NCBI GenBank assembly: GCA_949361645.1 | Contig: OX442420.1 | Location: 9,130,735-9,194,734 of the forward strand | DNA from: Spongilla lacustris | Lineage: Eukaryota > Porifera > Demospongiae > Spongillida > Spongillidae | Direction of reading: 5' to 3' | Length of the DNA stretch: 64,000 nt | Program-made: the position numbers and the translations under genes | The notes under the pieces: generated by a model | Seen by the model: the letters and a program-made list of their open reading frames with translations, nothing else | The model's database searches: none | Told to the model about the DNA's origin: nothing | Part shown: one piece after another, positions 1 to 64,000 of the stretch | How positions within the stretch are numbered: the stretch's first letter is position 1 | Layout: every line of letters starts with the position of its first letter

Positions 1-202
1 TACACGTACCAACATGACATGATACAAACACACATTTTTAGAAACTGCTTGTTGGACTGGAATCACGACAAAAGAGGGCAAGTCCTAGTCGTGTTATTGA
101 TTGAGATGAGGCATATCTCCATGGCAACAGTAATACTGATATTTGACAATACCCTCATAAAAAGGTGTACACATGCATGGGTGTGATGCAGGCATAGCTC
201 AC

Positions 203-2922
203 CTGTGGGTCATCAGAGGAGGCCAAGAAGTGGGAGAGGAACATACACACAGGACCTGTGATCCACTCCCCTATAAGATGGGGGGGGGGGGGGTGGGGGT
301 GGGGGGGGTGTAGGGTGGGAGGGGCATCAGAGGGTGTAAATGTGTGTGTGCAATATAAATGCACACACATGTACACACATATACACATATGCACATAACA
401 CATACACACACATGCACACACACATGCAAGTCTGGGTACCAGACCATTTGTAATTATTTATTAACTAGATACAGATAATAAGGACTCTACATACAGGGAA
501 TACTACCAGTATCATGATTTGATAACCATAATCATGATTATTATAATCATGTGTGCTGACAACAAGAAAATTCCCAGAACCAATGGGCAAAGAAACAAAA
601 AACATCCTTTTCCATTACTATATTCAGCAATGCTAGGATTTGTGCTGTCGTGGTGATATTTGTAGGTGTTTGCAGCAAGTCTCTAACATGCTGTCTAAAC
701 CCTACACTTTTAGCGGGCGCTCGTCCATTAACAGCAGTTCAGCTTGCCTTTGTGTTAAAAAAAAAAAACCAGAGTACCTCTCTATTGCACTCACGCACTA
801 ACAAGAAACGCTAATTGGTTGCTATTTACGTAGTTGGAATCGTTATTGGAATGTTAATTATCGCATACCTGTAATCCGATTGGTAGTGCCCAAATTCCGG
901 CCCTTGGTACAACTCAATGCACATAGAGTCTCCAGACCCCTTTATTATCTGTATCTAGTTAATCAATAATTATAAAGGGTCTGGTACCCAGACTAATGCA
1001 CACACATGCACACACATGCATACACATGCACACATGCACACACACATGCACACACACACATGCACACACATGCACACATATGCACTACACATGTACACAC
1101 ACATGCACACATGCACTTGGTGGGAACACTACCAGTACATGTACAAGATCATGGAAACTTTAATTGTGTAAGTTATTATGTGTGCATATGTGCATATGTG
1201 CATATGTGCATATGTGCACATATGCACTTATGCAGTGTTATGTATATGGCTAAATTGCAAACAGTTATATTTATAAATTTGTAACAAAGGGGGCTTTTCA
1301 TGAATGAGAAACATGGACACAACCAACAGATGAGTTTGTCCCCTGTCTTGTTGATACATCGCAGAAGACAAATTTGTAACAAAGCACTTTCAGTGAGGAC
1401 AAGACAGTGCAGTGGCCCATAATGATATCACAAGTCACACACACACACACACATGCGCACACACACACATGTGCACACACACACACATGTGCACACACAC
1501 ACATGTGCACACACACACATGTGCACACACACAAATGTGCACACACACATGGACACACACACACACACACACTCCACACTCCACACTCACGTGCATGCAG
1601 CAGGCACTGGAGGTAGATGGTTGGCTTTGTGGCCTGCCCTGCCCCTTTGCTTGTGATGTGGACGGCCATTATGCTGTAGCTATGGTGTGTCTTCCCTATG
1701 GAGCTGTTCAGGACCACCACATCTGGGTAGCTCTCTGCTAGCTTGTGGAACCACAGGTATGTTTGAGAGAGATTGTGCTGGAGTGTGAGTGTGAGTGTGT
1801 GTGCACATGTGTGTGTGTATGTGTGGTGTGTGTACATGTGTGTGTACAGTATGTGTGGTGTGTGTGAATGTGTGGTATGCATGTGGTGGTTACCTAGGCA
1901 GCACACTTCACCGCCACTTAGTAGAAACCGATGACTCCACCCCCTGGGGTGGGGGGTGGGGCACAGTCTTGTACCCAGACCCAATGCACTGCAGCTGCAG
2001 ACAGATTACATCACCACTATGCTTGCATAGGGCCTCACGTACAATGTTTACAAGTTTATAAAACATACTGTCATGTGACATGTGAATGAATACTAATGTG
2101 CCTCATGGTGTGCTCTAAACAGAATAGAGAAAGGTAAACGTAGCTCAACGTTGCCATTCATTAATTGTCCATCAAAGTGTTTCACTATAGGTCTTTAATT
2201 TATGGTCAGAAAGTGTTTCTACTAATCTTAAAATGGCTGCATAGCTTCTCAAGCATATGCCTAGCTAAGAACCAATACACACCAATAAAGCTTTGTTTTT
2301 TTTTTGCTTCACTAGTGACCATCACTGATATGGCATTATCGATTATGACACATCGATCACTCTTATTGCCAACAAAACACGGCATTAAGTATTCATCATA
2401 AACAGGAAATTTTATTTTTTTAGTCCTGTTCAAATTCCTTCGCCCTTGTTGTATGTGTATCACCCTATGCAAGCGTAGCGATGATGCAATCCAACCCACA
2501 GCTGCGATGCATTGGCAAGACTAGAGGTGTAACAGATAACCACACCCTCTCCCCCACACCCCTTGAAATGTACCATACAACACAGTACCTAACTGGTACC
2601 CAGACTCACATACTGTGTGAACCACGCCTCCCCATCCTCAGGAGCTGGCTCCACCCCCCGCATGACACGTGCACGCCTCCCAGGGGAGGGGCCAAGGTCA
2701 AGTGGAAGGGATATCCCCTGTGCCTCATGTTGGACCACGGAGGAGATATTGGCCAGCCAGAGGCAGTCCAATAGTCCCAATGAGTCTCTCATCTGATACC
2801 AGGTCATGGAGGTGGCAATCTCCACCCAGGTCCTGCCCCGCTTAAGGAGGAGAGCTGCCCCATTTCCCCGGGTAACTACACGGTCCACGTTAGAAATGTT
2901 CCAACCAGATACTTGCAGGTTG
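203..2922 (-). CDS. M14 zinc carboxypeptidase, three exons, 3' part beyond the left edge
   Basis: Exons on the minus strand are 2922-2610, 1777-1591 and 270-203. The first has a strong acceptor (CTC-rich tract then CCAG) and a GTGAGT donor. The second runs from a CCAG acceptor to a GTGAGT donor at 1590-1585. The third runs from CTTATAG to a GTGAGC donor at 202-197. Phases agree (0, then 1), and the joined reading gives [19 protein letters not shown], then [14 protein letters not shown], then LLHAREWITGP. This is the F-x-x-YH...YP...IGK...HxRE-W order of M14 carboxypeptidases, and the H and E of HAREW are the first two zinc ligands of the family. The 2610-2922 exon (about 104 codons) would hold propeptide-like sequence and the start of the catalytic domain. 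The second zinc His and the catalytic Glu must lie in exons beyond position 1. The 5' end (signal peptide) was not found. The introns are full of CA/TG repeats and hold a MITE. The family call is firm; the A/B or other subtype is not determined. Confidence 0.85.
281..311. repeat. poly-G / GGGGGT tract
   Basis: Almost uninterrupted G run in the intron just beyond the 203-270 carboxypeptidase exon. On the coding strand it is a C-rich tract a few bases upstream of the acceptor at 271-272 and may serve as its pyrimidine tract. Confidence 0.8.
333..428. repeat. CA/TG-rich microsatellite
   Basis: Degenerate (CA)n/(TG)n with CACATG interruptions, within an intron of the carboxypeptidase gene. Confidence 0.8.
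430..993. mobile_element. MITE with about 55-bp terminal inverted repeats
   Basis: The left end GTCTGGGTACCAGACC, followed by an AT-rich stretch containing ACTAGATACAGATAATA, is mirrored at 931-993 (TATTATCTGTATCTAGTT, then GGTCTGGTACCCAGAC). The roughly 450-bp interior has no convincing ORF. It sits in the carboxypeptidase intron between CA-repeat blocks. Fragments ending in GTACCCAGAC recur at 1971-1981 and 2597-2605. No clear target-site duplication could be picked out because both flanks are CACATG repeats, so the superfamily is unassigned. Confidence 0.75.
998..1117. repeat. CACACATG microsatellite
   Basis: Interrupted (CA)n with regular CATG units in the carboxypeptidase intron, directly after the MITE. 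Confidence 0.8.
1435..1574. repeat. CA-rich microsatellite with ATGTG interruptions
   Basis: (CA)n interrupted at near-regular intervals by ATGTGCA; lies just 3' (on the minus strand) of the 1591-1777 carboxypeptidase exon, in the intron. Confidence 0.85.
1783..1880. repeat. TG-rich microsatellite
   Basis: Degenerate (TG)n immediately upstream of the acceptor of the 1591-1777 exon on the coding strand. There it reads as a CA-rich tract ending in CACTCCAG. Confidence 0.75.
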
Positions 2923-2989
2923 CTGGAGGAGGAGGAGGAGAGTAAGTGCAGCAGTGGAGAGGAGAGAACTGCAATGTCCACATCCCCAT

Positions 2990-3264
2990 GCCCACAAGGT
3001 CACCATCCCATGCCTCCAAGGTCACATCCCATGCCTCCAAGGTCACCATCCCATGCCTCCAAGGTCACCGTCCCATGCCTCCAAGGTCACATCCCATGCC
3101 TCCAAGGTCACCATCCCATGCCTCCAAGGTCACCATCCCATGCCTCCAAGGTCACCATCCCATGCCTCCAAGGTCACCATCCCATGCCTCCAAGGTCACC
3201 ATCCCATGCCTCCAAGGTCACCATCCCATGCCTCCAAGGTCACCATCCCATGCCTCCAAGGTCA
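2990..3264. repeat. 22-bp minisatellite with CCAAGGTCA in each unit
   Basis: Twelve to thirteen tandem copies of a unit reading CCATCCCATGCCTCCAAGGT followed by CA. Two units are shorter by 2 bp. 22 is not a multiple of 3 and the unit has no stop codon in any frame, which explains overlapping long open frames here; these are not genes. It lies about 70 bp beyond the most 5' identified carboxypeptidase exon, probably in the next intron. Confidence 0.9.
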
Positions 3265-3269
3265 GCAGG

Positions 3270-3531
3270 AAAGCAATAAATGATATTAACATCATAGCCA
3301 CACTAACTATTACAAAGCCAATAATCCAATTAATAACAAGTCACCTAATTGATTCTGGATTTCTGATCCAGACCACGCCCATGCCACTCTTGCCTGTTCT
3401 TTAAACTTGTGTGGCCGTTATATACTCACTACCGCTACGGATTCTCAAACTAGGGTGAACTATCTTTTGGAGAATCCAATAGTAAGCTGCATGTGCGAAT
3501 GTGCGCGTGGTCTGTACATGTGTGAGTGTGT

Positions 3532-3597
<66 letters not shown>

Positions 3598-4190
3598 ACG
3601 TCTGCACGAGATCCTGAAATGCGCTTGCTGTCATGCACGAGACGCGACATGCGTCAGACACTGTGTCACGTGCTTACCATCTCCACACCTTGGCAAGAGC
3701 GATGTCGAAGGTATAGTGCGGTCTAACATCCAGGCATGACGCAGCCAAAAGCATGGTCGCCACAATATAGCATACTAGTATCCGCCATTGGAACATTGCA
3801 CCAATTTGGCGTGAATCGAATCATTAACGTAATTACTATAATTAATAATTGTGTTACATTGACGCGTAATATATAACGCGTTAATGTGCAATACATGTAT
3901 ATTAAATGTTATGCGGAGTACTAGTTATGAACATGTTATTAAATTAATAAAATTGGTTGGTAAAATATGCAACATGTACACATCATTTTAATTATCCATT
4001 TTTGGCGGGTTAAGACTGTCAAGTGCTGAAGGTTTACATGTAGCCGGATGTAGGCAATGCAAGACATTAGCAGTACCTGCAGGTCCATTTTAAGAGCACA
4101 CTCACTTTTTATAGCGCAGTGGCACATGAGCCATGAATTACTTTTGCACCACAGCAAAAATAAATAAATAAATTAATTAACTAATTAATA
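3270..4190. other. gene-free stretch with a TG microsatellite (3520-3596)
   Basis: After the minisatellite comes non-coding sequence, a (TG)n run of about 70 bp, a CpG-bearing stretch at 3597-3800, then AT-rich sequence ending in AATAAATAAATAAATTAATT at 4156-4180. No ORF with family resemblance and no structural RNA was recognised. Confidence 0.7.
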
Positions 4191-4194
4191 AAAT

Positions 4195-5798
4195 TAAGAG
4201 GTGTCCAGCAAGGGGAGTAGGGGACCCTCTGGGGCCTCTCAGTCCTGGAGAAGCTGGTAGGCACTATAGCCACAGATGAAAGAGTCATCTCACCTGTTGT
4301 ACCAGGGGTGGTAGCAGGTTCAGAGAAGGCTGTTGCCAGGGTGATCACTATTCTTAAAGAGCTCTTTCCTCAATGGCAAGGTTTTCTCCAAGGGAAATAT
4401 GAATTCCTTCCCACAGGGCATAAAGCGGTCCAACACACCAAACCTGGAGGTCCTCGGGGCTCCCATTGGAGATTCATTTTTTGTGCTAAATTTGTTGCAA
4501 ATCAGCATGCCAAGGCACGTGCTCTGCTTTCAAGGCTGCAGCAGGTTGGATCCAAAGCCCCACAGGTTGCTTATCTGTTGCTTCACTTCTGTGGCAGCTT
4601 CTGTAAAATGGTACACATGGCCAGATCAACACCACCCTCCTTGGTTGCTGAAGCACTAGGCATTTTTGACTTGGACATTCGTCGCTGTTTTACAGATTGC
4701 ACAAGCGTAGACATCCTCGATGTTGCTTGGCAGCAGGCTCAGTTGAATCCTAGCAGGGGAGGCCTGGGTCTTCGCAGTCTCTTTCACCATTCAAGTGCAT
4801 GTTTCATCGTTCCATTGGCCATTCTGGTATTGCCCTTGGAGAGAACCACCACTTGGAGCAGCCCATTGATGAGTTTAATGGCTACATTGCGGACACCGAA
4901 GCCATTTGTTTACAGGACATTCATGATGCTCCTCCCCACCAAAGGCATTGTCATCTAAGATTGAAGACCATCAGCTCAAGGTTCTCTTCGACCATTCTTC
5001 ATCACCAGCTAACCGTGCTCGGCTCCTCTATGTGTCCTCTCCCCACGCCTCAGCTTGGCTTTAGGTAATGCCAGCTCCCCAGCAGAACTTACACCTTGAG
5101 TCTCCTGAATTTCAGATGGCGCTAAAATGGTGGCTCGGAATGGACACCTACCAGAACTCCAGCTGTTCATTCTACCCGTTGCACACCCTAGACCCCCTGG
5201 GTCACCACGCTCTTACTTGTAAAAGTGGAGGTGACTCATGGGAATCATGTAAGCTGGCCTGTATTGCAGGTCAAATCGAGGCAGGCAGTGGCCTAGATGC
5301 AGAGGGAAGCCATACTCACCCTGCAGATATCTTGGTCCATAATTGGGAGTTTGGCAAAGCAGCAGCATTGGATCTCACCATTACATCACCGCTAAATAAT
5401 TCTACTTTGAACGAAGCGAGTGTGATGGCTGGGTCTGCTGCGTTGGCTGCTGAACTTCGCAAGCATGCCACCAACGACGACAAATGCAACCACTTGGGCT
5501 AGCTGGGTTAGTCAGTGGAGACATATGGTTGCTGGGGAGAAGAAGCGAGCAGATGCCTTGACAGACTAGCTACACGGATCTCCACTCGAACTGGGAGTCC
5601 CAAGTCTTCTACAGTGTCATGGCTATATGGAAGGTTAAGCATTGCCCTGGTCAGGGCCAATGCTAGGGCTTTAATACTGGCTAGGTCGCCTTCATTTTTA
5701 TAATGACTATTAGGGTCTAGGTAGAGCTACATGTATAGGTATAGGTCTGTAGTGTAATTGTATACTCATCAGATAAATAAATAAATAAATAAATAAAT
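4195..5798 (+). pseudogene. 5'-truncated, frameshifted non-LTR retrotransposon 3' end
   Basis: The remnant reads through several frames as the C-terminal half of a LINE-type polyprotein. It begins beyond the catalytic RT core: IKRSNTPNLEVLGAPIG (from about 4426), a frame change near 4480, then KARALLSRLQQVGS, ARSTPPSLVAEALGIFD and LNPSRGGLGLRSLFHHSSA. After another shift comes VLFDHSSSPANRARLL, then ALKWWLGMDTYQNSSC...LDPLGHHALTC, a terminal Cys/His finger. It ends with VMAGSAALAAELRKHA and METYGCWGEEA (one further break near 5500). The 3' end is a repeated AAAT tail at 5776-5798. There are at least four frame breaks, so it is dead. No target-site duplication was established. The clade is not assigned. 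Confidence 0.8.
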
Positions 5799-5957
5799 GC
5801 CTTTGATTCCACAGGTGGTTGAGCACATACGGTATCAGTATGTACTTGAGTGCAACATCTCAGCCGTACGGTCTTAATATGCACGCATGAAATATAATGT
5901 ATGGGTAATTGAGATATGAGCCTACGGTACACTTTAGAGGAGACAGTTTTTCGAAGT

Positions 5958-6045
5958 TCCCCAGTGGCTCAGTCGGTTAGCGCGTCGTACTTATATGCAG
6001 TATTGAGTAATGCGAAGGTCGGGAGTTCGATCCTCCCCTGGGGAA
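5958..6045 (+). tRNA. tRNA-Ile (anticodon UAU) with a 14-nt intron
   Basis: The acceptor TCCCCAG (5958-5964) pairs perfectly with CTGGGGA (6038-6044), followed by discriminator A. The D arm is GCTC-AGTCGGTTA-GCGC with one mismatch. The anticodon stem TCGTA (5985-5989) pairs with TGCGA (6011-6015), one G-U. Loop C-T-TAT-A, then intron 5996-6009 after position 37. Variable loop AGGTC; T arm GGGAG-TTCGATC-CTCCC. Animal tRNA-Ile-UAU genes are commonly split at this site, so intron and anticodon support each other. All paired elements are intact and the A and B boxes are present, so it looks functional. Confidence 0.93.
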
Positions 6046-6048
6046 TAG

Positions 6049-6087
6049 TTTTTTTTTTTTTTTTTCTTTTTTTTCTTTTTTTTTTTT
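6049..6087 (+). terminator. Pol III T-run terminator of tRNA-Ile
   Basis: A run of about 17 T residues begins 3 nt after the discriminator base and continues as T-rich sequence with single Cs. This is the expected RNA polymerase III termination signal for the preceding tRNA. Confidence 0.85.
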
Positions 6088-6172
6088 CTCATCTCCTGGT
6101 CCATGTGTACATGTAATATAATTTTAGTTTACCGTGCTTACGTATTTATCTTTACATCACGCTTCCCTTGCC

Positions 6173-6919
6173 CAGGGCCGGCGGAACCGGGTGGGCTGGG
6201 TGGGCTATAGCCCTACCAGATTTGGCTGTCGATGCCATTTATAATTATTAATATTAAGGTTATATTGATTAATAGTTTGTTTTTTTATATTTAATATTTA
6301 ATTTATCGTTCATTATATTGATGCATTGCGCAGCGCATTCAATGGCTACATTCGAAGCTAATAATCGTAGTATCAGATACCCCCATCAACCAGCAGGTTT
6401 TAAAGTCCCGCGAATGGATATAGGAAGACAGCACCGTAGCTTCCAGCCGATCTGGTTTTCCAAGTGGAAATGTAGTTGGGCGTAGCCCGACCTTCGCGTA
6501 TCGCGAAGGTCGGGCTACGCCCAACTAGCGGAAATGGTTACATTACCGCGAGTCGGATGACAAGGTTAAGGCTGTCAGAGATTTCAAAATGACTTCAAAA
6601 AATGCCGAGGAAGCCTTTCTGACTAGAGGGTACAATAACTGATGTTTTTCGCCAACACGAATCAAGCGATTGCCATGCAAAGAAACTGCATGTATACTCT
6701 ACCGTTCCCTACAAAGGAACTATCTCCACTCTTCACGCTCAAGAAAAGCTTTTCGGAGCATGCATGTTAATCATGAATACACATGCATATTGATAATTAA
6801 TTGTATGTAGATATTAATAAACAGTTTAATGAATATTAATATTAACTAATGATGAATATTAATTAGCCTAATGAATATTAATCAGCCCAACCAGTTTTTG
6901 TAGCCTTCCGCCGGGCCTG
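6173..6919. mobile_element. hAT-like MITE (CAGGGCCGGCGGAA termini)
   Basis: The left end CAGGGCCGGCGGAACC is mirrored by TTCCGCCGGGCCTG at 6906-6919. Subterminal GGGCTATAGCCC near the left end and CAGCCCAACCAG near the right end fit the style of non-autonomous hAT elements, as does the AT-rich 747-bp interior without an ORF. An 8-bp target duplication is not clear; only TTGCC is shared by both flanks. A hairpin insertion (6473-6527) is nested inside. Confidence 0.6.
6473..6527. repeat. 55-bp hairpin, 26-bp perfect stem, 3-nt loop
   Basis: TAGTTGGGCGTAGCCCGACC continues to CTTCGCG, then loop TAT, then the exact reverse complement ending in CCCAACTA. It is flanked by near-identical GTGGAAATG and GCGGAAATG, as a short target duplication would be. 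A relative with the arms pulled apart lies at 43,068-43,142. It shares GCGAAGGTCGGG with the 3' half of the nearby tRNA, probably by chance. Confidence 0.8.
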
Positions 6920-7213
6920 TTGCCGTGTCATCCCGGGAAGGATCAAAACATTAGCGGCCATATTGTTTTGGACCAAAACGTGTGCGTTATTTAGAAATTT
7001 GTGTATTACAACGACGATGACGTAAATCTAACACTATTCATAGTATATGATTCATGCTTAAACGTATGAATACAATTAATTAGGCCGTGTTTTTTCACCA
7101 GTCTAAGTTGTTGTTATTACATCATTCGTGCGGAATGAAAACACAAATTCTAAATAATGCACCAAAACAATATGGCCGCTAATGTTTTGCTCCTTCCCGG
7201 GATGACACGGCAA
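6920..7213. mobile_element. foldback MITE, about 75-bp inverted arms
   Basis: TTGCCGTGTCATCCCGGGAA at the left is mirrored by TTCCCGGGATGACACGGCAA at 7194-7213. The inverted match continues inward through AAAACATTAGCGGCCATATTG to about ACAAATT. It abuts the preceding MITE with no spacer. The 294-bp element has no coding capacity. Confidence 0.8.
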
Positions 7214-7724
7214 GGGGTCTATTGCATTTTTTTGCAATATGTACGGCATTTCACACCTGTATGGTTAAGATTAGAACAGACATTGGAGATGCCTGTGTCT
7301 CTTATACGTTGCCATAAAGCCAATGTTGCCGCGAAATATAACCTTCATCCTTTTAATCGTCGGTATTGCGATATATCGCGATCACAGGCGTTTGCGGCCA
7401 TATATTTATAACCCGAAATATATTTCCCTTAGCAACGTCCTAAGCAACCAGAGCGTGAGCCTCCTGGGAATTATATACCGACCCTATAGCTAGCTCGCGC
7501 GCGCTTAAATTAATTGTAACAAAAGTGGCATGATTATTCTACATATACTGCGTTTCTCATATCATTGGCGCTACGACAAGTTATGGCTCGTGAAAGCGGG
7601 TAACCTTCGTCATACACTTTGAAGTAAGGTGTCCACGCTCCGAAGTCCCAACCCGAAGGTTTTGATTCATGCTAAATCTTAGAGATAACAGAACTGAGGT
7701 ACTAATTGATTCCACCATTGCTTG
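7214..7724. other. gene-free stretch
   Basis: Non-coding. It contains a GCGATATATCGCGATC palindromic motif near 7368, like those at 54.25-54.35 kb and 62.3 kb. No ORF with recognisable similarity and no RNA gene seen. Confidence 0.5.
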
Positions 7725-7985
7725 TAGCCATGCAAGCTTTTTTGAGCTAGAGATGCGTATTGCTGAAGTATCGTGAATTTAGTTAACGGTATCACTCCTT
7801 TGGGGAGGGATACGAGTGTAAATGCCGCGGTACGTGCATGTGCGTAGAATTTGCCAGGCTCTAACTGCTAACTCCAGCACATACAACTGATACAAGATGA
7901 TTTGGAACGATGCCTTAAGGAATTAAGCTGAAATCAACTTCAGAAAAGATGATGGTGCATGTACATGCATGCATGTATATATATA
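7725..7985 (+). repeat. left flank repeat of the E1-E4 chain (also at 55.4 and 61.0 kb)
   Basis: The block starting near GCAAGCTTTTTTGAG and running through GGGAGGGATACGAGTGTAAA, TTGCCAGGCTCTAACTGCTA and GGAACGATGCCTTAA recurs at 60,975-61,250, and in shorter form at 55,400-55,510. Here it ends in a TA microsatellite into which element E1 is set. It appears non-coding. Confidence 0.75.
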
Positions 7986-8805
7986 TGGGACAGTTTCCGC
8001 GAAAATGTCCGAGTTTTATAACATTATAATCTTATAAAAATACTTCTTGTTTGAATCGCTATATCTTCCGAACGCTAAACGCTATCAACTTCCTATTTTC
8101 GAAAGTTCATATTACACCATTTTTCTATGATAAATTACATTTTGGAGTCTTGCACTTGCTCCATGCCAGTATTGCAACGTTCGATACCCGACCAGGTTCA
8201 AACCCGCCATAACTTTAGGTAGGAGTAATCAAATCGCTTCAAATTCGGTTTGTAGGTATAGAGGTCCTATACTTATCGATTTGTTCTGTTCGTTAATTTT
8301 TATGCCATCCGTTACGGAGATACAGTTGAACAAACTACGTCCACTTTATCCCGCTCGATTCCTGCCAATGATTTTGGCAAATCGCGTCCCGCTCAATGTA
8401 TGGGGAGGCGGTTGTTATATCATAGGCGCGAAACGAGCGGGAAAAAGTGCACGTAGTTTGTTCAACTGTATCTCCGTAACGGATGGCATAAAAATTAGCG
8501 AACAGTACAAATCGATAGGTATAGGACCTCTGTACCTACAAACCAAATTTGAAGCGATTTGATTACTCCTACCCAAAGTTATGACGGGTTTGAACCCGGT
8601 CGGGTATCGAACGTTGCAATACTGGCATGGAGCAAGTGCAAGACTCCAAAATGTAATTTATCATAGCGAAATGGTGTAGTATGAACTTTTGAAAATAGAA
8701 ATTCGATACCGTTTAGCGTTCGGAAGATATAGCGACTCAAACAAGAAGCATTTTTATAAGATTATAATGTTATAAAACTCGGACATTTTCGCGGAAACTG
8801 TCCCA
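7986..8805. mobile_element. E1: 820-bp palindromic foldback element
   Basis: Begins TGGGACAGTTTCCGCGAAAA and ends with its mirror ...CGGAAACTGTCCCA. The two roughly 400-bp halves are inverted copies meeting near 8396, with moderate divergence. Each half carries the family's terminal domain (GCACTTGCTCC..GCCAGTATTGCAACGTTCGA, GGTTCAAACC, TTCGCTTCAAATT-type and CGATTTGTTCTGTTCGTTAA blocks). Flanks are ATATAT microsatellite on both sides, so the target looks like TA. No transposase ORF. Confidence 0.85.
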
Positions 8806-8820
8806 TATATATATATATAA

Positions 8821-9240
8821 TTGGGACAGTTTCCGAGAAAATTGCGCTTCGTATATATATATAAAATGTTATAAAAATGCTTCTCGTTTGAATCGCTATA
8901 TCTTCCGAACGGTTAACGCTATCAATGTGCTATTGTCAACACTTCATACTACACCATTTCACTATGGTAAAATACATTTTGGAGTCTTGCACTTGCTCCG
9001 TGCCAGTATTGCAACGTTCGATACCCCACCGGGTTCAAACCTACCATAACTTTAGGTAGGAGTAAACAATTCGCTTCAAATTCGGTTTGTAGGTAGAGAG
9101 GTCCTATACCTATCGATTTGTTCTGTTCGTTAATTTTTATGTCATCGGTTACGGAGATACAGCGGCGCAAATTTGGTACAAGTTTCCCGCTCCAATTGCG
9201 CCGTTGTACGTGCGTGAAATACATGAATATGCAACTACTT
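8821..9240. repeat. terminal domain shared by E1-E4
   Basis: About 420-bp block at both ends of E2 (mirror 18,675-19,094) and E4 (19,936-20,340 and about 28,125-28,530). It also makes up essentially the whole of E1 and E3 in head-to-head form. Order of landmarks: TIR, AT-rich run, CGTTTGAATCGCTATAnCT, ACATTTTGGAGTCTTGCACT, GCAACGTTCGATACC, TAGGTAGGAGTAA, CGATTTGTTCTGTTCGTTAA, GGAGATACAG. In E2 and E4 it ends at a GCGGCGCAAA...CGGCGCAATT-type junction. Confidence 0.8.
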
Positions 9241-9549
9241 CCTGTGGGCTGAGACTTTGATAACTTATAGCCACACCTCTACTGCGCTAGCTAGCTAGCT
9301 TGGGTAAGTTTTTAAAAATCTATCGTCCCTGTCACAGTTGTTATTCGTTATCTTCCGTGTATAGATAAACGATGCGGCGAGATCCACTGAAGACAAGTTC
9401 GCAAGAGTTTCAATCCGCGGACGAGTTCGAGCGGTACGGATACGACGGTCGATATTCGACGAGGATGGGGAGGTTGAGAACGGTAGTGATGGCGGTCATA
9501 CCACTGACGATGGCGGTTGTAGGGAGTAAACAGCCGCTCAATCACTAAA
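9241..9549 (+). other. E2 subterminal segment with a conserved acidic reading-frame end
   Basis: After the terminal domain comes CTAGCTAGCTAGC and a segment that also exists in E4 (20,400-20,700) and in both mirror arms. One frame gives FDEDGEVENGSDGG then HTTDDGGCRE and stop (about 9,457-9,531); E4 gives the same peptide with V/I and E/K changes, other differences being silent. An overlapping frame has an ATG at 9372 (58 codons, MRRDPLKTSSQEF...). Neither resembles a known family. The first frame could be the end of a captured exon; this is tentative. Confidence 0.3.
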
Positions 9550-12500
9550 AGAGCCACTAGCCCCACCCCCACGCATGGGGCCTCACTACAGACAGCAGCC
9601 CAGCATAACCAACAGATGCCATGCAGAGCTACCAACCCGCACTACATATGGAATCACCCGCCCATATCAGACCCTACACAGGAGCCACAAACTAACCAAT
9701 GGGGTCACTACTAACCCTCTCGTACTAAGGGAAGCCACACATGCCCCCTCAGTGGAACTATTAGCCCTCACTGCAAATGGACTTAAGTACATGTATATAT
9801 AGCAACACCCCCTGGGTCCAGCCCCCCTCCCCGCCCCCCACTATTTATCGTTCACTGCAAGTTCAAGGGGCCAATGGAACCATTAGCCCTCACTGAAAGT
9901 GCCTGACACACTGGGACCAGCCACCACGGTCCTCCTACCCAATTACTGTCCTTCACTGCACGTAGAGTCAACACCGGACTCAGGGACCAATGGGGTCAGC
10001 TCCCATAGCTATCAATGCAAGTGAACTTAATAGCCCCACACTGCACATCCAGTTAGCACCAGCTGAGCCATTACAGATGGAGTTATCAGACTACCAACAA
10101 GGGAGCAACCAGCTGCCAAACACCCCAGGGTCATTGGGGGCCCCCAGAATAATCATGCTGGTGGAGATTCATACGACCAACCCCCACGGCCCTCTTGCCC
10201 ACTACCTGTCCTTCACTAGAGTCAACAGCCCAGCGATCAATGGGGTCAGCACCCTCAAAACAAGCGTTAATCCAAGTTAACTTAATAGCCCCACACTGCA
10301 CGTCCGGTTAGCACCAATGGAGCTATTACAGATGGAGTTATCAGACTACCAGCAAGGGAGCAAACAGCTGCCAAATACCCCAAGGTTGTTGGCCCTCCCA
10401 GAAATCATGCTGGTGGAGACTCACACTACAAGTGCCCCACACACTGGGACCAGCCCCCACGGCCCTCCTACCCACTACCTCACGTAGAGTCAACGGCCCA
10501 GGGACCAATGGGATCAGCTCCCTCACTGCAAACGGACAGTAACAATGGAATTATTAATGCAAGTGGACTTACACTGCATTCCAATTAGCACCAGTGAAGC
10601 CATTACAGATGGAATTATGTGACTGCCAGCAGGGAAGCCACCAGCTGCTAAACTCCCCGGAGTCATTGGGGGGCCCCACAATAATGCATGCTGGCCGGTG
10701 CATCAGTGGAGACGTCAGGCCTCACACTGCAAGTGGAAATGGCACCCCCCACAATTTCAGGGAGCCATAAACTGGAGCCACACATGCCCCCACTATCTAT
10801 GGAACCATTCACCCTCACTTAGCAGCCCCCACATATGGCGCCTTATCTCCCGCTACCTATCCTTCACTGCAAGTTTCAGCAGCCTTCTCAGCCTTCTCAC
10901 TACAAGTGCACCATACCAGTGACCATTCACTGCAAGTTCAAGGGGCCAATGGTCACACATCAAAACCACCATCCCTCATTGATCACTGCAAGCGAACTCA
11001 ACAACCGCACGAATACAATTGAATTTAATGCCTCCACAAGTGCTGCAAGTACTGGAGCCACCAGCTCTCTTACAGATGGGGTTACCAGACCCTGCATGCA
11101 GGGGTGCCTACACATGCAGGGGTCAATAGGTATGATGCCAGTGGAGATGCCAGCCGTCACACTACAAGCAATTAAGCAGTCCCCAAATTTCTGGGGAAGC
11201 CATGAACTACATGCACAGAACGTACACCCGCCCCTCTCCAAACACTACCAGTGGAACCATTAGCCGTCACTGAAAGTGCCCCACACACTGGGACCAGCCC
11301 CCATGGCCCTCCTACCCACTACCTCACGTAGAGTCAACGGCCCAGGGACCAATGGGATCAGCTCCCTCACTGCAAACGGACAGTAACAATGGAATGATTA
11401 ATGCAAGTGAACTTAAAAGCCCACACTGCATTCCAATTAGCACCAGTGGAGCCATTACAGATGGAGTTATCAGACTGCCAGCAGGGAAGACACCAGCTGC
11501 TAAACTCCCCATAGTCATTGAGGGGCTCCACAATTAATGCATGCTGGTGCATGGAGACGTCAGGCCTCACACTGCAAGTGGAAATGGCACCCCCCACAAT
11601 CTCAGGGAGCCATTAACTGGAGCCACACATGCCCCCAACCATTCACCCTCACTTAGCAGCCCCCACATATGGCGCCCTATCTCCCACTACCTATCCTTCA
11701 CTGCAAGTTTCAGCAGCCTTCTCAGCCTTCTCACTACAAGTGCACCATACCAGTGACCATTCACTGCAAGTTCAAGGGGCCAATGGTCACACATCAAAAT
11801 CACCATCCCCCATTGATCACTGCAAGTGAACTCAACAACCGCACGATACAAGTGAATTTAATGCCTCCACAAGTGCTGCAAGTACTGGAGCCACCAGCTC
11901 TCTTACAGATGAGGTTACCAGACCCTAGCTGCATTGCCAGCAGGGGTGCCCACACAAGCTCGTGTCAGTACTGATTGCCAGTGAAGATGCCAACCCTTGC
12001 ACTACAAGCCATGAACTACATGTACTGTGCATACACCTGCCCCTCTCCAAACACTATCAGTGGAACCATTAGCCCTCCTGCCGACTACCTGTCCTGCACT
12101 GCACGTTGAGTCAACGTACGGCCCAGGGACCAATGGGGTCACTGCAAGCAGATAGTATCATTGGAACCATTAATGCAAGTGACTTTTAATAGCCGCACAC
12201 AGCAGGTCCAGATAGCACCAGTAGCAACCAGCTGCCAAACACCCCAGGGTCATTGGGCCCCCCAGAATAAACATGCTGGTGGAAATTCACAGTGCGATTG
12301 GAATGGGCACCCCCCACAATATTAGAGGAGCCATGAACTGGAGCCCCCCCCTGCTATCCATGGAACCATTAACCATTAGCCCTCACTTAGCAAGGGCATT
12401 ATCTGTAGTACCTCCCACTACCTATCCTTCACTTCATGTTTCATCAGCCAAGATTACCAGCCATATCATGATCACTACAAGTGCACCACACCAATGAACG

Positions 12501-13950
12501 TTTACCGCAGGTTGAAGGGGCCAATGGGACCACTGGAGCCATTCTCACACATTAGAACCACCATCCCCCATAACTGCAAGTGAACTTAACAGCTGCACGA
12601 GACAAGTGAACTTACATTTAATACCTGGTTACCAGACCTGCACTGCCTACATAAGCTGGGGTCAATAGGTATGTGCCAGTGGAGATGCCAGCCATCGCAT
12701 CACATAAACTACATGAACTGTCCCCCCTCCATTAGCCCTCACTGCAAGTACCCCAAACACTGGGATCCGCCCCCACCGGCACGGCACTCCTGCCCTCTAT
12801 CTGCCCTTCACTGCACGCATTGAGTTAATGGCCCAGGGGTCAGCTATCTCACTGCAAGTGGACAGAACTATTCAGTAATGCAAGTGAACTTAATAGCCCC
12901 CACACTACAAGTCCAGTTAGCAATTACAGAGATGGAGTCATCAGACTGCCTGTGAGGGAGCCACCAGCTTGCATGCTGGTGGCTGGCTCCCTCACTCTCA
13001 CACTGCAATAGGAATACTAGGGGAGCCATCAACTGCATGGAGTCACACATACCCCCCACTACCCATGGAACCATTAACCCTCACTTAGCAGCCCCCACGT
13101 ACGGGGCTAGCCCCCACGGCCCTGTCTTACACTACCTATCCTTTACTGCAAGTTGTATCCAAGGTCCAGGAGCAAACATGCAAGGCCATCCCCCCACTCA
13201 CTAGCCCTCTCACTGCAAGCACACTTCCAATGGAACCACACACAACCAGCCCTCCCACGGGCACCCACCCACCCACCCCTCCCACGGGCACCCACCCCCA
13301 ACAGCCCTCTTACGTATGGAGTAATCAGACTGCCAGCAGGGGGAGCCACCAGCTGCCACATTACCGGTAGTCACAAAACTAGACCCCAGCATGTGGAGTG
13401 GAACCTTGAACTGGAACCACACATGCAATGGAGCTGTTAGCATGTGGACTTGTATGATGCAGGCCCCAAATGCTGGGGCCAGCTACAAATCCCCCCATCC
13501 TAGCCCCACACAGCTCCTCACTGCAAATGGAATCACCAGTCCCACTACCTGTGAAGCCATTAACCCCCACTTACACTGTCAGGGGAACCATCAACTACTA
13601 GTGGAGCTACACAAATGGGAACACCATGCACCACTGAAGCAACCTCCGTTTGTAGAGTGTACATGTCTACGTTTTGAACACATTTTGTGTTGTCGATCTG
13701 AACTAAATGTTTGTGCATGTACAGAGTTATTTTATCTGGGTTGGAAGTGAAGCCCATGCTATTAGTGGTGAATATCGTTACTAGCCCTATCGGTACTGAT
13801 TGCGGGTGGTCTGCACCCGTGGTTGGTTTATCTACACAAGCAGAAGGCTTTTTGAAAAAATAACAATAATGATAATAAAAACCCTACAGCTGGGAACTAC
13901 ATGTAGTGCTTTACATTGTTGAGGTACAGGTAGCAAAATATGTAAGGGCC
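9550..13950. repeat. E2 left-arm modules rich in CACTGCAAGTG
   Basis: Irregular tandem modules of several hundred bp. Recurring blocks are GGCCCAGGGACCAATGGGGT, CAGCTCCCTCACTGCAAG, TTAATGCAAGTGAACTTAAT, GATGGAGTTATCAGACTGCC, GGGAGCCACCAGCTGC, CCCCAGGGTCATTGGGGG and AATAATGCATGCTGGTGGAG. The decamer CACTGCAAGT or close variants recurs many times, roughly every 60-150 bp. The mirror arm spans 14,050-18,360. Long open frames reflect low stop density, not genes: frames shift between modules and no family is recognised. Confidence 0.75.
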
Positions 13951-16900
13951 ATTTTGGATGTGTGGCACGGTGAAGACATCAGAATTCATGACCACACAAG
14001 TGGAGTTGGTGGTCATAAATTCCGATATCTTCATCGTGCCAAATTGTAGCTGTGAATGCGCATGCAATTTATGTGACTTCTAAATGGCACTTACAAGTTT
14101 TGTAATTTGTACATGTATCTCAACAATGTAAGGCACTACACAATGACATAGTTCCCAGTAGCCTTCTGCTTGTCTATATAAACCAACCACGGGTGCAGAC
14201 CACCCGCAATCAGTACTGATAGGGCTGGTAACTATATTCACCACTAATAGCACGGGCTTCCCTTCCACCCTAGATAAAATAACTCTGTACATGCACAAAC
14301 ATTTAGTTCAGATCTAACACAAAATGTAAAAACGTAGACATGTACACTCTACAAACGGAGGCTGCATCAGTGGTGGTGTTCCCATTTGTCCAATGCGGGC
14401 TGGTAGCTCCACTAGTAGTTGATGGTTCCCCTGACAGTGTAAGTCCTTTTGTACTAGTAGTGTGGGGGTTAAAGGTTTCACAGGTAGTGGGTCTGGTAGT
14501 TCCATTTTCAGTGAGGAGCTGGTGGTTGTACTGTGTGGGGCTATAGGGAGCCATTGTGGCTGTCCCCAGTGTTTGTGGCCTGCACCATGTAAGTCCACAT
14601 GGAGTGAGAGCTAATGGTTCCATTGCATGTGTGGTTCCACTCCTCATGATGGGGTCTAGTTTTGTGAGGAACCACACTCACCCAGCACCCACCCCCAACA
14701 GCAGTGAGAGGGCTAGTGAGTGGGGGATGGCGTTGCACGTTAGCTCCTGGACCTCGGATACAACTTGCAGTAAAGGATAGGTAGTGAGAGACAGGGCCGT
14801 GGGGGCTAGCCCCGTATGTGGGGGCTGCTAAGTGAGGGCTAATGGTTCCATGGGTCCAGTTGATGGCTCCCCTAATATTCCTATTGCGGTGTGAGAGCTG
14901 GAGTCTCCACCAGCATGCATTATTGTGAGGCCCCCCAATGACCCTGCAGGGGTTTTTAGCATCTGCTGGCAGTCTGATGACTCCATCTCTGTAATTGCTA
15001 ACTGAACTTGTAGTGTGGGGGCTATTAAGTTCACTTGCATTGATAGTTCTGTCCACTTGCAGTGAGATAGCTGACCCCTGGGCCATTAACTCAATGCGTG
15101 CAGTGAAGGGCAGATAGAGGGCAGGAGTGCCGTGCCGGTGGGGGCGGATCCCAGTGTTTGGGGTACTTGCAGTGAGGGCTAATGGAGGGGGGACAGTTCA
15201 TGTAGTTTATGTGATGCGATGGCTGGCATCTCCACTGGCACATACCTATTGACCCCAGCTTATGTAGGCAGTGCAGGTCTGGTAACCAGGTATTAAATGT
15301 AAGTTCACTTGTCTCGTGCAGCTGTTAAGTTCACTTGCAGTTATGGGGGATGGTGGTTCTAATGTGTGAGAATGGCTCCAGTGGTCCCATTGGCCCCTTC
15401 AACCTGCGGTAAACGTTCATTGGTATGGTGCACTTGTAGTGATCATGATATGGCTGGTAATCTTGGCTGATGAAACATGAAGTGAAGGATAGGTAGTGGG
15501 AGGTACTACAGATAATGCCCTTGCTAAGTGAGGGCTAATGGTTAATGGTTCCATGGATAGCAGGGGGGGGGCTCCAGTTCATGGCTCCTCTAATATTGTG
15601 GGGGGTGCCCATTCCAATCGCACTGTGAATTTCCACCAGCATGTTTATTCTGGGGGGCCCAATGACCCTGGGGTGTTTGGCAGCTGGTTGCTACTGGTGC
15701 TATCTGGACCTGCTGTGTGCGGCTATTAAAAGTCACTTGCATTAATGGTTCCAATGATACTATCTGCTTGCAGTGACCCCATTGGTCCCTGGGCCGTACG
15801 TTGACTCAACGTGCAGTGCAGGACAGGTAGTCGGCAGGAGGGCTAATGGTTCCACTGATAGTGTTTGGAGAGGGGCAGGTGTATGCACAGTACATGTAGT
15901 TCATGGCTTGTAGTGCAAGGGTTGGCATCTTCACTGGCAATCAGTACTGACACGAGCTTGTGTGGGCACCCCTGCTGGCAATGCAGCTAGGGTCTGGTAA
16001 CCTCATCAGTAAGAGAGCTGGTGGCTCCAGTACTTGCAGCACTTGTGGAGGCATTAAATTCACTTGTATCGTGCGGTTGTTGAGTTCACTTGCAGTGATC
16101 AATGGGGGATGGTGATTTTGATGTGTGACCATTGGCCCCTTGAACTTGCAGTGAATGGTCACTGGTATGGTGCACTTGTAGTGAGAAGGCTGAGAAGGCT
16201 GCTGAAACTTGCAGTGAAGGATAGGTAGTGGGAGATAGGGCGCCATATGTGGGGGCTGCTAAGTGAGGGTGAATGGTTGGGGGCATGTGTGGCTCCAGTT
16301 AATGGCTCCCTGAGATTGTGGGGGGTGCCATTTCCACTTGCAGTGTGAGGCCTGACGTCTCCATGCACCAGCATGCATTAATTGTGGAGCCCCTCAATGA
16401 CTATGGGGAGTTTAGCAGCTGGTGTCTTCCCTGCTGGCAGTCTGATAACTCCATCTGTAATGGCTCCACTGGTGCTAATTGGAATGCAGTGTGGGCTTTT
16501 AAGTTCACTTGCATTAATCATTCCATTGTTACTGTCCGTTTGCAGTGAGGGAGCTGATCCCATTGGTCCCTGGGCCGTTGACTCTACGTGAGGTAGTGGG
16601 TAGGAGGGCCATGGGGGCTGGTCCCAGTGTGTGGGGCACTTTCAGTGACGGCTAATGGTTCCACTGGTAGTGTTTGGAGAGGGGCGGGTGTACGTTCTGT
16701 GCATGTAGTTCATGGCTTCCCCAGAAATTTGGGGACTGCTTAATTGCTTGTAGTGTGACGGCTGGCATCTCCACTGGCATCATACCTATTGACCCCTGCA
16801 TGTGTAGGCACCCCTGCATGCAGGGTCTGGTAACCCCATCTGTAAGAGAGCTGGTGGCTCCAGTACTTGCAGCACTTGTGGAGGCATTAAATTCAATTGT

Positions 16901-19107
16901 ATTCGTGCGGTTGTTGAGTTCGCTTGCAGTGATCAATGAGGGATGGTGGTTTTGATGTGTGACCATTGGCCCCTTGAACTTGCAGTGAATGGTCACTGGT
17001 ATGGTGCACTTGTAGTGAGAAGGCTGAGAAGGCTGCTGAAACTTGCAGTGAAGGATAGGTAGCGGGAGATAAGGCGCCATATGTGGGGGCTGCTAAGTGA
17101 GGGTGAATGGTTCCATAGATAGTGGGGGCATGTGTGGCTCCAGTTTATGGCTCCCTGAAATTGTGGGGGGTGCCATTTCCACTTGCAGTGTGAGGCCTGA
17201 CGTCTCCACTGATGCACCGGCCAGCATGCATTATTGTGGGGCCCCCCAATGACTCCGGGGAGTTTAGCAGCTGGTGGCTTCCCTGCTGGCAGTCACATAA
17301 TTCCATCTGTAATGGCTTCACTGGTGCTAATTGGAATGCAGTGTAAGTCCACTTGCATTAATAATTCCATTGTTACTGTCCGTTTGCAGTGAGGGAGCTG
17401 ATCCCATTGGTCCCTGGGCCGTTGACTCTACGTGAGGTAGTGGGTAGGAGGGCCGTGGGGGCTGGTCCCAGTGTGTGGGGCACTTGTAGTGTGAGTCTCC
17501 ACCAGCATGATTTCTGGGAGGGCCAACAACCTTGGGGTATTTGGCAGCTGTTTGCTCCCTTGCTGGTAGTCTGATAACTCCATCTGTAATAGCTCCATTG
17601 GTGCTAACCGGACGTGCAGTGTGGGGCTATTAAGTTAACTTGGATTAACGCTTGTTTTGAGGGTGCTGACCCCATTGATCGCTGGGCTGTTGACTCTAGT
17701 GAAGGACAGGTAGTGGGCAAGAGGGCCGTGGGGGTTGGTCGTATGAATCTCCACCAGCATGATTATTCTGGGGGCCCCCAATGACCCTGGGGTGTTTGGC
17801 AGCTGGTTGCTCCCTTGTTGGTAGTCTGATAACTCCATCTGTAATGGCTCAGCTGGTGCTAACTGGATGTGCAGTGTGGGGCTATTAAGTTCACTTGCAT
17901 TGATAGCTATGGGAGCTGACCCCATTGGTCCCTGAGTCCGGTGTTGACTCTACGTGCAGTGAAGGACAGTAATTGGGTAGGAGGACCGTGGTGGCTGGTC
18001 CCAGTGTGTCAGGCACTTTCAGTGAGGGCTAATGGTTCCATTGGCCCCTTGAACTTGCAGTGAACGATAAATAGTGGGGGGCGGGGAGGGGGGCTGGACC
18101 CAGGGGGTGTTGCTATATATACATGTACTTAAGTCCATTTGCAGTGAGGGCTAATAGTTCCACTGAGGGGGCATGTGTGGCTTCCCTTAGTACGAGAGGG
18201 TTAGTAGTGACCCCATTGGTTAGTTTGTGGCTCCTGTGTAGGGTCTGATATGGGCGGGTGATTCCATATGTAGTGCGGGTTGGTAGCTCTGCATGGCATC
18301 TGTTGGTTATGCTGGGCTGCTGTCTGTAGTGAGGCCCCATGCGTGGGGGTGGGGCTAGTGGCTCTTTTAGTGATTGAGCGGCTGTTTACTCCCTACAACC
18401 GCCATCGTCAGTGGTATGACCGCCATCACTACCGTTCTCAACCTCCCCATCCTCGTCGAATATCGACCGTCGTATCCGTACCGCTCGAACTCGTCCGCGG
18501 ATTGAAACTCTTGCGAACTTGTCTTCAGTGGATCTCGCCGCATCGTTTATCTATACACGGAAGATAACGAATAACAACTGTGACAGGGACGATAGATTTT
18601 TAAAAACTTACCCAAGCTAGCTAGCTAGCGCAGTAGAGGTGTGGCTATAAGTTATCAAAGTCTCAGCCCACAGGAAGTAGTTGCATATTCATGTATTTCA
18701 CGCACGTACAACGGCGCAATTGGAGCGGGAAACTTGTACCAAATTTGCGCCGCTGTATCTCCGTAACCGATGACATAAAAATTAACGAACAGAACAAATC
18801 GATAGGTATAGGACCTCTCTACCTACAAACCGAATTTGAAGCGAATTGTTTACTCCTACCTAAAGTTATGGTAGGTTTGAACCCGGTGGGGTATCGAACG
18901 TTGCAATACTGGCACGGAGCAAGTGCAAGACTCCAAAATGTATTTTACCATAGTGAAATGGTGTAGTATGAAGTGTTGACAATAGCACATTGATAGCGTT
19001 AACCGTTCGGAAGATATAGCGATTCAAACGAGAAGCATTTTTATAACATTTTATATATATATACGAAGCGCAATTTTCTCGGAAACTGTCCCAATTATAT
19101 ATATATA

Positions 19108-19931
19108 TGGGAAAGTTTACGAGAAAAGGGACCTAGCGTTTATTATAAAAAAGTATAATAAAAATGCATTACGTTTGATTTGCCATAACTTCCGAACAGT
19201 TAACGCTATCACCTTCCTATTTTCAACACTTCATACTGCACCATTTCTCTATGGTAAAATACATTTTGGAGTCTTGCACTTGCTCCGTGTCAGTATTGCA
19301 ACGTTCGATACTCCACTGGGTTCAAACCCGCCATAACTTTCGGTAGGAGTAATCAATTCGCTTCAAATTCGGTTTGTAGGTAGAGAGGTCCTATACCTAT
19401 CGATTTGTTCTGTTCGTTGATTTTTATGCCATCCATTACGGAGATACAGTTGAACAAATTACGTGCCAATTTTCGCGCTCAATTCGCGCCAATGATTTGG
19501 GCAAATTGCGTTCCGCTCAATGTATGGGGAGGCGGGGATTATAACATTGGCGCGAATCAAGCGGGAAAACGTGCACGTAGTTTGTTCAACTGTATCTCCG
19601 TAACGGATGGCATAAAAATTAACGAACAGAACAAATCGATAGGTATAGGACCTCTCTACCTACAAACCGAATTTGAAGCGAATTGATTACTCCTACCGAA
19701 AGTTATGGCGGGTTTGAACCCAGTGGAGTATCGAACGTTGCAATACTGACACGGAGCAAGTGCAAGACTCCAAAATGTATTTTACCATAGAGAAATGGTG
19801 CAGTATGAAGTGTTGAAAATAGGAAGGTGATAGCGTTAACTGTTCGGAAGTTATGGCAAATCAAACGTAATGCATTTTTATTATACTTTTTTAGAATAAA
19901 CGCTAGGTCCCTTTTCTCGTAAACTTTCCCA
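19108..19931. mobile_element. E3: 824-bp palindromic foldback element
   Basis: Starts TGGGAAAGTTTACGAGAAAA and ends ...CGTAAACTTTCCCA. This is a variant TIR with three changes from E1, E2 and E4 present at both ends. The halves are near-identical inverted copies of the family terminal domain meeting near 19,520. The left flank is TA microsatellite (19,095-19,107), and only TATA (19,932-19,935) separates it from E4. Confidence 0.87.
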
Positions 19932-19935
19932 TATA

Positions 19936-22900
19936 TGGGACAGTTTCCGAGAAAATGATACTTCGCATATATAAATATAAAGTTATAAAAATGCCTCGCG
20001 TTTGAATCGCTATAACTCCAGAACAATACATGATATTAACTTTCTATTTTCAACACATCATACTACACCATTGCTCTATAATAAAATACATTTTGGGGCC
20101 TTGCATATGCTCCGTGCCAGTATTGCAACGTTCGATACCCCAGCGGGTTCAAACCCACCATAACTTTAGGTAGGAGTAATCAATTCGCTTCAAATTCGGT
20201 TTGTAGGTAGAGAGGTCATATACCTATCGATTTGTTCTGTTCGTTAATTTTTATGTCATCCGTTGCGGAGATACAGCGGCGCAAAGTTGGTACAAGTTTC
20301 CCGCTCGAATCGCGCCGTTGTACGTGCGTGAACTGCTTCCATACCAAATCATGAATATGCAAATACTTCCTGTGGGCTGAGACTTGGATAACTTATAGCC
20401 ACACCTATATATACTGCGCTAGCTAGCTAGCTGGAGTGGGTAAGTATTTAATCTATCGTCCCTGTTACAGTTGATATTCGTTATCTTCTGTGTATAGATA
20501 AACGATATGCATAGCGACGTCCACTGAAGACAAGCTCGTAAGAGGTTCAATCGGCGGACGAGTTCGAGCCGGTACGGTTACGACGAGATATTCAAGATAC
20601 TTTCGATGAGGATGGGGAGATCGAGAACGGTAGTGACGGCGGTCATACCACTGACGATGGTGGTTGTAGGAAGTAAACAGCCGCTAAATCACCACCGGCC
20701 CCGCCCCCCACATATGGGCCATTGCAAGTCCAGACAGCAGCCCTGCAAAACCAACAGATGCAATGCAGAGCCACCAACCCGCACTACCTAGGGAACCACC
20801 CGCCCATATCAGACCCTACACAGGAGCTACCAACTAACCAATGGGGTCAGCCTCCACAGTACAAGTAGAGATACTTATACTAACCCTCTCCCTGCAAATG
20901 GAGTTGGCAGCCCTCACAATTTCAGGGCAGCCATGAACTACATGTACATGTACCAAGGGAAGTCACACATGCCCCCTCCCAACACTACCAGTGGAACTAC
21001 ATGTATTAGCCCTCACTGCAAATGGCCTTACATGTACATGTAAGCAGAACCCCATTGGTCCAGCCCCCTCCCCTCCCCACCCCCACTATTGATTATTCTC
21101 TGCAAGTTCAAGCTTAAGGGGCCAATGGAGCCATCCCCACACAGCAAAATCACCAGTCCCCATCACTACAGCCTTGCAAACTTTCAAAACAATACCTCCA
21201 CACTGCAAGTAGTGGAGCCACCAGCTCTCTTACGGATGGGGTTACCAGACCTTGCACTGCCAGTATGGGAGCCCTCACAAGCAGGGGTCAATAGATGCCA
21301 GTGGAGATGCCGCCCTCACACTACAAGTAGTCCCCATAAAGTACTGTACGTACACCCTCCCCTCTCCAAACAGTGGAACCATAAGCCCTCAATGCACGTG
21401 CTCCACACACTGAGACCAGCCACCTGGACCAACGGAGTCAGCTCCCTCACTGCAAGTGGACAGTATCATTGGACCATTAATGCAAGTGAACTTAATAGCC
21501 ACACGATACAAGTGAACTAACATGTAATACCTCCAGCACACTGCAAGTACTGGAGCCACCATCTCTCTTACAGATGGGGTTACCAGACCCTGCACTGCCA
21601 ATGGAGATGCCAGCCATCACACTACAAGCAATTAAGCAGTCCCCAAATTTCAGGGGAAGCCATGAACTACATATGCACTGAACGTACACCCGCCCTTTCA
21701 CTGCAAGTGCCCTACACACTGGGACCAGCCCCCACGGCCCTCCTGCCCACTACCTGTCTTTCACTGCAGGTAGAGTCAACGGCCCAGGGACAAATGGGGT
21801 CAGCTCCCTCACTGCAAGCAGACAGTAACATTGTAACTATTAATGCAAGTGAACTTAAAAGCCCACACTGCATTCCAGTTAGCACCATTGGAGCCATATT
21901 TCAGATGGAGTTATCAGACTGCCAGCAGGGAAGCCACCAGCTGCTAAACTCCCCGGGGTCATTGGGGGGTCCCACAATAATGCATACTGGTGGATGGAGT
22001 CACACTGCATATGGAAATGGCACCCCGCACAATTTTAGGGAGCCACGAACTGGAGCCACACATGCCCCCACTATCTATGGAACCATTCACCCTCACTAGC
22101 AGCCCCCACATATGACACCCTATCTCCCACTACCTATTATCATTCACTGCAAGTTTCAGCAGCCTTCTCAGCCTTCTCAATACAAGTGCACCATACCAAT
22201 GACCATTCACTGCAAGTTCAAGGGGCCAATGGTCACACATCAAAACCACCATCCTCCATTGATTACTGCAAGTGAACTAAACAACCGCACGATGCAAGTG
22301 AATTTCCATTAAATGTAAATGCCTCCACAATGCAAGTAGTGGAGCCACCAGCTCTGTTACAGATGGGGTTACCAGACCCTGCATTTGGTCAATGCCAGCA
22401 GGGGTGCCCACACAAGCTGGGGTCAGTAGGTATTTGATGCCAGTAGAGATGCTAACCCTCACACTACAACCCATGAACTACATGTACTGTACGTACACCT
22501 GCCCATCTCAAAACACTACCAATGGAACCATTAGGCCTCCTGCCCTGCACTACCTGCATGTCCTTCACTGCACGTTGAGTCAACATACGGCCCAGGGACC
22601 AATGGCGTCAGCTCCCTTACTGCAAGTGGACAGTATCATTGGAATCATTAATGCAAGTGAACTTAATAGCCGCACATTACAGGTCCCGTTAGCACCAGCG
22701 GTTCTTGGTCTGTCAGCTAAGGAGCCACCAGCTGCTAAACACCCCAGGGTCATTGGCGCCCCCAGAATAATCATGCTGGTGGAAACTCACAACAGTGGAA
22801 TTGGAATTGGTAACCCCCACAATATTAGGGGAACCATGAACTGGAGCCCCCCGCTATCCATGGAACCATTAGCCCTCACTTAGCAGGAGTACCTCCCACT

Positions 22901-25900
22901 ACATGTACCTATCCTTCACTGCATGTTTCATCTGCCAAGATTACCAGCCGTATCACTACAAGTGCACCATACCCGTGAACATTTACCGCAGGTTCAAGGG
23001 GCCAATGGGACCACTGGAGCCATTCTCACACATTAGAACCACCATCCCCCATAACTGCAAGTGAACTTAACAGCCGCACAAGACAAGTGAACTTACATTT
23101 AATGCCTACACACTGCTACTAGTAGAGCCACCAGCTGCCACATTACCGGTCCTCACAAAACTAGACCCCATCATGAGGAGTGGAACCACACATGCAATGG
23201 AGCCATTAGCTCTCACTGCATGTGGACTAACTTACATGGTGCAGGCCCCAAACACTGGGGCCAGCCACAATGGCCCCCTATCCGCTTAACCTCACACAGT
23301 ACAACCACCAGCTCCTCAATGCAAATGGAACCACCAGACCCACTACCTGTGAAACCTTTAACTCCCTACCTGTGAAACTGACCAGTCATTAACCCCCACA
23401 CTACAAGAGGACTTACACTGTCAGGAGAACCATCAACTACTAGTGGAGCTACCAGCCCGCATTGGACAAATGGGAACACCATGCACCACTGAAGCAGCCT
23501 CCGTTTGTAGAGTGTACATGTATACGTTTTGAACACATTTTGTGTTGTAGATCTGAACTAAATGTTTGTGCATGTACAGAGGCATGTACAGAGTTATTTT
23601 ATCTGGGGTGGAAGTGAAGCCCATGCTGTTAGTGGTGAATATATTTACCAGCCCTATCGGTACTGATTGCGGGTGGTCTGCACCCGTGGTTGGTTTATAT
23701 ACACAAGCAGAGAGCTTTTTGGAAGATAAAAAATAAGAATAAAAACCCCTACAGCTGGGAACTACATGTAGTGCTTTACATTGTTGAGGTACACTTAGCA
23801 AAACATGTAAGTGCCATTTTGGATGTGTGTCACGGTGAAGACATCAGAATTCATGACCGCACAAGTGAAGTTGGTGGTCATGAATTCCAATGTCTTCACC
23901 GTGCCAAATTATAGCTGTGACTGCGCATGCAATTTATGTGACATTCTAAGTGGCACTTACAAGTTTTGCAACTTGTACATGTATCTCAACACTACACAGT
24001 TCCCAGTAGGCTTTTTTCTTTTCAAAAAGCCTTCTGCTTGTCTATATAAACCAACCACGGGTGCAGACCACCCGCAATCAGTACCGATAGGGCTGGTAAC
24101 TATATTCACCACTAACAGCATGGGCTTCACTTCCACCCCAGATAAAATAACTCTGTACATGCCTCGGTACATGCACAAACATTTAGTTCAGATCTACAAC
24201 ACAAAATGTGTTCAAAACGTACACATGTACACTCTACAAACGGAGGCTGCTTCAGTGGTGCATGGTGTTCCCATTTGTCCAATGCGGGCTGGTAGCTCCA
24301 CTAGTAGTTGATGGTTCTCCTGACAGTGTAAGTTCTCTTGTAGTGTGGGGGTTAATGACCAGTTTCACAGGTAGGGAGTTAATGGTTTCACAGGTAGTGG
24401 GTCTGGTGGTTTCATTTGCAGTGAGGAGCTGGTGGTTGTACTGTGTGGGGTTAAGTGGATAGGGGGCCATTGTGGCTGGCCCCAGTGTTTGGGGCCTACA
24501 CCATGTAAGTCCCCATGCAGTGAGAGCTAATGGCTCCATTGCATGTGTGGTTCCACTCCTCATGATGGGGTCTAGTTTTGTGAGGACTGGTAATATGGCA
24601 GCTGGTGGCTCCCCTGCTGGCAGTCTGATTACTCCATACGTAAGAGGGCTGTTGGGGGTGGGTGCTGGGTGAGTCTGGTTCCACTGGTATTGTGTGTTTG
24701 CAGTGAGAGGGCTAGTGAGTGAGGGATGGCATTGCACGTTCACTCCTGGATCTCGGATACAACTTGCAGTAAAGGATAGGTAGTGAGAGATAGGGCCGTG
24801 GGGGCTAGCCCCGTATGTGGGGACTGCTAAGTGAGAGCTAATGGTTCCATGGGCATGTGTGACTCCAGTTGATGGCTCCCCTAATATTGTGTGGGGTGCC
24901 GAATTCCTATTGCCGTGTGAGAGCTGGAGTCTCCACCAGCATGCATTATTGTGGGGGGCCCCCAACGACCCTGCAGAGGGTTTTAGCAGCTGGTGGCTCC
25001 CTCGTTGGACAGGTGCTAACTGGACTTGTTGTATGGGGCTATTAAGTTCACTTGCAATAATGCGTCTGTCCGCTTGTAGTGAGGGAGCTGACCCCTGGGC
25101 CAATAACTCAACATGCAGTGAAGGGGCAGGAGGGCTGTGGGGGCGGGTCCCAGTGTGTAGGGTAGTTGCAGTGAGGACTAATGGTTCAAATGGTAGTGTT
25201 TGGAGAGGGGCGGGTGTATGTTCAGTGCATGTAGTTCATGGCTTTCCCTGAAATTTGGGGACTACTTGTAGTGCGATGGCTGGCATCTCCACTGGCATAT
25301 ACATATTGACCCCAGCTTATGTGGGCAGTGCAGGTCTGGTAACCCCATCTGTGAGAGAGCTGGTGGCTCTACTATTAGCAGTGTGTAGGCATTAAATGTA
25401 AGTTCACTTGTCTTGTGCGGCTGTTAAGTTCACTTGCAGTTATGGGGGATGGTGGTTCTAATGTGTGAGAATGGCTCCAGTGGTCCCATTGGCCCCTTGA
25501 ACCTGCGGTAAATGTTCACGGGTATGGTGCACTTGTAGTGATATGGCTGGTAATCTTGACTGATGAAACATGCAGTGAAGGATAGGTACATGTAGTGGGA
25601 GGTACTCCTGCTAAGTGAGGGCTAATGGTTCCATGGATAGCGGGGGGCTCCAGTTCATGGTTCCCCTAATATTGTGGGGGTTACCAATTCCAATTCCACT
25701 GTTGTGAGTTTCCACCAGCATGATTATTCTGGGGGCCCCAATGACCCTGGGGTGTTTAGCAGCTGGTGGCTCCTTTGCTGACAGACCAAGAACCGCTGGT
25801 GCTAACCGGACCTGCAGTGTGGGGCCATTAAGTTCACTTGCATTAATGATTCCAATGATACTGTCCGCTTGCAGTGAGGGAGCTGACGCCATTGGTCCCT

Positions 25901-28530
25901 GGGCCGTATGTTGACTCAACGTGCAGTGAAGGACATGCAGGTAGTGCAGGGCAGGAGGCCTAATGGTTCCATTGGTAGTGTTTTGAGATGGGCAGGTGTA
26001 CGTACAGTACATGTAGTTCATGGGTTGTAGTGTGAGGGTTGGCATCTCCACTGGCATCATATACCTACTGACCCCAGCTTGTGTGGGCACCCCTGCTGGC
26101 ATTGATCGAATGCAGGGTCTGGTAACCCCATCTGTAACAGAGCTGGTGGCTCCACTACTTGCAGTGTGGAGTGTGGAGGCATTTACATTTAATGGAAATT
26201 CACTTGCATCGTGCGGCTGTTGAGTTCACTTGCAGTGATCAATGGGGGATGGTGGTTTTGATGTGTGACCATTGGCCCCTTGAACTTGCAGTGAATGGTC
26301 ACTGGTATGGACTGTACTTGTAGTGTGTGGGGGCTGCTAAGTGAGGGTGAAATGGTTCCATAGATAGTGGGGGCATGTGTGGCTCCAGTTCGTGGCTCCC
26401 TAAAATTGTGCGGGGTGCCATTTCCACTTGCAGTGTGACTCCATCCACCAGTATGCATTATTGTGGGACCCCCCAATGACCCCGGGGAGTTTAGCAGCTG
26501 GTGGCTTTCCTGCTGGCAGTCTGATAACTCCATCTGGAATATGGCTCCAATGGTGCTAACTGGAATGCAGTGTGGGCTTTTAAGTTCACTTGCATTAATA
26601 GTTACAATGTTACCGTCTGTTTGCAGTGAGGGAGCTGACCCCATTTGTCCCTGAGCCGTTGACTCTACTTGCAGTGAAGGACTAGTAGTGGGCAGGAGGG
26701 CCGTGGGGGGCTGGTCCCAGTTTGTGGGGCACTTGCAGTGAAAGGGCGGGTGTACGTTCAGTGCATATGTAGTTCATGGCTTCCCCTGAAATTTGGGGAC
26801 TGCTTAATCGCTTGTAGTGTGATGGCTGGCATCTCCATTGGCATCATACCTACATGTACATTGTATTGACCCCAGCTTGTGTGGGCACCCCTGCTGGCAG
26901 TGCAGGGTCTGGTAACCCCATCTGTAAGAGAGATGGTGGCTCCAGTACTTGCAGTGTGCGGGAGGTATTAAATGTTAGTTCACTTGTATCGTGTGGCTAT
27001 TAAGTTCACTAGCATTAATGGTCCAATGATACTGTCCACTTGCAGTGAGGGAGCTGACCCCATTGGTCCAGATGGCTGGTCTCAGTGTGTGGAGCACTTG
27101 CAGTGTAGGCTTATGGTTTCACTGTTTGGAGAGGGGCGGGTGTATGTACAGTACTTTATGGGGACTACTTATAGAGTGAGGGCGGCATCTCCACTGGCAT
27201 CTATTGACCCCTGCATGTGAGGGCTCCCCTACTGGCAGTGCAGGGTCTGGTAACCACATCCGTAAGAGAGCTGGTGGGGAGGTATTATTTTGAAAGTTTG
27301 CAAGGCTGTAGTGATGGGGACTGGTGGTTTTGCTGTGTGGGGATGGCGCCAATGGTCCCTTGAACTTGCAGAGAATAATCAATAGTGGGGGTGGGGAGGG
27401 GAGGGGGCTGGACCAATGGGGTTCTGCTTACATGTACATGTAAGGCCATTTGCAGTGAGGGCTAATACATGTAGTTCCACTGGTAGTGTTGGGAGGGGGC
27501 ATGTGTGACTTCCCTTGGTACATGTACATGTAGTTCATGGCTGCCCTGAAATTGTGAGGGCTGCCAACTCCATTTGCAGGGAGAGGGTTAGTATAAGTAT
27601 CTCTACTTGTACTGTGGAGGCTGACCCCATTGGTTAGTTGGTAGCTCCTGTGTAGGGTCTGATATGGGCGGGTGGTTCCATAGGTAGTGCGGGTTGGTGG
27701 CTCTGCATTGCATCTGTTGGTTTTGCAGGGCTGCTGTCTGGACTTGCAATGGCCCATATGTGGGGGGCGGGGCCGGTGGTGATTAAGCGGCTGTTTACTT
27801 CCTACAACCACCATCGTCAGTGGTATGACCGCCGTCACTACCGTTCTCGATCTCCCCATCCTCATCGAAAGTATCTTGAATATCTCGTCGTAACCGTACC
27901 GGCTCGAACTCGTCCGCCGATTGAACCTCTTACGAGCTTGTCTTCAGTGGACGTCGCTATGCATATCGTTTATCTACACAGATAATAACGAATATCAACT
28001 GTGACAGGGGCGATAGATTAAATACTTACCCAGCTAGCTAGCTAGCGCAGTATACATAGGTGTGGCTATAAGTTATCCAAGTCTCAGCCCACAGGAAGTA
28101 GTTGCATATTCATGTAATTTGGTATGGAAGCGGTTCACGCACGTACAACGGCGCAATTCGAGCGGGAAACGTGTACCAACTTTGCGCCGCTGTATCTCCG
28201 TAACGGATGACATAAAAATTAACGAACAGAACAAATCGATAGGTATATGACCTCTCTACCTACAAACCGAATTTGAAGCGAATTGATTACTCCTACCTAA
28301 AGTTATGGTGGGTTAGAACCCGGTGGGGTATCGAACGTTGCAATACTGGCACGGAGCAAGTACAAGGCCCCAAAATGTATTTTACTATAGAGCAATGGTG
28401 TAGTATGAAGTGTTGAAAATAGGAAGTTAATATCGTTTATCGTTCGGGAGTTATAGCGATTCAAACGCGAGGCATTTTTATAACTTTATATTTATATATG
28501 CGAAGTATCATTTTCTCGGAAACTGTCCCA
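19936..28530. mobile_element. E4: 8.6-kb giant palindromic element with unequal arms
   Basis: Termini TGGGACAGTTTCCGAGAAAA ... GGAAACTGTCCCA. The hairpin tip lies at CACGGTGAAGACATCAGAAT... (23,831-23,858) against ...TGTCTTCACCGTG (23,875-23,902). The left arm is 3.9 kb and the right 4.7 kb; the right has an extra block of about 0.75 kb (about 24,610-25,370). Module content parallels E2 (CACTGCAAGT-rich, CCACCAGCTG blocks). Flanks are TATA on the left and TATAATTATAATTATAAT on the right. No transposase ORF. Confidence 0.87.
24610..25370. repeat. segment of the E4 right arm missing from the left arm
   Basis: The left arm passes directly from the TAATGCCTACACACTGCTAC block through CCACCAGCTG to CCACATTACCGG (23,100-23,150). 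In the right arm the mirror versions of these two blocks are separated by about 0.75 kb, and both edges carry CAGCTGGTGG/AGCTGGTGG. The equivalent block is present in both E2 arms, so loss from the left arm by recombination between short direct repeats is the simpler reading. Confidence 0.65.
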
Positions 28531-28979
28531 TATAATTATAATTATAATATAACATATATTCATGAAATTAGGTTTCTAATCTATGTATACCTTTGTTTAC
28601 ATCCGTACACGTTTATTTCGCGATAGGACAGTGACTAAGAATTATTCGATATCACGGGGCAACACTGCTGATAAGGCAATTCCCCTTCGCTGTCACAACA
28701 TGTATATAGAGAATGTTCTGTACATGCAACTACCTCCGCGGAAGTGTTTTTATACAAAGTAAGCCCACAGTAGATATCTCATTCACTTATACAAAAGCGT
28801 ATATATACTCCTATATACAAACACGTTCCACTTCGCGACGGTGCTTGCGTCCAATTGGTTAATTGCGTAATCCTTTCTCTCAGAGTTGAAAAAACGCGTG
28901 ACGTGAATAAGTTTGGACTGTAAATCCCACCTGATAGGTCTGGAGGAAATGCTCAAAGGATTATAATATTAATCATGTA
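28531..28979 (+). repeat. host repeat between E4 and E5 (copy at 62.2-62.66 kb)
   Basis: Non-coding block with landmarks TTTACATCCGTACAC, GGCAACACTG, CTGATAAGGCAATT, TCGCTGTCACAACATGTAT, AGAGAATGTTCTGTACA, ACAAAAGCGTA, GAAATGCTCAAA and GGATTATAATATTAA. The same order occurs at 62,195-62,660. Part of it (28,585-28,680) also recurs inverted at 54,250-54,385. Confidence 0.75.
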
Positions 28980-29542
28980 CAGGGTGATCCAAAAGTCGCG
29001 CAAAATGTTTGAATTGCTATAACTCCAGAACTGAACATTGTAAAATTATGCTGTTTGAAGTAAAAATCATGCCAATGACTAACTTAAAGTTATTAATATG
29101 TAGTTATTAAAAGTTATTATTAAGTTTATTTAATACATGCCAATGCATTGATCAACAAGCAACAACCCCCAGAGAGTGTGTAAAAATTAATTTTTATAGC
29201 TATTAATATTACTTATCACGTGATCTACCTTATCTAAGGTTTTTGCGGGAAAGCCCCCACTCAAAGTCAAGCTATAGCATATAAATCACCAATATCGCGG
29301 TAAATCTATGCAAAGGAGCATCCAATAATCGTGCCAATAAACAGTTTACCATCTTGCCTGGTGCCTAACGAAGCCAAATGTTTAAAACGGAATTTATTAA
29401 TTTCCGTTAATTGGACTTGTGAAAAGCAGAGTTTGAATTATTAGACCCGTAGAGAAAGTCATACTCTAATTGTGGAACTAACAATTGCATTGATTCGTGT
29501 TTTGGAAGCAGAGTTTAAAGCTGTTGAAGTTAGGCAGCGCTT

Positions 29543-29634
29543 ACGCATGCGCGGTATCCATATAAAATAATGTTAGGTCCGAGAACGAGAGTTCCTCACG
29601 TGAACATAATTGAATAATTATCGCCTTCACGTGA
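29543..29634 (+). promoter_or_regulatory. promoter-like cluster in the E5 outer arm
   Basis: Within 92 bp: an NRF1-like ACGCATGCGCGG (29,543-29,554), a TATA-like TATAAAA (29,561-29,567) and two palindromic TCACGTGA E-boxes (29,596-29,603 and 29,627-29,634). The right arm mirrors it (about 53,321-53,413), though there the E-box nearer the ORF is followed by GAATGCG rather than GAAGGCG. Motif-based only. Confidence 0.4.
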
Positions 29635-29866
29635 TACATTGCCACAACACAGCCCCACCCTCCTAAACTTTGCATCTCTGCAACATCATATTGCGGGCAC
29701 TTTGCATTCACCTATCCGAATAGTCATCGTGGCCCATGCAGATGCAGGAGCAAATATTGTAAAACCCAGTGTTTTTACCATCAATGACCCCAAGCCGTTA
29801 AATAAGTTGTTTCCCAGGCAGTGCTTCAGTGCTTTAAAAACACAGCATCTTTATAGAACCCAAATC

Positions 29867-30222
29867 ATGCCATACTGCGCCGTTTGTAACAGCAGTAACG
29901 GTTTTAATAACAAACCAAACTCGGTGGGCATCATTTCAATTCGATCCATCGATCCGGCAAGTACGCGCGTTCAGCACTGCAGCTACACGGGTGCATGTAA
30001 CCACGTAGAGCAGAACGTGATTCATCAAAGACGCTATGGTATACGCGAATAGGTAAGCATCGGTTCAGAATGTAAGCCTACCGTGCCTACGTACTACGCA
30101 CGGCGCATTCGTTTCCTGTTACAGACAGTATTCTGAGAAAACAGCGTCGTTTCGAGCAGAACCAACCCAACAACATGCAACTCGCTGAAACAGCTCGCAC
30201 TGTAACGTCCCACCACGCTAAG
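29867..30222 (+). CDS. candidate two-exon gene in the E5 left arm
   Basis: No family is firmly recognised. An ATG at 29,867 opens MPYCAVCNSSNGFNNKPNSV, with a M-P-x-C-x-x-C start that recalls THAP zinc fingers, but the remaining THAP signature is not visible. The frame stops at 30,050-30,052. A donor (ATAG|GTAAGC at 30,053), a 72-bp intron with a TTTCCTGTTACAG acceptor, and an exon 30,125-30,222 ending AAG|GTACGT are all present. In another frame the join reads SKTLWYTRIDSILRKQRRFE, then NNMQLAETARTVTSHHAK. The right arm (52,735-53,317, minus) preserves all sites, and the 137-residue open frame differs by one residue. A third, broken copy lies at 47,641-47,900. A spliced transcript is plausible; the protein is uncertain. 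Confidence 0.3.
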
Positions 30223-30410
30223 GTACGTGTGCCTCAGGGGAGCAAGAGCCAAAGAAGACTCCCAATGGTGCACACATTATTAATTAAGAGATGGCCCAAT
30301 GACATTAAAGGGGGTTCCAATGGTTCACCCATTAGAGGGGTCCCAATGGTCTGGACATCAAAGGAAATAAGAGGGTCTCTATCTCTTAGGTAGGACAGTG
30401 TCCATTGTCA

Positions 30411-33400
30411 CAGAATGTGCATAAGGTGACTGCAGATGGAGCGAATGTGCTTCCACTGTATGCCTTGTTGACATGTCTACAGGAATGGTAGGGGTGGTTA
30501 GAAAAATTCTTAGCTGATACCTCACTATTGAGAAATGTGTGGGGAACACCCATGGTGTATTTTTGGTGTAATTTCTGGGACACTGTCAAGTGTCACATAA
30601 TGCATTGGGTGACTGCAGATGGAGCGCATGTGCTTCCACTGCATACCTTGTTGACACATGTATAGGAGGGTAGGGGTGGTTAGAAAATGTTTAGCTGAGT
30701 CCCCACTAGTGAGACATGTGTGTGGTACACCACTGTTGAGTTGGTGTGATTTCTGGGACACTGTCAAGTGTCACATAATGCATTGGGTGACTGCAGAATT
30801 GAGCAAATGTGTTTCCACTGGATGCCTTGTTGAGCCATGTACAGGAAGGTTAGGGGTGGTTAGAAAACTGTTTAGCTGAGTCCCTACTAGTGAAACATGT
30901 GTGGGGAACACCCCTGGTGTATTTTTGTAATTTCTGGGACACTTTCAAGTGTCACAGAATGCATTGGGTGACTGCAGATGTGCTTCCACTGCATGCCTTG
31001 TTGACACATTTACAGGAAGGGTAGGGGTGGTTAGAAAAATGTTTAGCTGAGTCCCCACTAGTGAGACATGTGGGATTAACACCCCTGGTGTATGTTTGTA
31101 ATTTCTGAGACTCTATCAAGTGTCACAGAAGTCATAGGTTGACTGCAGATGGAGCGAATGTGCTTCCACTGCATGCCATGTTGACACATGTATAGGGAGG
31201 GTAGGGGTGAATAGAAAAATGTTTAGCTGAGTCCCCACTAGTGAGACATGTGTGTGGTACACCAATGTTGAATTGGTGTAATTTCTGGGACACTGTCAAG
31301 TGTCACAGAATGCATTGGGTGACTGCAGATGTGCTTCCACTGCATGCCTTGTTGACACATTTACAGGAAGGGTAGGGGTGGTTAGAAAAATGTTTAGCTG
31401 AGTCCCCACTAGTGAGACATGTGTGATTAACACCCCTGGTGTATTTTTGTAATTTCTGAGACTCTATCAAGTGTGCATAGGTTGACTGCAGATGGAGCGA
31501 ATGTGCTCCCACTGCATGCCATGTTGACACATGTATAGGGAGGGTAGGGGTGAATAGAAAAATGTTTAGCTGAGTCCCCACTAGTGAAACATGTGTGTGG
31601 TACACCAATGATGAGTTGGTGTAATTTCTGGGACACTGTCAAGTGTCACATAATGCATTGGGTGACTGTAGATGTGCTTCCACTGCATACTTTGTTGACA
31701 CATTTACAGGAAGGGTAGCGGTTGTTTGAAAAATGTTTAGCTGAGTCCACACTAGTGAGACATGTGTGGGGAACACCCCTGGTGTATTTTTGTAAATTCT
31801 GGGACTCTATCAAGTGTCACAGAATGCGTAGGTTGACTGCAGATGTGCTTCCACTGCATGCCTTGTTGAGCCATGTACAGGAAGGTTAGGGGTGGTTAGA
31901 AAAATGTTTAGCTGAGTTCCCACTAGTGAGACATGTGTGTGGTACACCACTGTTGAGTTGGTGTAATTTCTGGGACACTGTCAAGTGCCACAGAATGCAC
32001 AGAGTGACTGCAGAATTGAGCAAATGTGTTTCTACTGCATGCCTTGTTGAGCCATGTACAGGAAGGGTAGGGGTGGTTAGAAAAGTGTTTAGCTGAGTCC
32101 CCACTAGTGAAACATGTGTGTGGTACACCACTGTTGAGTTGGTGTAATTTCTGGGACACTGTCAAGTGCCACAGAATGCACAGAGTGACTGCAGAATTGA
32201 GCAAATGTGTTTCTACTGCATGCCTTGTTGAGCCATGTACAGGAAAGGTAGGGGTGGTGAGAAAAGTGTTTAGCTGAGTCCCCACTAGTGAAACATGTGT
32301 GGGGAACACCCCTGGTGTATTTTTGTATTTTCTGGGACACTATCAAGTGTCACAGAATGCATACGGTGACTGCAGATGTTCTTCCACAGCATGCCTTGTT
32401 GAAACATGTATAGAGAGGGTAGGGGTGGTTAGAAAAATGGTTAGCTGAGTCCCCACTAGTGAGACATGTGTGTGATACACCACTGTTGAGTTGGTGTACT
32501 TTCTGGGACACTGTCAAAGCATTGGGTGACTGCAGAATGGAGCAAATATGTTTCTATCGCATGCCTTGTTGAGCCATGTACAGGAAGGGTAGGGGTGGTT
32601 AGAAAAATGTTTAGCTGAGTCCCCACTAGTGAGACATGTGTGGGGAAGACCCCTGGTGTATGTTTGTAATTTCTGGGACTCTATCAAGTGTCACAGAATG
32701 CATAGGATGACTGCAGATGGAGTGAATGCACTTCCACTGCATGCCTTGTTAACACATGTATAGGGAGGGTAGGGGTGGTTAAAAAATGTTTAGCTGAGTC
32801 CCCACTTGTGAGACATGTGTGTGGTACACCACTGTTGAGTTGGTGTAATTTCTGGGACACTGTCAAGTGCCACAGAATGCATAGAGTGACTGCAGAATTG
32901 AGCAAATGTGTTTCCACTGCATGCCTTGTTGACACATGTTTAGGGAGGGTAGGGGTGGTTAAAAAATGTTTAGTTGAGTCCCCACTAGTAAGACAAGTGT
33001 GTGATACACCACTGTTGAGTTGGTGTACTTTCTGGGACACTGTCAAGGCATTGGGTGACTGCAGAATGGAGCAAATATGTTTCTACTGCATGCCTTGTTG
33101 AGCCATGTACAGGAAGGGTAGGGGTGGTAAAAAAATGTTAAGCTGAGTCCCCACTAGTGAGACATGTGTGATTAACACCCCTGGTGTATGTTTGTAATTT
33201 CTGGGACTCTATCAAGTGTCACAGAATGCATAGGTTGACTGCAGATGGAGCGAATGTGCTTCCACTGCATGCCATTATGACACATGTATAGGGAGGTTAG
33301 GGGTGAATAGAAAAATGTTTAGCTGAGTCCCCACTAGTGAACATGTGTGTGGTACACCAATGTTGAGTTGGTGTAATTTCTGGGACACTGTCAAGTGTCA

Positions 33401-35217
33401 CAGAATGCATTGGGTGACTGCAGAATTGAGCAAATATGTTTCTACTGCATGCCTTGTTGAGCCATGTACAGGAAGGGTAGGGGTCTTATTGAGCCATGTG
33501 CTAGGGGTCCCCACTAGTGAGACATGTGTGATTAACACCCCTGGTGTATGTTTGTAATTTCTGGGACTCTATCAAGTGTCGCAGAATGCATTGGATGACT
33601 GCAGATGTGCTTCCACTTCATGCCTTGTTGACACATTTACAGGAAGGGTAGGGGTGGTTAGAAAAATGTTAAGCTTAGTCCCCACTAGTGAGACATGTGT
33701 GATGAACACTCCTGGTGTATGTTTGTAATTTCTGGGACACTATCAAGTGTCACAGAATGCATACTGTGACTGCAGAATGGAGCGAATGTGTGTCCAGTAC
33801 ATACCTTGTTAAGGCATGTACAGGAAGGGTAGGGGGGGTTAGAAAAATGTTTAGCTGAGTCCCCACTAGTGAGACATGTGTGATTAACACCCCTGGTGTA
33901 TGTTTGTAATTTCTGGGACTCTATCAAGTGTCACAGAATGCATAGGTTGACTGCAGATGGAGCGAATGTGCTTCCACTGCATGCCATGTTGACACATGTA
34001 TAGGGAGGGTAGGGGTGAATAGAAAAATGTTTACCTGAGTCCCCACTAGTGAAACATGTGTGTGGTACACCAATGTTGAGTTGGTGTAATTTCTGGGACA
34101 CTGTCAAGTGTCACAGAATGCATTGGGTGACTGCAGAATTGAGCAAATATGTTTCCACTGCATGCCTTGTTGAGCCATGTACAGGAAGGGTAGGGGTCTT
34201 GTTGAGCCATGTGCAGGAAGGGTAGGGGTCCCCACTAGTGAGACATGTGTGATTAACACCCCTGGTGTATGTTTGTAATTTCTGGGACTCTATCAAGTGT
34301 CACAGAATGCATTGGATGACTGCAGATGTGCTTCCACTTCATGCCTTGTTGACACATTTACAGGAAGGGTAGGGGTGGTTAGAAAAATGTTAAGCTGAGT
34401 CCCCACTAGTGAGACATGTGTGATGAACACTCCTGGTGTATGTTTGTAATTTCTGGGACACTATCAAGTGTCACAGAATGCATACAGTGACTGCAGAATG
34501 GAGCGAATGTGTGTCCAGTACATACCTTGTTAAGGCATGTACAGGAAGGGTAGGGGTGGTTAGAAAAATGTTTAGCTGAGTCCACACTAGTGAGACATGT
34601 GTGGGGAAGACCCCTGGTGTATGTTTGTAATTTCTGGGACTCTATCAAGTGTCACAGAATGCATAGGATGACTGCAGATGGAGTGAATGCACTTCCACTG
34701 CATGCCTTGTTGACACATGTATAGGGAGGGTAGGGGTGGTTAGAAAAATATTTAGCTGAGTCCCCACTAGTGAGACATGTGTGTGGTACACCACTGTTGA
34801 GTTGGTGTAATTTCTGGGACACTGTCAAGTGCCACAGAATGCATAGAGTGACTGCAGAATTGAGCAAATGTGTTTCCACTGCATGCCTTGTTGAGCCATG
34901 TACAGGAAGGGTAGGGGTGGTTAGAAAAGTGTTTAGCTGAGCCCCCACTAGTGAGACATGTGTGTGGTACACCACTGTTGAGTTGGTGTAATTTCTGGGA
35001 CACTGTCAAGTGTCACAAAATGCAAAGGGTGACTGCAGAATGGTTCGAATGTGCTTCCACTGCATGCCTTGTTGACAAATCTATAGGAAGGGTATGGGTG
35101 GTTTGAAAACTGTTTAGCTGAGTCCCTACTGGCTCGGTCCCCAGTAGTTGAACATGGGTATTTAACACCAGTGGTGTGTTTGTGGATTCTGTCTGGTTCT
35201 CCGTCACAGGAACAGTG
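30411..35217. repeat. E5 left-arm satellite array, 165-182-bp unit
   Basis: About 27 head-to-tail copies. The unit runs GGTGACTGCAGATGGAGCGA, ATGTGCTTCCACTGCATGCC, TTGTTGACACATGT, GGAAGGGTAGGGGTGGTTAG, TTAGCTGAGTCCCCACTAGT, GAGACATGTGTG, then either a GGGAACACCCCTGGTGTA or a GGTACACCACTGTTGAGTTG variant, and TTTCTGGGACACTGTCAAGT. The two variants alternate irregularly. Open frames on the minus strand come from the repeat and are not genes. Confidence 0.9.
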
Positions 35218-36540
35218 GGGTGTTTCAGACTGTTACGGATAGATATTTATCTCTCTTTCTGACTGCTAAAAGTGGCTTGTGTGTCTCAAGATGATAGTGT
35301 GCGGACTGGTTGAGAGAAATCTCTCTATCTCATTATTACATAGGTGTTGCTGTGTGGATAAAGGCCTCTCTGCCTCTTTGGTATGAATGGGTTGTCTCTC
35401 ACCATGACTGGTATAAATTGTCAGCTTTGTACAGAGGGGTCTAACTGTCTAAATTGTGGATAATGGTGTCTGTGTCTAACTTACAGTGAAGGTTCTAAAG
35501 TGTTTGTGCATTAGTGCTCATTTTTTACACTAGTACTGAGTGCTTGAGCCTTATGCTACCCCTTCTATTTCAGGAATCAGTGGTATGTGGTGTACATAAT
35601 GTACCTGCAGAGTAGAGTTGTGCTGCCTCAAGTACGTCTCTATGCACTTGTCTTTATGGCCTGGACCATGCACTGTCCCCAGTGATGGAGGAATAAAGAA
35701 CTGGATATACCAATCCTTTACCTCCATCTTCAAGTGTACTACATGATAACATGTCCAGCAATTGCGGACTTGAATAATTGAATAACCGCGTCACGCGTTA
35801 AAAATTAATTGAACGGGAAGTGAATGGAGATATATCTACTAACAAGCACGGTTCTTGTACAGAAGCTAAATCTTAAGTTTACACGGCAGATTATGGTAGT
35901 CATAATGATAGGCTATCCTTTGTATATTCTGGTCTCCGTGGAAATGTGTTCACTACAAATTCGAAACGCAGTTTTGTGTTTATTCCATACTTTGTACATG
36001 AAACATGCCAATATTTAGTTTCTTCTATTTGTTTCCAATCACTCAGACGCAAAATTCAAGTTTACACGTTTGAATATGAATGTCGAACTACCGAGGCAAT
36101 TTTTAGAGCAAGTGATATATTTTAGAGACCTACACACAGAATTCGAATGGCACTTTTATGAACCCCACTTCAAAATCTGGGACAATGTTAATGAATTATT
36201 CATAACTATTGTCATGTTATATTATAGCTGTGCATGGACGTACATGCACCAAGCAAGCACCGTCAGAAGTAAACGTAGGGCGTACGAGGCGCGCGTGCGA
36301 ACATGCACACTCTAGACTAGCTGCGATCATACCAACGTGCTTCTGTAAAGCGATTACCGGTAGGTACACGCGTACAAATGATGCAGTTCTCGGCTAGCGC
36401 TAGGCCTACTTCATAATACTATCGACTCGTCGAGCCACTAGCTAGGACAACTCTAGCTTGCTACAGCTAGCGCTAGGTTTGTGTCGAGTCAGTACCAGTA
36501 CGTGACGTGCGCAGTAATTAAAAGCAGATCGCGATTCGCA
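35218..36540. other. E5 interior, no recognised gene
   Basis: Single-copy-looking sequence after the left array. It holds short unrecognised frames (60 codons at 35,551-35,733 minus; 81 codons at 36,070-36,315 plus) without family resemblance. CpG density rises from about 36,240, leading into the promoter-like stretch before the next entry. Confidence 0.4.
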
Positions 36541-36784
36541 TCGACATAGCCGGGTGAGTACGTTTTAATAACGTTCACAGATACATTTGTGATTGTGGTA
36601 GAAGGACTCTACAAATATGTGGTCGAAAGATGTAGGTACTACAGGTAGTATACCAGTCGACATAGCCAAGATGCGTGGTATTTTAAAGGCTAAACAGGGC
36701 ATACTATTGCGTATCAACCACTCCTTTTCTAATATCACCAACATAGAGGTGTCGGTGTCTAAAGGTGATAAGCGCTGTTCGTAA
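36541..36784 (+). CDS. candidate small gene or first coding exon in the E5 interior
   Basis: A CpG-rich stretch with CGTGACGTGCGC at about 36,502 precedes a donor CCGG|GTGAGTACG (about 36,552) and an acceptor GATTGTGGTAG ending about 36,600. The next exon starts AAGGACTCTACAAATATG; the ATG at 36,617 opens a 55-codon frame (MWSKDVGTTGSIPVDIAKMR... to TAA at 36,782-36,784). The stop overlaps a GTAAGG donor at about 36,781, so the frame may instead continue by splicing. The product is not recognised. Support is splice-site and frame structure only. Confidence 0.3.
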
Positions 36785-37051
36785 GGAAGACAGTCGAGCT
36801 AGCCAGTGGGTGTGGCTTTAGTAACCGTTTCGCGCGCGTAGAAGTCACTTTACAATTACCGTATACCGCTCGAGTTCCAGCTAGCTAGCTCCGGTCCTAG
36901 CCTAACCGGCCTTGTAACTGGCCTAACTAATGACCAAAACCAAATACCAGAGTGTATAATAGTTGCACTTGTTTTAATTACATGTAAAGTAAATAGCCCA
37001 CGTCACGATCAGGTGATGAAGCTGAATGTTAGAATACAACCTCCTCACACC

Positions 37052-37245
37052 TGACCCCTCCCTACACCACACCCGTCCCTACACCACACCCCTCCCTACA
37101 CCACACCACACCCCTACACCACACCCCTCCCTACACCACACCCCTCCCTACACCACACCCCTCCCTACACCACACCCCTCCCTACACCACACCCCTCCCT
37201 ACACCACACCCCTCCCTACCATCACACCCCTACCTACTATCACAC
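37052..37245. repeat. 17-bp minisatellite (CTCCCTACACCACACCC)
   Basis: About ten tandem copies with small deletions, decaying into CCTACCATCACACC at the right. Open frames across it are repeat artefacts. Confidence 0.9.
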
Positions 37246-37301
37246 ACCTATTAATGTGTTCTCCAATAAGTTACATGCTAACAAGTTTAAGTCATTTGGT
37301 C

Positions 37302-39085
37302 CCTCCCCCCCCCCCCCCCCCCCCCCCCCCCCAACATATATATACTGCCCCAGAGTACTAGTAAACTTAGGGGGAAACATCACTGTCTATTGTAGAGTCC
37401 GGTGATAGTTACACAAAAGTCATTTAGCATTTACCTCCCCCACCCCCTCCCCCAAACATATGACCCATGCATATTGCTATGGCCATTAAACATTACATAC
37501 TGTCCTAACAATGTCCCAGAGTAAGGGAAACACTTCACTGTCCATTGTTTGAGTCAGGTGATAGAAATTTTAAGTTACACAAAAGTCACTAACCCCCCCC
37601 CCCCCCTCCCCCAAACATATGACCCATGCATATTGCTATGGCCATTAAGCATTACATACTATCCTAACAATGTCCCAGAGTAGGGGAAACACTTCACTGT
37701 CCATTGTTTGAGTCAGGTGATAGAAATTTTAAGTTACACAAAGTCACTAACCTCCCCCCCCCCATCCCCCAAACATATGACCCATGCATATTGCTATGGC
37801 CGCTAAACATTACATACTGTCCTAACAATGTCCCAGAGTAAGGGAAACACTTCACTGTCCATTGTTTGAGTCAGGTGATAGAAATTTTAAGTTACACAAA
37901 AGTCACTAACCCCCCCCCCCCTCCCCCAAACATATGACCCATGCATATTGCTATGGCCACTAAACATTACATAGTGTCCTAACAATGTCCCAGAGTAGGG
38001 GAAACACTTCACTGTCCATTGTTTGAGTCAGGTGATAGAAATTTTAAGTTACACAAAAGTCACTAACCCCCCCCCCCCCCTCCCCCAAACATATGACCCA
38101 TGCATATTGCTATGGCCACTAAACATTACATAGTGTCCTAACAATGTCCCAGAGTAGGGGAAACACTTCACTGTCCATTGTTTGAGTCAGGTGATAGAAA
38201 TTTTAAGTTACACAAAAGTCACTAACCCCCCCCCCCCCTCCCCCAAACATATGACCCATGCATATTGCTATGGCCATTAAGCATTACATACTATCCTAAC
38301 AATGTCCCAGAGTAGGGGAAACACTTCACTGTCCATTGTTTGAGTCAGGTGATAGAAATTTTAAGTTACACAAAGTCACTAACCTCCCCCCCCCCCCATC
38401 CCCCAAACATATGACCCATGCATATTGCTATGGCCGCTAAACATTACATACTGTCCCAATCATGTCCCAGAGTAGGGGAAACACTTCACTGTCCATTGTT
38501 TGAGTCAAGTGATAGGTTACACAAAAGTCACTAACCCCCCCCTCCCCCAAACATATGACCCATGCATATTGCTATGGCCACTAAACATTACATACTATCC
38601 TAACAATGTCCCAGAGTAGGGGAAACACTTCACAGTCCATTGTTTGAGTCAGGTGATAAGTTACACAAAAGTCACTAACCCCCCCCCCCCCCCCCCCTCC
38701 CCCAAACATATGACCCATGCATATTGCTATGGCCACTAAACATTACATACTATCCTAACAATGTCCCAGAGTAGGGGAAACACTTCACTGTCCATGGTGA
38801 TAGAAATTTTAAGTTACACAAAAGTCACTAACCCCCCCCCCCCTTCACCCAAACATTTGACCCATGCATATTGCTATGCCCACTAAACATTACATAGTGT
38901 CCTAACAATGTCCCAGAGTAGGGGAAACACTTCACTGTCCATTGTTTGTCAGGTGATAGAAATTTTGAGTTACACAAAAGTCACTACCAATCCTTTTCCC
39001 GAAGTTGCGGATCTGTTTTGCCGACTTCCCTTACCTACATTGTTCTACCAACCAGAGGCCCTCCCCCAAACATATGACCCATGCA
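37302..39085. repeat. 158-bp satellite with a long C tract in each unit
   Basis: About eleven copies. Each has a C8-C18 run, TCCCCCAAACATATGACCCA, TGCATATTGCTATGGCC, ACATTACATACTGTCCTAAC, AATGTCCCAGAGTAGGGGAA, ACACTTCACTGTCCATTGTT, GAGTCAGGTGATAG and TTACACAAAAGTCACTAA. The landmark GACCCATGCATATTGC sits at about 37462, 37620, 37779, 37937, 38094, 38255, 38416, 38568, 38712 and 38859. The first and last units are degenerate, and three units lack the AAATTTTAAG segment. Confidence 0.92.
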
Positions 39086-39469
39086 CTTGTTAGGGTGCTT
39101 TTCAAAAGTTTCCATATTGAATAATATAACCATGTCAAATACAATAAGTGTGAATACAGTAAATCACAAGAAGGCATAAGAATCCAACTACACTTATCAG
39201 GATACTGAGTTTCACAATGCACACACTAATGAATATAGCTTCTAATGACAGCTGCATAGGAAAATGTTGGCATATTGGATGGAGGATGATCTGTTGAATG
39301 GGAGGAGAGAGAGAGGATAATACAACACGCACATTGTCAATGGATTGGTTCTCAGTGGCATATGCACCTCTCCATTGTCCCTGCCTCCACCACATTTTGC
39401 AGCTTTGCAGGCGTACCATAACGTGCAGATGATGGAAGGTAGTCAGGGACCATCAAGGTCCTGCACGAC
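39086..39469. other. gene-free stretch in the E5 interior
   Basis: Unique-looking sequence after the satellite. Short frames on both strands have no family resemblance, and no RNA gene or mobile-element end was seen. Confidence 0.4.
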
Positions 39470-40060
39470 CACATTAATTATGGAGGACACACATGTATCG
39501 GCATGGTACTCTATCTGCTGGCATAGGTAGCTCAAGCAGGTCATTACAGCAAGCTTCTCTTCATATTTATTTATCCTATATTATATGTAGCCAAATAAGA
39601 ACTCTGCATCTTACATCAGATAAGGTACAGCTGCAACACACCTACACAACCATATGTGTACATAAGTACACAATAGGAAAGCATGTTTGGGGGTGGGAGG
39701 GGAGGAAAGGAGGGTTGGTGTCACTGTGTGTAGGGAAGAAGGGTGGTGTGTGGAAGGGAGACAGTGTGTGGGGTGGGGAGAAGAACCATATTTTGAATCA
39801 GATAAAAGCACTGTACAAGTAAGGAGCAGCTGTAAATCAAATAAATAACCACATGTGTACATAGGTAGGTTAGGTGCACAATATGAATATGATATTAACA
39901 TCACCAGGTCCATGGAAAACATTTCCTTACTACACTGTACATGTACTGTCTCTAAGTCTTTGACCAAAATCCTAGGCTACATTATAGCTGTAAGGTCAGT
40001 TAGCAATGTGGGAAATAGTAGTTAGTGTGCCAAGTGTTAAGATACATGTATATGACCAGA

Positions 40061-40121
<61 letters not shown>

Positions 40122-40746
40122 TGTGTGTGTGTGTGCATAAGTGTGTGTGTGTGTGCATAAGTGTGTGTGTGTGTGCATAAGTGTGTGTGTGTGTGCATAA
40201 GTGTGTGTGTGTGTGTGCATAAGTGTGTGTGTGTGCATAAGTGTGTGTGTGTGTGCATAAGTGTGTGTGTGTGCATAAGTGTGTAGCATGTGTGGACTGA
40301 TGGATAAATGGCATTAACTACACAATGACCACACAACTACATGTAGCAGTAAAGTTAACAAACCATACATGCTGTCTCTTACATGTAACTACCTGTACAA
40401 GGGTACCTTAGAACATTATTTTCATTAACCCTGTACACTCTCAATTTACGACCATTCTCATAGACCATTCAGTATGACCACATTAAAGACGGAAGGTTAT
40501 ACGCAATTATGGAGGACACACATGTATTGGCATGGTACTCTATCTGCTGACATGGTTAGTTCAAGCAGGCCATTACAGCTATACTAGCAAAGGTTCCCCT
40601 GTATCTTATATCAAATAAAGCTACAGCTGCAACACACTTACACAACCACATGTGTACATAAGTGAACAATACGAAAGCCCTTCCCTCAAGTGTGGGGGGA
40701 AGGAGGGGAAGGAAAGGAAGTTGGTGCGTGTAGGGAAGAAGGGGGT

Positions 40747-40782
<36 letters not shown>

Positions 40783-41290
40783 GGAGACAGTGTAAGAAGG
40801 GTAGTGTGTGGGGTTGTAGGGAGAACTATATCTTGAATCAGATAAAAGCAGGGCAGCTGTTAAAACAACAACCACATGTATACATAGGTAGGTGCACAAT
40901 ATGAATATGATATTAACAGGCGTCCCATTCCTTCTTGTACTGGCTACATTTATAGCTGTAAGGTCAGTTAACAATGTGGGAAATAAGAGTTAGTGTGCCA
41001 AGTGTTACGATACAAGCTCAATGTGTGTGCATAAGTGTGTGTGAGAGCGTGCATGTGCATGTTGACAAGTGTGTGTGTGTGTGTGTGGACTGATGGATAA
41101 AAGGGGACCACACAACTACATGTAGCTATCAAGTTAAATGCTGTCAAAGTCCTTAGAACATTATTTTCATTAAACCTATACACTCTCAACGTACAACCAC
41201 ACACATGGAGTAAATTCAAACTGAAACATTCACTGAACACTTTCAACCACCACATTGCAGTACATGATAACACTATACCATAAGGTCAGT
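39470..41290. repeat. direct duplication of a unit of about 1 kb
   Basis: The block from ATTATGGAGGACACACATGT at about 39,477 recurs at 40,505. The order TGGTACTCTATCTGCTG, TACAGCTGCAACACAC, CATGTGTACATA, GGGTGGTGTGTG, ATATGAATATGATATTAACA, CTGTAAGGTCAGTTA, TGTGGGAAATA and AGTTAGTGTGCCAAGTGTTA is repeated with about 10-15% visible difference. The TG microsatellites inside differ greatly in length. A partial third start (TAAGGTCAGTTAACCCTGT) occurs near 41,281. Confidence 0.75.
40062..40284. repeat. TG microsatellite and 20-bp GTGTGTGTGCATAA minisatellite
   Basis: (TG)n of about 50 bp, then nine units of (TG)n-CATAA with 14-22-bp spacing. Confidence 0.9.
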
Positions 41291-41400
41291 TAACCCTGTA
41301 GAGTGCATGTGAATAGGCAGGATGCATAACATAACACCACACATGACCAAGTCCCTAACGACTGTGTTGGAGATAATTTGTAAGGCTTATTTAGAACCAC

Positions 41401-43020
41401 TCTCTCGGCTACATGCCTTAACCCCTGACACTCTTATAAAAGCACACCAAACTCACAGGACTGTTTCTCTCGGCTACATGCCTTTACCCCTGACACTCTT
41501 ATAAAAGCACACCACACTCACAGGACTGTTTCTCTCGGCTACATGCCTTAACCCCTGACACTCTCCTCGGTTACATGCCTTAACCCCTGACACTCTTATA
41601 AAAGCACACCACACTCTAAGGACTGTTTCTCTCGGCTACATGCCTTAACACTTGACACTCTTATAAAAGCACACCACACTCACCAGGACTGTTTCTCTCG
41701 GCTACATGCCTTAACCCCTGACACTCTTATAAAAGCACACCACACTCACAGGACTGTTTCTCTCGGCTACATGCCTTAACCCCTGATATTCTTATAAAAG
41801 CACACCACACTCGCCAGGACTGTTTCTCTCGGCTACATGCCTTAACCCTGTTATAAAAGCACACCACACTCACAGGACTGTTTCTCTCGGCTACATGCCA
41901 TAACCCCTGACACTCTTATAAAAGCACACCACACTCACAGGACTGTTTCTCTCGGCTACATGCCTTAACCCCTGACACTCTTATAAAAGCACACCACACT
42001 CACAGGACTGTTTCTCTCGGCTACATGCCTTAACCCCTGATACTCTTATAAAAGCACACCACACTCGCCAGGACTGTTTCTCTCGGCTACATGCCTTAAC
42101 CCTGTTATAAAAGCACACCACACTCACAGGACTGTTTCTCTCGGCTACATGCCATAACCCCTGACACTCTTATAAAAGCACACCACACTCACAGGACTGT
42201 TTCTCTCGGCTACATGCCTTAACCCCTGACTCTCTTATAAAAGCACACCACACTCACAGGACTGTTTCTCTCGGCTACATGCCTTAACCCCTGACACACT
42301 CACTGGGCTGTTTCTCTCGGCTATGTCGTTTAACCCCTGACACTATTAACACACTCACTAGGCTGTTTCTCTCGGCTATGTACTTTAACCACTGACACTT
42401 TTAATACACCCACTGGGCTGCAATGTACTTTAACCCTTGACACTCTTAACACACTCACTGGGCTGTTTCTATTGGCTATGTCGTTTAACCCCTGACACTT
42501 TTAACACACTCACTGGGCTGTTTCTCTCGGCTATGCCGTTTAACCCCTGACACTCTTAACACACTCACTGGGCTGTTTCTCTCGGCTATGTACTTTAACC
42601 CCTGACACTTTTAATACAACCACTGGGCTGTTTCTCTCGGCTATGTCGTTTAACCCCTGACACTCTTAACACAACCACTGGGCTGCTTCTCTCGGTTATG
42701 TACTTTAACCCTTGACACTCTTAACACACTCACTGGGCGGCTGTGTCGCTTAACCCCTGACACTATTAACACACACACTGGGCTGCTTCTCTCGGCTATG
42801 TACTTTAACCCTTGACACTCTTTACACACCCACAAGGCTGTTTCTTTCGGCTATGTGCCTTAACCCCTGACACTCTTACAAAGACCACACCCACAGGACT
42901 CTTTTTGCCGCTAAGTTGATTAACCCTTCGAACTCTTACAATAACCACACCCACAGGGCTATTTTTGCCGTTAATTTGATTAACCCTTCACACTCTTAAT
43001 ACAAAGAGCACACGCACAGG
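41401..43020. repeat. 65-bp tandem array with TATAAAAG units, grading into a 55-60-bp variant
   Basis: In 41,401-42,300 the unit is TTTCTCTCGGCTACATGCCT, TAACCCCTGACACTC, TTATAAAAGCACACC, ACACTCACAGGACTG, with about fourteen copies. Two copies have the same internal deletion (AACCCTGTTATAAAAG), showing block duplication of four units. From about 42,290 the unit becomes CACTGGGCTGTTTCTCTCGG, CTATGTACTTTAACCCCTGA, CACTCTTAACACACT, without the TATAAAAG block. It decays to degenerate copies near 43,020. Confidence 0.9.
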
Positions 43021-43067
43021 CCCCTTTTTATGGTTGAGTTGCTTAAAACTTTCTTGCAAAAGCTAGT

Positions 43068-43142
43068 TGGGCTTGCGCGACCTTCGCATTTTGGCGGAAC
43101 GTGGTACCTGGAACGTTTCCGCTAAACGCGAAGGTCGGGCTA
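43068..43142. repeat. hairpin relative of 6,473-6,527
   Basis: AGTTGGGCTTGCGCGACCTT-CGC at the left and GCGAAGGTCGGGCTA at the right, separated by about 37 bp with a GGAACGTGGTACCTGGAACG core. Same arm sequence as the 6.5-kb hairpin, with substitutions and a longer loop. Probably another copy of the same small family. Confidence 0.6.
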
Positions 43143-43957
43143 TCACGACAAATTGCTTTTAGAGCATCCTTGCAAGCCATGCAACACACATTCACTTCAC
43201 AACTTACGGAAGGTTCAGTATCATAATTTTGAACCTGCGTCGCGTGAGCTATAAGAGTCTGGGAACGAGTACGCAGTCAATTAAATTTTGCGCATGCGTA
43301 TGTTGTATTTAAGTTTTTTAGCTACAAAACGAGAGTTTTAGCACCCAAAAATACAGGACTAGTCTTTTTATACGCTACCTACTATGCGGCGTTCATAAAA
43401 TAACTTGTTGTTGTAAATAAAGTTAATTAATTTTAATTAATAATTAGCCATTTTGAAAGTATGATAAATCATAAAATAATCTGGAAAATATATTGGTGAA
43501 ACCAGAATTTTAATATCATCATCCTATAGTAACTTATTATTCATGTCCTCAATTGCTGGCCATGAAGAATTGTCAAGGTCACATGACTACCATTTTGTGT
43601 TTTTGTGTGTAAAGACCTGTATGTACAGTTTTTAGAAATAACATGATAACAAAGGCAAATATGAAGGAAGTTATGTGCATTTGTGGAATCCTATGTAGTT
43701 ATAATGAGCTCCACCCACAATAGGGCAATGCACATTGACAGAGGGAGCTACTGTAACTTGTTCTGGGAGAGAGGGTTATGGTTGTGCAAGTTTGAATGGC
43801 AAGTGACTATGGATCACTGTACTGTTAATACAAATTAACTCGCAGTTACAATAATATGCACTTGGATTACAATATTGACATAATAGCTTGCACAAATAAG
43901 TTCTAAAAGTAGTTTTCTATATGTAGTCCTAAAACTTCAACAATCTTTTGTGCTCTT
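43143..43957. other. gene-free stretch 3' of the transposase
   Basis: Contains an NRF1-like TGCGCATGCGTA near 43,289 and AT-rich sequence. No ORF, tRNA or element terminus was recognised; in particular no TIR partner for sequence upstream of the transposase was found. The transposase polyadenylation region should fall near 43,900-43,957. Confidence 0.4.
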
Positions 43958-44947
43958 TTAAATAGTTACACATTTAGTAGCATTTTTAACCATTTGGTTC
44001 GGTATATCACTGATGGCATCTGATATGGCTTGTTTGAGGTCTGGGATAGTTTTGGGGCTCTGTGCGTACACAATTCCTTTCAGGTAACCCCAAAGCCAAA
44101 AATCCAAAGGTGTCAAATCCGGACTTCTTGCAGGCCATGGAATTGGCCCTCCACGGCCCATCCATCTGTCCTCGAAGGTGTTGTTTAGCCATTCTGTGAC
44201 TTCATGAAAATAGTGAGATGGTGCTCCATCTTGTTGAAATATTATTTCCTCAATTTTGTCCTCATCAAGAGATGATTGGAGATATGGCCAAAGGCGTTTT
44301 AACATTCCTAGATATGACTTTCCTGTCACTGTGCCCTGTTCAAAAAAGTATGGTCCTATGATTTCATCATTAAGGAGTCCACACCAGACCATGATGCCTT
44401 CCTTTTTATATGCCCTGTCAACTGTTTTTCGAGGATTGGTTTTGGCCCATGTGATTGCATTATGGATGTTTACTTTACCATTTAATTTAAATATTGCCTC
44501 ATCCGTCCACAAAATATTCTCCTCATATTCATTGTTGTACTCGACCTTCTCCAACCATTCCTCTGCCCATTCCACTCTTTTCTCGTGGTCTCCTTCTTTC
44601 AGTTCCTGAACCATTCTGCTCCTGTAAGCTTTCATCTTCAAGTCTTTTCTGACAATTGTTCGTACTGTGCTATATGGTATATCTGTGGCACATGATATTC
44701 GCCTCAATGATAACTCAGGGTCATCATTGATTTTCCTATCTATAGCCTGTATGTTGACTGGACTTCTTCCACTTCTCCTCCTCCCTGAATGCTTACAATC
44801 ATCTGTGCCACCAGTGTCATAGAATCGTTTCACTGTCCTTAGCACAGTGGATGGGCTTAGAGTGCCATGTCCAGGATACTTCACCTTGAACTGTCTAACT
44901 GTTTCACTTGCATTTCTCGTTTCTGCATAAAGCATCACAATAGTCAC
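43958..44947 (-). CDS. Tc1/mariner-superfamily transposase, DD41D type
   Basis: Uninterrupted frame with the IS630/Tc1/mariner layout. The N-terminal helix-turn-helix half reads YAETRNASETVRQFKVKYPG, SPSTVLRTVKRFYDTG, GRRRSGRSPVNIQAID, LSLRRISCATDIPYSTVRTI. The catalytic half has first Asp in ILWTDEAIF, second in IIFQQDGAPSH and third in ARSPDLTPLDFWLWGYLKG. I count 41 residues between the second Asp and the Asp of PLDF, hence DD41D. FQQDGA and FWLWGYLK resemble the arthropod rosa-type/DUF4817-containing branch. The longest frame opens with GTG at 44,947; the first ATG after the TATA box is at 44,935 (325 residues), and no ATG lies between, so I prefer that start. All three acidic residues are intact, so it may be active. 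It is the only transposase with an intact frame in the window and lies inside E5. Confidence 0.93.
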   Translation of the reverse strand: MTIVMLYAETRNASETVRQFKVKYPGHGTLSPSTVLRTVKRFYDTGGTDDCKHSGRRRSGRSPVNIQAIDRKINDDPELSLRRISCATDIPYSTVRTIVRKDLKMKAYRSRMVQELKEGDHEKRVEWAEEWLEKVEYNNEYEENILWTDEAIFKLNGKVNIHNAITWAKTNPRKTVDRAYKKEGIMVWCGLLNDEIIGPYFFEQGTVTGKSYLGMLKRLWPYLQSSLDEDKIEEIIFQQDGAPSHYFHEVTEWLNNTFEDRWMGRGGPIPWPARSPDLTPLDFWLWGYLKGIVYAQSPKTIPDLKQAISDAISDIPNQMVKNATKCVTI

Positions 44948-45009
44948 TCTCTGATCCTTTGTAAGCTGTACAAAATGATTTCAGTATGTAGTTTTTTTTC
45001 CTGCAGTGC

Positions 45010-45120
45010 TTTTATAGTGCAGTGGAGCAATTCTATTGGTTCCCGCCAATCACAGCGCTGGAGTGATTCTATTGGTTCCCGCCCAATCACAGTGGAGTGT
45101 TTCTATTGGTTCCCGCCAAA
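45010..45120 (-). promoter_or_regulatory. transposase promoter: three E2F+CCAAT modules and a TATA box
   Basis: On the minus strand, three copies of (T)GGCGGGAACCAATAGAA lie at 45,101-45,119, 45,068-45,084 and 45,031-45,048. Each joins an E2F-type GGCGGGAA to a CCAAT box; two also carry an inverted CCAAT (TGATTGG) just upstream. TATAAAA follows at 45,016-45,010, about 75 bp from the preferred ATG. Spacing is about 35-37 bp. This matches the NF-Y plus E2F arrangement of S-phase genes in animals; function is inferred. Confidence 0.7.
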
Positions 45121-45165
45121 ATGCACTACAGCTAATTGATCCTTATTTCCTGTACTTTCTCACAG

Positions 45166-45241
45166 GCACGTGATATTGAGGTTTATTGCTTTTCAGTCCT
45201 ACATCAAGATGTATTCAATCTGATGGAGGATATTAACATAG
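45166..45241 (+). other. possible exon on the opposite side of the transposase promoter
   Basis: Between a TTTCTCACAG acceptor and an ATAG|GTACCA donor lies a 76-nt segment open as ARDIEVYCFSVLHQDVFNLM-EDINI. It points away from the transposase, so the promoter could be bidirectional. One short open segment is weak evidence. Confidence 0.15.
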
Positions 45242-46110
45242 GTACCATATTATCTTATATGTTATCTGTATTAGTGTCAATGTATTATTGTGTGTGTTTG
45301 CATATGTATATGTAAATATGTGAGACTGTGATTTTAAAATTCAGCCTATTTTTAACAGTATCTTTTTTATTTGTGTAATTGTGAGAACATGGTTAGGTTT
45401 AACTGCACACACACTTGTGTGGTCACGTGCATGGGAGCATAGAATAACTCACCAGACCTAAATGTAGTTTCTTAGCATAGGGAGATGGGAGACAGGGAGA
45501 TAAAGTTGTAGAAAGGTGACAGATAGATGTATGGTGAGGATGGGATAGGAGCGTGAACGAATGAAGTTGCTGAAGTTGCTGGCTGTTACATGTATCCTTT
45601 GGGAGTGCATGTGTGTGGTGTAGAAGAGCCTTTTCTTGGGAGTATCTGACCTTATGAACTGTATCACATGTACCTGCAGGCCAATAGGAGCATGAGAAAG
45701 CAAACAGAATGTTATGTTTCTGTATTCCTTTGATGTCTAGTAGTGCAGTAAGAGGAGGGGCTTAAAACACCTCCCCATGACCTCTATGAATAATTTGCAT
45801 TGATTATGACACCTGCAACCTCCCACAATCCTCCTACCCATCCTATCTCACACATATTCATGAAAGCAGAAAGAAAGGTTCCTCTGTCCAACATGCACAG
45901 ATAAAGGTCCTATGGTTGCACAAGCAGTGGGGAGTAATTCCTCTGTTGCACAGAAGTCTCAGTTACAGAAAGGTTCCACTGTGTCATCTGCCTCAGTGAT
46001 AGAGAGAAAGGTACCTATTTTAGGCAGTTGAAAAGAGGTCTCTCAGCTTCCAAAACAGAGGGTGGCAGTTCTGTTTCCTGGACCATGAGTTTAGTTGATT
46101 AATAGTGAAA
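45242..46110. other. gene-free stretch in the E5 interior
   Basis: No recognisable ORF. From about 45,840 there are loose repeats of AGAAAGGTTCC/TCTGT and CAGT motifs of low order. Nothing else seen. Confidence 0.4.
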
Positions 46111-46113
46111 TAG

Positions 46114-47084
<971 letters not shown>

Positions 47085-47640
47085 ACATGTATATCACCAT
47101 TGGGACCCCATTTTGTGTACCATTGGGACCCCTCTAATGTTTACATTATAGGGACCACACAACAGTGGGACCCCCCTTTTGTGTACACCATTAAAACTTT
47201 TAATGTGTGCGCGAACAGGACCTCTCTTATGTGTCCACCATTGGGACCCCTCTTATGTGTGCACCATTGGGACCCCTCTTATGTGTGCACCATTGGGACC
47301 CCTCTAATGTTTACATTATAGGGACCACACAACAGTGGGACCCCCCTTTTGTGTACACCATTAAAACTTTTAATGTGTGCGCGAACAGGACCTCTCTTAT
47401 GTGTCCACCATTGGGACCCCTCTTATGTGTGCACCATTGGGACCCCTCTTATGTGTGCACCATTGGGACCCCTCTTATGTGTGCACCATTGAGACCCCTC
47501 TTATGTGTGCACCATTGGGACCCCTCTTATGTGTGCACCATTGGGACCCCTCTTATGTGTACACCATTGGGACCCCTCTTATGTGTACACCATTGGGACC
47601 CCTCTTATGTGTACACCATTGGGACCCCTATTAGGCCCTA
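47085..47640. repeat. 26-bp minisatellite (GCACCATTGGGACCCCTCTT-ATGTGT) with an internal 170-bp duplication
   Basis: About seventeen units. A block containing TTTACATTATAGGGACCACA, CAACAGTGGGACCCCCC and TGCGCGAACAGGACC occurs twice (about 47,137-47,220 and 47,307-47,390), so a 170-bp higher-order duplication is embedded. 26 bp without stops keeps all three frames open, giving false proteins of up to 144 residues. A shorter relative lies at 52,600-52,690, mirrored at 30,250-30,360. Confidence 0.9.
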
Positions 47641-47905
47641 GCTCCCCTGAGGCACACGTACCTTAGCGTGGTGGGACGTTACAGTGCGAGCTGTTTCAGC
47701 GAGTTGCATGTTGTTGGGCTGGTTCTGCTCGAAGTGACGCTATTTTTCTCTGAATACTGTCTGTAACAGGAAACAAATGCGCGGGGTTTACATTCTGAAC
47801 TGATAATTACTTATTCATGTACAACATACCGTCTATGATCAATAATGTTCTGCTCTATGTGATTACATGCACTCGTGCAGCTGCAGTGCTGAACTGGTTC
47901 TGTAC
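47641..47905 (-). repeat. third, degenerate copy of the E5 outer-arm exon module
   Basis: Matches 52,707-52,985 in the same orientation: CCCCTGAGGCACACGTACCT, GCGTGGTGGGACGTTACAGT, CTGTCTGTAACAGGAAAC, TGCAGCTGCAGTGCTGAAC. It has a 1-nt change of length inside the exon segment and a 21-bp deletion. With the minisatellite beside it, the order minisatellite then module occurs twice in the right arm. Confidence 0.75.
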
Positions 47906-47936
47906 TTTTCCCTTTATGTAGATGTGTCAACAAAGC

Positions 47937-50900
47937 ATGCAGTGGAAACACATTCACTCCATTCAGCAGTCACCCAATGCATTCTATGACACTTGATAGT
48001 GACCCAGAAATTACACCAACTCAACAAGTGTGTACCAAACACATGTCTCACTAGTGAGGACTCAGTTAAGCATTATTCAAACAACCCCTACCTTCCTATA
48101 CATGTGACAACAAGGTCTGTAGTGGAAGCACATTTGCTCCATCTGCAGACACCCTATGCATTCTGTGACACTTGATAAAGTCCCAGAAATTACAAAAATA
48201 CACCAGGGGTCTTCCCCACACATGTCTTACTAGTGGGGACTCAGCTAAACATTTTTCTAACCAACCCTACCCTTCCTGTACATGGCTCAACAAGGCATGC
48301 AGTGGAAACACATTTGCTCCATTCTGCAGTCACCCAATACCTTGACAGTGTCCCAGAAAGTACACCAACTCAACAGTGGTGTATCACACACTTGTCTTAC
48401 TAGTGGGGACTCAACTAAACATTTTTTAACCACCCCTACCCTTCCTGTAAATGTGTCAACAAGGCATGCAGTGGAAACGCATTTGCTCCATTCTGCCGTC
48501 ACCCAATGCATTCTGTGACACTTTACAGTGTCCCAGAAATTACACCAATTCAACATTGATGTACCACACACATGTTTCACTACTGGGGACTCAGCTAAAC
48601 ATCTTTCTATTCACCCATACCCTCCCTATACATGTGTCAACATGGCATGCAGTGGAAGCACATTCGCTCCATCTGCAGTCAACCTATGCATTCTGTGACA
48701 CTTGATAGAGTCCCAGAAATTACAAAAATACATCAGGGGTGTTCCTCACACATGTCTCACTAATGGGGACTCAGCTATACATTTTTCTAACCACCCCTAC
48801 CCTTCCTGTACATGGCCCAACAAGGCATGCAGTGGAAACACATTTGCTCCATTCTGCAGTCACCCAATGCATTCTGTGACACTTGACAGTGTCCCAGAAA
48901 TTACACCAACTCAACATTGGTGAACCACACACATGTTTTACTAGAGGGGACTCAACTTAACATTTTTCTAACCACCCCTACCCTTCCTGTAAATTTGTCA
49001 ACAAGGCATGAAGTAGAAGCACATCTGCAGTCACCCTACTCATTCTGTGACACTTGATAGAGTCCCAGAAATTACAAATATACACAAAGGGTGTTCCCCA
49101 TACATTAAGGAACTCAGCTAAACATTTTTCTAACCACCCCTACCTCTCCTGTAAATGTGTCAACAAGGCATGCAGAGGAAGCACATATGCCGTCACCCTA
49201 TGCATTCTGTGACACTTGATAGTGTCCCAGAAATTACAAAAATACATCAGGGGTGTTCCTCACACATGTCTCACTAATGGGGACTCAGCTATACATTTTT
49301 CTAACCACCCCTACCCTTCCTGTACATGGCCCAACAAGGCATGCAGTGGAAACACATTTGCTCCATTCTGCAGTCACCCAATGCATTCTGTGACACTTGA
49401 CAGTGTCCCAGAAATTACACCAACTCAACATTGGTGAACCACACACATGTTTTACTAGAGGGGACTCAACTTAACATTTTTCTAACCACCCCTACCCTTC
49501 CTGTAAATTTGTCAACAAGGCATGAAGTGGAAGCACATCTGCAGTCACCCTACTCATTCTGTGACACTTGATAGAGTCCCAGAAATTACAAATATACACA
49601 AAGGGTGTTCCCCATACATTAAGGACTCAGCTAAACATTTTTCTTACCACCCCTACCCTCCCTATACATGTGTCAACAAGGCATGCAGTGGAAGCGCATT
49701 CACTCCATCTGCAGTCACCCTATGCATTTAGTGACACTTGATAGAGTCCCAGAAATTACAAACATACACCAAGGGTGTTCTCCACACATGTCTAACTAGT
49801 GGAGACTCAGCTAAACATTTTTCTAACCACCCCTACCCTTCCCGTACATGGCTTAACTAGGTATGCACTGGACACACATTCGCTCCATTCTGCAGTCATT
49901 CTATGCATTCTGTGACACTTGATAGTGTCCCAGAATTTACAAAAACACACCAGCGGTCTTCCCCACACATGTTTCACTAGTGGGGACTCAGCTAAAAAAT
50001 TTTCTAACCACCCCTACCCTTCCTGTAAATGTGTCAACAAGGCATGCAGAGGAAGCACATCTGCCGTCACCCTATGCATTCTGTGACACTTGATAGTGTC
50101 CCAGAAATTACAAAAATACATCAGGGGTGTTCCTCACACATGACTCACTAGTGGGGACTCAGTTATACATTTTTCTAACCACCCCTACCCTTCCTGTACA
50201 TGGCCCAACAAGGCATGCAGTGGAAACACATTTGCTCCATTCTGCAGTCACCCAATGCATTCTGCGACACTTGACAGTGTCCCAGAAATTACACCAACTC
50301 AACATTGGTGAACCACACACATGTTTCACTAGAGGGGACTCAGCTTAACATTTTTCTAACCAACCCTTCCCTTCCTGTAAATGTGTCAACAAGGCATGAA
50401 GTGGAAGCACATCTGCAGTCACCCTATTCATTCTGTGACACTTGATAGAGTCCCAGAAATTACAAAACTACACAAAGGGTGTTCCCCACACATTAAGGAC
50501 TCAGCTAAACATTTTTTTTACCACCCCTACCCTTCCTGTACATGTGTCAACAAGGCATGCAGTGGAAACACATTCACTCCATTCTGCAGTCACCCAATGC
50601 CTTGACAGTGTCCCAGAAAGTACACCAACTCAACAGTGGTGTATCACACACTTGTCTTACTAGTGGGGACTCAACTAAACATTTTTTAACCACCCCTACC
50701 CTCCCTAAACATGTGTCAACAAGGCATGCAGTGGAAACACATTTGCTCAATTCTGCAGTCACTCTATGCATTCTGTGGCACTTGACAGTGTCCCAGAAAT
50801 TACACCAACTCAACAGTGGTGTACCACACACATGTCTCACAAGTGGGGACTCAGCTAAACATTTTTTAACCACCCCTACCCTCCCTATACATGTGTCAAC

Positions 50901-52545
50901 AAGGCATGCAGTGGAAGTGCATTCACTCCATCTGCAGTCATCCTATGCATTCTGTGACACTTGATAGAGTCCCAGAAATTACAAACATACACCAGGGGTC
51001 TTCCCCACACATGTCTCACTAGTGTGGACTCAGCTAAACATTTTTCTAACCACCCCTACCCTTCCTGTACATGGCTCAACAAGGCATGCGATAGAAACAT
51101 ATTTGCTCTATTCTGCAGTCACCCAATGCCTTGACAGTGTCCCAGAAAGTACACCAACTCAACAGTGGTGTATCACACACTTGTATTACTAGTGGGGACT
51201 CAACTAAACATTTTTCTAACCACCCCTACCCTCTCTATACATGTGTCAACAAGGCATGCTGTGGAAGAACATCTGCAGTCACCGTATGCATTCTGTGACA
51301 CTTAAAAGTGTCCCAGAAATTACAAACATACACCAGGGGTGTTCCCCACACATGTCTCACTAGTGGGGACTCAGCTAAACACTTTTCTAACCACCCCTAC
51401 CCTTCCTGTACATGGCTCAACAAGGCATGCAGTAGAAACACATTTGCTCAATTCTGCAGTCACTCTGTGCATTCTGTGGCACTTGACAGTGTCCCAGAAA
51501 TTACACCAACTCAACAGTGGTGTACCACACACATGTTTCACTAGTGGGGACACAGCTAAACATTTTTCTAGCCACCCCTAACCTTCCTGTACATGGCTCA
51601 ACAAGGCATGCAGTGGAAGCACATCTGCAGTCAACCTACGCATTCTGTGACACTTGATAGAGTCCCAGAATTTACAAAAATACACCAGGGGTGTTCCCCA
51701 CACATGTCTCACTAGTAGGGACTCAGCTAAACATTTTTCTAACCACCCCTAACCTTCCTGTACATGGCTCAACAAGGCATCCAGTGGAAACACATTTGCT
51801 CCATTCTGCAGTCACCCAATGCATTATGTAACACTTGACAGTGTCCCAGAAATTACACCAATTCAACAGTGGTGTACCACACACATGTCTCACTAGTGGG
51901 GACTCAGCTAAACATTTTTCTATTCACCCCTACCCTTCCTATACATGTGTCAACATGGCATGCAGTGGAAGCACATTCGCTCCATCTGCAGTCAACCTAT
52001 GCATTCTGTGACACTTGATAGAGTCTCAGAAATTACAAACATACACCAGGGGTGTTAATCACACATGTCTCACTAGTGGGGACTCAGCTAAACATTTTTC
52101 TAACCACCCCTACCCTTCCTGTAAATGTGTCAGCAAGGCATGCAGTGGAAGCACATCTGCAGTCACCCAATGCATTCTGTGACACTTGAAAGTGTCCCAG
52201 AAATTACAAAAATACACCAGGGGTGTTCCCCACACATGTCTCACTAGTAGGGACTCAGCTAAACAGTTTTCTAACCACCCCTAACCTTCCTGTACATGGC
52301 TCAACAAGGCATCCAGTGGAAACACATTTGCTCAATTCTGCAGTCACCCAATGCATTATGTGACACTTGACAGTGTCCCAGAAATTACACCAAAAATACA
52401 CCATGGGTGTTCCCCACACATTTCTCAATAGTGAGGTATCAGCTAAGAATTTTTCTAACCACCCCTACCATTCCTGTAGACATGTCAACAAGGCATACAG
52501 TGGAAGCACATTCGCTCCATCTGCAGTCACCCTATGCACATTCTG
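47937..52545. repeat. E5 right-arm satellite array (inverted relative to the left)
   Basis: Same 165-182-bp unit as 30,411-35,217, in reverse complement, about 26 copies. Some long blocks correspond closely (translated 50,542-50,964 and 32,684-33,046 share most residues) but unit order differs, so the arrays have evolved by unit gain and loss or exchange. The outermost units are the most similar between arms. Confidence 0.88.
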
Positions 52546-52734
52546 TGACAATGGACACTGTCCTACCTAAGAGATAGAGACCCTCTTATTTCCTTTGATG
52601 TCCAGACCATTGGGACCCCTCTAATGGGTGAACCATTGGAACCCCCTTTAATGTCATTGGGCCATCTCTTAATTAATAATGTGTGCACCATTGGGAGTCT
52701 TCTTTGGCTCTTGCTCCCCTGAGGCACACGTACC

Positions 52735-53317
52735 TTAGCGTGGTGGGACGTTACAGTGCGAGCTGTTTCAGCGAGTTGCATGTTGTTGGGTTGGTTCTGC
52801 TCGAAACGACGCTGTTTTCTCAGAATACTGTCTGTAACAGGAAACGAATGCGCCGTGCGTAGTACGTAGGCACGGTAGGCTTACATTCTGAACCGATGCT
52901 TACCTATTCGCGTATACCATAGCGTCTTTGATGAATCACGTTCTGCTCTACGTGGTTACATGCACCCGTGTAGCTGCAGTGCTGAACGCGCGTACTTGCC
53001 GGATCGATGGATCGAATTGAAATGATGCCCACCGAGTTTGGTTTGTTATTAAAACCGTTACTGCTGTTACAAACGGCGCGGTATGGCATGATTTGGGTTC
53101 TATAAAGATGCTGTGTTTTTAAAGCACTGAAGCACTGCCTGGGAAACAACTTATTTAACGGCTTGGGGTCATTGATGGTAAAAACACTGGGTTTTACAAT
53201 ATTTGCTCCTGCATCTGCATGGGCCACGATGACTATTCGGATAGGTGAATGCAAAGTGCCCGCAATATGATGTTGCAGAGATGCAAAGTTTAGGAGGGTG
53301 GGGCTGTGTTGTGGCAA
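52735..53317 (-). CDS. right-arm copy of the candidate two-exon gene
   Basis: Mirror of 29,639-30,222: the 137-residue open frame differs from the left-arm copy by a single Cys/Arg (MPYCAV here reads MPYRAV). That removes one of the two cysteines in the MPxCxxC start, so if the left copy encodes a zinc-binding start, this one does not. Donor, 72-bp intron, acceptor and AAG|GTACGT donor are all kept. Confidence 0.28.
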
Positions 53318-53976
53318 TGTATCACGTGAATGCGATAATTATTCAATTATGTTCACGTGAGGAACTCTCGTTCTCGGACCTAACATTATTTTATATGGAT
53401 ACCGCGCATGCGTAAGCGCTGCCTAACTTCAACAGCTTTAAACTCTGCTTCCAAAACACGAATCAATGCAATTGTTAGTTCCACAATTAGAGTATGACTT
53501 TCTCTACGGGTCTAATAATTCAAACTCTGCTTTTCACAAGTCCAATTAACGGAAATTAATAAATTCCGTTTTAAACATTTGGCTTCGTTAGGCACCAGGC
53601 AAGATGGTAAACTGTTTATTGGCACGATTATTGGATGCTCCTTTGCATAGATTTACCGCGATATTGGTGATTTATATGCTATAGCTTGACTTTGAGTGGG
53701 GGCTTTCCCGCAAAAACCTTAGATAAGGTAGATCACGTGATAAGTAATATTAATAGCTATAAAAATTAATTTTTACACACTCTCTGGGGGTTGTTGCTTG
53801 TTGATCAATGCATTGGCATGTATTAAATAAACTTAATAATAACTTTTAATAACTACATATTAATAACTTTAAGTTAGTCATTGGCATGATTTTTACTTCA
53901 AACAGCATAATTTTACAATGTTCAGTTCTGGAGTTATAGCAATTCAAACATTTTGCGCGACTTTTGGATCACCCTG

Positions 53977-54249
53977 TATATTTAAATCTAGACTTATCAT
54001 GTCTCCATTTTATAAACCCAACCCGTACTAAATTTAGTACGAGGCAGTATATTATTATTGTGCCTTTGTGCACACATGCATGCGATATATAAATCAGTGG
54101 AGTCAATCAATCAGAGAAAACAAAGGAACTGACACTGAAACACTACACAGCAATAAAAACTGTGATGGGTTTGGAGGTCCTCCTAGACTGCAGTAGCATC
54201 GAGATGAATACGGAGGAGAAGAGGCACAAATTTAATGGAGGGTTGCAGC
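53977..54249. other. right flank of E5
   Basis: TATTTAAATCTAGACTT and GTACGAGGCAGTATATTA match 62,670-62,750. The following 54,100-54,249 contains a short frame (from ATG 54,162, MGLEVLLDCSSIEMN...) with no family resemblance. Confidence 0.5.
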
Positions 54250-54385
54250 CAGTGTTGCCGCGATATATCGCGAAAGGCGATATATCGCGATTAAATGTTT
54301 ATATCGCGAAAGGCGATATATCGCGATTAATCTTTAGTCATATCGCGAAATAAACGTGTACGGACGTAAACAAAGATATACAGAA
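54250..54385 (-). repeat. CGCGATATATCGCG palindromic repeat
   Basis: Two tandem copies of TATCGCGAAAGGCGATATAT-CGCGATTAA after AGTGTTGCCG, then a stretch that is the reverse complement of 28,585-28,640 (GTACGGACGTAAACAAAG). CAGTGTTGCC-type ends also occur at 28,675 and 62,325 (GGCAACACTG). Probably an end of a small TIR element; the partner end was not found. Confidence 0.5.
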
Positions 54386-54553
54386 ATAAAACGAACTGAG
54401 AATAAGTATAATGCATTTAGGTACATGTATATATCACAATGAAAATAATTTACTGTTACAGTTAAACCAGTTCAATTTGATATTTGCCTTAGAGCCTTAC
54501 ATGCAAAATGCCACGCCCCCACGGGCGCAACCTTTTCTTCTTAAGAAAAATAC

Positions 54554-54748
54554 CTAAGTAAAAATGCACAAGTACTTGCTTGCTGGTTTAGTTATAGTAG
54601 GGACGTATGGTTCATGATTCCTCCACCACAACAACGGATCATATTTTCTGAAATTGATTTCTGCTGACAGGCTGCTTGTGAACATTGCGCAAGCTATCAT
54701 GTAGCTAAAAAACAATTGATTTTTTTTGTGCCATCCAAAGCCTCCCAT
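54554..54748 (-). pseudogene. hAT transposase C-terminal dimerisation-domain fragment
   Basis: The frame reads LSAEINFRKYDPLLWWRNHE then YVPTITKPASKYLCIFT and stop. The LLWW...P.....A.KYL pattern is the conserved C-terminal dimerisation region of hAT transposases. It stops just before the usual T-S-A-P-S-E-R-x-F-S segment, and the preceding part looks frame-shifted (DDFMSEAFKTAVWEALDGT in another frame). A remnant, not a gene. Confidence 0.65.
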
Positions 54749-54979
54749 ACGGCAGTTTTGAAGGCTTCGCTCATGAAATCGTCTGTGGTAGCAAGTACAT
54801 TTAGCGTAAGTACACGTATACCTGTACCATATCCTTCGTGGTAACCATAACTATTCACCCCAACATTTAATAACCAAGCGATAATTGATCATGAATGATT
54901 TAATATATCGCGATATTTATATCGCGATTAAATGCTCTGAGGCCGAGATTAATAATCGGGTATGAACAAAAATTAATGA

Positions 54980-55273
54980 AACAAGTAAATAAAAAAACAT
55001 TCTCTATGAGAAAGTTGGTGGCATAATGGATTTGAAGGCAAATGGTGGTGTAAAAAGGAAGGAAACAAGGGTCTAATGATAAGGGAAAATGGAATAGTCC
55101 TATATTTAGCACACGAACAACATACTATATCCTACATGTAGAAATGTGCATATAGGACTATTCCATTTTCCCTTATCATTAGACCTTTGTTTCCTTCCTT
55201 TTTTACACCACCATTGCCTTCAAATCCTATATGCCACCAACTTTCTCAGAGAGAATGTTTTTTATTTACTTGT
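54980..55273. mobile_element. foldback element, about 125-bp arms
   Basis: AAAAAACATTCTCTATGAGA... ACTATTCC (about 54,990-55,107) is mirrored by GGACTATTCCATTTTCCCTT ... GAGAATGTTTTTTA (about 55,154-55,265), with a loop of about 45 bp around 55,130. No coding capacity. Confidence 0.75.
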
Positions 55274-55399
55274 TATTATATAGTATCGCGCTTATTGCTT
55301 GCATGCAGATCAGTGGATCGAGGACCGTCAATCACTCAATTGCATGGATGCACTCATGCACTGCTTAATCTCCCAATGACACTGTCATGCATGAATTTG

Positions 55400-55510
55400 C
55401 CATGCATGCAGGCTCTAGCCGCTAATTCCAGCACATACAAGATGCTGTCAGTCTTAAGGAATTTAAGCTGCTCAAATCAATTTCAGAAAAGATGATGCAT
55501 GGTGGATCAT
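55400..55510 (+). repeat. partial copy of the 7.7-kb flank repeat
   Basis: GCAGGCTCTAGCCGCTAATT, CCAGCACATACAAGAT and TTCAGAAAAGATGAT match 7,855-7,950 and 61,145-61,215. Confidence 0.6.
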
Positions 55511-55604
55511 GAGATCGATCAGAAATCATGAGTCATACTTCCCTATATACCATGCATGTATATAGTTAAAATAGCAAGCTGCATGAATGGGCATTTTTGC
55601 TCTG

Positions 55605-55830
55605 ACAGCACCTGCCGAAAGAATATCTTCCATTTTCTTCTTAAGGATATTCTTAGCAGTGCACTGCTGTGTTGGTCACTGCATGGTTAAACAAAGATCA
55701 AAATGAATTAATGGGAAAGTTAGATTCAATTCTCTTTGGTTATGAGTCACCACGCAAGCAGAAAAGTACAGGCTTCTCACCATTTTTCATCCTGTATATC
55801 ACAGAGAAGCTCAACACATGCACAACATTC
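55605..55830 (+). pseudogene. fragments of transposon proteins (APAERI motif; integrase C-terminal piece)
   Basis: TAPAERISS (55,605-55,631) resembles a sequence at 61,498. From 55,669 the frame reads VTAWLNKDQNELMGKLDSIL then FGYESPRKQKSTGFSPFFIL-Y. The W/L..IL.GY...K..STGFSPFF.LY pattern is typical of the end of Ty3/Gypsy-type or Gypsy-derived integrase cores. Short, isolated and not functional. Confidence 0.55.
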
Positions 55831-55952
55831 ACGTTTGAGTCCGTTGCCAACTTTCTACATATGTCCATATGCACATGTGCATTACATCATGATACATTAC
55901 ATTGCATGCACATCACAAATGATGTAACATCGTTTTAATTTTGGTAACAGAG

Positions 55953-56972
55953 CTAGATTGTAGAAGATCTTGGAGGTTCAAAGAAAGTACTTCCATTACT
56001 TGAGTTGAAGGTGACTTGATTAGAATCAGTTGAACCATAGTAACCTTTGTTAGTCTTCTTTTGCTTCCGTACCTTCATGACACAGATGTGCACCAACAGG
56101 GCGGCTCCCGCGGTAAAACCCCACAGCGGCATGCACACTGCAGTAAGGGCCATCATGGTGTAATCGTCTGATTCCAGATGGGGACGTGCCATGTATACAC
56201 GCGTCACAAAAGGCACCACCAGTAGAACAGAGTACGTGATGGGGTAGGCCATCAGCGGGAGCATTTGGCCAAGGGCCTCTTTGTGCTGCTGCCATTTCTC
56301 TCTATGTGATGACGTCGCTCTTCTGAGTAGCACAATTGCCATGACAACAACAGCCACCGAGTTTACCACGCACAAAATTGTAGCCGGACCCAACCAGAGG
56401 GCAAATTGTTCGATTACACCCTTTCTGCTAAAGTTCAGAGGACAGTTGTCTATCCAGTCCTGCACCCCACACCACGCCCCCGCCATTCCGTAACTCTTTG
56501 TAATAAGTGGTACGATAACGATGACAGACGGGATAAGTGTTGATCCCAGTACGTAGACCAACTCACACTTCTTTAAGTTTCTGTAGTAGACAACGAAGCA
56601 GAAGAGATGCGCAGTTACGCACGCAGTAAGCATCAGCTTCACCCATTGCAAGTAGAGCACCAGAAGACCCGAGGCCTGGCAAAATGGCGAATTCTCATTA
56701 GTCGAATTCGAAGCCGGTTCATTGTGCGTTGCTGAAAAGACTTGCAAGATGCAAGTTATTCCGTAGAGCAATGCGGAGAACACCTGGTAAGCGGCCAAGC
56801 GGTAGACCAGTATGCGGTGTAGCCTTAGCGCTAGGACCAAGACGATTACGACTGTACACAACAGCACGCACGCCGCGCCCACCGAAGTCAGAAGATAGAG
56901 GATCAATGTAATGCGATCGGGGTCTAAATGATCTGAACACTTCGACGGTCTGTCGATCATTTCATGGTCCAT
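55953..56972 (-). CDS. seven-transmembrane receptor (cAMP-receptor-like/class B-like GPCR), copy 1
   Basis: Intron-less 339-codon frame with seven hydrophobic segments at about residues 22-49, 54-79, 102-129, 138-157, 188-216, 237-259 and 272-299. C98 before TM3 and C168 in the second extracellular loop can form the usual disulphide. The loop YGMAGAWCGVQDW recalls the AGAWCW-type loop of cAMP-receptor-like and secretin-like receptors. There is a short N-terminus without a signal peptide, an N-S-T site near residue 89, and a basic segment after TM7 (VRKQKKTNKGYYG) with a Ser-rich tail. A near-identical copy starts at 63,109 on the other strand. The start ATG at 56,972 aligns with that of copy 2 (MDHE). 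Upstream lies a 21-bp minisatellite. Ligand unknown; the exact family assignment needs a profile search. Confidence 0.85.
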   Translation of the reverse strand: MDHEMIDRPSKCSDHLDPDRITLILYLLTSVGAACVLLCTVVIVLVLALRLHRILVYRLAAYQVFSALLYGITCILQVFSATHNEPASNSTNENSPFCQASGLLVLYLQWVKLMLTACVTAHLFCFVVYYRNLKKCELVYVLGSTLIPSVIVIVPLITKSYGMAGAWCGVQDWIDNCPLNFSRKGVIEQFALWLGPATILCVVNSVAVVVMAIVLLRRATSSHREKWQQHKEALGQMLPLMAYPITYSVLLVVPFVTRVYMARPHLESDDYTMMALTAVCMPLWGFTAGAALLVHICVMKVRKQKKTNKGYYGSTDSNQVTFNSSNGSTFFEPPRSSTI

Positions 56973-57034
56973 CAGTTATCGATATCCAGAAGCCCTAGGG
57001 GGGTGAACACTGCCATAATTCGACACGCGCTCGC

Positions 57035-57170
57035 TTTTCGTATTCGGGTCGCGCCATCTCGTATTCGGGTCGTGCCGTCTCGTATTCGGGTCGTGCCATC
57101 TCGTATTCGGGTCGTGCCATCTCGTATATGGGTGGTGCCATTTCGTATTTGGGTGGTGCCATCTCGTTAC
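57035..57170. repeat. 21-bp minisatellite upstream of receptor copy 1
   Basis: Six to seven copies of CGTATTCGGGTCGTGCCATCT with drift to CGTATTTGGGTGGTGCCATCT at the distal side. A multiple of three, but no coding role is evident. It begins about 60 bp upstream of the receptor start codon and could overlap its promoter or 5'-UTR. Confidence 0.85.
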
Positions 57171-58073
57171 AGCTCCGTAACAGTACGTTAGGTAAGAACG
57201 TTCTGTTACAGCTCCGTTACAGACATGCATAATACCATTGCCATCGTTCCGTACCAGGCTATGGTTTGGATCCAGGGAATTTGTTTTTTTACTTGTATAT
57301 AATCAGCCATGCTTATGAGCGCCGGCTGTACGCTCAGCTTCCTCTCCTCTCCGTGCATTCGACAGTACGTAAGAACGGTACGTTCTGACCATAGTACATA
57401 CTGACACATGCGTAGGGTACTGTCGTTAAGCTCATGCACCAATGTCGATTATGAGAACCCGAGAGTGACGTGTCCTTTGGACCTCTGCTCACTTTGCATC
57501 GATCTTCTAATTTAACAATAAGACCGGTACCATGCAGATCATGTATATAACCAGACACACCCCACCTACAATAATACTAGGCCTAGTACTCTCGTGTTCT
57601 AGTATATACTTCTCTGTTATACCCGGTGAATGCCTGACGACGACACAGATGTGTTTGTGTGACAGTACATATGTTAGGGGTTTGTGAACACTTAAGTGAC
57701 TTAACATTTTTGTGTGTCATTAAAATTTTTTTTAGTTGCATATATATGCAAGCAACTGCAAAATGAGTTCCATCACAGCAATACGTCTGATGGCATCTAA
57801 CTATCTTCCTGGAGCTAGCCAGCAATCCTCTACAGATGTCTGATGGTAGGTGGGGAGTATGAGGGAGGGAAATTAGCAGAGGGAGTGGTTGAGAGATGTA
57901 GGGAGGGGTCAAGAATGGTAGAGAGGGAGGGAAGGGACCACAAGAGGGAGGGGTCATGAGGGGGAGGGATGAAAACAGGACAATAATTATTGTGATCCTA
58001 CATGTAATGCCACAATTTAGTAGAATGTCCAAATGTTTTATATAATTATAATGTAGATATCATTGATTTTCAG
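57171..58073. other. gene-free stretch between receptor 1 and the integrase-core pseudogene
   Basis: Contains two GTTACAGCTCCGTTACAG-like repeats (57,163-57,226) and a purine-rich GGGAGGG stretch (57,850-57,980). No recognised gene. Confidence 0.4.
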
Positions 58074-59379
58074 CTGATGGTTTGTTATTCATGGAGGCAT
58101 TGATGGCTATAGTCGTCGAATCATGTACCTACATTGCTCCAATAACAATCGAGCAGACACAGTTCTGCAGTTGTTTCTTGCATCTGTAAGAGAATTTGGG
58201 CTACCAACCGGAATCCATGCAGACAGAGGTGGAGAAAATACAGAAGTTGTTCAACTAATGCTACAACATCCATTACATGGACCAGGTAGCTTTATTACTG
58301 GTCAGAGTGTCCACAATCAGTGTATTGAGAGGTTATGGAGAGATGTGTTTACACTGTGCACACAATCTGTTCTATACCATGGAAGAGGAGGGGCTGCTAG
58401 ATTGTGAAAATGAAGTACATGTCTGTTGTCTCCATTATGTATTTTTAAGTTGTATCGATAATAGCTTACAAGTATTTAAGGAGGCATGGAATCAGCATCT
58501 TCTAAGTTCTGAAGGCAACCTTTCACCATGCCAGTTATGGATCAGTGGGGAATCCAATACAGAAAACATACCTGAGGTATGGCATTTTTGATATTGGAAA
58601 ATTTGTGCATACATTTTAAAATCACTAAAAACAAGACACAAGCACACAACACTGTATAAACCAGATAGCTTATAGGTGTCTGATGTTTCACACCTACCTA
58701 ATAATTGTGTGTTTGTTAGCAGAACTCAGCATATGTGCAGCAATCTTATAACTTGCAGGCAATGCCTGTGGTCAAGACTTGACTGAAATACTTCATTTCA
58801 ACATTAGGCTACCTAACTTGCTGTGAAGTCCTTTCTACTGTCCCGCATCAGCATGTAGCATGGCCTTGATTGATGAATGTAGAATTTTATTTGAATGTAC
58901 ACTCTAAAGTCATATAGTTTTGGCATGCAGCTGCAGAGCTCTGAAGCTGCATGCCGAAACTATATGACTTTACTGTATGGTGTTGCTATCAACCCATACA
59001 GGTAATATATTGTATGCCTAATAGCTGGTTACTAAGACTTGCCCGCACAATAATATGCATACCCCAGCTATACTGTATACAGATATGACTTGAAGGGAAA
59101 TAAATTTGGTACATATACTTACACACATGATTATATGAATTATATATTGTTTTGCAGGAGGATTTGAATACTTATGGTATCGACTGGAATGGTCCACTTG
59201 CTGTTTCCAGAAACGATGATGATTATGAAGTCACAGTACCTTATATTCAATCTATAGCTCCTTTACCAGATGGTGTATTACATGACTTGCAGGAAACTGT
59301 TCATCCTCTTGACCACAGTTGTAACCATCGAATTGACTTGTACATGACAGCTTTGCAATTTGTTAATAGTAGATTGTAA
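58074..59379 (+). pseudogene. integrase-core-domain gene, two exons, disrupted
   Basis: Exon 1 (58,074-58,576) encodes [20 protein letters not shown], then [16 protein letters not shown], then [25 protein letters not shown]. This is the DDE integrase-like core found in many fish and invertebrate genomes. A deletion near 58,365 shifts the frame; the continuation is [25 protein letters not shown]... ENIPE. The donor GAG|GTATGG and acceptor TTTTGCAG at 59,157 join in phase to EDLNTYGIDWNGP (exon 2, 59,158-59,379), ending in TAA. An in-frame TGA at 58,075 stands where family members have an Arg before W (CGA to TGA). Frameshift plus nonsense codon make it a pseudogene; the upstream zinc-finger-like half is absent. 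Confidence 0.8.
58904..58978. repeat. short inverted repeat in the pseudogene intron
   Basis: AAAGTCATATAGTTTTGGCA, then TGCAGCTGCAGAGCTCTGAAGC, then TGCATGCCGAAACTATATGACTTT: a hairpin of about 24-bp arms and roughly 25-nt loop. Confidence 0.7.
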
Positions 59380-59632
59380 GTGAATGTTGAAATGTGCAAT
59401 TTGTTACTAGTAGATTGTGGAGAAAGAAAATGCATTTGCATGAATGAAACCTTTTTTTTTTCACCGTATTATTTCCTGCATGAAATATTGTCACGTAAAA
59501 GTTCATGGTTGTGGAGATACTATCGATAAACACTGCCTTTTTTTCTTTCCTTTTTTTTTTCATGGGAGGAGGCCTGGGTGTTGTACATCATGTGTATAGG
59601 GGCAAAATTACAATACAAACTAGTATGGCAAG
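59380..59632. other. intergenic stretch between the integrase-core and C48-like remnants
   Basis: Contains the duplicated phrase TGCAATTTGTTA..TAGTAGATTG at the end of the pseudogene and T-rich runs. No gene seen. Confidence 0.4.
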
Positions 59633-59926
59633 TATGATTATTGCACTGGAAATTCTACACTGCATGGGACTCTGAATATAACACGTCCGCCTGTTCAGCA
59701 ACAAGAAGGGGGACTGGACTGTGGAGCATTTGCTATTGCATGCCTTTGGGTATACCATCGGGCACAAGGAAACAATTTGCAGGATTTAGCTCTAAAACAG
59801 GATGCAATGAGAAATCAGTCATCTATTAAAGTGCTTTGAAAGTCAGAAGCTGATGCATGCCATTCCCAATACTAATATGCATGCTCCTGTCAAGAGATGT
59901 ACGTATATAGGCAAAAGAAATACAGT
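59633..59926 (+). pseudogene. C48/Ulp1-like cysteine protease C-terminal remnant
   Basis: One frame gives LNITRPPVQQQEGGLDCGAF, then AIACLWVYHRAQGNNLQ, then KQDAMRNQ. Q...GG.DCG.FAIA carries the oxyanion Gln and catalytic Cys of C48 peptidases. A frameshift at about 59,818 leads to HLLKCFESQKLMHAIPNTNM then HAPVKRC, the usual MR.HL..CFE continuation. The catalytic His/Asp part upstream is missing. It follows the integrase-core pseudogene in the same orientation; whether they were once one unit is unknown. Confidence 0.7.
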
Positions 59927-60892
59927 ATCCGTCTTTAATACATGTATATCTGATAACTGCCTGGAACTGTAAGGATTGTTGATTTACATCAGTGTATAGG
60001 GTTTTTCATTACTGAATTGTTCTGTCGTGCGTGTTCATCAGTGTATTCCTCATCTGCATGTCAAATTACATGCATGGGATCCCCTAAACGCTAGAGAGTC
60101 CCTAAAACGCTAGCGATATTGGGATGAGGGGGTCATCATAACATTATATAGTGTTATGGGGACCCGGAGTGGGGGTGCATGGGGGTGGGGTGGGAGGTGT
60201 ACTGAAAAGAAGCGGAGTTCAATACAGTACTAAATACATTGGAAAAGATCGGCGCATCTAACATATTGACGTTGAGCTTTATCGCTGTAGTTTTTTGGCC
60301 CACAAATTTTAGTAGGGTGCGAACGCAGTAAACTCGAACGCAATAAACTCGTACCTTGGCATGCAGTTGCTACAACTAACATGTATTGCTTGTGAAAAAA
60401 TACTTCAGTGTTCCGGGGATAGTTTTTATTAATAATAGTCATTATTCACTAGCAGTATTCATTTTGCTACTATTAAAATTGTAGTATTTTACACATGCAT
60501 ATAAACAATATGGCTACAATTTAAAAGGTGTCCTGGCCGCTGCTTTTTGCGCAGTTTTCGGAGATTTTTCAACGCAAAATGCGTTGGCTTCTGGGGTTCC
60601 GCCCAAGGCCCCGTCGGGAGCCCTGCATGGGGCGGCGCCGCTAAATGTGCCTTATATAATAATTTGATACTAAGACTAAGTCTTTTAAATAAAGATAATT
60701 GCGTTCAGTTTTTAAAGTACGGTTTACTTTCTTGAGGACTGATTCGCTTGCTTGCATGCATGCACGTATAAATATAGCAACAATCCAGAATCAATCGACT
60801 ACAAAATCTAAAGTATCCCTGCCATTTGGAGTTTGGTCCCTCCCCCTTGTTAAATGCTGGGGCCTCCCATGCTGCAGGCTATGCCAGAGTGG
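59927..60892. other. gene-free stretch
   Basis: Includes direct repeats CCTAAACGCTAGAGAG/CCTAAAACGCTAGCG (60,083-60,115), a G-rich block (60,155-60,200), CGAACGCAGTAAACTCGAAC (60,320-60,350) and a GC-rich island at 60,530-60,650. No recognised gene or RNA. Confidence 0.4.
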
Positions 60893-60985
60893 TAAGATCG
60901 TTTTAATTTTGGTAACAGACATAGATTTAAGAAGATCTTGGAGGTTCGAAGGAAGCACTTCCGTTACTAGAGTTGATGGTTGCCA
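60893..60985 (-). pseudogene. third receptor copy, 3'-end fragment
   Basis: Matches the last codons and 3' flank of receptor copy 1 (55,930-56,010): TCGTTTTAATTTTGGTAACA, then AAGATCTTGGAGGTTCGAAG. The minus strand reads NSSNGSASFEPPRSS and a stop, against NSSNGSTFFEPPRSSTI. Upstream homology ends abruptly at the flank repeat. Confidence 0.75.
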
Positions 60986-61250
60986 AGCTTTTTTGAGGTA
61001 GAGATGCGTATTGCTGAAGTAATTGCTGAAGTATCGTGAATTAAACGGTATTAGTATTTTACACCGGCCTTGGCAAAGCCTTTGAAGGGGAGGGATACGA
61101 GTGTAAATGTACGTGAATGTGCGTACAATTTTCAGGCAAATTTGCCAGGCTCTAACTGCTAATCCCAGCACATACAAAATGAATTGGAACGATGCCTTAA
61201 GAAATCAATTTGATGGTGGAGGAATCAAGAATCATACTTCACTACCATGC
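60975..61250 (+). repeat. second copy of the E1-E4 left-flank repeat
   Basis: Same order of landmarks as 7,725-7,960 (CAAGCTTTTTTGAGGTAGAG, ATGCGTATTGCTGAAGTA, GGGAGGGATACGAGTGTAAA, GCCAGGCTCTAACTGCTAAT, GGAACGATGCCTTAAG), with a tandemly doubled ATTGCTGAAGTA and a CGGCCTTGGCAAAGCC insertion. Confidence 0.75.
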
Positions 61251-61496
61251 GTGCTGCGATAATGACACTAATTTGACTCTCTTTTTACATAAGGAGGGAG
61301 GCCCGAGGGGTGCCCCCTCCCTCACCCTTTATTTCATTTCATTCTAAAAGGTAGGCCAAAGAGAGTTTTGTCTGTGTTGGCTTGGTCGGATGTTTAGTAA
61401 AAAAAAAGAAATGGGCCGGGCCCGACACGCACTGGCGCTTATCCCAACGAAGGCCAAACGGGAGTGTTGGCTAGGTCGGACATAAATTAATTACGT
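61251..61496. other. gene-free stretch with a duplicated phrase
   Basis: GTGTTGGCTTGGTCGGA (near 61,373) is repeated as GTGTTGGCTAGGTCGGA (near 61,463). No ORF recognised. Confidence 0.4.
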
Positions 61497-61765
61497 ATGA
61501 CAACACCTGCCGAAAGAATATTTTCCACTGATATCGATAAAGAAGAAAAGTTGGAGCATCTAGCGCACATGAAAGGCTGGGTAAATGTATCTTTAAGGCA
61601 AAACGGGAAAACCCTATACTCTCAAACATGTGACTACGTTAAGGCACGTCTATATATAGCCTTTGCCATCATAAGGGTATCCAGTTTGTGATTGAGGGGC
61701 TCACGAGTGAAGGGGAGCAGTGGACTTGGGTTAGATGATGGGGCACCGCTCTACTCTATCTTAGG
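61497..61765 (+). pseudogene. unrecognised mobile-element protein fragment
   Basis: Frame from 61,497 reads TTPAERIFSTDIDKEEKLEH, then MKGWVNVSLRQNGKTLYSQT, then CDYVKARLYIAFAIIR and stops at 61,689. A shifted continuation gives GSRVKGSSGLGLDDGAPLYS. The style (TCxYVKARL...RGSR...DDGA) resembles repeated proteins in invertebrate genomes, but I cannot name the family. A short related APAERI piece occurs at 55,605. Confidence 0.4.
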
Positions 61766-61882
61766 TTGATCACGTGTTCAGCCTGAGGAAGAGTTATCAT
61801 GGCTATATTTTCTGTTCATTATTATTTTTGCTGCATGATCTTTAAGGCAAAATTCAAAACTGTTTTAATAAAACGGCTGTAA

Positions 61883-61904
61883 TGCACCTATCAGTGGTAA
61901 TTGC

Positions 61905-61946
<42 letters not shown>

Positions 61947-62155
61947 TCCGGGACATATGGGGGATTTGACATTTATTAAATCAAACGCCCCATGGTTGGG
62001 GGTTAATAACTGGTCAATTCGCAGTGCCATGTGCTGCTGACCACACCCAATGTCAAATCCCCCATACGCGTGATGGTATTCACATTGGTCAAACCCCCCA
62101 CTAATCTCCTATATATGTCCCGGATTGGGGGGGGGGGGGGGGGTTGCTAGGTGCA
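61883..62155. mobile_element. MITE with poly-C/poly-G inside the terminal repeats
   Basis: TGCACCTA...TTGCAA, C36 (61,907-61,942), then AATCCGGGACATAT is mirrored by ATATATGTCCCGGATT, G17 (62,127-62,143), then TTGCTAGGTGCA. The TIRs differ by a short insertion, and internal GGGGGATTTGACAT/ATGTCAAATCCCCC also pair. 273 bp, no ORF. Confidence 0.8.
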
Positions 62156-62194
62156 TAACCGCGGAAACTAAATTTAGAAACGAGCTTCATAGAA

Positions 62195-62760
62195 TAAGCA
62201 TACATGTACATATATCATGATCTAATCATGCATATATCTTTGCTTACATCCGTACACCAAACATGTACATTGCGTTTCGCGATACATGCATCAATCGCGA
62301 GATACATAAATGTATATCGCGCGGCAACACTGCGTGCTGATAAGGCAATTACCCCTCGCTGTCACAACATGTATCAGTAGAGAATGTTCTGTACACCTCC
62401 CTGGCTTACATCAGTGTGTGCAAAAGATATCTTATTTATAATTCTTATACAAAAGCGTACTCCTATGATACAAGCACGTTCCACTTTGCGACGGTATACT
62501 TGCTTCCGATTGTTTAATGGCGTAACCTTTTCAATTTTGGGAGGGGCGTAGCCTTAATGTCCTTTTCCTTTTTCTCAATGGAACGTAACTGTAGCAAATT
62601 TAGGATAGGCACTGCGGAAATGCTCAAATTAAGGATTATAATATTAAACCGCATCATGCATGCCATATTTAAATCTAGACTTCTCACATCTCCTAGTAAA
62701 CGCTACACTGTACCAGCGTACTATATAATATAGTACGAGACAGTATATTATGCATTATAT
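62195..62760 (+). repeat. paralogue of the E5 target region without E5
   Basis: 62,195-62,660 follows the 28,531-28,979 block (ACATCCGTACAC, GGCAACACTG, TAAGGCAATTACCCCTCGCT, GAGAATGTTCTGTACA, CGTTCCACTTTGCGACGGT, GAAATGCTCAAATTAAGGAT, TATAATATTAA). It passes through CATCATGCATGCCA straight into TATTTAAATCTAGACTT...GTACGAGACAGTATATTA, which is the sequence on the far side of E5 (53,977-54,050). Confidence 0.8.
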
Positions 62761-63108
62761 ATGCCATTTAATTAGGCCATTTTAAATGTGATAATAGTTT
62801 CCCGTCCGGACCTTTTACCAAAGCTTGTTTGATTTGGAGGAGGATCGATTTGAATTCGCGATGCCACGCAGCATTGTTTCTGAGAAGAACCCATACTGAT
62901 GTCACGTATAATTATCAAATTTACTTAGGAATCCTAACACTGAATACAATTCCCGGTGACAATAAACAACTATACAACATAAAAATTTTTCGTTCTGGCA
63001 TACGGTCTAAAACCGCGGAATTCCGCAGTGCAGTGCCTCAATCATGCATATTACTTGTATTCGTCCTGGTTTGAAACTTGACACCTCGCCACACTGCAAG
63101 ATGCACTG
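62761..63108. other. upstream region of receptor copy 2
   Basis: AT-rich, then ordinary sequence with a frame from 62,829 that has no family resemblance. The 21-bp minisatellite found upstream of copy 1 is absent, so upstream regions of the two receptors differ. ATG at 63,101 is followed at once by a stop. Confidence 0.4.
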
Positions 63109-64000
63109 ATGGACCATGAACTACCGTCGAAGTGTCCAGATCCGTTAGACACCTATCGCATTACATTGATCCTCTATCTTCTGACTTCGGTGGGCGCGGC
63201 GTGCGTGTTGTTGTGTACAGTTGTAATCGTCTTGGTCCTAGCGCTAAGGCTACACCGCATACTGGTCTACCGTTTGGCCGCTTACCAGGTGTTCTCCGCA
63301 TTGCTCTACGGAATAGCTTGCATCTTGCAAGTCTTTTCAGCAACGCGCAATGAACCGGCTTCGAATTCGACTAATGAGAATTCGCCATTTTGCCAGGTCA
63401 CGGGTCTTCTGGTGCTCTACTTGCAATGGGTGAAGCTGATGCTCACTGCGTGCGTAACTGCGCACCTCTTCTGCTTCGTTGTCTACTACAGAAACTTAAA
63501 GAAGTGTGAATTGGTCTACCTACTGGGATCAACACTTATCCCGTCTGTCATCGTCATCGTACCATTTATTACAAAGACGTACGGAATGGCGGGGGCGTGG
63601 TGTTGGGTGCAGGACTGGATGGACAACTGTCCTCTGAACATTAGCAGAAGTGGTGTGATCGAACAATTTGCCATCTGGTACGGTCCGGCGACAATCGTTT
63701 CGATGGTCGACTCGGTGGCTGTTGTTGTCATGACAATTGTGCTACTCAGAAGAGCGACGTCGTCACATAGAGAGAAATGGCAGCAGCACAAAGAGGCCCT
63801 TGGCCAAATGCTCCCGCTGATGGCCTACCCCATCACGTACTCTGTTCTACTGGTGGTACCTTTTGTGACGCGCGTATACATGGCACGTCCACATCAGCTG
63901 GAACCAGATGATTACATCATGATGGCCCTTACTGCAGTGTGTATGCCGCTGTGGGGTTTTGCCGCAGGAGCCGCCCTGTTGGTGCACATCTGTGTCATGA
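63109..64000 (+). CDS. seven-transmembrane receptor, copy 2 (runs off the right edge)
   Basis: Frame opens at ATG 63,109 (MDHELPSKCPDPLDTYRITL) and stays open for 297 codons to the window end. It is close to copy 1 throughout TM1-TM7. Differences include a 4-residue shorter N-terminus; AWCWVQDWMDNC in the second extracellular loop (copy 1 has AWCGVQDWIDNC, so copy 2 keeps the more typical Trp); FAIWYGPATIVSMVDSVAVV in TM5; and MARPHQLEPDDYIMM before TM7. No intron. The C-terminal tail lies beyond the window. Head-to-head with copy 1, starts about 6.1 kb apart. Confidence 0.85.
   Translation, partial: MDHELPSKCPDPLDTYRITLILYLLTSVGAACVLLCTVVIVLVLALRLHRILVYRLAAYQVFSALLYGIACILQVFSATRNEPASNSTNENSPFCQVTGLLVLYLQWVKLMLTACVTAHLFCFVVYYRNLKKCELVYLLGSTLIPSVIVIVPFITKTYGMAGAWCWVQDWMDNCPLNISRSGVIEQFAIWYGPATIVSMVDSVAVVVMTIVLLRRATSSHREKWQQHKEALGQMLPLMAYPITYSVLLVVPFVTRVYMARPHQLEPDDYIMMALTAVCMPLWGFAAGAALLVHICVM

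Follow-up and report, generated by a model that had tools for sequence, protein, structure and literature searches.

The question raised by this locus is how four palindromic elements with common ends, two of them giant, came to stand in a row within TA microsatellite, and which enzyme moves such elements. The window, i.e. the whole stretch of 64,000 nucleotides that was analysed, is C6:9130735-9194734 of the 248.6-Mb Spongilla lacustris assembly, over which the genome searches were run. Eight matches to the 20-bp end, four per orientation, delimited the elements E1, E2, E3 and E4, and self-BLAST revealed inverted repeats throughout them. The two methods agreed, confirming the four palindromic elements with common 20-bp ends that the earlier note had placed here:

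7986-8805, no strand: E1, minimal palindromic element, 820 bp, ends TGGGACAGTTTCCGCGAAAA
8806-8821: A/T spacer between E1 and E2, 16 bp
8822-19093: E2, giant palindromic element, 10,272 bp, ends TGGGACAGTTTCCGAGAAAA, flanks AT/AT
8822-13216, + strand: left arm of E2, its outer ~0.6 kb being the family terminal domain
13371-14667, no strand: core of E2, an imperfect palindrome, 73.5% self-inverted (self-BLAST)
14701-19093, - strand: right arm of E2, mirroring the left arm
19094-19107: A/T spacer between E2 and E3, 14 bp
19108-19931, no strand: E3, minimal palindromic element, 824 bp, ends TGGGAAAGTTTACGAGAAAA
19932-19935: spacer between E3 and E4, 4 bp, TATA
19936-28530, no strand: E4, giant palindromic element, 8,595 bp
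23109-24627, no strand: inner palindromic core of E4 (self-BLAST)

The sizes measured from the ends are in accordance with one family in two sizes within this chain. The spacers, described earlier as TA-rich, consist of A and T only; of the lengths given for them (15, 13 and 4 bp) the third was correct, but the first two measured 16 and 14 bp. Pfam scans of the ORFs within the E2 and E4 arms gave no match, and these arms look like degenerate repeats, not genes.

The symmetry of the elements was compared arm against arm. The description of each as a palindrome down to a short loop fitted E1 and E3, with arm identities of 91.2% and 92.5%, but not E2 and E4, in which an imperfect palindromic core of ~1.3-1.5 kb was found. 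The E2 arms are 97.8% identical overall: from the ends inward identity is 100% over the first ~3 kb and stays at 99-100% up to ~4.05 kb, and in the core it is 73-97% by window. The E4 arms are 97.1% identical with 1,656 unaligned columns, and the inner palindrome sits ~365 bp off centre. Among the other giants, G5 resembles E2 (98-100% over most of its length, outside an imperfect core), and G6 (9,116 bp) is less symmetric, its arms being 89.7% identical. Foldback elements, as a structural class, have long terminal inverted repeats (TIRs) that contain internal repeats and enclose little unique DNA. The giants E2, E4 and G3-G7 show this architecture, which supports the earlier view of foldback elements as the nearest structural class.

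The genome search with the 20-bp end, proposed in the earlier note, revealed a large family. The exact end was found 899 + 902 times and its reversed control 0 + 0 times, which excludes occurrence by chance; with up to one mismatch the counts were 1923 + 1900 = 3,823 ends genome-wide, and again 0 in the reversed control. The family and its shared ends can thus be regarded as established at the sequence level. Tabulation of copies by length, using the first 100 of the 3,823 ends plus one variant end (the left end of G6, from L031/L040), delimited 36 elements on C1 in three size classes: 26 of 406-828 bp, 7 of 8.2-10.5 kb and 3 of 14-23 kb. None of the 36 falls between 829 and 8,221 bp, and 33 carry the same end variant at both sides. 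The left 415 bp of E1 matched at ~100% at all 40 scored places, the window's own included (best 40 of 3,421 candidates), which looks like a recent burst; the two arms of E1 itself differ, although this left part is ~100% identical across the scored places. An 801-bp piece of the E2 arm occurs as inverted pairs of similar spacing, known by position, at C11:6894471/6902215 (~100%) and C17:6405394/6413483 (98%). The family is large and has been recently active.

The insertion sites were analysed in 51 insertions with distinct flanks, which are not all independent, as L039/L041 and L047/L050 look, by their flanks, like copies of one insertion each. The same 2 bp stood on each side in 48 of them (43 TA, 3 AA, 1 TT and 1 AT), and three had no 2-bp match. 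Duplications of 3, 5, 7, 9 or 11 bp were found in 0 of the 51, and matches of 8 bp (12/51) and 10 bp (10/51) occurred as TA repeats give. Shuffled flank pairs also matched at 2 bp in 76%, because most targets are TA; since TA targets match by shuffling too, the eight insertions that are not TA/TA are the informative cases. Five of these eight had matching 2 bp, compared to 18% by shuffling, and duplications of 7-11 bp were found in none. For L050, a search for the empty site with the joined flanks listed 40 matches, all of them half matches. Insertions in G3, considered as an empty site of the family, proved to be unrelated elements with 11-bp duplications.

Chains of such elements are an established feature of the genome. 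Two ends stand back to back across 2-32 bp at 342 places (control 0); 47 of the 50 listed junctions, counted by eye, have A/T-only spacers, and for 16 of the 36 C1 elements another recognised end is no more than 60 bp away. A chain at C1:2120399-2185083 comprises six elements in 64.7 kb with gaps of 18, 10, 10, 14 and 4 bp; two giants were covered whole, two autonomous-type elements in part, and an E3-type and an 8.8-kb element by their ends. The alternation of small and giant elements, which holds within E1-E4, is therefore not a rule, as this chain runs 14.3, 8.3, 9.1, 23.3, 0.8 and 8.8 kb. Only ~1,600 (TA)6 tracts preceded by G or C were counted per strand; the TA tracts adjoining the elements mostly fall outside this count, whose control was itself a TA-tract pattern and of no use. 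This scarcity of targets means that repeated insertion can explain the chains. The small number of TA tracts also weakens the case for self-targeting, another candidate cause.

A probable autonomous relative with the same ends, which the earlier note had proposed to look for, was reached through the giant G4. Each arm of G4 holds the relic of a coding sequence; used as a query against the genome, this relic gave open frames of up to 908 aa. One such frame lies 2.3 kb inside the element A1, which starts with a family end at C1:2152190, separated from the neighbouring element by 10 bp of TA, and whose outer 638 bp are 83% identical to the G4 end. The right end of A1 was located, as predicted, exactly at C1:2175452-2175471, with no other end among those listed in between. 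In A1, of which 12.5 of 23.3 kb were covered, the gene is followed by an array of 71-bp repeats at least 7.7 kb long, and the small ORFs besides it reach up to 149 aa. A0, at C1:2120399-2134740, is a sister copy; its right end, which follows an array of ~48-bp repeats, shares 90% identity with the A1 left end over 477 bp.

Other autonomous-type elements were covered by their ends and gene parts. Each end was taken at its best 40 places, and 33 of the 40 left ends have a partner, the closest right end in facing orientation, at 11.7-34.3 kb; further ends may intervene, and the right-end positions are estimates, as the query lacked the last 140 bp. One right end, C1:4844855, overlaps a neighbouring end, and that element is probably truncated. 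A frame of at least 880 aa lies inside 17 of the 33 paired elements, among the gene matches listed. With 51 of 1,343 candidates scored, the gene was found at 98-100% identity at 30 places, 23 of them uninterrupted by a stop over the matched part, and at 88% identity at 21 further places, all open, 20 of the 21 with equal score. Between the two gene subfamilies dN/dS is 0.176 over 498 codons, which indicates purifying selection. Relatives in Ephydatia reach 86% identity over part of the length of the ~890-aa protein. Judged from sequence, the probable autonomous relative is the set of ~12-34-kb elements that share the family ends and in many cases carry an open ~890-aa gene. C13:1899831-1923135 was at first taken for a palindrome of 23 kb whose two arms each carry the gene, a reading that was dropped; a right end at ~C13:1914760 makes it a ~14.9-kb element followed by a second left end.

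The ~890-aa protein matched the Pfam family DUF7869 (PF25273) with 61.5 bits against a curated cut-off of 26, and this is the sole Pfam family above cut-off. The match is found in 14 of 14 relatives at E <= 1. Pfam gives DUF7869 no transposase annotation and assigns it no function; the family is found in sponges as well as in short environmental contigs. C-terminal C2H2 zinc fingers lie below the Pfam cut-offs in the query protein. The structure model (mean pLDDT 59) predicts a DDE-recombinase core of RNase H type with three invariant aspartates, Asp453, Asp532 and Asp574, as candidate catalytic residues. Such a core with a D, D, D/E triad characterizes DDE-type cut-and-paste transposons, and the model would place the protein among them. 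Foldseek gave no match in the PDB at E <= 0.001 (best 0.0077, IstA), and VIA-align covered just the top 1,000 of Foldseek. Mos1 was the best fold match outside viruses; the RNase H fold is widespread. Domains of Mutator, mariner, hAT and P transposases were absent from the 14 relatives at E <= 1 among the matches listed (25 of 28 Pfam families), a profile scan that can miss remote kin of the MULE transposase domain. The single exception was a match of one relative to DDE_Tnp_ISAZ013 (PF07592) at E = 0.14, a family to which the Zator transposase is akin. Among the same listed matches there was no PHD finger, the fingers listed being C2H2. Sequence searches of the PDB gave only zinc fingers and weak chance-level matches, searches of PHROGs and NCBIfam gave nothing useful, and 18 pattern matches in viral contigs yielded no confirmed relative. 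We infer that the DUF7869 protein is the transposase of the E1-E4 family. The name DUF7869 was absent from the literature searched, mostly without subscription papers; its status as undescribed is provisional, with Repbase outside the comparison.

Known systems share some traits with this family. According to the available text of PMC5907723, the SaTar elements of guayule, rice, sorghum and citrus are MULEs that also form non-nested chains joined by TA microsatellite, with autonomous relatives in the same clusters. They are described as small plant elements whose duplications measure 8-11 bp outside microsatellites and are sometimes absent within them, in contrast to the 2-bp duplications, DUF7869 protein and 8-10-kb palindromes observed here. 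MuTAnT of Medicago likewise targets TA microsatellites and has short foldback-like non-autonomous copies beside an autonomous MULE copy, but uses a mudrA-like transposase and 9-bp duplications (PMC4486113, available text). In Drosophila virilis, the large foldback element Tetris, with tandem repeats inside its TIRs, has ends in common with the short MITE DAIBAM; this system is apparently non-autonomous, and the abstract mentions neither an autonomous copy nor TA chains (PMC4079207). Galileo of Drosophila also shows TIR growth by tandem repeats and by uptake of internal sequence into both TIRs, but has a P-superfamily transposase, 7-bp flanking sequences and TIRs of at most ~1.26 kb (PMC3573991, available text); 7-bp duplications were found in 0 of the 51 insertions here. 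Rehavkus has a minisatellite before its 3' TIR, but also a 9-bp duplication and a PHD finger, and duplications of both MULEs and Rehavkus are longer than 2 bp (PMC6446971, available text). None of the 51 insertions has the 9-bp duplication of Rehavkus, and of the 8-11-bp range of Mutator-like elements 0 of 51 matched at 9 and at 11 bp. The TA duplication of Tc1/mariner elements is seen in 43 of the 51 (TA/TA), but AA, TT and AT also occur. IS481EU (PMC10045372, available text) had no bearing on the family. A DUF7869 enzyme has no mention in the available parts of the literature on SaTar, MuTAnT, Tetris, Galileo and Rehavkus. The earlier note gave neither an autonomous element nor a target duplication, and its author knew of no described family with this layout; as far as these sources go, SaTar offers a precedent for the TA chains and Tetris/DAIBAM one for the large foldback element with a small MITE.

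The origin of the palindromes was examined against two other explanations. Sequencing or assembly artefacts, from missed hairpin adapters or collapsed inverted repeats, could leave arms as alike as the outer ~3 kb of E2, but they are extremely improbable here, as a complete copy of E4, its twin, lies at C1:8591411-8600011 (99.6% identity over 8,601 columns) and repeats the same palindrome with the same left/right differences. In the outer 1.5 kb, E4 left is 99.8% identical to twin left and 97.1% to twin right, which argues that the palindrome was inherited whole; it is mobile in one piece, not an artefact. The left part of the E4 core has an inverted partner within 300 bp at 38 of 40 scored places on 16 contigs (best 40 of 501 candidates), and the arms of E1 and E3 differ by 7-9%. 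Private arm differences, whose absence from all four elements the earlier note would have counted against the palindromes, are present in E1, E3 and E4. The gene bears on how one arm came to mirror the other. It was seen once in the 33 paired long elements, with no second match inside among the candidates scored, whereas stop-bearing relics are doubled: 60 of 75 fall into 30 convergent pairs spaced by under 16 kb, beside one same-strand and two divergent neighbours. The 75 relics come from 150 gene-match rows, listed down to C21:4173474 with three further stop-bearing rows, C1:4508860, C4:5553216 and C3:7467645, left out, and G4 alone among the pairs was covered in full. Such pairs are the pattern expected if a gene-bearing arm was duplicated in mirror image; at C4:967251-977337, known by position, two right ends face each other 10.1 kb apart. 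We infer that the giant palindromes arise from mirror copying of one arm of a longer element. Snapback synthesis is put forward tentatively as the way of mirroring, as priming at the core would give the near-identical arms and mismatched core of E2 and G5. Ordinary gene conversion between existing inverted repeats, a competing possibility held just as tentatively, would give the same pattern by tracts entering from the ends, and fixed arm differences can persist in a line under it, as in E4. It requires two arms beforehand, however, and the gene is single in the long elements and its relics double in G4 and the 30 pairs, so that a duplication step was needed at least once. Mirroring is not continuous, because the E4 arms keep side-specific differences, and E4 demonstrates that a palindrome, once formed, can be copied with its differences intact.

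Two further explanations concern the chains and the enzyme. The chains could result from homologous recombination of circular intermediates at microsatellites, as the SaTar authors themselves proposed (PMC5907723, available text). This is improbable here, as 2-bp flanks match in five of the eight insertions without TA on both sides, and repeated strikes on few targets are expected with ~1,600 (TA)6 tracts per strand. Somewhat less improbable, but still unlikely, is that the elements belong to a known superfamily, either Mutator-like as SaTar and MuTAnT or Tc1/mariner, and that the DUF7869 protein is a passenger, an accessory or a divergent member. TA-tract chains are known for plant MULEs (PMC5907723, available text), and the TA duplication and the fold match to Mos1 point to Tc1/mariner. 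Against it stand the duplication lengths (3, 5, 7, 9 and 11 bp in 0/51; 7-11 bp in 0/8 not TA/TA), the lack of a Mutator, mariner, hAT or P domain among the matches listed for the 14 relatives, bar DDE_Tnp_ISAZ013 at 0.14, and the absence, over the 12.5 kb of A1 covered, of further ORFs longer than 149 aa. The DUF7869 core, moreover, is itself predicted to resemble a DDE catalytic domain.

E1-E4 are probably non-autonomous members of a TA-microsatellite-targeting DDE family moved by a DUF7869 transposase, in which the giants consist of mirrored arms. The ~890-aa transposase with its DUF7869 core and C-terminal C2H2 zinc fingers, supplied by autonomous relatives of ~12-34 kb, would move E1-E4 in trans. 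Insertion would be by cut-and-paste, mainly into TA microsatellites, with a 2-bp target duplication that is mostly TA. Each insertion would keep TA on both sides, which leaves the tract open to further copies and lets non-nested chains grow. During repair after excision, snapback synthesis primed at the imperfect core hairpin would copy one arm back in mirror image; the hairpin would keep its old mismatches, and all that is copied outward from it would become identical. The mirrored element would then spread as a unit. Minimal elements would arise likewise, with only the terminal ~390 bp retained. The wider proposal, that DUF7869 proteins form an undescribed eukaryotic DDE superfamily with a 2-bp TA duplication and that in this genome its elements mirror themselves via the core hairpin, is possible but remains provisional in our judgement.

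If true, autonomous elements would turn into giant mobile palindromes by copying back a 4-5-kb arm and would build chains of tens of kb. A function is thereby proposed for a Pfam domain of unknown function, and the open, very recently copied genes are suited to testing it. Independently of that proposal, palindromes of 8-10 kb, normally unstable DNA, are seen to spread as units in an animal genome. The single-gene elements and their relatives with a relic in both arms offer natural before-and-after material on the origin of long palindromes in vivo. TA-tract chains occur here in a sponge with a protein other than that of the plant SaTars, which suggests that non-nested stacking follows from the choice of target and is not tied to one transposase family. 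Elsewhere in the window, a GPCR-like ORF was observed at 55953-56972, with a 57% match to Ephydatia muelleri.

DNA that appears to be mirrored was also observed at other loci of the genome. On another contig of the same assembly, a pair of autonomous-type right ends face each other at a distance of 10.1 kb (G000:C4:967251-977337); no left end was found there among the 40 best matches, and the stretch is probably a right-arm palindrome. At a further locus (L038:2781-3977), the palindrome of a family-like element of 853 bp (99.8%) continues beyond each end of the element for about 172 bp, thus the flanking DNA itself appears to be mirrored. The giant G3 (L032/L033), an E4-type copy, carries two insertions with 11-bp target duplications; these are unrelated to the family and probably belong to other MITE families.

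The DUF7869 match was also found in proteins of about 520-655 aa from environmental contigs of 2-5 kb (P0053-P0059, P0061, P0062, P0076-P0080 and P0082), having 30-39% identity to the family's protein. Several of these are represented by dozens of member sequences, and they are perhaps compact relatives in other hosts.

To the right of E4, a second element with giant TIRs was observed. The features in the window are:

28975-53981, second giant-TIR element, inverted repeats of about 6.1 kb (86%)
43958-44947 (-), Tc1/mariner-like transposase ORF within this element
55953-56972 and 63105-64000, GPCR-like ORF, two inverted copies (93% identity)
5957-6046, predicted tRNA-Ser-like gene, 90 bp (Rfam tRNA, 47.2 bits)

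The inverted repeats of the second element contain 181-bp tandem repeats, and both of its ends read TA|CAGGGTGATCCAAAAGTC. The Pfam scores of the transposase-like ORF were slightly under the cut-offs. The GPCR-like ORF is of a kind known from Ephydatia. The anticodon of the predicted tRNA was given as 'act' by ARAGORN.
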